Source of the DNA: Candidatus Omnitrophota bacterium
Lineage (GTDB): Bacteria > Omnitrophota > Gorgyraeia > 2-01-FULL-45-10
Direction of reading: 5' to 3'
Length of the DNA stretch: 34,027 bases
NCBI GenBank assembly: GCA_029004355.1
Contig: JAQURV010000005.1
Coordinates: 1-34,027 of the forward strand
Shown: one piece after another, positions 1-34,027 of the stretch
Position numbering within the stretch: position 1 is the first letter of the stretch
How the letters are laid out: each line of letters starts with the position of its first letter
Program-made: the position numbers and the translations under genes
Notes under the pieces: model-generated
Database searches by the model: none
Seen by the model: only the letters and a program-made list of their open reading frames with translations
What the model was told of the DNA's origin: nothing

Positions 1-1430
1 GCATCGCGACGGCTTACATGGACTCGGTTCCGATGGTCGCCATCACCGGACAGGTCAAATCATTCCTGATCGGTAACGACGCTTTTCAGGAAGCCGACAT
101 CACAGGTATTACGCGTCCGATAACGAAGCATAACTATCTGGTCGAGGATGTCGATGACCTCACCAGGATAATAAAAGAGGCGTTCCACATCGCGTCTACG
201 GGCAGGCCGGGGCCTGTATTGATCGACTTTCCGTCCGATTTTCAGATGAAAGAAGCGGAATTTATCTATCCGGATAAGGTCGATATACGCGGGTATAATC
301 CGACTTATCGCGGCCACCCGGGCCAGATAAAGAGGGCGGCCAAGGCTATTTCCGAGGCGAAGCGTCCGATACTTTATGTCGGCGGCGGTGTCATAAGTTC
401 GAACGCCTCGGAAGAGGTGCGCGAGCTTGCTGTAAGGAACGATATTCCGGTAACGATGACGCTTTTGGGGCTGGGGGCATTCCCGCAGGACCATAAGCTT
501 TCACTCGGCATGCTCGGTATGCACGGCACGGCCTACGCGAACCATTCGATAATGGAGTCCGACCTGATAATCGCGGTCGGCGCGAGGTTTGACGACAGAG
601 TCACCGGCAAAGTCGATGAATTTGCCCCGCACGCCAAGGTCATCCACGTCGACATAGATCCGTCCAGTGTCTCGAAGTCCGTTGACGTCGATATACCGAT
701 AGTCGGGGACGCGAAGACGATCTTAAAGCATCTGATAAAGGCTGTGAAGAAGCCGGATACGAAGGATTGGCTTAAAAAGGTCCAGGATTGGAAGGAAAAG
801 CACCCGTTGAAATATAAGGACGACGATAAGATGAGGCCTCAGTATGTCCTAGAAGAGATATGGCGCGCCACGAAAGGCGATGCCATCATATGCACCGAGG
901 TCGGACAGCACCAGATGTGGGCCGCACAGTTCTATAAATTCGAGAAGCCGAGGACGATGATCTCATCGGGCGGGCTCGGGACGATGGGTTACGGGTTCCC
1001 GGCTGCGATAGGAGCCCAGTTCGGCAAGCCCAAGGCGACGGTCTTTGACATCGCCGGAGACGGCTCGATCCAGATGAATATCCAGGAGCTCGCTACGGCG
1101 GTCATAAATAAACTGCCCATCAAGGTCGCGATCTTGAATAACGGCTATCTAGGCATGGTCAGACAATGGCAGGAATTATTCTATAAGAAGCGGTATTCCT
1201 ATACGACGCTGGGCGGTATGTGCCCGGATTTTGTGAAGCTGGCCGAAAGCTACGGCGCGGTCGGAATACGCGTTACGAAGAAGAGCGAAGTCAGGAGCGC
1301 TATCGATAAAGCGCTTAAGACCGATAATTGCGTCTTCATCGACTTCCATGTCGAAGAAGAAGAGAACGTCTATCCGATGGTCCCGGCGGGGCAGGCGATA
1401 AACAAGATGCTGGGGGGAGGGTTAGCGTAA
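1..1430 (+). CDS. ilvB: Acetolactate synthase large subunit (5' partial)
   Basis: ThDP-dependent enzyme that condenses two pyruvates to acetolactate, or pyruvate with 2-oxobutyrate, as the first common step of valine/leucine/isoleucine synthesis. The reading frame is already open at base 3, and the first residues ([18 protein letters not shown]) match the end of the family's N-terminal PYR domain. About 90-100 N-terminal residues, including the catalytic Glu, therefore lie outside the window. Visible are the central domain with the [13 protein letters not shown] stretch and the C-terminal ThDP-binding domain with its GDG motif (codons at 1056-1064) followed by the downstream NNG. The stop is at 1428-1430. 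ilvN follows after a palindromic repeat and ilvC comes next, so this is an ilvBNC cluster. The family assignment is secure; the biosynthetic rather than catabolic role is supported by the ilvN and ilvC neighbours. Confidence 0.96.
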
Positions 1431-1437
1431 TAATGTC

Positions 1438-1554
1438 AAATGTCAAAATCCAAATACTACCAAATAAATCCCAATTTCAAATAATACAAAATACAAAGTG
1501 TTTTGGATTTGGGATTTTGAACTTATTTTGTAGTATTGGTAATATTTGACATTT
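1438..1554. repeat. Family D palindromic repeat, copy 1
   Basis: Long imperfect inverted repeat filling the ilvB-ilvN gap. The ends AAATGTCAAA (1438-1447) and TTTGACATTT (1545-1554) are perfect complements, and the arms between them match imperfectly toward a centre near 1496. The arms are built from AAATCCAAAT-like units. The 19-nt stretch AATACTACCAAATAAATCC (1453-1471) recurs exactly in copy 2 at 6425-6443. Read as RNA it would form one long AU-rich hairpin between two genes of the same cluster. A TTG at 1546 inside it opens a longer frame for ilvN, but this is not used here as the start. Confidence 0.85.
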
Positions 1555-1572
1555 AATGAGGAGCTAGTATAC

Positions 1573-2088
1573 GTGAAGCATACTATTTCAGTCTTAGTAG
1601 AGAATAAGTTTGGTGTTCTGGCCAGGATCTCGGGCCTTTTCAGCGCGCGCGGATTCAATATCAGCTCGCTTGCTGTCGGCGAGACGGAGGATCCTACCGT
1701 CTCAAGGATGACGATAGTCGTCCAGGGCGACGACAAGACGCTCGACCAGGTAAAGAAACAGCTGAACAAACTGATAGACACGATAAAGGTAGTCGATTTC
1801 AAAGAAGGCGAATTCATAGACCGTGAGCTGATACTTGTCAAAGTCGCGGTCACGGCCAAGAACAGAAAAGAGGTCCTCGAGGCGATCGAGTCGATCGGCG
1901 CTGGAATCGAGAATGCGGGTTCGAAGTCGGTAAGCATCGCGGCTACCGGGGATCATACTAAAATAAAGGCTCTCCTGGAGCTTCTGCGTCCGTTCGGTAT
2001 AATGGAGGTGGTGAGGACCGGCAGGATCGCGATGAGTACGGAAGATAAAGGGTTAAAAGTAGAAGGCAAGCCGGAAGTGAATGAGTAA
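1573..2088 (+). CDS. ilvN: Acetolactate synthase small (regulatory) subunit
   Basis: Regulatory subunit that binds the large subunit, raises its activity and carries valine feedback control. At 171 aa it has the usual length. An N-terminal ACT domain (about residues 3-75, with [17 protein letters not shown] and the DPTVSRMTI segment) is followed by the C-terminal small-subunit domain (about 80-160). The GTG at 1573 is chosen as start because GAGGAG at 1558-1563 sits 9 nt upstream and because the protein then begins like other IlvN/IlvH proteins. The frame stays open to a TTG at 1546, but those codons lie in the family D repeat. ilvC follows 29 nt downstream. Confidence 0.95.
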
Positions 2089-2117
2089 TAAAAATCAAGA
2101 AAGGAGTAAGTAGGAAA

Positions 2118-3107
2118 ATGGCAAAGATATACTATGACAAGGATGCGGATCTGAATTTATTGAAAGGTAAAAAGATCGCCGTTATCGGATACGGCATACA
2201 GGGGCGCAGCCAGAGCTTGAATCTCCGTGACTCAGGGCTGGATGTCGTTGTGAGCGAGCTTCCCGGGACGAAAAATTACGAGCAGGCAAAGGCGGACGGT
2301 TTTACCCCCGTCTCTGCCAAAGAGGCTTCGGCCCAGGCGGATATCGTCCAGATACTGACCGAAGATCACGTCCAGGCCAAGGTCTATAAGGAACAGATCG
2401 CGGAGAATATGACCAAGGGCAAGGCGCTCCTCTTCTCGCACGGGTTCAATATAAGGTTCAAACAGATAAAGCCGACGAAGAAGATCGACGTCATCATGGT
2501 CGCCCCGAAAGGCCCGGGCGCCCTGGTCCGCAGGATGTATGAAGAAGGCAAAGGGGTTCCCTGCCTTGTGGCGATCTATCAGGACGCGACCGGCAATGCC
2601 AAGAACGTAGCGCTCGCATACGCCAAAGGTATCGGCGGGACGAGAGCCGGCGTCATCGAGACGACTTTCGATGAAGAGACCGAAACGGATCTTTTCGGCG
2701 AGCAGGCCGTTCTCTGCGGCGGAGCGTCGGAGCTTATTAAGGCGGGGTTCGATACGCTCATCGAGGCGGGTTACCAGCCGGAGATCGCGTATTTCGAGGT
2801 GCTGCACGAGCTTAAACTTATCACCGACCTCATTCAGCAATACGGGATAAGCGGTATGAGATGCAGGGTTTCCAATACAGCATGTTACGGCGACATTACG
2901 CGCGGCAAGAAGGTCATAACCGACAGGACGCGTAAAGCGATGCAGAAGATGTTGAAAGAGATAAAGTCCGGTAAATTTGCCCGCGAATGGATCAAAGAGT
3001 GCGAGGCGGGCAGGCCGAATTACAAAGCCATATTGGATAAAGAGTGCGGCCATCAGATAGAGAAGGTGGGAGCCGATCTAAGGAAGATGATGCCATGGAT
3101 GCAGTGA
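2118..3107 (+). CDS. ilvC: Ketol-acid reductoisomerase (class I)
   Basis: Isomerises and reduces acetolactate or acetohydroxybutyrate to the dihydroxy acid, using Mg2+ and NAD(P)H. At 329 aa it is a class I (short) enzyme. The Rossmann motif GYGIQG is at residues 24-29. His108 lies in FSHGFNI. The metal ligands D191 and E195 lie in DLFGEQ, and E227 and E231 lie in FEVLHE. The cofactor-specificity loop is atypical: where family members usually read GLREGSKSWE, this one reads [10 protein letters not shown] (residues 46-55). It therefore loses the Arg and a Ser that hold the 2'-phosphate of NADPH and gains a Glu, which hints at NADH preference (inference). AAGGAG at 2101-2106 precedes the ATG. 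Confidence 0.96.
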
Positions 3108-3141
3108 GTCAGATTGGTGGGTGGTACTTCAGTGGAATGTA

Positions 3142-3215
3142 GTTAGTGAATAGTGATTAGTGGATAGTAAGTTAAGTAGCGGATTTTTTCTATCCACTCC
3201 CCACTATACACTAAC
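3142..3215. repeat. Inverted repeat E between ilvC and leuA
   Basis: A 26-nt arm (3142-3167, starting GTTAGTGAATAGTG) is followed 22 nt later by its imperfect reverse complement (3190-3215), with 22 of 26 positions matching. The loop holds a T6 run (3184-3189) just before the second arm. The units GTTAGTG and TAGTGGATAG are short tandem-like permutations. It occupies most of the 128-nt ilvC-leuA gap and could act as an mRNA-stabilising or attenuating hairpin. No clean terminator T-tract follows it. Confidence 0.75.
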
Positions 3216-3235
3216 GTCAATAAAGAGAGTCAAAC

Positions 3236-4753
3236 ATGAACAATATCATTATTTTCGACACAACGCTGCGCGACGGGGAACAATCGCCGGGCGCCAGCCT
3301 GAATATCAACGAGAAGCTCGAGATAGCCAGGCAACTGGCTATCCTGGGCGTCGACGTAATCGAGGCGGGATTTCCTATATCGAGCCCCGGTGACTTCGAG
3401 GCTGTAAAGAGCGTGGCGAAGTCCGTCAAAGGGCCGGTCATATGCGGCCTGGCGAGGGCGATCGAAAAAGATATCGACGCCGCCTATGAAGCCGTGAAAT
3501 ACTCGGCGCGTCCGCGTATCCATGTCTTCCTGGCCACGTCCAAGATACACATGAAGTATAAGCTGAAGAAAGCCGAAGACGAGATACTGAGGCTCGCGGT
3601 CGCGTCGGTAAAATACGCCCGCGCCAAATGCGCGGACATAGAGTTCTCGCCCGAGGATGCATCGAGGACGGACCGGGATTTCCTGCATAAGGTAGTAGAA
3701 GCCGTCATAGCGGCCGGCGCGGTGACCGTGAATATACCGGACACCGTCGGCTATACTACGCCGTTCGAATTTGCCGAAATAATAAAAGGCATAAAGAATA
3801 ACGTGCCGAATATCGCCAGGTGCGTTATCTCGGTCCACTGTCATAATGACCTGGGCCTGAGCGTGTCAAATTCTTTAGCGGCGGTCTTGAACGGCGCCGG
3901 GCAGGTAGAATGCACCATAAACGGCCTGGGCGAGAGGGCGGGCAACGCTTCATTAGAAGAGATCGTGATGGCGATCAGGACTAGGAACGACATCTTTAAA
4001 GACATCTCCACCGGCATAAATACGAAGGAACTCTACAAGACGAGCCGCCTGGTATCTAAATTGACGGGCATGATCGTCCAGCCGAACAAGGCTATCGTGG
4101 GCTCCAATGCATTCAGCCACGAAGCCGGTATCCATCAGGACGGAGTCTTAAAAGAACGCATCACATACGAGATAATGAAGCCGGAGGACGTAGGCTTTGA
4201 AGAGACTCGCCTTGTCCTGGGAAAACATTCGGGCAGGCACGCATTCGCGGAGAGGTTGAAGAAGCTCGGGTTCGACCTGAAGAAGGAGCAGATAGATACG
4301 GCCTTCGACAGGTTTAAAGCGCTGGCCGACAAGAAAAAAGAGATCTTCGATGAGGACCTGGAGACTATCGTAGACGAAGAGATAGCGAGGATACCCGAGA
4401 AGTTCCGCCTCGTCCATTTCTATATCTCGTCCGGAGATGAGGTAAAGCCTACCGCCACCATAAAACTGAGGTTCAACAATAAAGTCCTCGAGGCCAGTTC
4501 GACCGGGGACGGCCCTGTCGACGCGTGTTACAAAGCGGTCGACAAGATAACCGGGATGACCGGGAAGCTTATGGATTACCAGATACGGTCCGTCACAAGC
4601 GGCAAGGACGCCCTCGGAGAGGTCTCTGTCAAGGTCTCATTGAAGGGGAGCATAGTCTCGGGACGCGGTGCCTCGACCGACATTATAGAGGCGAGCGTGA
4701 AAGCATACCTGAACGCGGCGAACAAGCTCGTCTATACGAGTAAAAAATCCTAA
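3236..4753 (+). CDS. leuA: 2-isopropylmalate synthase
   Basis: Condenses 2-oxoisovalerate with acetyl-CoA, the committed step to leucine. The TIM-barrel domain carries the signature [13 protein letters not shown] (residues 7-19) with metal ligand Asp8. The second metal site HCH is at 201-203 and the [13 protein letters not shown] segment at 230-242. A linker of about 60 residues leads into the C-terminal leucine-sensing regulatory domain (about 375-500), so the enzyme is probably feedback inhibited. At 505 aa it matches the bacterial LeuA form rather than the shorter citramalate or homocitrate synthases, although substrate cannot be proven from sequence. The ATG has AAAGAGAG just upstream. 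Its stop codon directly abuts the aroE start. Confidence 0.95.
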
Positions 4754-5611
4754 ATGGCAAAACTCAAGTACGGTATAATCGGCCATCCGGTGAAGCACTC
4801 GCTTTCGCCGGCCATGCAGAACGCGGCCTTTCATGCGCTCGGTATCGACGCAGAGTACCTCCTGTATGACGTCGAGCCTGAAAAGCTGGAAGCTTTCTTA
4901 AAGAACGCCGCGGATAATAATATCTCCGGCCTTAATATCACCATTCCCCATAAGATAAAGGCAAAAGAGTTTCTCGAGCGCAAGGGTACGCTGGACGAGA
5001 ACGCCAGGCGCCTCGGCGCCGTCAACACGGTAAAGATCGCCGAAGATGGTTCGATCTGCGGCTACAATACCGACGGCCCCGGATTCTACCGCTCGCTCAT
5101 CGAGGAACTGAAGTTCGAGCCCGAAGGTAAGAACATCTTTGTACTGGGCGCGGGCGGCGCCGCGCATGCGATCGTGATGTATCTCGGCAACTCCCCTAAA
5201 AGGATATATGTTTCGGATATCGATAAGGCCAAGATAGACGACCTGAGGACCCATTACAAGAGATGGTTCGATGGGAAGCGGCTCGTGACGGTCGGGGAGG
5301 ATGAGTTTAAAAGCAGCTTAAAGGACGCCGAGCTTCTGATAAACACGACGCCGATAGGGATGAGGGTGACGGATCCGTCACCCATTGACCCGTCGTTATT
5401 CCATTATGGCCTATACATATATGACCTTGTATATAATCGTCCGTCTACGGAAATGGTGAAGAAGGCGACTTCGCTGAAGCTCCACGCGGTTACGGGCACA
5501 GGTATGCTGCTCCACCAGGGCGCGATAGCTTTTGAGATATGGACAGGCGCAAAGGCGCCGGTGGCAGTGATGAAGAAAGCGCTGAAAGAGGCGCTGAAAA
5601 GTCAGGCGTAA
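4754..5611 (+). CDS. aroE: Shikimate dehydrogenase
   Basis: Reduces 3-dehydroshikimate to shikimate with NADPH in the cytoplasm, the fourth step of the shikimate pathway. The substrate Ser pair is in HSLSP (residues 15-19). The catalytic Lys67 is in NITIPHK and its partner Asp107 in YNTDG. The nucleotide-binding GAGGAA motif is at 132-137. At 285 aa it has normal length. The ATG follows the leuA stop with no gap, and its own stop abuts the next start, so translation of leuA-aroE-prepilin peptidase is likely coupled. AroC and AroK, two later pathway enzymes, follow downstream. Confidence 0.95.
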   Translation: MAKLKYGIIGHPVKHSLSPAMQNAAFHALGIDAEYLLYDVEPEKLEAFLKNAADNNISGLNITIPHKIKAKEFLERKGTLDENARRLGAVNTVKIAEDGSICGYNTDGPGFYRSLIEELKFEPEGKNIFVLGAGGAAHAIVMYLGNSPKRIYVSDIDKAKIDDLRTHYKRWFDGKRLVTVGEDEFKSSLKDAELLINTTPIGMRVTDPSPIDPSLFHYGLYIYDLVYNRPSTEMVKKATSLKLHAVTGTGMLLHQGAIAFEIWTGAKAPVAVMKKALKEALKSQA

Positions 5612-6388
5612 ATGCTGATAACGATCATCTTTATTTTCGGGCTGCTCATAGGCAGCTTCCTGAATGTCTGTATCTACAGGATGCCTAAGAGGGAGTCTAT
5701 AGTACTCCCGGCGTCACATTGCCCCGGCTGTAAAAAGCCCATTCCCTGGTATGACAATATCCCGCTCTTAAGCTATATCGCCCTGGGCGGGAAATGCAGG
5801 TTCTGCAAGATGGGGATAAATTTAAGATATCCGCTCGTCGAGGCGCTGACGGCGTCGGTATTGGCCGCGCTATTTGTCACATTCGATATCACGCCGAAAT
5901 TCTTCGCCTATTCGATCATGGCGTGCGGCCTGATCGTCGCGACCTTTGTAGATTTTGAGATACAGGAGATACCGGACGAGATCTCGCTGGGCGGGATTGC
6001 CGCGGGATTTTTCCTTGCGTTCGTCTTCCCGTCGGTCATGGGAGAAGCGGTCCGGTCGCGCGCTATATTGGGTTCGCTTTCGGGCGCGATCACGGGCGGC
6101 GGCATCATATACCTTCTGGGCGTAGCGGGCAAGATCGCGTTTAAGAAAGAGGCGATGGGCGGCGGGGACGTCAAGCTGATGGCGATGCTCGGCTCATTTC
6201 TCGGATTGAAGCTGGTGGTATTGACGTTCTTCATCGCGCCTTTCCTGGGCGTGGTGCAGGGGATAATATTGAAGTTCAGGAAGGGCGCCGAGACTATTCC
6301 GTACGGGCCGTTCCTTTCGGCGGCGGCTCTTATATCGGTATTTTTCGGGGATCAGATCATACGGTTGTTGTTCGGAGGACTATTTTAA
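5612..6388 (+). CDS. pilD: Prepilin peptidase (type IV leader peptidase / methylase)
   Basis: Inner-membrane aspartyl protease that removes the leader from type IV prepilins or type II pseudopilins and N-methylates the new end. The N-terminal methylase domain has two CxxC pairs (C37/C40 and C62/C65), followed by several hydrophobic helices. The catalytic aspartates are expected at D114 (in VDFEIQEIPD) and D186 in the GGGDVKL motif of the GxGD protease family. At 258 aa it is a normal bifunctional form. It starts immediately after aroE, inside an aromatic-biosynthesis run and away from other pilus genes. dprA downstream would fit a pilus-based DNA-uptake system (inference). It could equally serve type II secretion. 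Confidence 0.93.
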   Translation: MLITIIFIFGLLIGSFLNVCIYRMPKRESIVLPASHCPGCKKPIPWYDNIPLLSYIALGGKCRFCKMGINLRYPLVEALTASVLAALFVTFDITPKFFAYSIMACGLIVATFVDFEIQEIPDEISLGGIAAGFFLAFVFPSVMGEAVRSRAILGSLSGAITGGGIIYLLGVAGKIAFKKEAMGGGDVKLMAMLGSFLGLKLVVLTFFIAPFLGVVQGIILKFRKGAETIPYGPFLSAAALISVFFGDQIIRLLFGGLF

Positions 6389-6400
6389 TACTGATATGGT

Positions 6401-6522
6401 AAAATCCCAAATTCAAATAGTACCAATACTACCAAATAAATCCAAAATTCAAAATCCAAAATGTTTGGGATTTGGGGTTTTGAATTTATTTTGGATTTGG
6501 TAGTATTTGGATTTTGGATTTT
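6401..6522. repeat. Family D palindromic repeat, copy 2
   Basis: Second full copy of the AAATCCAAAT-type palindrome, filling the gap between the prepilin peptidase gene and aroC. CTACCAAAT (6429-6437) pairs with ATTTGGTAG (6495-6503), and the surrounding arms match imperfectly toward a centre near 6464. It shares AATACTACCAAATAAATCC (6425-6443) exactly with copy 1. It ends just before the aroC ribosome binding site GGGAGG (6531-6536). An ATG inside it (6461) opens a false 27-residue extension of AroC. Confidence 0.85.
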
Positions 6523-6541
6523 TCAACTTAGGGAGGTAGTT

Positions 6542-7666
6542 ATGCTCAGATATCTGACTAGCGGTGAGTCTCACGGAAAATGTATGCTCGCGATACTCGA
6601 CGGCATACCGGCGGGCCTGAAGATCGAAGAGTCGTTCATCGACGAGGAACTATGCAGGCGGATGTTCGGTTACGGCCGCGGCAGCCGCATGAAGATCGAG
6701 CGTGATTCGGTCGAGATCCTCTCCGGGCTTCGGCGTTCGCAGACGATAGGTTCTCCCATAGCCATCATGATCAACAACGCGGATCAATCCATAGACAGGC
6801 TTCCCGTTGTCCTCGAACCCCGGCCGGGGCACGCGGACCTTGCGGGGGCTATGAAGTATGACCGCGCCGATATCAGGGACGTCCTGGAACGCGCGAGCGC
6901 CAGGGAGACCGCCGTGAGGGTCGGCGTCGGGGCCGTCTGCAAGATACTTTTATCGGAGTTCGGTATCCGCATAACGAGCCACGTGACGGCGATCGGCAAA
7001 GTGGAATCGCGTAAGAACAACCTCGGGTATAAACAGATAATCACGCTTGCCGAAAGGTCGGCGGTGAGATGCGCGGATAGCTCGGCTTCGGTACTTATGT
7101 GTAAGGAGATAACCAGGGCTATGGCGGACGGCGATACCCTGGGCGGTGTCTTTGAGGTGATAGCGAGCGGTGTGCCCGCGGGCCTGGGAAGTTACGCGCA
7201 GTGGGACAGGCGGCTTGACGGAATACTCGCGCAGGCGGTCATGTCGATCCAGGCCGTGAAGGCCGTGGGTTTCGGCCTGGGATCCGACCTGGCCGGTATG
7301 CGCGGCTCGAGCGCGCACGACGAGATATTTTATTCGAAGGCGCGCGGTTTTTACAGGAAGACCAATAACGCGGGCGGCATAGAAGGCGGTATGACGAACG
7401 GCGAGGATATCAGGATACGCGCCTGCATGAAACCGATCGCTACGCTGCGCAAACCGCTTGCGAGCGTCAATATAAAGACGAAGAAGGCGTTCAAGGCTAC
7501 CGTAGAGCGTTCAGATACGTGCGCCGTGCCAGCAGCCGGAGTGATCGGCGAAGCCGTCGTCGCGGTGGAGATCGCGAATGCAATGATCGGGAAGTTCGGC
7601 GGAGATTCGATAGGCGAGATGCGCCGCAACTTCGACGGATACTTAAAACAGATCAAGAAATTCTGA
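6542..7666 (+). CDS. aroC: Chorismate synthase
   Basis: FMN-dependent enzyme that converts EPSP to chorismate, the last step of the shikimate pathway. Family motifs appear in order: the N-terminal SGESHG (His11), GYGRGSRM, the RPGHADLAG segment, ERASARETA, GGMTNGEDI and the C-terminal SDTCAVPAAGVIGEA. At 374 aa it has the usual length. The ATG at 6542 is chosen because GGGAGG (6531-6536) lies just upstream and the protein then begins MLRYLTSGESHG, as in the family. The frame extends upstream only through the family D repeat. Its TGA overlaps the aroK ATG by one base. Confidence 0.96.
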   Translation: MLRYLTSGESHGKCMLAILDGIPAGLKIEESFIDEELCRRMFGYGRGSRMKIERDSVEILSGLRRSQTIGSPIAIMINNADQSIDRLPVVLEPRPGHADLAGAMKYDRADIRDVLERASARETAVRVGVGAVCKILLSEFGIRITSHVTAIGKVESRKNNLGYKQIITLAERSAVRCADSSASVLMCKEITRAMADGDTLGGVFEVIASGVPAGLGSYAQWDRRLDGILAQAVMSIQAVKAVGFGLGSDLAGMRGSSAHDEIFYSKARGFYRKTNNAGGIEGGMTNGEDIRIRACMKPIATLRKPLASVNIKTKKAFKATVERSDTCAVPAAGVIGEAVVAVEIANAMIGKFGGDSIGEMRRNFDGYLKQIKKF

Positions 7667-8175
7667 TGAAGAATATAGTCCTCGTGGGATTTATGGGTAC
7701 GGGCAAGACGACGATCGCGATCAAGCTTGCCAATGCGCTCAATATGGATTACGTCTCGACCGATGACCTTATAGAGAAGCGGGAGAAACGGACGATAAAC
7801 GAGATATTTACCAAAGAAGGGGAAGACTGTTTCCGCGATGTCGAGAGCGATGTGATACGCGAAGTCTCCTCACGGGAAAATCTCGTTATCGACGCGGGCG
7901 GCGGCGCGGTGATAAGGGAAGAGAACCTGACGAACCTGAGATCGAACGGCATCGTGATATGCCTTACCGCCGACGAAGATACGATCATGGAACGGACGAA
8001 GAAGTATAAACACAGGCCGCTCCTTAACGTCGAGGACCCGAAACAGAAGATACGGACGCTCCTTGCCAAGAGGGCGCCGTTATATGCCAGGGCCGACCAT
8101 TGCATAGATACGGGCAAGCTCACCGTGCGGCAGGTGGTGGATGAGATCATAAAAATAGTTACCAGAAAGGTATGA
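7666..8175 (+). CDS. aroK: Shikimate kinase
   Basis: Phosphorylates shikimate at O3 using ATP. The Walker A motif GFMGTGKT is at residues 8-15. The shikimate-binding residues are visible as D33/D34 in STDD, R57 in CFRDVE and the GGG at 78-80. The lid region lies near RPLL in the second half. At 169 aa it is a standard monofunctional kinase. The start at 7666 overlaps the aroC stop (TGATG). The frame is open further upstream within aroC, but that part has no family similarity. The next gene begins inside the last codons (ATGA overlap). With aroE and aroC this gives three shikimate-pathway steps in one run. Confidence 0.95.
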   Translation: MKNIVLVGFMGTGKTTIAIKLANALNMDYVSTDDLIEKREKRTINEIFTKEGEDCFRDVESDVIREVSSRENLVIDAGGGAVIREENLTNLRSNGIVICLTADEDTIMERTKKYKHRPLLNVEDPKQKIRTLLAKRAPLYARADHCIDTGKLTVRQVVDEIIKIVTRKV

Positions 8176-8492
8176 TGACACTCAAAGCGCGGCTATGGAT
8201 AGGGGCGACGCTCGTACTTATTCTTGCTTTCAATTACGGCATTATCGGCATGCCGCTCATCCGGAAGGCGATCTCGCTCAACGACAAGTCCACGACTATC
8301 CTGATGAATAAGATAAAATCCGGGGATGCCCTCAGGACCTCTTCGGAAGAGGATTACATCCTCGACATCTTCCGGCGCGAGAAGGAATCCATTACCCGGA
8401 AACTTATCATATTGAATGCCGTAAGCCTCACCGTCCTGATAGTGATCGGCAGCTGGACGCTGTTCGGACTTGCGGTGCGTAAGAAGAAGTAG
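8172..8492 (+). CDS. Small two-helix membrane protein, unknown function
   Basis: A 106-aa protein that I do not recognise. It has an N-terminal hydrophobic helix (about residues 8-28), a charged middle of about 45 residues rich in Lys, Glu and Ser (about 30-74), a second hydrophobic helix (about 76-98) and a basic VRKKK end. This suggests a hairpin-type inner-membrane protein with its middle loop on one face. The ATG overlaps the aroK stop by 4 bases (ATGA), so it is co-translated with aroK. A second in-frame ATG follows at 8175. galT starts 32 nt downstream. Its codon use resembles its neighbours, so it is probably a real gene. Confidence 0.7.
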   Translation: MMTLKARLWIGATLVLILAFNYGIIGMPLIRKAISLNDKSTTILMNKIKSGDALRTSSEEDYILDIFRREKESITRKLIILNAVSLTVLIVIGSWTLFGLAVRKKK

Positions 8493-8524
8493 AATTTTTA
8501 TACGGATCAAGGAAGAGATGGCGG

Positions 8525-9520
8525 ATGTCTGAGCTTCGATACAATGTAGTCTCGAGGGATTGGGTAGTCATAGCGACCGAGAGGGCAAGGCGGCCGGATA
8601 GTTTTAAGCGTCCCGCAAAGAAGGAAGACGCCTTGCCGGAATATAAGAAGGATTGCCCGTTCTGTCCCGGGAACGAGGGAGACGGGCACGACGAGACTTA
8701 TCGTCTCGTAGATAAGGATACCTGGAAGGTCAGGTCGATACGTAATAAATATCCCGCGTTCTCTCCCGAGGTGAAAGAAGAGCGCAGGATCAGCGGGATA
8801 CATAATAGCATCACCGGTTACGGCATGCACGAGGTCATCGTAGAGAATCGCGCGCATAACAAAATAATAGCGCTGATGACGGACGGCGAAGTCGAAGATA
8901 TTATAAGGACCTATAGAGAACGTTACATTTACGCGGAGGCCGTCGAGGGCATCGAGGCGGTCACGATATTCAAGAATCACGGGCCGGGAGCGGGATGTTC
9001 GCAGGAGCATCCGCACTCGCAGTTTATAGCGACCCCGATCACCCCGCCGCAGACGAGGGTCCGGCTGGAGCAGGCGGCCGAGTTCTTTGACGTTACCGGG
9101 AAATGCATATTCTGCCGCATGGCCGAAGACGAACTGACCGCAAAGGAGCGGATGGTCCTCGAGACGGATAAGTTCGCGGCCTTCTGCCCGTATGCGTCAT
9201 TTATGCCTTTTGTCGTGTGGCTGTTTCCGAAGAGGCACGCGGCCTCTTTTGCCGATATAGACGAAGACGAGATACGCGGCCTTGCGCGCGCCCTGAAGAC
9301 TATACTGCGCAAGATCTATGCCGGGCTTGGCAACCCCGATCTCAATTATGTCATACGCTCGGTCCCGGTAAAAGAGAAGGACGTCGAATATTTCCATTGG
9401 GGGATCATGATCACTCCGCGGCTCCTTCAGCCCGCGGGATTCGAGCTGGGCTCGGGCATATTCATAAATTCATCGCTTCCCGAAGAATGCGCGAAATTTC
9501 TGCGGGAAGTTCAGGCATAA
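8525..9520 (+). CDS. galT: Galactose-1-phosphate uridylyltransferase
   Basis: Transfers UMP between UDP-glucose and galactose-1-phosphate (Leloir pathway) through a uridylyl-histidine intermediate. The HIT-superfamily active site is HPHSQ at residues 162-166, with His164 as expected nucleophile. One zinc-type pair is CPFC (C44/C47), and a second CxxC (C194/C197) opens the C-terminal half. At 331 aa it has the family length. Relatives with the same fold include UDP-sugar or ADP-sugar phosphorylases, so the exact nucleotide-sugar substrate is less certain than the family. No other Leloir gene is nearby. It may feed sugar nucleotides to the glycan genes downstream. Confidence 0.9.
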   Translation: MSELRYNVVSRDWVVIATERARRPDSFKRPAKKEDALPEYKKDCPFCPGNEGDGHDETYRLVDKDTWKVRSIRNKYPAFSPEVKEERRISGIHNSITGYGMHEVIVENRAHNKIIALMTDGEVEDIIRTYRERYIYAEAVEGIEAVTIFKNHGPGAGCSQEHPHSQFIATPITPPQTRVRLEQAAEFFDVTGKCIFCRMAEDELTAKERMVLETDKFAAFCPYASFMPFVVWLFPKRHAASFADIDEDEIRGLARALKTILRKIYAGLGNPDLNYVIRSVPVKEKDVEYFHWGIMITPRLLQPAGFELGSGIFINSSLPEECAKFLREVQA

Positions 9521-9524
9521 GCTT

Positions 9525-10436
9525 ATGATCAGGAAGATTACACCAAACGATGCGGAGTATCCCAAGAATCTGCGCAATATCCATACGCCGCCGAAACAGC
9601 TGTATGTAAACGGCACGCTCCTTGAGTCGGATGAGATGGCGGTCGCGATAGTGGGCTCCAGGCGGGCAACGATCTACGGGCTCGAGACGAGTGAGAAGCT
9701 CGGGTTTGAGCTGGCTGCGCGCGGGATCACCGTAGTAAGCGGGATGGCGGTCGGCATCGACTCGGCGGCCCATCGGGGAGCGCTTAAAGCGAAAGGCAGG
9801 ACGATCGCGGTCATGGGCGGCGGGCATAACTGCATCTACCCGCCTCAGAATAAGGAATTGTACGAAGAGATCGCAAAGACAGGCGCGGTCGTGACCGAAT
9901 ACGAAGATGATATGCCGACCTTGCCGCAACAGTTCCCGGCGCGGAACCGCATAATAAGCGGCCTGTCGCTCGGAGTGGTCGTCGTCGAGGCCGCGCGAAA
10001 TTCAGGAGCGCTCATTACGGCCAATTTCGCGGCGGAGCAGGGCAGGACGGTATTCGCGGTCCCCGGCAAAGTCTCGTCCGGCACGAGCTCCGGCAAAAAT
10101 GAGCTAATAAAGGATGGGGCGTGTCTTATCCAGTCGGTCGATGACATATTGGATGAATTATCCATAACGGAGATAGCGCCTGCCGCGGACGGGGCCCGGG
10201 AAGCGCTCGGGGAGAAGATAACCCGGCAGACGAACGCGTATATCTATAATTCGCTTACCGATGACGAGCGGAAGATCTACAAAAATCTATCCGATGAACC
10301 AAGCTATATAGACGAGCTTTTGGAGAAGACCGGTATGGAGCACTCTAAGATATCGCAGGTTCTATTGAACCTGGAATTGAAAAAACTCATAAAAGAACTA
10401 CCTGGCAAACAGTTCGTAAGGAAGGAGTCCGTTTAA
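9525..10436 (+). CDS. dprA: DNA-processing protein DprA (Smf)
   Basis: Binds incoming single-stranded DNA and loads RecA during natural transformation. The Rossmann-like core has GSRRAT (residues 44-49), SGMAVGIDSAAH (72-83), the GGG-H turn near 98-101 and FPARNRIISGLS (about 137-148). A C-terminal winged-helix-type domain (about 240-300) follows. At 303 aa it lacks the N-terminal SAM domain found in longer DprA proteins, a common short form. It starts 4 nt after galT, and its TAA overlaps the topA ATG. The dprA-topA-xerC order is classic. Together with the prepilin peptidase it suggests competence (inference). Confidence 0.93.
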   Translation: MIRKITPNDAEYPKNLRNIHTPPKQLYVNGTLLESDEMAVAIVGSRRATIYGLETSEKLGFELAARGITVVSGMAVGIDSAAHRGALKAKGRTIAVMGGGHNCIYPPQNKELYEEIAKTGAVVTEYEDDMPTLPQQFPARNRIISGLSLGVVVVEAARNSGALITANFAAEQGRTVFAVPGKVSSGTSSGKNELIKDGACLIQSVDDILDELSITEIAPAADGAREALGEKITRQTNAYIYNSLTDDERKIYKNLSDEPSYIDELLEKTGMEHSKISQVLLNLELKKLIKELPGKQFVRKESV

Positions 10437-12439
10437 TGGCAAAAAATTTAGTAATAGTAGAATCGCCGGCCAAGGCAAAGACGATAAATAAGTTCCTCGG
10501 CTCGAGTTATAAGGTCGTCGCGAGCATGGGCCACATCATAGACCTGCCCAAATCGAAGCTCGGCGTCGACGTCGAGAACGACTTTGCGCCGCAGTATGTC
10601 GTCATGGCCGACAGGAAGAAGAACCTCTCCGCGTTGAAGAAAGAGGCGAAGACTAAGACGGCGATATATCTGGCGGCCGACCCTGACCGCGAAGGCGAAG
10701 CGATAAGCTGGCATCTTAAGAACCAATTGTGCGATGAGAATAAAAAGGGCTATCGCGTAGAGTTCGACGAAATAACCAAGGACGCCGTCCTTGCCGCGTT
10801 CAAACACCCGCGCGATATAAATATGAGCCTTGTAAATGCCCAGCAGGCGAGACGCATTCTCGACCGCCTTGTCGGATATTCGATAAGCCCGATACTATGG
10901 AAGAAGGTAGCCCGGGGCCTATCGGCCGGCCGGGTACAATCGGTGGCGGTCCGCTTGATAGTCGAGCGCGAAAAAGAGATAAAGAAGTTCAATCCGCAGG
11001 AGTACTGGAGCGTAGAGGCCGAGCTCAAACGGAAGGCGGACCAGCCCAAAGATAAGTTCATCGCCAAGCTCGATAAGTGCAAAAATGCCGATATAGCTAT
11101 AAAACAGAAGCGCGACGCCGAAAATATCGTCGAGCACCTCAAGAAGCAGACCTTCATAGTCAGCGACCTGCGCGAACAGAGGAAGAGGAGGAGCGCGTAT
11201 CCGCCGTTCACGACGAGCAAACTCCAGCAGGAGGCTTTCAATAAGCTGAGGTTCTCCGGCGCCAAGACGATGCATGTAGCCCAGACCCTTTACGAAGGCG
11301 TCGAGATCGGCGGGGAAGGCTCGGTCGGTCTCATCACTTACATGAGGACGGATTCGGTGCGCATCTCCAAGGACGCACAGGCCGCGGCCAAAGAGTATAT
11401 ACTTACCACGTACGGCAATAAATATTACCCGGACCCCCCGAACGCCTATAAGTCGAGGAAGAGCGCCCAGGAGGCCCACGAGGCTATAAGGCCGACGCTT
11501 CCTTTGAGGAACCCGGAGTCGGTGAAACAGTATCTTTCGGGCGAACAGCTCAAGCTCTACCAGCTTATATGGAACCGCTTTGTCGCCAGCCAGATGGCCC
11601 CGGCGGTATATTCACAGACCACCGTGGATATTAAGGCGGGAGACTATCTCTTCAAGGCAAGCGATACAAAGGTCGTCTTTGACGGTTACACGGCGGTCTA
11701 CGAAGCCGAAAAAGAGAAGGAAGGCGACGAGGAGCCGAAGACGAAGCTCCCGGCGCTTTCGATAGGATTGCCGCTCGATCTCCTGGGGCTCATACCGGCC
11801 CAGCATTTTACGAAACCGCCTCCGAGGTATTCGGACGCCAGCCTCGTGAAGGCGCTCGAAGAGCTCGGCATCGGCCGTCCCTCCACATACGCGCCGATCA
11901 TCCAGACGATAACGGCCAGGGATTACGTCAGGCGCGAATCGGGTTATTTCTACCCGACGGAACTCGGCACCATAGTGGAGGAACTTCTCATGAAGCATTT
12001 CCCGAAGATCCTCGACGTTGAATTCACCGCCAGGATGGAAGATGAGCTTGACGGTATAGAAGAAGGCGAGGCCGATTGGCTCACGGTATTGAAGGCCTTC
12101 TACTCGCCGTTCATCCACTCGGTCGAGGCCGCGAAGCTGGAGATGAAGGACGTCAAGAAGGAGATAGGGGCCACCGACCAGATATGCGAGCTCTGCGGGA
12201 AACCGATGATCATTAAATGGGGCAGGCGCGGAAAATTCTTAAGCTGTTCCGCTTATCCCGAATGCAAGAACGCGAAGTCGATAACCTCGGGCGTGAAATG
12301 CCCGACGGGTTGCGGTGGAGAGCTCGTCCAGAGGCGTTCGACCAGGGGGATGTTCTTCGGCTGCACCAAGTACCCGGCGTGCACATTCACCTCTAAGAAG
12401 TTACCTGAGAAGGCGAAAGAAGGCGAAACCGTAACCTAA
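10436..12439 (+). CDS. topA: DNA topoisomerase I
   Basis: Type IA topoisomerase that relaxes negative supercoils. The Toprim domain carries Glu9 (IVESPAKA) and the DPDREGE motif at 82-88. The catalytic Tyr302 is in the ITYMRTDSVR segment. The C-terminus has two zinc-ribbon modules: CELC with CSAYPEC, then CPTGC with CTKYPAC. At 667 aa it is slightly shorter than enterobacterial enzymes because it has only two such modules. The start overlaps the dprA stop (TAATG), and its own stop overlaps the xerC start in the same way. Confidence 0.97.
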   Translation: MAKNLVIVESPAKAKTINKFLGSSYKVVASMGHIIDLPKSKLGVDVENDFAPQYVVMADRKKNLSALKKEAKTKTAIYLAADPDREGEAISWHLKNQLCDENKKGYRVEFDEITKDAVLAAFKHPRDINMSLVNAQQARRILDRLVGYSISPILWKKVARGLSAGRVQSVAVRLIVEREKEIKKFNPQEYWSVEAELKRKADQPKDKFIAKLDKCKNADIAIKQKRDAENIVEHLKKQTFIVSDLREQRKRRSAYPPFTTSKLQQEAFNKLRFSGAKTMHVAQTLYEGVEIGGEGSVGLITYMRTDSVRISKDAQAAAKEYILTTYGNKYYPDPPNAYKSRKSAQEAHEAIRPTLPLRNPESVKQYLSGEQLKLYQLIWNRFVASQMAPAVYSQTTVDIKAGDYLFKASDTKVVFDGYTAVYEAEKEKEGDEEPKTKLPALSIGLPLDLLGLIPAQHFTKPPPRYSDASLVKALEELGIGRPSTYAPIIQTITARDYVRRESGYFYPTELGTIVEELLMKHFPKILDVEFTARMEDELDGIEEGEADWLTVLKAFYSPFIHSVEAAKLEMKDVKKEIGATDQICELCGKPMIIKWGRRGKFLSCSAYPECKNAKSITSGVKCPTGCGGELVQRRSTRGMFFGCTKYPACTFTSKKLPEKAKEGETVT

Positions 12440-13311
12440 TGCAAAGGTTCATTGAGAAATTCATAAACTATCTGAACGTAGAGAAGAACGCGTCGCCGCA
12501 TACGATCCTCAATTACAGGATAGACCTGGAATCGTTCGACAAGTTCTTAGGCGATAAAGACGTTGCTGCGATCGACCATCTTCTGTTGAGGAAATTCCTT
12601 GCAGAGCTCCGGGGCAAGAACTATTCGAAGCGGACGATAGCGCGGAAGTTAGCGTCTCTACGGAGTTTTTTCAGGTTTATGTTCCGCGAAGGACATATCA
12701 AGACCAATCCGATCACCGCCGTCTCCACTCCGAAACTTGATAAGAAACTGCCGATAGTCCTGGACGAGGGGGCCGTAGCCAAGCTGCTCCAGAGCCCGTC
12801 CGGCGACGACGTATTCGGATTAAGGGACAGGGCCATCCTCGAGACGATATATTCCGGGGGCATCCGCGTAAGCGAACTCGTGGGGCTCAACATGAGGAAC
12901 GTCGACCTGATAGGCGAGGTGATCAAGGTATTCGGCAAGGGTTCGAAGGAGCGGATGGTGCCGATAGGAGGACCTGCCGTTTCGGCGTTGAGGAAGTATA
13001 TAGACAAACGCGAAACGATGAAGGTCAAGGATAAAGACGCAGTTTTTCTCGGGAAGAATGGAGCACGCATGGGGGACAGGAACGTGCGGCATATGCTCGA
13101 TAAGTATATAAAGCTCTGCAGTATGACCGTGCATATCTCGCCGCATTCGCTTCGCCATTCGTTTGCGACGCATATGCTCGATCGCGGCGCGGACCTGCGT
13201 AGCGTCCAGGAGCTCCTGGGCCACGCGAATCTGTCGACGACGCAGATTTATACGCATGTGACTATGGACCGCCTGAAGACGGTATACGACAAAGCGCACC
13301 CGAGGGCATAA
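12439..13311 (+). CDS. xerC: Tyrosine recombinase XerC/XerD
   Basis: Site-specific recombinase that resolves chromosome dimers at dif. An N-terminal SAM-like core-binding domain (about 1-85) precedes a catalytic domain with all active residues visible: R143 (GGIRVSEL), K167 (GKGSKER), H236 and R239 (PHSLRH), H262 (LGHANLST) and the nucleophile Y271 (IYTHV). At 290 aa it has the usual length. XerC and XerD cannot be told apart securely; the position after topA favours XerC. Its TAA stop (13309-13311) runs straight into the end of palindromic element A1. Confidence 0.94.
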   Translation: MQRFIEKFINYLNVEKNASPHTILNYRIDLESFDKFLGDKDVAAIDHLLLRKFLAELRGKNYSKRTIARKLASLRSFFRFMFREGHIKTNPITAVSTPKLDKKLPIVLDEGAVAKLLQSPSGDDVFGLRDRAILETIYSGGIRVSELVGLNMRNVDLIGEVIKVFGKGSKERMVPIGGPAVSALRKYIDKRETMKVKDKDAVFLGKNGARMGDRNVRHMLDKYIKLCSMTVHISPHSLRHSFATHMLDRGADLRSVQELLGHANLSTTQIYTHVTMDRLKTVYDKAHPRA

Positions 13312-13487
13312 AATTTTCATTCCCTGCCGCACGAGGCCCCTCTCGGGGCTCATGCCTCGCAGGGACGCGCAAATTTTAGCCATGTAAAATTTGCGCTCGG
13401 GAAAAATTGCTCGGACGCTGCCTCGCAATTTTTACGCCCTGCTCGACACGAGCCCCTCGGGGGCCACTTCGGCAGGGAACGAAAAAC
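13312..13487. repeat. Family A palindromic element, copy A1
   Basis: About 176-bp imperfect palindrome directly after the xerC stop codon. The outer arms are TTCCCTGCCG (13320-13329) and CGGCAGGGAA (13470-13479), with AT-rich ends. Inside, GCAGGG (13359-13364) pairs with CCCTGC (13437-13442) to close an 84-nt core with two hairpins. Hairpin 1 has the stem GCGCAAATTTTA / TAAAATTTGCGC around the loop GCCATG (13379-13384). Hairpin 2 has AAAAATTGC (13402-13410) and GCAATTTTT (13425-13433) around a 14-nt loop. The core differs at one base from copy A3 at 27519-27602. Confidence 0.92.
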
Positions 13488-13530
13488 TACTAAGGGGTAA
13501 AAGTAATAGTAATAGACAGAGGTTAAAAGT

Positions 13531-14301
13531 ATGACAGTATTTAATGCAAAAACGGATAGAATTAAAGAATTGGCTGTAAAGTTTCATTTCAGGATTACCG
13601 AACTAGAAAAGATATTCGATAAGCCGACAAATGTTTATATTGATTTTGCCAATGTAATATCCTGGCAAGAAAAGTTAAATTGGCATTTTGACATAAAACG
13701 TTTAAAGCAGTTATTTGATTCATTCTCTAATGTAAAAAAGGTAAGTTTTTATTATGGGACGCTACTGGGAGATGTAAAATCCGTGTCCACGCTTGCTGAA
13801 GTTAGGCGTTTAGGGTATTCTGTTAACACTAAACCAGTCAAGATAATGAAGTTATCAATAGATGTCTCTAGTATATCGGTGAATTCCACAGAAATAATTA
13901 AGCAATTTATTCGCCCTCCATTGCTAAAAAAAATAAGTGTTGAAACTGTTGAGTTTTTGAATAAACGAATTAAAGAGCTCAATCAGCAAGGTATAATGTA
14001 TTTAGAAGATTTAAAATGCAACTTCGATGTTGAAATTGGGAGAGATATGCTATTGGACTATCATGGAAATCATGTAGATAATTTTGTTTTATGGAGCGGT
14101 GATAGTGATTTCCATGATCCAGTGAAACAATTGCTGAGTGAAGGCAAGAAGGTGGTATTATTCGCTACAGTCCGCAAGGTGTCTAGGGAATTAAATGATT
14201 TAGTACACGATGGGTTGTATATTTATGAGATACAAAAAATAAGAAATTTTATTTGTTGGCCACGCGAGATTGAGCCTGAAAAGCAAAAGGGACTCAAATA
14301 A
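13531..14301 (+). CDS. NYN-domain (LabA/DUF88-like) putative RNase
   Basis: A 256-aa protein with the hallmarks of a PIN-like NYN nuclease domain. Acidic residues at the expected strand ends are D38 with N41 (YIDFAN), D166/D172 in the middle helix region (FDVEIGRDML) and D191/D193 in WSGDSDF, followed by the hydrophobic strand KKVVLFAT. Such proteins are thought to cleave RNA; the target here is unknown. AGAGG (13518-13522) lies 8 nt before the ATG. The gene is visibly AT-rich, with codon use (TTA, AAA, AAT, ATT) unlike the GC-richer neighbours, which indicates horizontal acquisition. It sits between palindromes A1 and B1 with one orphan membrane-protein gene. The NYN call is confident, the function open. 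Confidence 0.82.
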   Translation: MTVFNAKTDRIKELAVKFHFRITELEKIFDKPTNVYIDFANVISWQEKLNWHFDIKRLKQLFDSFSNVKKVSFYYGTLLGDVKSVSTLAEVRRLGYSVNTKPVKIMKLSIDVSSISVNSTEIIKQFIRPPLLKKISVETVEFLNKRIKELNQQGIMYLEDLKCNFDVEIGRDMLLDYHGNHVDNFVLWSGDSDFHDPVKQLLSEGKKVVLFATVRKVSRELNDLVHDGLYIYEIQKIRNFICWPREIEPEKQKGLK

Positions 14302-14540
14302 ATGAGCCCCCAAGCATTAGATATATGCAAAACTGATCTCTCAGTTTGCAGTTCAAGTATAGCATTTATAGTTTTATTGTCAAGATAAAAATAAAAAAGT
14401 TAGATGTTGCTCTTTGCTTGAGTTGCTTTGGCTGTGCAGTCTTTAATAAATAAAAGTAGGCATGCTTACTAAGCAATAAGCAGAAAATTTTACGCTGATG
14501 GGAATTGGCTAAAAGTAGTCTGTGCCAAAAGTGAGTATCT
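14302..14540. other. AT-rich gap with a small hairpin
   Basis: 239-nt AT-rich spacer between the NYN gene and the next gene. GCAAAACTGA (14327-14336) and TCAGTTTGC (14341-14349) form a 9-bp hairpin with one bulged A and a 4-nt loop, 26 nt after the NYN stop. The downstream sequence is T-rich but not a clean T-run, so it is at best a weak terminator. A minus-strand reading frame that begins in the next gene crosses this gap, but it has low-complexity composition and no ribosome binding site and is not called. I see no promoter that I would defend. Confidence 0.4.
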
Positions 14541-15245
14541 ATGAAGACAAAAGAACAGAAACATAAAAATTCTATAAATAAAACATGGATTGAACATTGT
14601 AATGATTGGTGTAATGAGCATGCTACTCTAAGCGTGGTTCTTAGCACGATTATTAGTGCATTACTTGTTACGATTATTACATTTTTGCCATTTTACCCAG
14701 CCAATAAGATTGCTAAAGAAACATCTGAACGAGCAGATAAAGAATTTTCTATGCTAAATGCGTCAGACATTAAAGTTTTTACTCTTTATGATTTTTATGT
14801 TGGTACGGGTAAAGAAATGGGGCGCATAGATGATGTTATTGATATACCGCTAGTAATTTGTAATAAAGGTCTCGGGATAGCTAAAGATGTTGCTATGACC
14901 GTTACTTATAATGATGGCGCAGGTTCTGATAAAACATTTAATGTAAATGTACCCTTGTTGAAAGGGACAGAGACGCACCCATTTCCTATATTTCGTCAAT
15001 CAATATTAGCGAATTCTCGCGAGGCTTATTTGTCAAAACGCAATTTTTTCAAAATGAAAATATTTTTGGGATGGAACGATATTTTTGGAAAACGACAGCG
15101 CAACGTAGAATTATTTAAATTAACTGCTACGCCTGCTTATAAAGATTATCCTGCGAAATTTGCATTTGATTCATTAGGCTTTTATAGAGCAAGCAATGAC
15201 GCAGAGACCTTTAAGAAGTGGTCAGAGGAAAAAATAGATTTCTGA
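14541..15245 (+). CDS. Orphan single-pass membrane protein
   Basis: A 234-aa protein that I do not recognise. A charged N-terminal tail of about 28 residues is followed by one strongly hydrophobic helix (about 29-53) and then about 180 residues of soluble, beta-rich-looking sequence. The segment around VICNKGLGIAKDVAMTV resembles the N-x-G-x-(G)-x-A-x-(D/N)-V pattern common in Ig-like extracytoplasmic domains of uncharacterised membrane proteins. Base composition is as AT-rich as the NYN gene beside it, so both probably arrived together. Only a weak GTGAG precedes the ATG. The stop lies 10 nt before the first terminus of palindrome B1. Confidence 0.68.
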   Translation: MKTKEQKHKNSINKTWIEHCNDWCNEHATLSVVLSTIISALLVTIITFLPFYPANKIAKETSERADKEFSMLNASDIKVFTLYDFYVGTGKEMGRIDDVIDIPLVICNKGLGIAKDVAMTVTYNDGAGSDKTFNVNVPLLKGTETHPFPIFRQSILANSREAYLSKRNFFKMKIFLGWNDIFGKRQRNVELFKLTATPAYKDYPAKFAFDSLGFYRASNDAETFKKWSEEKIDF

Positions 15246-15255
15246 ACAGCCAAGG

Positions 15256-15709
15256 AAATTTTTACGGGTGACGCGGTTGGGTTTTATTAAATGCCGCCAC
15301 GAGGCTTGACTGCAGAATTGGCACCTGGTGATGAGGAAGGTTGCATAAAATCGTGTAGCGGTTAAATGGCCGACTGGCCTGGCGGGAAATTTTTTGGTCG
15401 TTTGGCGGTAATTGTGAAGGATTTGTGAACGGCCTTTAAATTTTTTCGGCATACTGTTATTTGACTGTTGGTGCGCAAGGCCCCGCCGCCGCTAAAGCTT
15501 TGGCGAGGTTTCGCCGAAGGCGAAATTTACGTTGAGCGAATGCAGGAACTGACTGAGGCCTATGTTTGCTTTGTTTTTGCGAAAAGCAAAAACTAAACAT
15601 AGGCCGAAGGAATTCCTGCAAATTCGCGAGACGTAAACCGTAGCGCACGGCGAAAAAATTCAGGCCGTGAACAAAGCCTTCACAATAACGACAGGACCCG
15701 TAAAAATTT
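15256..15709. repeat. Family B palindromic element, copy B1
   Basis: The ends AAATTTTTACGGGT (15256-15269) and ACCCGTAAAAATTT (15696-15709) are perfect complements, and similar ends occur in copy B2. From about 15388 onward the element is a long imperfect palindrome (for example GTAATTGTGAAGG near 15408 against CCTTCACAATAAC near 15677-15689) centred near 15581. The centre is the hairpin GGCCTATGTTT (15557-15567) / AAACATAGGCC (15595-15605) with an inner GTTTTTGC / GCAAAAAC stem. The first 120 nt after the left end do not pair well and may be an insertion. It fills the 473-nt gap before waaA; the waaA ribosome binding site starts 2 nt after it. No gene is supported in this gap. Confidence 0.85.
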
Positions 15710-15718
15710 AAGGAGATT

Positions 15719-16996
15719 ATGCTCTACGACATAGGATTCGCGATATTCTCGATCTTCTATCTACCGACGCTGATATTTAAAGGTAAGCTGCACGGAGATT
15801 TTTTCGAGCGGTTCGGCGCGTACGGCAAGGAGAAGAGGGAAGCGCTTGTCAAGGCGAAGGGCGCCATATGGATCCAGGCGGTGAGCGTAGGAGAGGTCGC
15901 GCTCTGCAGGAGCCTGGTCCCGCTCATAAGGGAGAAGTTCCCCGCGCGGCCGATCGTATTCTCGACGATAACAAAGACGGGTAATGACCTTGCGAAGAAG
16001 CTATTCGGAAAAGACGCGGTCGTCATATACTTTCCCCTCGACTTTTCATTTGTCGTGAAGAAGGTCGTCTCCCTGATAAAGCCGAAGATGTATATCATGG
16101 TCGAGACCGAGATATGGCCGAATTTTCTTAAGAAGATAGAACACGATACGGTCCCTGCCATCCTGATCAACGGCAGGATATCCGACAGGTCCTTCGGGAA
16201 GTACGAATTGGCAAGGCCGTTCCTGAGGCCCATTCTTAAAGATATGAATATATTATGCATGCAGTCGAAACTCGACGCCCAAAGGATAACCTCCCTCGGC
16301 GCCAGGCCCGAGCGGGTCAAGGTCACCGGTAATATGAAGTTCGATGTCCAGCTTAAAGTGGGGCGGGTAAGCGGCGATGATCTGAGAAACGAGTTAGGGC
16401 TGTTGCCGGGCGACGAGCTTCTAGTGGCCGGCTCGACGCACGCCGGCGAAGAAGGGGCGATCGTCACCGCGTTTAAAGAGCTGGCCGTGAAATTCCCGAA
16501 ACTTAAATTACTGATCGCTCCGCGGCATATCGAAAGGACCGGCGAGGTCGAAACGGTCATAAAGGAAGACGGTTTTGTACCGGTCCGGTTGTCCGGTCTC
16601 GGTAAAGCGGGGGATGCGTCAGGCGCCAGACGCATATACATCCTCGACACCATCGGGCGATTGAGCGATTTCTATTCGATAGCAACTATAGTCTTCGTGG
16701 GCGGCAGCCTCATAAAACACGGGGGCCAGAACCCGATAGAGCCGGCCATCTACGAGAAGCCGATAGTATTCGGCCAGTATATGTTCAACTTCAAGAATAT
16801 AGCCGAGGCGTTCCTCGCGAAAGAAGCAGCCGTCAGGATCGATAATGCGGGCGAACTGGTACCCGCTCTGTATAACTTACTGGCGGATGAAAAGAAGCGC
16901 CTGGAGGCAGGCAGGGCCGCGAAGAAGGTCGTCGTAGACAATATGGGCGCCACCGATCAGGTGTTGAGCGAGATGGCGAGGTTCCTCGATGCGTGA
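15719..16996 (+). CDS. waaA: Kdo (3-deoxy-D-manno-octulosonic acid) transferase
   Basis: Membrane-associated GT-B glycosyltransferase (GT30) that adds Kdo from CMP-Kdo to lipid IVA, starting the LPS inner core. An N-terminal hydrophobic segment is followed by the HGDFFERFG stretch, which carries the catalytic Glu region, then IWIQAVSVGE, VETEIWPN and, in the C-terminal domain, VGGSLIKHGGQNPIEPA. At 425 aa it has normal length. AGGAG (15711-15715) precedes the ATG by only 3 nt. lpxK overlaps by 8 nt. The donor-making enzymes KdsB, KdsA and KdsD are encoded at 31759-34027. How many Kdo residues it adds cannot be read from the sequence. Confidence 0.94.
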   Translation: MLYDIGFAIFSIFYLPTLIFKGKLHGDFFERFGAYGKEKREALVKAKGAIWIQAVSVGEVALCRSLVPLIREKFPARPIVFSTITKTGNDLAKKLFGKDAVVIYFPLDFSFVVKKVVSLIKPKMYIMVETEIWPNFLKKIEHDTVPAILINGRISDRSFGKYELARPFLRPILKDMNILCMQSKLDAQRITSLGARPERVKVTGNMKFDVQLKVGRVSGDDLRNELGLLPGDELLVAGSTHAGEEGAIVTAFKELAVKFPKLKLLIAPRHIERTGEVETVIKEDGFVPVRLSGLGKAGDASGARRIYILDTIGRLSDFYSIATIVFVGGSLIKHGGQNPIEPAIYEKPIVFGQYMFNFKNIAEAFLAKEAAVRIDNAGELVPALYNLLADEKKRLEAGRAAKKVVVDNMGATDQVLSEMARFLDA

Positions 16997-18035
16997 GCTT
17001 ATATATTCATTGATGACCGATAAACGTAACGGGCCGGTATTTGCCCCTGTAAAATTTTTGCTATACCTTGTCTCGCTCGGCTATGGGGCGGGGCTATTTG
17101 TGAGGCATATATTTTACAAGACAGGCATCTTCCGCTCCGAAAAGGTCCCCTTAAAGATAATATCGGTCGGCAATCTCACCCTGGGCGGGACGGGGAAGAC
17201 GCCATTTGTGATGCGGCTGGTCAAGATGCTGGACGAAGAGTGCGGCAAGCGCGCGAGCGTCCTTATCCGCGGCTACGGATGGGACGAACAGACGATGCTT
17301 AAACGCAAACTCGCCGATACCCCGATCCTTGTCGGCGAGGATCGCGCCAGGTCCGCCCACAAGGCGATAAAACTGTACGGAAGCGATACGGCGGTCCTCG
17401 ATGACGGGTTCCAGCATTGGGAGCTTGAGAGAAATCTGGACATAGTCCTTATCGATTCGCGCAATCCTTTAGGCAACGGTTGTCTCTTTCCCCGCGGGAT
17501 ATTGAGAGAGCCCAAAGAAGCGGTCAAGCGCGCCTCGGTCATCGTCTTCACAAAAGTAGATAAGGCCGGATCGGGATCGGACAATATAAGGAATGAGCTT
17601 AAGATGATAAATGGAAGGCTCGTCTTCATCGAGGCCGTCCACAAACCCGTATGCGTGTATGACCTTAAGGCGAGGAAAGCGCGCGCCCTGGACTTCCTGA
17701 AAGGAAAGCGGGTCGTCCTCCTATCCAGCATAGGCGACCCTGATTATTTCGCGGAGTCCGTCCGTCGGCTGGGCGCGGATATAGCGGAGCATGTCGTCTT
17801 CGCCGATCATCATAACTATGATCAAGCCGACGCCGTCCGTATTACCAAGAGATGCGACGAGAGGAAGTTCGATTTTATATTAACGACCGAAAAGGATGAG
17901 GTTAAATTGAGAAGGATGTCATTATCGTTCGGAGACTACCCTGTGATGACCCTCAATATAGAGATGGATATAATTTCGGGAAAGGATGAGCTCGTTGATA
18001 GATTACGTAGCCTATATAGCCGTAAGGGCGCTTAA
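16989..18035 (+). CDS. lpxK: Tetraacyldisaccharide 4'-kinase
   Basis: Inner-membrane-associated kinase that phosphorylates the 4' position of the lipid A disaccharide. An N-terminal hydrophobic segment (about 20-42) is followed by the P-loop GNLTLGGTGKTP (residues 61-72), GYGW near 95-98 and the family motif DDGFQHWEL (138-146). The C-terminus has TTEKDEVKL. At 348 aa it is typical. The start overlaps waaA by 8 nt, and the next gene starts 50 nt before its stop, so the waaA-lpxK-acyltransferase genes form one tightly packed lipid A operon. Confidence 0.94.
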   Translation: MRELIYSLMTDKRNGPVFAPVKFLLYLVSLGYGAGLFVRHIFYKTGIFRSEKVPLKIISVGNLTLGGTGKTPFVMRLVKMLDEECGKRASVLIRGYGWDEQTMLKRKLADTPILVGEDRARSAHKAIKLYGSDTAVLDDGFQHWELERNLDIVLIDSRNPLGNGCLFPRGILREPKEAVKRASVIVFTKVDKAGSGSDNIRNELKMINGRLVFIEAVHKPVCVYDLKARKARALDFLKGKRVVLLSSIGDPDYFAESVRRLGADIAEHVVFADHHNYDQADAVRITKRCDERKFDFILTTEKDEVKLRRMSLSFGDYPVMTLNIEMDIISGKDELVDRLRSLYSRKGA

Positions 18036-19938
18036 TAAGATACTTGGGTTCGTGCCGATAAGCGCGTCGCTGTGGCTCGGCAGGCGCATCGGGGACGTCG
18101 TCTTCTTCTTTAATAAGGAGAGGCGGCTCGTCGCCTACGCCAACCTGAAGAGCGCGTTCGCCGGCGAGAAGACGCCTTCGGAGCTGAGGTCCATCACGAA
18201 GAGGGTATACCGCAATATGGTCCAGACTTTCGTGGAGCTCCTGAACCTTACGAAGGTCAACCGCAAATATTGCGACCGGTATGTGGAAGTCGTGAATATG
18301 GACCGCATCCGCAACGCCTCGAAGTCCGGGAGGGGCACCATACTCCTTACGGCGCACTTCGGCGATTGGGAGCTCTCCAGCCTCGTCAGCTCGGTAGAAG
18401 GATTTCCCATCCTCGTTCTCGTGAGGGAACAGAAGATGAAGCGCCTGAACGAGCTTTTGAATACCCTGAGAGAATCGAACGGCTGCAAGGTCATCAGGAA
18501 GGGGATGGATGTAAAGAATATATTGAAGGCGCTTTACGGGAAGAATATAGTAGGCATTCTTTCCGACCAGGACGCCGGCAAGAACGGCGTCTTCGTCGAT
18601 TTCTTCGGCCGCCCGACCTCTTACCATTCCGGGCCGTTCGAGATCGCGAAGCATACGGGTTCGCTCATATTGCCTAATTTTATAGTCCGCACCGGCGGGC
18701 CCTATCATAAACTTTACCTCGAAGAGTATATAGACTTCGGGAAAGGTCCCAAGGACGGCGATATGAAAGAGAATGTGCAGAGATTCGCGAAACTTCTCGA
18801 GGATTATATACGAAAATACCCCGACCAGTGGCTCTGGCTCCACAAGAGGTGGAAGTCGACGCCTGTCCGCACCGTCCTTGTCCTGAATGACGGCAAGGCG
18901 GGCCACCTGAATCAATCTATGGCCGTAGCGGATCAGCTCCGCCGGGCCAGGATGACTCAAGGTTATGGTCCTGAGGATACTAAGGTAGTCGTGGTCGACG
19001 TTAAGTATAAGAGCAGGTTTTCGCGCGTCCTGCTTACGGCTTGCGCGAGCCTCGTCGGCTGGCGCTGTCACGGGCGGATGGGGATCATGAAGCTCTGCCT
19101 CGAGAAAGAGACTTACGATACGCTGATGAAGACGTATTCGGAATTCGTAGTATCTTGCGGATCGGCTCTCGCGCCGGTCAATGTCTTTATAGCTAAAGAG
19201 AACTGCGCGAAGAACATAGTTGTCATGAGGCCGAATATGCCGATCGGCCTGGGTAAATTCAACCTGGCGGTCATACCGAGGCACGATAAGCCGCGGAACG
19301 CGAAGAACGTAGTCGTGACGGATCTCGCGCCGAACCTGATAGATGAGACGAAACTCGCGAAGGGCGCCGAAAGCATGAAGGACCACCTTCACGCGGACGT
19401 AAAAGACGCGGTGGCGCTTTTTGTGGGCGGAGATAACCCCGAGTTCAGGCTGACGGGCGATATCATGAATTCGGTGATACAGGGCGTGTCGGAGTTCTGC
19501 AACCGTTCGGGCGCATCGATGCTGACGACGACATCGCGGAGGACCTCGCCCGAGATCGAGAATATACTTAAGAAGAGGCTGAATAATTATCCCAGGAGCA
19601 AGCTCCTTGTGGTCGCCAACGACAGGAATTTCGATTTTACGGTAAGCGGGATGCTCGCTTTGAGCAAAGTTGCCATAGTCTCGGAAGAATCTATCTCTAT
19701 GATCTCGGAGGCGATCAGCGCGGGTAAGAAGGTGGTGGTCTTCCGGCTGTCGAAGAATGCCGAAGCGATCACTAAACATGAACGCGCCCTGAAGAGCCTG
19801 GAGAAGGAAGGGTACGTTGCCATTACAGAGTCGTCGAACCTTATGAACGCGCTGGAAAAGGTATGGAACGATAAGGCGCCCGTGACTCCGCCGAAGGACA
19901 TGGAGCGCGTCTTCGAGGCTCTTCGGAAACTTATATAG
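17986..19938 (+). CDS. LpxL-like acyltransferase fused to ELM1-family domain
   Basis: A 650-aa fusion. Residues 1 to about 290 are a lipid A late acyltransferase (LpxL/HtrB, LPLAT) domain, with H124 and E129 in AHFGDWE as the HX4E active site, SDQDAGKNGVFVDFFGRP at 193-210 and an N-terminal hydrophobic segment. Residues about 295-650 match the ELM1 (DUF1022) family, a GT-B-like fold, with the signature NDGKAGHLNQS at 301-311 and a C-terminal SEESISMISEA stretch. Bacterial ELM1-like proteins have no firm function but often accompany lipid A genes; linking acylation to a sugar-transfer step is an inference. The ATG at 17986 lies inside lpxK; a TTG at 17995 is an alternative start. The reading frame is continuous across the domain boundary. 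Confidence 0.88.
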   Translation: MSSLIDYVAYIAVRALNKILGFVPISASLWLGRRIGDVVFFFNKERRLVAYANLKSAFAGEKTPSELRSITKRVYRNMVQTFVELLNLTKVNRKYCDRYVEVVNMDRIRNASKSGRGTILLTAHFGDWELSSLVSSVEGFPILVLVREQKMKRLNELLNTLRESNGCKVIRKGMDVKNILKALYGKNIVGILSDQDAGKNGVFVDFFGRPTSYHSGPFEIAKHTGSLILPNFIVRTGGPYHKLYLEEYIDFGKGPKDGDMKENVQRFAKLLEDYIRKYPDQWLWLHKRWKSTPVRTVLVLNDGKAGHLNQSMAVADQLRRARMTQGYGPEDTKVVVVDVKYKSRFSRVLLTACASLVGWRCHGRMGIMKLCLEKETYDTLMKTYSEFVVSCGSALAPVNVFIAKENCAKNIVVMRPNMPIGLGKFNLAVIPRHDKPRNAKNVVVTDLAPNLIDETKLAKGAESMKDHLHADVKDAVALFVGGDNPEFRLTGDIMNSVIQGVSEFCNRSGASMLTTTSRRTSPEIENILKKRLNNYPRSKLLVVANDRNFDFTVSGMLALSKVAIVSEESISMISEAISAGKKVVVFRLSKNAEAITKHERALKSLEKEGYVAITESSNLMNALEKVWNDKAPVTPPKDMERVFEALRKLI

Positions 19939-19943
19939 AGGAG

Positions 19944-20145
19944 TAAAATTTTTCGATGCAGCAACAGCATGTGATGTGTCAATGTGGCTCGCAGGGACGC
20001 GAAATTTTCAGCCATGTGAAAATTTCGCTCGATAAAAGTTCTCGTACGCTGCCTCGAACTTTTAACGCCCTGCTCGCCTCGCTTCGCTCGGCGAAGCGGG
20101 CTCACCACATCGCCACATCACATTGTGATAGAGATCGAAAAATTT
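19944..20145. repeat. Family A palindromic element, copy A2
   Basis: Palindrome starting 6 nt after the acyltransferase fusion stop. The ends are AAATTTTTCGAT (left) and ATCGAAAAATTT (20134-20145). The core at 19991-20073 has the same plan as A1 and A3, but both stems are changed in a paired way. Hairpin 1 is GCGAAATTTTCA / TGAAAATTTCGC around the unchanged loop GCCATG (20011-20016). Hairpin 2 is TAAAAGTTC / GAACTTTTA around a loop that differs at one base. The right arm carries an extra small hairpin (near 20078-20098) that is missing from the left arm. No gene is supported here. Confidence 0.9.
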
Positions 20146-20158
20146 GCTGGAGAGTGTA

Positions 20159-20399
20159 GTAAAATTTTTCGCTCCGTCAGATGGCAGAACTTTTGGGTGA
20201 TTGCCGGAGCGACTGTTTAAAATTTCGATACCTCATGGCGATATAGCAGGACGCGAAAACTGGTCAACAGATTTAAGCATTACCAGGTTGAGCGGCCATC
20301 GAAATTTTACCACAGCAAATTGGCATGCCTAATGCCAATTTGCGACAAGCGGAGGCAACACCCAAAAGTAAATGCCGGCTTGAGACGAAAAATTATTAC
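20159..20399. repeat. Palindromic element C
   Basis: A 241-bp imperfect palindrome following A2 and ending 11 nt before the next gene. The termini are GTAAAATTTTTCG (left) and CGAAAAATTATTAC (right). Internal matches in order are ACTTTTGGGTG (20189-20199) with CACCCAAAAGT (20359-20369), and AAAATTTCGAT (20219-20229) with ATCGAAATTTT (20298-20308), both perfect over 11 bp. The right arm also holds a self-contained perfect 12-bp hairpin, GCAAATTGGCAT (20315-20326) / ATGCCAATTTGC (20332-20343). A2 and C together fill the 472-nt gap 19939-20410, which has no credible gene. Confidence 0.85.
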
Positions 20400-20410
20400 G
20401 GAATGACTTT

Positions 20411-22510
20411 ATGAATATTTTACAGGTTCTGCCATCACTGGATATCGGCGGAGTCGAGACAGGGACGATAGATCTCGCGAAGTATCTCGTCAGCCGCGGG
20501 CATAAGGCCATCACCATCTCTTCCGGCGGCAGGCTCGTCCGGGAGCTCGACGCTATCGGCGCGCGCCATTACAATCTGCCCATCGGCAAAAAGTCCCTTA
20601 TTAATATCATCCGCATGATAAAAGAGGTGTGCGAGATCATCCGCAGGGAAGATATCGATATCGTGCACGCCCGCTCGCGCGTCCCGGCCCTGATAGCGTA
20701 TATAGCGTGCAAGGCTTCGAACAAGGCATTTCTCACGACCGCCCACGGTTATTACAGGAAACATCTCATGAGCGAGGCGATGGGCTGGGGCAAGTATGTC
20801 ATAGTGGCCTCGAATATAATGGCAAAGCACATGGTGAATAATTTCAAAGTGCCGTATGACAGGATACGCCTGATACCGCGCGGCGTGGACCTCGAGTGGT
20901 TTACCTTCAGGGATCCGTCGGCGCATTCTCCGGCCGGTTTTACGGTCGGGATGGTCTCCAGGATAACCCCGCTTAAAGGACATGCCGATTTTGTAAGGGC
21001 GATAGCCATTCTCAACCGGCAGATACCGAACCTGCACGCCGTGATAGTGGGCGAAGCTCCTAAGAGTAAATATAAGGAGGACCTTGAGCTTCTCATCAGG
21101 AGGCTTGGCCTCTCCAATACGATAGAGTTCCTCTCCGCGACTAACGATGTGCCCAACGTGATGAAGAAGCTGGACGTGCTCGTCTCCGCCACCATAACTC
21201 CGGAGGCGTTCGGGAGGGTAATAATAGAGGCCCAGGCCTCCGGCGTACCGGTCGTCGCTACGCAGGTCGGCGGCGTAGTCGATATTATAGAAGACAGTAA
21301 GACGGGACTCTTATGTTCGCCCCAGAACCCGAAAGACATGGCCGAGAAAGTGCTTAAACTTTACAAGGACAGGGCGCTATGGATGAATCTTGCGATAGGA
21401 TCGAGGCGGCACGTAGAGTCGTATTTTAACCTGGAAAAGATGATGGAGAAGACGCTCGCCGTCTATGAGGAGGCCCTTGCCACAGTGAACATCCTAGTTA
21501 TAAAGATCAGCGCGATAGGCGATGTCATATTGAGCGTGCCGTCGTTGAAGGCGATACGGGCCAAATACCCCAGGGCGAATATCAAGGTCCTGGTCGGCGT
21601 ACAGTCCAGGGAAGCGCTCGACGGGTGCCCGTATATAAATGAAAGGATCGTATGCGATCTCAAAGGCAGACACCGCGGTATCTTCGGCCTGTGGCGCCTT
21701 GGAAAAGAGCTGCGGAGTTCCTGCTTCGACATCGCGATAGATCTACAGAATTCGAAGAGGAGCCACCTGCTGGCCGCGTTGAGCCTCGCACCTCTAAGGT
21801 ACGGTTACGATAATAAGAAACTGTCGTTCCTTTTGAACAGGCGCCTCCGGGACGACGCGCCTTACCTCGACCCGATCGAGCACCAGTTCAGGACGCTGCG
21901 GATGGCGGCCATAAAACCGCAGGAGAAGTGTCTGGAACTCTGGCCGTCGCCCGCGGAAGAGGATCGCGCCGAAAAACTCCTGACGGAAGGGTGGATGACT
22001 CCGTCCGCCGGGCTCGTGGGCGTCAATGTCAGGGCATCCTCGAGATGGGTCACGAAAAATTGGCCGGTCTCGTATATTGCCGAACTGTCGGACAGGCTCG
22101 CGAAAGAGTTCAATGTAAGGACGGTCCTGACCGGCGCCGAAGAGGATATCGATTTTGCCCAGGCGATAGCGAGGTCGGCTAAGTCCAAGCCGCTCGTCGC
22201 GGCCGGCAAGACGAGCATCCTGGAACTAGCCAGTCTCATCAGGCGTTTTAAGGTCTATCTGACGCCCGATTCCGCGCCGATGCATATAGCCGCTGCCATG
22301 GGCACGCCGTGCATAGCGCTATTTGGCCCGACAAATCCCGAGCGCCACGTGCCTCCTTCGGGGACCTGCATGGTCATATCGAAGAAAGACGAATTAAAGT
22401 GCAGTCCGTGCTACAATCCAAATTGTGTCAAGAATTTCGTATGCATGAAGAAGATAACCGTCGATGAAGTGCTCGAGGCGATGCGGCCGTACCTGAAAGA
22501 AGGCGTTTAA
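20411..22510 (+). CDS. Two-domain glycosyltransferase: GT4 fused to GT9 (heptosyltransferase-like)
   Basis: A 699-aa protein with two complete GT-B enzymes. Residues 1 to about 355 are a GT4 retaining transferase: N-terminal DIGGVETGTIDLA, VSRITPLKGH (182-191) and the EX7E pair E265/E273. Residues 359-699 are GT9, the heptosyltransferase family: ILVIKISAIGDVILSVPSL, the TPDSAPMHIAAAMGTP stretch and a C-terminal cluster of four Cys (CSPCYNPNC...C). Both probably extend the LPS core or a related surface glycan at the inner membrane. V359 is encoded by GTG (21485) with GAGGAGG 11 nt upstream, so the GT9 half may also be made separately. The ATG start has only a weak ribosome binding site next to element C. 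Confidence 0.9.
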   Translation: MNILQVLPSLDIGGVETGTIDLAKYLVSRGHKAITISSGGRLVRELDAIGARHYNLPIGKKSLINIIRMIKEVCEIIRREDIDIVHARSRVPALIAYIACKASNKAFLTTAHGYYRKHLMSEAMGWGKYVIVASNIMAKHMVNNFKVPYDRIRLIPRGVDLEWFTFRDPSAHSPAGFTVGMVSRITPLKGHADFVRAIAILNRQIPNLHAVIVGEAPKSKYKEDLELLIRRLGLSNTIEFLSATNDVPNVMKKLDVLVSATITPEAFGRVIIEAQASGVPVVATQVGGVVDIIEDSKTGLLCSPQNPKDMAEKVLKLYKDRALWMNLAIGSRRHVESYFNLEKMMEKTLAVYEEALATVNILVIKISAIGDVILSVPSLKAIRAKYPRANIKVLVGVQSREALDGCPYINERIVCDLKGRHRGIFGLWRLGKELRSSCFDIAIDLQNSKRSHLLAALSLAPLRYGYDNKKLSFLLNRRLRDDAPYLDPIEHQFRTLRMAAIKPQEKCLELWPSPAEEDRAEKLLTEGWMTPSAGLVGVNVRASSRWVTKNWPVSYIAELSDRLAKEFNVRTVLTGAEEDIDFAQAIARSAKSKPLVAAGKTSILELASLIRRFKVYLTPDSAPMHIAAAMGTPCIALFGPTNPERHVPPSGTCMVISKKDELKCSPCYNPNCVKNFVCMKKITVDEVLEAMRPYLKEGV
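21467..21487 (+). promoter_or_regulatory. Possible internal translation start for the GT9 half
   Basis: GAGGAGG (21467-21473) lies 11 nt before an in-frame GTG (21485-21487), exactly where the GT9 domain begins. Free-standing GT9 proteins start with the same kind of sequence. It may be a relic of two separate genes or a working second start. The GAGGAGG also encodes part of the linker (Glu-Glu-Ala), so chance is possible. Confidence 0.4.
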
Positions 22511-23608
22511 ATGAAGATACTGCAAGTGACGACGCATATGAATATAGGCGGGATAGCAAATTACATCCTTAACATTTCCGAGTCGCTCCGGGAAAAGGGG
22601 ATGGAGGTCATGGTAGCGTCGAGCGGCGGCAACCTCGGGAACGAATTGCTTTCGCGTAAGATACCTCACAGGTACGTGGACATAAGGACAAAGTTCGAGT
22701 TTGGCCCCAAGGTTATAGGAGCGGCCTTCCGGCTGGCGCGGATAGTAAAGACGGAGAAGGTCGACATAATACATGCGCATACGAGGGTCTCCCAGGTAGC
22801 GGTATTTTTGGCTTCCAAGTTGACGGGCGTGCCTTATGTCACCACGTGCCACGGTTATTTTAAATTACGCTCGCGCAAACTTTTCGACACATGGGGCAGA
22901 AGAGTTATAGCGATAAGCGATGCCGTAAAGGATCATTTAAAAAATGACCTGGGCGTGGACGAGGAGAGGATAAGACTTATCTACAGCGGCGTAGATATCG
23001 CCAAATTCGCGCGCCGCTATTCCGAAGCCGGGAAGGGCGCGATAAAGATCGAGCTCGGCCTGAAGGATGCGCCCGTGGTTGGGACGATAGGGAGGCTTTC
23101 CCAGGTCAAGGGGCAGAGATATCTGGTCCAGGCGATGGCCGATATCGTTGACAAGATAAGCGAAGCCCAGTGCCTTATCGTGGGCGACGGGGGAGAGCGG
23201 CTTGCCCTAGAGAATCTGACCAGGGCCCTGAATATCAGGGATTCCGTCTGCATCATTCCTTCAAGTCTCGATACTCCGAGGATCTTTGCCGTAATGGATG
23301 TCTTTGTATTTCCGTCGGTTAAAGAAGGCCTCGGCATTGCGCTATTGGAAGCGATGGCGGCGGGTAAGGCCTGTGTGGCGTCCGACATAGGAGGTATAAG
23401 CGATATTATAAAAGACTCCTCCTGCGGCATATTGGTCGGGGTCGGCGATATCAAGGCGATAGCGGAAGCGGTGGTAAAGCTTCTTGGTGACGGAGCCCTG
23501 AGGCAGAAGATCGGCGAGAACGCCAGGAATCTGGTGAGCGAAAAATTTTCGCTTGACGTTATGACTGACAGTGTCATACAGTTGTATAAAGAGGTGATCG
23601 GTGCGTAG
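22511..23608 (+). CDS. Glycosyltransferase family 4
   Basis: A 365-aa GT-B retaining glycosyltransferase. The N-terminal Rossmann half has NIGGIANYILNIS and HAHTRVSQ; the C-terminal half has IGRLSQVKGQ, the PSVKEGLGIALLEA stretch with the EX7E pair, and ASDIGGISDII. It closely resembles the GT4 half of the preceding fusion in length and motif order, so the two probably arose by duplication. It starts directly after the fusion's stop codon and overlaps the next gene by 8 nt. Acceptor and donor are unknown; the surrounding GT9 proteins point to LPS core or another envelope polysaccharide. Confidence 0.92.
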   Translation: MKILQVTTHMNIGGIANYILNISESLREKGMEVMVASSGGNLGNELLSRKIPHRYVDIRTKFEFGPKVIGAAFRLARIVKTEKVDIIHAHTRVSQVAVFLASKLTGVPYVTTCHGYFKLRSRKLFDTWGRRVIAISDAVKDHLKNDLGVDEERIRLIYSGVDIAKFARRYSEAGKGAIKIELGLKDAPVVGTIGRLSQVKGQRYLVQAMADIVDKISEAQCLIVGDGGERLALENLTRALNIRDSVCIIPSSLDTPRIFAVMDVFVFPSVKEGLGIALLEAMAAGKACVASDIGGISDIIKDSSCGILVGVGDIKAIAEAVVKLLGDGALRQKIGENARNLVSEKFSLDVMTDSVIQLYKEVIGA

Positions 23609-24386
23609 GCGGATATTATTTATAGGGATAGTGGCGGTAGCGGTGATAGCGGTTGTTTCCGCCGTCATATATGTCGAGACATCCTATACCGTTCCCATCC
23701 TGATGTATCATTCTATAAATAACGACGCCGGGGCTACCAAGCTATCGGTCTCCCCGGAAGATTTTGCCAGGCAGATGGAATTTTTACACAAAAATCATTA
23801 TAATGTCGTGCCGCTTGAAAAGGCCGTCCCTTTCATCAAGAAGAAAGAGAGGCCGCCGCAGAAGACCATAGCGATAACTTTTGACGACGGCTTTCGCGAT
23901 AATTACGTTTATGCATATCCGGTGCTGAAGAGATACGATATCCCGGCGACCATCTTTGTTGTCATGGACTGGGTAGGCACGTCGCCGAAATACATGGATT
24001 GGGACGAAATAAAGGAGATGTCCGATTCCGGCCTTATCGCTATAGGCAGCCATACTAATGAACACCACTGGCTCTTAGATTCGGACGAAGACATCCTTAA
24101 GGCCGAGGTTGAGGGTTCTAAGAAGACCCTGGAGAGCCGTATCGGGCGCAAGGTCAACGTCTTCTGCTATCCAATGGGCAGGTTTGACGAAAGGTCGAAG
24201 AAGGCGGTAGAGGCGGCAGGTTATTTATGCGCGGTATCTACGAATTCCGGGGACGTGTCCCTGGATGACGTTTACGGCATTAATCGCGTGAGGATATCCC
24301 GCTCGTCGGGTAACTTATTTATCTTTTGGGCCGAGACGACGAGATGCTATGCATGGTTCAAGCAATTTCGCAAGGTAGTTTCATGA
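23601..24386 (+). CDS. Membrane-anchored polysaccharide deacetylase (NodB/CE4)
   Basis: A 261-aa protein with an N-terminal signal anchor (about residues 5-25) and a CE4 NodB domain. The motifs are TFDDGFRDN (catalytic and metal Asp pair), SHTNEH (metal His) and FCYPMGRFDE. It probably removes N-acetyl or other acyl groups from a glycan on the outer face of the inner membrane. The GTG at 23601 is taken as start because GAGG lies just upstream and the hydrophobic anchor follows at once; it overlaps the preceding gene by 8 nt. The next gene begins in its last codons (ATGA overlap). Located among glycosyltransferases, it may trim a precursor of the same glycan. Confidence 0.9.
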   Translation: MRRRILFIGIVAVAVIAVVSAVIYVETSYTVPILMYHSINNDAGATKLSVSPEDFARQMEFLHKNHYNVVPLEKAVPFIKKKERPPQKTIAITFDDGFRDNYVYAYPVLKRYDIPATIFVVMDWVGTSPKYMDWDEIKEMSDSGLIAIGSHTNEHHWLLDSDEDILKAEVEGSKKTLESRIGRKVNVFCYPMGRFDERSKKAVEAAGYLCAVSTNSGDVSLDDVYGINRVRISRSSGNLFIFWAETTRCYAWFKQFRKVVS

Positions 24387-25417
24387 AGAAAAGAATATTG
24401 ATAGTCAATGTCAACTGGATAGGCGATACGCTCTTCTCGACGCCTTTTATACGCGCCGTGAGGGATGCGTATCCTGACAGCTACATCGCCTGTCTTCTCC
24501 ATCCGAGATGCGTCGAGATGCTCGAGCTGAATCCCCGATTGGACGAGATAATCATATACGATGAAGAGGGCGTTCATAAAGGGCTCTTCGGTAAGCTTGC
24601 CCTGATAGCGTCGCTGCGGAAGAAGCGTTTCGATACCGCGTTCCTTCTCCACGGGTCCTTTACGAAAGCATTCATAGCGTTCCTTGCAGGCATAAAAGAA
24701 CGGGTGGGGTATCCTACGAAGAAGAGGCAGATGCTGCTGACGAAGGTGGTCGAGGCGCCGTCGGAAGAGCTGCACAAGGTAGAATATTTTTTGAATATCG
24801 CCAGGGCTTACGGCCTGGCGCCGAAGAGCGTTTCGTATGAATTTTTTATAGACGATTCCCATAAAAGATTTATAGCGGGCCTGCTCCGGGAGTCGGGCGT
24901 TTCCGAGGGGGACAGGATCGTCGTCCTGTGTCCGGGCGGCAATTGGGACCCCAAGAGATGGCCGAAGGAGAATTTTGCGGCATTGGCGGATACACTGGCC
25001 AAAGAATACGGCGTCAGGATCGTGATATCCGGCGCGCGGAAGGACCTGAGGCTCGCCGAAGAGATAAGGGGCATGATGAAGGCGAAGCCGATAATTATCG
25101 CCGGGAGGATGACGCTGAAGGAACTCGGGGCGCTCTTTTTGCACGCCGGCCTTGTTATCGCGAACGATTCGGGGCCGATGCACCTTGCCGTAGCTATGAA
25201 GGCAAGGACGATCGCTCTCTTTGGCCCGACCTCGCCGGCCATCACGGGACCGTATGGCGAAGGCCGCTATAAAGTGATCTCGAAGAACGATACCTGCGAC
25301 ATACCATGCTATGATGTCACGTGCCGGGACAACCGTTGCATGGCCGCGATAAAGGTCGAGGATGTGCTGAAAGAAGCGAAGGAAGCGTTAATGACAAACT
25401 GCCGGGCCGCAAGATGA
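24383..25417 (+). CDS. GT9 heptosyltransferase-like protein, first of three
   Basis: A 344-aa GT9 family protein (ADP-heptose:LPS heptosyltransferase type). It begins ILIVNVNWIGDTLFSTPFIRA, as WaaF-like proteins do, and has CPGGNWDPKRWP in the middle, ANDSGPMHLAVA and ALFGPTSP in the C-terminal half, and a terminal Cys cluster CDIPC...C...CM. The ATG at 24383 is chosen because it overlaps the deacetylase stop (ATGA) and gives the family start; the frame is open further upstream inside the deacetylase gene. It is the one of the three that looks most like heptosyltransferase II. The donor cannot be proven, but a heptose kinase is encoded at 30764. Confidence 0.9.
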   Translation: MKKRILIVNVNWIGDTLFSTPFIRAVRDAYPDSYIACLLHPRCVEMLELNPRLDEIIIYDEEGVHKGLFGKLALIASLRKKRFDTAFLLHGSFTKAFIAFLAGIKERVGYPTKKRQMLLTKVVEAPSEELHKVEYFLNIARAYGLAPKSVSYEFFIDDSHKRFIAGLLRESGVSEGDRIVVLCPGGNWDPKRWPKENFAALADTLAKEYGVRIVISGARKDLRLAEEIRGMMKAKPIIIAGRMTLKELGALFLHAGLVIANDSGPMHLAVAMKARTIALFGPTSPAITGPYGEGRYKVISKNDTCDIPCYDVTCRDNRCMAAIKVEDVLKEAKEALMTNCRAAR

Positions 25418-26391
25418 TAATAGACAAAACTCAGGTAAAGAGGATCCTGGTAATAACGTTGAGCAATGTGGGCGATATCATCCTTACTACGCCCGTTATC
25501 AAGGCGCTAGCGAAAGAATTTCCGGGGATCAGGCTCGACGTCATGGTCGGGCCGCAGGGTAAAGAGATATTTGAAAAGGACCCTCATGTCTTCAAGGTCA
25601 TCATTTACGACAAGCATCTGCCGATAGGCCAGAAGAGGCGGCTGCAGCTAAAGCTTAAAAAATTAAAATACGACCTTGTGGTCGATATCAGGAATACCGT
25701 GTTTCCTCTCCTGATCGGCCCGAGGTTCAGGACCGCGACGATACAGAACTTCCCGCACCATATCATTCACAGGAAGCTGCGCCATCTCTACAGGCTTAAA
25801 TCGGTGGGTATAGAGAAGATGGAAGAGTCGCCTTACATCCACACTACAAGCCAGGACGATGAGTACATCGACAGGATGCTCAAGGAGAACGATATCGTCG
25901 ATCCGATAGTCGTGATGAATGCAGGCGCGAAGAGCCATCTGAAGAGATGGACCGCCGGGGGGTTTGCGGAAGTGGCGGAAAGGCTTATGGCCGAATGCAG
26001 GGCCAGCGTGGTCTTCGTCGGGCTGAACGAAGACGAGGCGATAGTGAAAGAGGTCATTTCGCGGATGAACCGTAAGCCGCATAATTTCGTCAATAAGACC
26101 AATATCAGGCAGCTCGCCAGCCTGCTCAAGCGCTCCAGGCTCCTCATAACAAATGACAGCGCGCCGCTCCATCTTGGATGCGCGGTCGGCGTAAAAGTGG
26201 TCGCATTATTCGGCCCCACGGATCCGCGTAAATACGGGCCGACGGGCGAATTCGACGTCGTCATTACAGAAAAATTATCATGCGCGCCTTGCGAGTGCGC
26301 CCAGTGCGCGCGTAACTATGAATGCATGCGGCTCATCTCTCCGGATGCCGTATTCGACGCCGCGAAGATGATGATCGAGGGATATGAGTAA
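25414..26391 (+). CDS. GT9 heptosyltransferase-like protein, second of three
   Basis: A 325-aa GT9 protein. The N-terminus has ILVITLSNVGDIILTTPVI, the middle NAGAKSHLKRW, and the C-terminal half TNDSAPLHLGCAVG, ALFGPTDP and a Cys-rich segment CAPCECAQC...CM. The ATG at 25414 overlaps the previous stop (ATGA). The upstream open frame lies inside the previous gene and is ignored. It starts after a few extra residues (MIIDKTQVKR) compared with its neighbours. Its end overlaps the start of the third GT9 by 8 nt. It likely transfers heptose or another sugar to the growing LPS core. Confidence 0.88.
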   Translation: MIIDKTQVKRILVITLSNVGDIILTTPVIKALAKEFPGIRLDVMVGPQGKEIFEKDPHVFKVIIYDKHLPIGQKRRLQLKLKKLKYDLVVDIRNTVFPLLIGPRFRTATIQNFPHHIIHRKLRHLYRLKSVGIEKMEESPYIHTTSQDDEYIDRMLKENDIVDPIVVMNAGAKSHLKRWTAGGFAEVAERLMAECRASVVFVGLNEDEAIVKEVISRMNRKPHNFVNKTNIRQLASLLKRSRLLITNDSAPLHLGCAVGVKVVALFGPTDPRKYGPTGEFDVVITEKLSCAPCECAQCARNYECMRLISPDAVFDAAKMMIEGYE

Positions 26392-27454
26392 AATCCAAAT
26401 GACAAAATCCAAAATCCAAAAACGGGGAGGCAAAAGAGTTCTTATCGTAAGGCTCGACAGGATAGGGGATGTCCTTCTCTCGACGCCTGTCATAAAGGCT
26501 GTCCGCGATGTCTGCCCCGACGGCCACATAGCTTTTATGGTCAGGAGATATGCCAAAGATATCCTGGAAGGCAATCCATACCTGGATGAGGTGATAGTCT
26601 ATGAAAAGACCGGGCGGGAGAGGGGATTTTTCAGGAACCTGGGTTTCGTACGGCACCTGCGCCGCAAAAAATTCGACATCGCCCTGATCCTGCACCCGAC
26701 GAAGAGGACGCATCTTCTTGTGTCGCTGGCAGGTATCCCCGAGACGGTCGGATACAACCGGAAGTGGGGATTCCTTCTTACCACGAGGATCCCGCATTCC
26801 AAACAGTATGGTCTGAAGCATGAGATCGATTATACCCTCGACATACTGAGATATACCGGATTAGAGCCCAGGGACAAGACCCTCTACATGCCGGTGAACA
26901 GCCATTCGGAATCGAAAGTGGACGAACTCTTAAGGACGAGCGGCATAGCTAAGGATGACCTTTGCGTCGCGATGAACCCGGGCGCCAGCTGTCCTTCGAA
27001 GAGATGGAAGCCGGATAAGTTCGCCAAGGTCGCGGACGCCCTGATCGAAAGATATGGGGCTAAGATAGTGGTGGTGGCGGCCGAGGCGGATAAAGGGCTG
27101 GGCGACAGGATCGCATCGCTGGTAAAGAAGGATTGCGTGAATCTGTCGGGCAGGACGAGCGTCGCCGATGTGGCGAGCGTACTGAGGCGGACGAAGCTCT
27201 TTATATCGAATGACTCCGGGCCGGTGCATATAGCATGCGCCGTAGGGACGCCGGTCATCGCGATATTCGGCAGGCATGACCGCGGGCTTTCGCCGACGCG
27301 CTGGGGACCGACAGGATGGCACGACGCGGTGCTCCATAAGGACGTGGGCTGCATCGAATGCCTTGCGCATAACTGCGCCAGGGGATTCAAATGTCTCGAG
27401 GCGGTAACGGCCGATGAGGTGCTCACAGCCGCTGCAAAAATATTGGGGAAGTAA
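26384..27454 (+). CDS. GT9 heptosyltransferase-like protein, third of three
   Basis: A 356-aa GT9 protein. After an odd, basic N-terminal tail (residues 2-17, SKIQMTKSKIQKRGGK) comes the family start VLIVRLDRIGDVLLSTPVI. NPGASCPSKRW, SNDSGPVHIACAVGTP and a terminal Cys cluster CIEC...C...C follow. The tail is encoded by a half copy of the family D repeat (26389-26422), so intergenic repeat DNA has become coding. The ATG at 26384 has GAGGG just upstream and overlaps the previous stop. No other ATG, GTG or TTG is obvious before the conserved part. Its TAA stop lies inside the terminus of palindrome A3. Confidence 0.88.
   Translation: MSKIQMTKSKIQKRGGKRVLIVRLDRIGDVLLSTPVIKAVRDVCPDGHIAFMVRRYAKDILEGNPYLDEVIVYEKTGRERGFFRNLGFVRHLRRKKFDIALILHPTKRTHLLVSLAGIPETVGYNRKWGFLLTTRIPHSKQYGLKHEIDYTLDILRYTGLEPRDKTLYMPVNSHSESKVDELLRTSGIAKDDLCVAMNPGASCPSKRWKPDKFAKVADALIERYGAKIVVVAAEADKGLGDRIASLVKKDCVNLSGRTSVADVASVLRRTKLFISNDSGPVHIACAVGTPVIAIFGRHDRGLSPTRWGPTGWHDAVLHKDVGCIECLAHNCARGFKCLEAVTADEVLTAAAKILGK
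26389..26422. repeat. Family D half copy inside a gene
   Basis: AAATCCAAAT and AAAATCCAAAATCC units matching the left arms of family D copies 1 and 2, here without a right arm. It begins at the end of the second GT9 gene and runs through codons 2-13 of the third GT9 gene, encoding the Lys/Ile/Gln-rich tail. It looks like a truncated insertion that kept the reading frame open. Confidence 0.7.
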
Positions 27455-27671
27455 AATTTTTCACCACAGCGGTAAATGTGCTGTGCCGAGTGGTTCGTAA
27501 ACCTCGGGGTTGTGCTTCGCAGGGACGCGCAAATTTTAACCATGTAAAATTTGCGCTCGGGAAAAATTGCTCGGACGCTGCCTCGCAATTTTTACGCCCT
27601 GCTTAAGCACGAACCCCTCGGTTTCCGAACCACATCGCCATATCACATTACGGCAGAGCGAAAAATTTTAC
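27451..27671. repeat. Family A palindromic element, copy A3
   Basis: A 221-bp palindrome with perfectly complementary 12-nt ends, GTAAAATTTTTC (27451-27462) and GAAAAATTTTAC (27660-27671). The left end contains the stop codon of the GT9 gene (27452-27454). The outer arms match well over most of their length, for example GTGGTTCG near 27490 against CGAACCAC near 27626. The core at 27519-27602 is identical to A1 except for one base in the 6-nt loop of hairpin 1 (ACCATG instead of GCCATG). It is the most complete copy and best defines the element's limits. Confidence 0.93.
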
Positions 27672-27683
27672 TGGGGTGGCTGG

Positions 27684-27987
27684 AAATTTTTCGGGTGACG
27701 CGGCTTCTAGCCTTTTGTCGAATAGGGCGATTACGGGGTGGGTCTACTTCGCTCAAAGCTTTTCAGCTTTGAGCTTCGAAGGACCCATCCCTACGAAGCC
27801 GTGCACGAAAGTAGCACGGCGAAGTAGGATGGGGTTTGACCTTTCGGCTTTGCCGTAGCACACTGACCGTTAAGGTTATTTAAATAAGGCTGATTAAATC
27901 AAGAATACCGATATTAAAAGCCGTGCATGCGCGCGGATAAAGCCCTATAAAACAAAAGGCGAAGCCGCGGCAGGACCCGAAAAATTT
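27684..27987. repeat. Family B palindromic element, copy B2
   Basis: The ends AAATTTTTCGGGT (27684-27696) and ACCCGAAAAATTT (27975-27987) are perfect complements and differ from B1 by a paired change. Inside, CGGCTTC (27701-27707) pairs with GAAGCCG (27961-27967), and AGCCTTTTGT...ATAGGGC continues on both sides. The centre is a three-helix junction: CTACTTCGC (27744-27752) pairs with GCGAAGTAG (27819-27827) and encloses the perfect hairpin GCTCAAAGCT / AGCTTTGAGC (27751-27774) and the stem GCCGTGC / GCACGGC (27798-27820). It begins 12 nt after A3. No gene is supported. Confidence 0.85.
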
Positions 27988-28023
27988 CTAAGGATCTGGG
28001 AAATTTGTTGAGGAGGTAGAAAC

Positions 28024-28106
28024 AAAAAAGACCTCGATTGCGGGGTCTTTTTCGGAGGTGATAGGCCTCAATGGCTTTCGCTATCATTGCCCTCTCGTGT
28101 TTCTAC
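28024..28106 (-). ncRNA. Candidate small structured RNA on the minus strand
   Basis: Predicted transcript of about 83 nt running from near 28106 down to 28024. Read on the minus strand it contains GAGGGCAATGATAGC, a GAAA tetraloop, then GCCATTGAGGCC, CTATCACCTC and a terminator hairpin. GGC-AATG-GC can pair with GC-CATT-GCC around GAAA. Alternatively TGATAG pairs with CTATCA inside GAGG/CCTC, which would be a pseudoknot or a switch. GTAGAAACA at the 5' end is complementary to a segment just past the terminator. A promoter-like pair lies upstream. The short stretch GCGAAAGCC...GAGGCCTA faintly recalls c-di-GMP-I riboswitch joints, but the rest does not fit. I cannot assign a known family. Confidence 0.5.
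28025..28052 (-). terminator. Intrinsic terminator
   Basis: A 12-bp hairpin (one G-T pair) with a 4-nt loop. On the minus strand, AAAAAGACCCCG - CAAT - CGAGGTCTTTTT runs into a T6 tract. On the plus strand the hairpin also ends in T5, so it may stop transcription in both directions, separating the glycan operon from the gene at 28204. Confidence 0.75.
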
Positions 28107-28110
28107 TAAA

Positions 28111-28139
28111 AGTATGCCACATAAAACAGGAAAAGGCAA
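28111..28139 (-). promoter_or_regulatory. Putative sigma70-type promoter for the minus-strand RNA
   Basis: On the minus strand TTGCCT (28134-28139) and CATACT (28111-28116) are separated by 17 nt. Each matches the TTGACA/TATAAT consensus at four of six positions. Initiation would fall near 28104-28106, exactly at the start of the foldable segment. Confidence 0.45.
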
Positions 28140-28203
28140 TAGTCGGAGGCCACTTTTTTAATCAAATGTTAAACAGAAATTCAGCCAGAAAGAAGGTATT
28201 TGC

Positions 28204-29277
28204 GTGAAGATAGGACTGATAGGATTACCGCAGGTAGGGAAGAAGACGCTCTTCGAGCTTTTGACGAACCATAAGCCATCGGAGAAAGAGCTCGTTTCCG
28301 GCAAGCCGATAAAAGGCGTTGCCGAGATAAAGGACCCCCGCTACGATAAGCTCGTGGGGATGTATAAGCCTAAGAAGGAGGTCAGGGCGAGGATAGATGT
28401 CGAATGCCTGCCCAAGCTGGAGAAGGATACTATCGCAAAGGGCGAGATATTCACCGATATAAACGAACTCGACGCTATATGCCATGTCGTCAGGGTCTTT
28501 AAGGACGATTCCGTTTATCACGCGGATGGTTCGGTCGACCCCAAGCGCGACATAGATTTTGTGAATTCGGAGCTCCTGCTCCACGACCTGATATTTATCG
28601 AAAAACGTATGGAGCGTCTCGACCAGAAGATAAAGCAGACCAGGGAGGAAGCCTCAATAAAGGAGCGGGAAGTTCTTCTTAAACTTAAGACGCATCTCGA
28701 CAAGACATTGCCGCTCAGGCTCCTGAGTTTGAGCCAGGACGAAAAGAAGTTGATAACGAGTTATCCTTTTGTGACATTGAAGGAGATGGTCATAGTCCTG
28801 AACGTCTCGGAGAACGAGCTTAGCCAGACGGCGCTTGCGGACCGGCTTAAAGCGGAATTTGCGCCTATCCGGATAGAGGTGATGCAGGTCTCCGCAAAAG
28901 TCGAGGCAGAGATAGCGGGCCTTGAATCCGAGGATGAGAAGAGGGAGTTCATGGGTTCTCTCGGCATCGAAGAGAGCGCCGTAAGCGTCCTTACCCGCGT
29001 CCTGATCAAGGCGCTCAGCCTCATATCGTTCTTCACGGTAGGCGAGGACGAAGTGCGGCAGTGGTTGGTGCGGCGGGGTTCGAATGCCCCGGAAGCGGCG
29101 GGCGCGATACACTCGGACCTCCAGAAATGCTTTATAAGGGCTGAAGTGATGAAGTATGACGATCTCGTGGCGCTGGGCGCCGAAGAGAAGCTGAAGGCTG
29201 CGGGCAAATTTTATCTAAAGGGCAAAGATTATATAGTTGAAGACGGGGATATAGTCAATATACGATTCAGCGTATAG
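28204..29277 (+). CDS. Divergent YchF/OLA1-family P-loop protein
   Basis: A 357-aa homologue of the translation-associated ATPase YchF (Obg family). The C-terminal TGS-like part (about 270-357) is very well kept: EVRQWLVRRGSNAPEAAG, AEVMKYDDL, AAGKFYLKGKDY and DGDIV. The N-terminal nucleotide-binding half is eroded. The P-loop reads GLPQVGKKT, with Lys14 where the Mg2+-binding Ser should be; the switch DIAGLV reads DVECLP (65-70); and the Gly-rich switch that follows is gone. NVSE (200-203) keeps the NxxE form that favours ATP. It may bind but not hydrolyse nucleotide, or neither (inference). It starts with GTG, with GAAGG 7 nt upstream. It is probably a paralogue of the housekeeping ychF. 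Confidence 0.85.
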   Translation: MKIGLIGLPQVGKKTLFELLTNHKPSEKELVSGKPIKGVAEIKDPRYDKLVGMYKPKKEVRARIDVECLPKLEKDTIAKGEIFTDINELDAICHVVRVFKDDSVYHADGSVDPKRDIDFVNSELLLHDLIFIEKRMERLDQKIKQTREEASIKEREVLLKLKTHLDKTLPLRLLSLSQDEKKLITSYPFVTLKEMVIVLNVSENELSQTALADRLKAEFAPIRIEVMQVSAKVEAEIAGLESEDEKREFMGSLGIEESAVSVLTRVLIKALSLISFFTVGEDEVRQWLVRRGSNAPEAAGAIHSDLQKCFIRAEVMKYDDLVALGAEEKLKAAGKFYLKGKDYIVEDGDIVNIRFSV

Positions 29278-29286
29278 GAGGATATT

Positions 29287-29751
29287 ATGCTGCCTAAAGA
29301 ACTGGTCGACCTGCTCGAGACGAGAGAGTTTATAAGCGTAGCCACCTGTGATTTCGAGGGGCGGCCTAATGCGGCGCCGAAATTCATCCTGAAAGTAGAA
29401 GGCAGCCGCATATACCTGGTGGATTATATAATAGGCGCGACGTGGAAGAATCTTAAAGCGAACCCCAGGATATCGATGTCGCTTATAGATACGAGGACCC
29501 TCAAGGGTTATCAGCTCAACGGCGCCGCGAAGATAATGTCGCGGGGAAAGCTTTATGACAAGATGCGCGAGGAGATGACGGATAAAGAGGTACGTCTCAC
29601 GAGCCAGCATATAATAGATGAAGTCCGGGGGCAGCCTACACAGGAGACGTTCGAGATACTCTTCAGCGAAAAATTCATCATATTTGAGGTCAGGATAGAT
29701 GAGATCGTCGAGATGGATGTCCACGGCGAACTTAAGCGTAATAAAAAATAG
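29287..29751 (+). CDS. Pyridoxamine 5'-phosphate oxidase-like FMN-binding protein
   Basis: A 154-aa protein of the split-barrel flavin-binding superfamily. The N-terminal pattern (LLETREFISVATCDFEGRPN, then APKFILKVEG and IYLVDYIIG) is typical, with KNLKANPRISMSLID next. These proteins bind FMN, F420 or haem and reduce varied substrates, so no substrate can be named. It lies 9 nt after the YchF-like gene and is probably co-transcribed with it. AGGAGG sits just before the ATG. The last third is charged and ends KRNKK. Confidence 0.8.
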   Translation: MLPKELVDLLETREFISVATCDFEGRPNAAPKFILKVEGSRIYLVDYIIGATWKNLKANPRISMSLIDTRTLKGYQLNGAAKIMSRGKLYDKMREEMTDKEVRLTSQHIIDEVRGQPTQETFEILFSEKFIIFEVRIDEIVEMDVHGELKRNKK

Positions 29752-29806
29752 TAGCGGCTTTTCGATATTCATGTTAAAATGACTATTCTATTTAAAAGGA
29801 AAGCGT

Positions 29807-30745
29807 ATGAAGAGACAGAGAGTGGATCTTGAGAAGATAAAGACGATACCGCTTCAATTCCGGAAATGCAAGGTATCCATAGATGATTTTGCCAGGCCCG
29901 GCCGGAAGGGCGCTTCCTTCAAAGAGTTTTACGCGTCATTGCCGAACGTCCTTGCCAGCCAGAACCTGCAGGCGCTGGTCGACAAGATAACCAAGGCTTA
30001 CAAGGGCCGGAAGATGGTCATCCTGATGATGGGCGCGCATGTGATAAAGTGCGGCCTCTCGCCGCTTGTCATAGACCTGATGAGGCGAGGCGTCATAAAG
30101 GCGGTCGCCTTGAACGGGGCCGGCGTAATACACGATACCGAGATAGCTATGATAGGCAGGACCAGCGAGGATGTCGGGGAAGGCATACTCGACGGCTCGT
30201 TCGGCATGGCTAAGGAAACGGCCAATTTCATAAACGGCGCGATAAACGACGGATTTAAAGACGGCATAGGCATCGGCGAGGCTGTCGGCGCCAGGATAGC
30301 GAAGGCAAAGCTGCCGCACAGACGCTTCAGCATACTCGCCACCGGGCACGAGCTGAATATCCCGGTGACGGTCCATGTCGCGATAGGCACCGATATAATT
30401 CATCAGCACCCCAGCGCCAACGGCGAGGCCATAGGCGAGGGCTCGCTCCTCGACTTCAGGAATTTCATCTACAGCGTCGGGAGACTCGAAAACGGCGTTG
30501 CCGTCAATTTTGGTTCGGCGGTAATATTGCCGGAAGTCTTCCTGAAAGCGGTGACGGTCGCGCGGAATCTCGGCTATAAACTCAACGCGTTCAATACGGC
30601 CAATTTCGACATGATAAGCCAGTACAGGCCCTACCAGAACATACTTTCACGGCCGACGTCTTCCGGCGGTAAAGGGTATAATATCATCGGCCATCACGAG
30701 TTGATGTTCCCGCTCCTCTACCGCTCTATCATAGAGAAGATATAG
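29807..30745 (+). CDS. Deoxyhypusine synthase-like protein
   Basis: A 312-aa protein of the deoxyhypusine synthase (DHS) superfamily, an NAD-binding Rossmann-like fold. Clear signatures are MGAHVIKCGLSPLVIDLM, then ALNGAGVIHDTEIAMIG and GRTSEDV. True DHS makes the hypusine precursor on eukaryotic or archaeal eIF5A, which bacteria lack. The catalytic-Lys context of DHS (WGK) is not seen here; the C-terminal part has SSGGKGYNIIGHHE instead. The gene sits 18 nt before the heptose kinase gene, at the head of a heptose/Kdo precursor run. A role in that pathway or in polyamine-like chemistry is possible but unproven. Confidence 0.82.
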   Translation: MKRQRVDLEKIKTIPLQFRKCKVSIDDFARPGRKGASFKEFYASLPNVLASQNLQALVDKITKAYKGRKMVILMMGAHVIKCGLSPLVIDLMRRGVIKAVALNGAGVIHDTEIAMIGRTSEDVGEGILDGSFGMAKETANFINGAINDGFKDGIGIGEAVGARIAKAKLPHRRFSILATGHELNIPVTVHVAIGTDIIHQHPSANGEAIGEGSLLDFRNFIYSVGRLENGVAVNFGSAVILPEVFLKAVTVARNLGYKLNAFNTANFDMISQYRPYQNILSRPTSSGGKGYNIIGHHELMFPLLYRSIIEKI

Positions 30746-30763
30746 GAAATCAAAATAAATTTT

Positions 30764-31762
30764 ATGCATACAATAGGTTTCGAAAAGATACAAAAAAAGA
30801 TAGGGAATTTTAAAAACGCGCGCGTGCTGGTGATCGGCGACCTCATACTGGACGAGTTTCTCTGGGGGGACGTCTCGCGGATATCGCCCGAAGCTCCCGT
30901 GCCGGTCGTCTGGGTCAAGAAGGAGAGTTTCATGCCCGGCGGGGCGTCAAATGTCGCCAATAATCTCCGTTCGCTCGGCGCAAACGTCTATCTGGCCGGC
31001 GTGATAGGCGATGACGAGCGCGGGGCGATCCTGAAGGGTGAGCTTGAGCAAAAGGGGATCCACACAGCCGGCGTGATAACGGATGATTCGAGGCCGACCA
31101 TCTTAAAGACGCGCGTTGTGGCCCAGCATCAGCAGGTTGTGCGGATCGACAAGGAGCGCGTCGAACCGCTGAGCGGCGGCATACTGGGAAAGCTTGTCGA
31201 GTATGTCGAGGGCGCGATGAAGGATGTCGACGCCGTTATAATCGAAGATTACGGCAAAGGCGTCATAACGTCGGCGCTGCTAAGCAAGGTGGTCCCCGCG
31301 GCCAAGAAGCATAGCAAGATCATTTCGGTCGATCCCAAGGAAGAGAATTTCAAGTATTACAAAGGCATAAGCGTTATCACTCCGAATAATTACGAAGCCT
31401 CGAAGGCGGTCGGATTTGAAATTAAAGATGAGGCGACGCTGCTCAAGGCGGGCCAGACGCTCCTGACCAAACTAAATTGCAAGATAGCTCTCATAACGCT
31501 GGGCGAACACGGCATGGCAGTATTCCAGAAATCGAAACCGGTGAAGCATATACCGACGGTGGCGCAGGAAGTCTTCGATGTCTCAGGCGCCGGCGACACG
31601 GTCATAGCTACTTATACTCTGTCGCTTGCGGCGGGCGCGGATCCGATAATGTCGGCGCATATAGCGAATTGCGCCGCCGGTATCGTTGTCGGTAAAGTGG
31701 GCATAGCGGTGGTAACGCCGAACGAACTTTTAGATAGAATAAAGAGGGAGCTGGATAAATGA
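30764..31762 (+). CDS. rfaE1: D-glycero-beta-D-manno-heptose-7-phosphate kinase (RfaE domain 1)
   Basis: PfkB/ribokinase-family kinase that adds a phosphate at C1 of heptose-7-phosphate on the way to ADP-heptose. Motifs are GDLILDEFLWGDVSRISPEAPVP split over residues 25-47, PGGASNVANNL (58-68), and DVSGAGDT (272-279) with catalytic Asp278. At 332 aa it is the kinase part only; the adenylyltransferase domain fused in E. coli HldE is absent and must be encoded elsewhere. kdsB overlaps by 4 nt (ATGA). With several GT9 proteins upstream this supports heptose in the LPS core. Confidence 0.93.
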   Translation: MHTIGFEKIQKKIGNFKNARVLVIGDLILDEFLWGDVSRISPEAPVPVVWVKKESFMPGGASNVANNLRSLGANVYLAGVIGDDERGAILKGELEQKGIHTAGVITDDSRPTILKTRVVAQHQQVVRIDKERVEPLSGGILGKLVEYVEGAMKDVDAVIIEDYGKGVITSALLSKVVPAAKKHSKIISVDPKEENFKYYKGISVITPNNYEASKAVGFEIKDEATLLKAGQTLLTKLNCKIALITLGEHGMAVFQKSKPVKHIPTVAQEVFDVSGAGDTVIATYTLSLAAGADPIMSAHIANCAAGIVVGKVGIAVVTPNELLDRIKRELDK

Positions 31763-32508
31763 GGGTGATCGGAGTAATACCCGCGCGTTGGGGCGCGACA
31801 AGGTTCGAAGGTAAGGTCCTGGCCAATCTTCTGGGGAAACCCGTCATACAACATGTCTGGGAGAACGCCAGGAAGGCCAAGACGCTCGACGATCTGATAG
31901 TTGCATGCGACGACGAGCGCATAATGAAGGTCGTGGAAGGTTTCGGCGGCAAGGCCATCTACACGTCTCCCGACCAGCCGTCCGGCACGGACAGGCTTGC
32001 CGAGGTCGTGAATCCTATGGCTGTAGACATAGCTGTGAATATCCAGGGGGACGAGCCTCTCATCAAACCTATCATCATCGACAGCCTGGTGATAGCGCTG
32101 CAGAACGAAAAGCTGGCCCAGATGGCGACGGTGATAAAAAGGATAGAAGATGACTCCGAGCTTACGAGCTCACACGTCGTTAAGGTCGTATTCGATAAGA
32201 ACGGCTACGCTATATATTTCTCGCGCTACGCCATTCCCTACAACAGGACGAGCGAAATAGACGAGACCAAGAGGCCGGTATACTATAAGCATATAGGGCT
32301 CTACGCATTTACCAAGGATTTTCTATTCACATTCAGGAATCTTCCGAAGTCGACTCTCGAGAACGCGGAGAAGCTTGAGCAGCTCAGGGTGATCGAGAAC
32401 GGCTATAAGATAAAGATCGTCGAGACGAAGCTCGATACGATCGGGGTCGACAGGCCGGAGGACCTGAAGAGGGCCGAAGACGCGCTCTTAAAAGAGAGAG
32501 AAAAATAA
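31759..32508 (+). CDS. kdsB: CMP-Kdo synthetase (3-deoxy-manno-octulosonate cytidylyltransferase)
   Basis: Activates Kdo with CTP to give CMP-Kdo, the donor for WaaA. The N-terminal [17 protein letters not shown] is the nucleotide-binding start. [10 protein letters not shown] and [10 protein letters not shown] (metal and CTP binding) follow, then the [10 protein letters not shown] segment and [11 protein letters not shown]. At 249 aa it has the usual length. It overlaps the heptose kinase gene by 4 nt, and kdsA follows 2 nt after its stop. Confidence 0.95.
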
Positions 32509-32510
32509 TA

Positions 32511-33326
32511 ATGAAGGAGATACAGGCAGGCAATATCAGGATGGGCGCGGACAATCCGTTTGTTTTGATAGCCGGACCTTGCGTTATCGAATCGGAGGCG
32601 AGCGCCATGCGCCACGCCAAATCGCTGAAGGCGATAGCCGGGAAGCTCGGCATCCCGTTCATCTATAAATCGAGCTTCGACAAGGCCAACAGGACCTCGA
32701 TACATTCTTTCCGCGGCCCCGGCCTGAAGAAGGGCCTGGCCATACTTAAGAAGATCAAAGATACCCTGGGGGTGGCCGTCCTGTCGGATGTCCATTGCAA
32801 GGGGGATGTAAAAGACGCCGCGAAGGTGCTCGACGTCATCCAGATCCCGGCCTTTCTTTCGCGGCAGACCGATCTTATAGTCGCCGCCGCGGAGTCCGGC
32901 AAGACCATCAATATAAAGAAGGGGCAGTTCCTTGCTCCGTGGGACATGAAGAACGTTATCGTAAAGATAGAAGCTACCGGGAATAAGAAGATAATCCTGA
33001 CGGAGCGGGGCGTAAGCTTCGGGTATAATAACCTGGTGAGCGATTTTCGTTCCATATCTATAATGAAGGAATTCGGCTATCCCGTTGTATACGACGCAAC
33101 GCATTCGGTCCAGATGCCGGGAGGCCTCGGAAGCAAGTCGGGGGGAGAGAGCCGCTTTATCCCGTATCTTTCCCGGGCGGCTGTAGCGTGCGGCGCGGAC
33201 GGCATCTTTATGGAAGTCCACGAAGATCCCGAGACCGCGTTAAGCGACGGGCCGAACATGGTAAGGCTGGAGGCCTTGGAAGCGATCCTTTTGAAGTTGA
33301 AGAAGATAGAGAAGGCCGTTAAATAA
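32511..33326 (+). CDS. kdsA: Kdo-8-phosphate synthase
   Basis: Condenses arabinose-5-phosphate with phosphoenolpyruvate to Kdo-8-phosphate. Motifs are [10 protein letters not shown] (19-28), [11 protein letters not shown] (53-63) and [11 protein letters not shown]. Cys24 in AGPC marks the metal-dependent class (Aquifex-type), in contrast to the Asn found at this place in the metal-independent E. coli enzyme. At 271 aa it is typical. Its TAA overlaps the start of kdsD (TAATG). Confidence 0.95.
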
Positions 33327-34027
33327 TGTCGAAGAATATAGCAAGAGAAGTCCTTAGGATAGAACGCGATGCCCTTACAAGCCTTGCGGCGAGGATAGGG
33401 CCGGGCTTTGACAGGATAATAAATGTTATAAGCAAAACCAGGGGCCGTGTCATAGTGACGGGCATGGGCAAACCTGGTTTCATCGCCCAGAAGATATCCG
33501 CGACCCTGTCGTCTACCGGGACACCGTCATTATATCTTCATCCCGCGGAAGCGCTCCATGGCGACCTCGGCCGCGTAACTAAGGACGACCTTATAATCGC
33601 ATTATCGAACAGCGGTGAGACCGAAGAGATCGTGAAGTTTCTCCCGATCGTCAAGAAGATCGGCGCGAAACTCGTAGCCATGACCGGGAATGTCAAGTCT
33701 ACCCTGGGAAGGTTCGCGGATCATTCGATCGACGTTTCTGTGAAGAAGGAGGCGTGTTCGCTCGGGCTGGCTCCTACCGCTTCCACGACGGCGATGCTTG
33801 CGATGGGAGACGCCCTGGCTGTGGCCCTTCTGGAGAAGAAGGGGTTCAGGGAGAAAGACTTTGCGTTCTTTCATCCGGGCGGTATACTGGGCAAACGGCT
33901 CATATTGAAAGTAGGCGATATCATGAGAAGCGGGCCGGCCAATCCTATCGTAAGAGAGACTACGCCTGTAAAGAAGGTGCTGGTCGCGATAACGAAGGCT
34001 CGCGCGGGCTCGGCGAGCGTAGTCGAT
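33326..34027 (+). CDS. kdsD: Arabinose-5-phosphate isomerase (3' partial)
   Basis: Isomerises ribulose-5-phosphate to arabinose-5-phosphate, the first step to Kdo. 234 codons are visible before the window ends. The SIS domain shows VIVTGMGKPGFIAQKISATL, then HPAEALHGDLG and ALSNSGETEEI, and further on PTASTTAMLAMGDALA and FHPGGILGKRL. The sequence then enters the first CBS domain (DIMRSG onward). The start overlaps the kdsA stop. KpsF and GutQ are relatives with the same activity; the position after kdsA supports KdsD. With kdsB and kdsA, only the phosphatase KdsC of the CMP-Kdo pathway is not seen here. Confidence 0.94.
   Translation, partial: MSKNIAREVLRIERDALTSLAARIGPGFDRIINVISKTRGRVIVTGMGKPGFIAQKISATLSSTGTPSLYLHPAEALHGDLGRVTKDDLIIALSNSGETEEIVKFLPIVKKIGAKLVAMTGNVKSTLGRFADHSIDVSVKKEACSLGLAPTASTTAMLAMGDALAVALLEKKGFREKDFAFFHPGGILGKRLILKVGDIMRSGPANPIVRETTPVKKVLVAITKARAGSASVVD

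Follow-up and report, generated by a model that had tools for sequence, protein, structure and literature searches.

We propose that a protein of the deoxyhypusine synthase (DHS) fold group, here termed DHSL, is an NAD-dependent non-orthologous replacement of HldD in the outer-membrane heptose pathway, a reading to which, judging from sequences and a structural model, we give a probability of about 0.5. Heptose synthesis is a textbook pathway whose usual last step is catalysed by the ADP-heptose 6-epimerase HldD, an extended short-chain dehydrogenase. If the proposal holds, DHSL would be a new, unrelated enzyme for this established step or for one closely akin to it. The proposal builds on the family and the fold of DHSL, its operon link, the presence of the remaining pathway genes, the exclusion of HldD and a shared operon slot, all of which were observed computationally. 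It goes beyond the sequence-only reading of the same DNA, which had raised an undescribed NAD-dependent step in envelope sugar or polyamine metabolism.

The window is the whole stretch of DNA analysed, 34,027 nucleotides of a contig from an Omnitrophota genome. DHSL is encoded on its plus strand by a 312-codon ORF (29807-30745), which is uninterrupted by stops and whose ATG start codon is preceded by AAAAGGAAAGCGT. We identified the product as a DHS-fold protein of the GSU2086 family by its match to NF052581 (430 bits), its fold and the alignment of its relatives. Its stop codon is separated by 18 nt from the start of hldA for heptose-7-phosphate kinase (30764-31762; TIGR02198, 398 bits, cut-off 345). 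On the same strand follow kdsB for CMP-Kdo synthetase (31759-32508; NF003952, 311 bits), which overlaps hldA by 4 nt, kdsA for Kdo-8-phosphate synthase (32511-33326; NF003543, 423 bits) and a gene for a KdsD-like arabinose-5-phosphate isomerase (33326-34027), an open-ended ORF that runs off the end of the window and whose identity was read from the sequence; in relatives, tblastn finds kdsD-like matches in register after kdsA. ORFs and HMM matches agree with the spacing and the gene order given in the sequence-only reading. Its placement of the gene at the head of an operon, however, is not fully accurate, since in relatives DHSL can directly follow GT9 genes, as it does in locus L011 after the third of them. 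The gene lies within a larger LPS-core cluster. Three GT9 (heptosyltransferase-type) genes, identified by reading the sequence, precede it on the plus strand of the window (24326-25417, 25321-26391 and 26384-27454), and the order GT9a-GT9b-GT9c-DHSL-hldA is kept in relatives. Also upstream, and read in the same way, are waaA (15719-16996), lpxK (16989-18035) and several glycosyltransferase genes. A gene for a 154-amino-acid PNPOx-like protein (29287-29751, plus strand; PF01243, 60.6 bits) is an inconstant partner, found upstream of DHSL in only some close relatives. No promoter-like site was found upstream of DHSL on the plus strand between 29540 and 29806.

In an NCBIfam scan DHSL belongs to NF052581, the "GSU2086 family", with 429.8 bits against a cut-off of 250, the match covering model positions 2-300 of 301 and DHSL residues 6-306 of 312. 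According to the literature and databases searched, this is a family named by NCBI to which no function is attached. "Undescribed" is therefore apt for the function and too strong for the protein, whose family exists and whose member GSU2086 features in a Geobacter Tn-seq paper. Matches to DHS models are weak: Pfam DS reaches 17 bits over residues 50-115, below its cut-off of 27, and NCBIfam dhys 17.3 bits against a cut-off of 304. The same NCBIfam scan gave no match to TIGR02197, the HldD family. A phmmer search with DHSL found no match, a PDB sequence search with the DHSL profile found nothing significant, and a profile-profile alignment of DHSL with four DHS sequences is locally weak (probability 12%, E 0.002). 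The fold match, in contrast, is clear. An AlphaFold2 model of DHSL, built from a 60-sequence alignment (pLDDT 93.7, pTM 0.90), is matched by Foldseek to the DHS of Pyrococcus horikoshii (7cmc; E 1.8e-9, probability 1.00), and the DHS matches listed have TM scores of 0.5-0.67 at 9-15% identity. The DHS-superfamily membership claimed from the sequence is thus borne out by the predicted structure. The next-best Foldseek match is an LOR/SDH protein (PDB 3c2q) of the LOR/SDH and ArgZ C-terminal Rossmann family (PF21570), to which viral relatives of DHSL give weak Pfam matches. Members of that family are amino-acid enzymes with other domains, and we know of no link between them and heptose.

The DHS of P. 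horikoshii contacts NAD through Thr101, Ala102, Gly103, Glu107, Asp214, Ser262, Thr286, Ala287 and Asp320; in addition, His266 makes a stacking contact with NAD, and the catalytic residue is Lys307 (PMC7432094). We mapped these residues onto DHSL by motif alignment and by eye, a mapping that is least certain in the C-terminal part. The DHS motif TTAGGVEED aligns with LNGAGVIHD of DHSL, whose positions vary little or not at all within the family, the NAD-site residues Asp214 and Ser262 correspond to D196 and S237, both invariant in the 60-row alignment of the DHSL family, and the position of Glu107 is taken by an invariant His109. Within the limits of the alignment, the DHS active-site Lys is not visible, as had been remarked from the sequence: the catalytic Lys (329 in human, 307 in P. 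horikoshii) has no conserved DHSL counterpart in a region where the alignment is uncertain, and in the nearest column, K289, no more than 53 of 80 relatives have Lys. Likewise no conserved His is found at the place that aligns, with similar uncertainty, with His288 of the human and His266 of the P. horikoshii enzyme. The alignment of DHSL with 60 relatives has 51 invariant columns. The invariant polar residues in its 60 rows include H78, K81, H109, D110, E112, E121, D196, H199, H201, E243, K247, D268 and R274; among those that stay invariant when the short, second-cluster and long subtypes are compared are H78, N103, H109, D110, E112, E121, E137, H190, D196, H201, D216, S237, K247, N254, D268 and R274. 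By its fold DHSL thus belongs with the DHS group, but its active site differs. With DHS (PF01916, TIGR00321; PDB 7cmc, 1dhs) it has in common the fold, the N-terminal NAD-site motif region and the NAD-site Asp and Ser, whereas its low identity, its lack of the catalytic Lys and His and its gene context set it apart. From the fold and the two conserved NAD-site residues we infer that DHSL may bind NAD.

A polyamine enzyme, either DHS or one resembling homospermidine synthase, that sits in the operon by chance would account for the DHS fold and for the weak DS and dhys matches. We rejected a polyamine or hypusine enzyme as most improbable: the scores fall far below the family cut-offs, the catalytic K307 and His266 of P. 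horikoshii are unconserved by alignment, and the heptose linkage is conserved across several phyla and on mobile elements. The neighbourhood of DHSL holds no polyamine genes. Of the two roles first considered, envelope sugar metabolism stands as the likeliest for the NAD-dependent step, and polyamine metabolism falls. The accompanying premise that bacteria offer no eIF5A target went too far, since bacterial DHS homologues with other functions are known, such as the Thermus homologue that is an agmatine homocoupling enzyme (PMC10981699).

The association with heptose/Kdo genes, singled out beforehand as the point to check, is conserved in relatives. A scan of GTDB contigs yielded 562 confirmed relatives of DHSL; in the best 80 of these 562 the heptose kinase gene lies directly downstream of DHSL in 60. 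Within the same best 80, grouped by record title, hldA is directly downstream in 48/48 Omnitrophota, 9/10 Verrucomicrobia, 3/10 members of other or unnamed groups and 0/12 Poribacteria; in several Poribacteria the DHSL gene stands, by eye, after an O-antigen-ligase-like gene. In an even sample of Omnitrophota, hldA adjoins DHSL in 29 of the 36 genomes with DHSL. The linkage extends to Geobacter sulfurreducens, where hldE (GSU2085), GSU2086 and gmhA (GSU2087) are consecutive (PMC5585712). GSU2086 has the same family and the same heptose-gene association as DHSL, the difference being that the kinase there is the bifunctional HldE, whereas hldA and hldC are separate genes here. The Tn-seq study of this organism lists GSU2086 among sugar-operon genes with a fitness defect, calling its product a hypothetical protein, and reports electrode-growth defects of -3.1 for hldE, -3.2 for GSU2086 and -3.7 for gmhA (PMC5585712), values to be read with the caveat that Tn-seq effects of genes in one operon can be polar. 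These published genetics support a place of GSU2086 in the same pathway as hldE and gmhA.

To the operon link comes a complementary occurrence with HldD. The even sample comprises 117 Omnitrophota genomes, with presence scored over the model cut-off; DHSL is present in 36 and HldD in 67. HldD occurs in 4/36 genomes with DHSL versus 63/81 without it (Fisher p 8e-12), so that both are found in 4 genomes, DHSL alone in 32, HldD alone in 63 and neither in 18, or in 16 if two matches just below the HldD cut-off count as present. At family level, 12 families are of the DHSL type, 22 of the HldD type and 5 have neither, while none has mainly both. As a control for kinship we used a tree of 105 HldA proteins, although hldA may travel with DHSL. 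On this tree the DHSL state changes at least 13 times, and among 10 independent supported pairs HldD changes opposite to DHSL in an average of 7.3 and never in the same direction (median sign-test p 0.016). Outside Omnitrophota, only 2/32 genomes with DHSL have HldD and 30/32 have an HldC-like gene; in 145 Verrucomicrobiota HldD occurs in 4/13 genomes with DHSL versus 97/132 without (p 0.003). The exclusion is a strong tendency and no strict rule. Both enzymes are found in the genome of the window itself, with HldD on contig C32, in G051, G075 and G104, and in four Verrucomicrobiota.

Plain contamination as the source of the HldD gene on C32 was considered and not established: the GC content of the contig is 0.518 versus 0.520 for the window, its tetranucleotide distance (0.15-0.16 versus 0.11) is only slightly larger, and the neighbourhood gcv-nikR-cbiM of this HldD gene is found again in G051 and G104. 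HldD genes that coexist with DHSL (L082 7492-8466, L092 6366-7328, L093 5360-6322) lie away from the LPS operon and have recurring glycine-cleavage, NikR-like and CbiM-like neighbours.

The rest of the pathway accompanies DHSL. In the 36 Omnitrophota genomes with DHSL, hldA is over its cut-off in 35, hldC in 33 and a gmhA-type gene is present in 33, and a GmhB-like phosphatase is found in 32/36 genomes with and 71/81 without DHSL. All four are nearly ubiquitous in the 117 genomes, with DHSL or not. These counts bear on the idea that DHSL stands in for the GmhA isomerase or the GmhB phosphatase instead, which would suit the organisms where DHSL adjoins gmhA and hldA and the fact that only one Omnitrophota match passes the curated GmhB cut-off. 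We consider this very unlikely and rejected it, since both enzymes are present alongside DHSL; gmhA even lies beside DHSL in Geobacter and on plasmids, and a phosphatase is ill-suited to an NAD-type fold.

DHSL and HldD can also stand at one and the same place in the operon. In G019, G033 and G082 a collinear operon GT9-GT9-GT9-X-hldA-kdsB-(pyrG)-kdsA has HldD as X, and in 29/36 genomes with DHSL the slot X is taken by DHSL. The GT9c proteins of the HldD operons are 54% and 43% similar to that of the window, compared with 45-57% in distant DHSL operons. Because this similarity is equal in both operon types, it suggests that the same donor sugar is used. The pattern recurs in a second heptose cluster, which is divergent: G016 and G102 have DHSL2-hldE-gmhA, the hldE being a reverse fusion, where G107 has an HldD-like epimerase-hldE-gmhA. 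A Solidesulfovibrio plasmid carries the DHSL form of this cluster as hldE-DHSL-SIS, with transketolase genes nearby. DHSL and HldD would thus share the proposed step, the operon slot in some relatives, the proposed NAD-type chemistry and a complementary occurrence, but they are unrelated in sequence and in fold family. In the second clusters at L084 3394-6480, L085 3860-7404 and L212 7453-10534, the HldE fusion is reversed, with the adenylyltransferase domain first and the kinase second; the GmhA is divergent, and genes for radical SAM and transketolase-like proteins are nearby.

The main rival to HldD replacement is that DHSL acts in the heptose pathway to give another product, D,D-heptose or another isomer, by a different NAD-dependent epimerisation or oxidation, HldD being absent as L,D-heptose is not made. 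It accounts for the exclusion of HldD equally well, and the 16 genomes with neither enzyme may manage without C6 epimerisation; indeed, because sixteen Omnitrophota have neither DHSL nor HldD, an epimerase may be dispensable. Four such genomes (G002, G003, G034 and G079) have a completeness of 92% or more. It would also suit the longer DHSL subtype in HAD-DHSL-PfkB(-SIS) modules, which have no adenylyltransferase nearby. Against it, the GT9 transferases look equally similar in both operon types and the slot is the same, for which one product is the simplest explanation. We regard another product as possible but doubtful.

The modules in question are HAD-DHSL-PfkB in some Verrucomicrobiota and HAD-DHSL-PfkB-SIS on a Chloroflexota plasmid. 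They perhaps serve heptose-phosphate metabolism outside LPS. Since no adenylyltransferase stands beside them, they point to a heptose phosphate as the substrate, at least of the longer DHSL subtype. On the Chloroflexota plasmid plas-ZRK (L213 8044-11474) the SIS protein is GmhA-like and sugar ABC transporter genes adjoin the module; in L100, L104, L214 and L218 a HAD phosphatase gene, DHSL and a PfkB gene of the heptose-kinase-like type form it. The longer subtype (about 370 amino acids) is encoded in L101, L103, L215, L216, L217, L219, L220 and L221, loci in which no heptose kinase was found nearby. It occurs in Verrucomicrobiota and in one Omnitrophota genome, G010, in which gmhA finds no match and hldC a marginal one at best.

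DHSL relatives are also found on viral contigs. In L208 (IMGVR_UViG_3300032053_000215, 3507-5805) an overlapping hldC-DHSL-hldA operon forms a phage-borne heptose module with DHSL in its middle; two sugar-nucleotide SDR genes follow, the first dTDP-glucose 4,6-dehydratase-like. Three other contigs (L209 452-1366, L210 and L211 both 3881-4795) carry a 304-amino-acid relative between the genes for the terminase large subunit and the portal protein, with no heptose genes in view. A 201-kb viral contig (L205 3938-4930) encodes a 330-amino-acid relative, 44% identical to DHSL, without heptose neighbours. The INPHARED phages gave no match to DHSL. That some viral contigs carry such relatives without heptose genes would fit a role as regulator, partner or metabolite-repair protein for the heptose operon, with no catalysis in the main pathway. 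A precedent is the inactive DHS paralogue of trypanosomatids, which serves as an activator (PMC3663545). We hold such a role to be unlikely, since the dozens of invariant polar residues resemble an active site and the exclusion of HldD would be unexpected.

For HldD replacement a mechanism can be outlined by analogy. In the DHS reaction bound NAD oxidises the substrate by taking up a hydride, which is restored in the final step (PMC7226451). This is arguably the kind of chemistry that a sugar epimerase requires. With NAD held in a site of the DHS type, DHSL would briefly oxidise the heptose unit, at C6 as HldD does, and then hand the hydride back on the opposite face, yielding the L-glycero-D-manno form used by heptosyltransferases. 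The redox chemistry is suggested by likeness to the hydride transfer of DHS and to the NAD-dependent epimerase HldD; C6 would be the probable position, and the substrate would be either ADP-heptose or a heptose phosphate. We see an even chance that, as sequences and model suggest, NAD-dependent sugar epimerases of a new class have evolved from the DHS fold, acting on ADP-heptose or heptose phosphates and standing in for HldD in several phyla, with copies on plasmids and phages. The literature searched contained no paper treating DHS together with heptose. If the proposal is true, many genomes judged to lack L,D-heptose need re-reading, GSU2086 and its electrode phenotype in Geobacter would be explained, and the DHS fold would reach sugars, beyond polyamine and protein-modification chemistry. 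ADP-heptose is also an innate immune signal (PMC10948575), which lends weight to knowing the isomer that a given bacterium produces.

Finally, two further ORFs of the window are of note. One (20411-22510) encodes a 699-amino-acid protein in which a GT4-type glycosyltransferase is fused to one of the GT9 type, and it is kept in relatives. The other (17986-19938) encodes a 650-amino-acid protein with an LpxL/HtrB-like acyltransferase part and a C-terminal part that, by eye, resembles a mitochondrial-fission ELM1-like domain.
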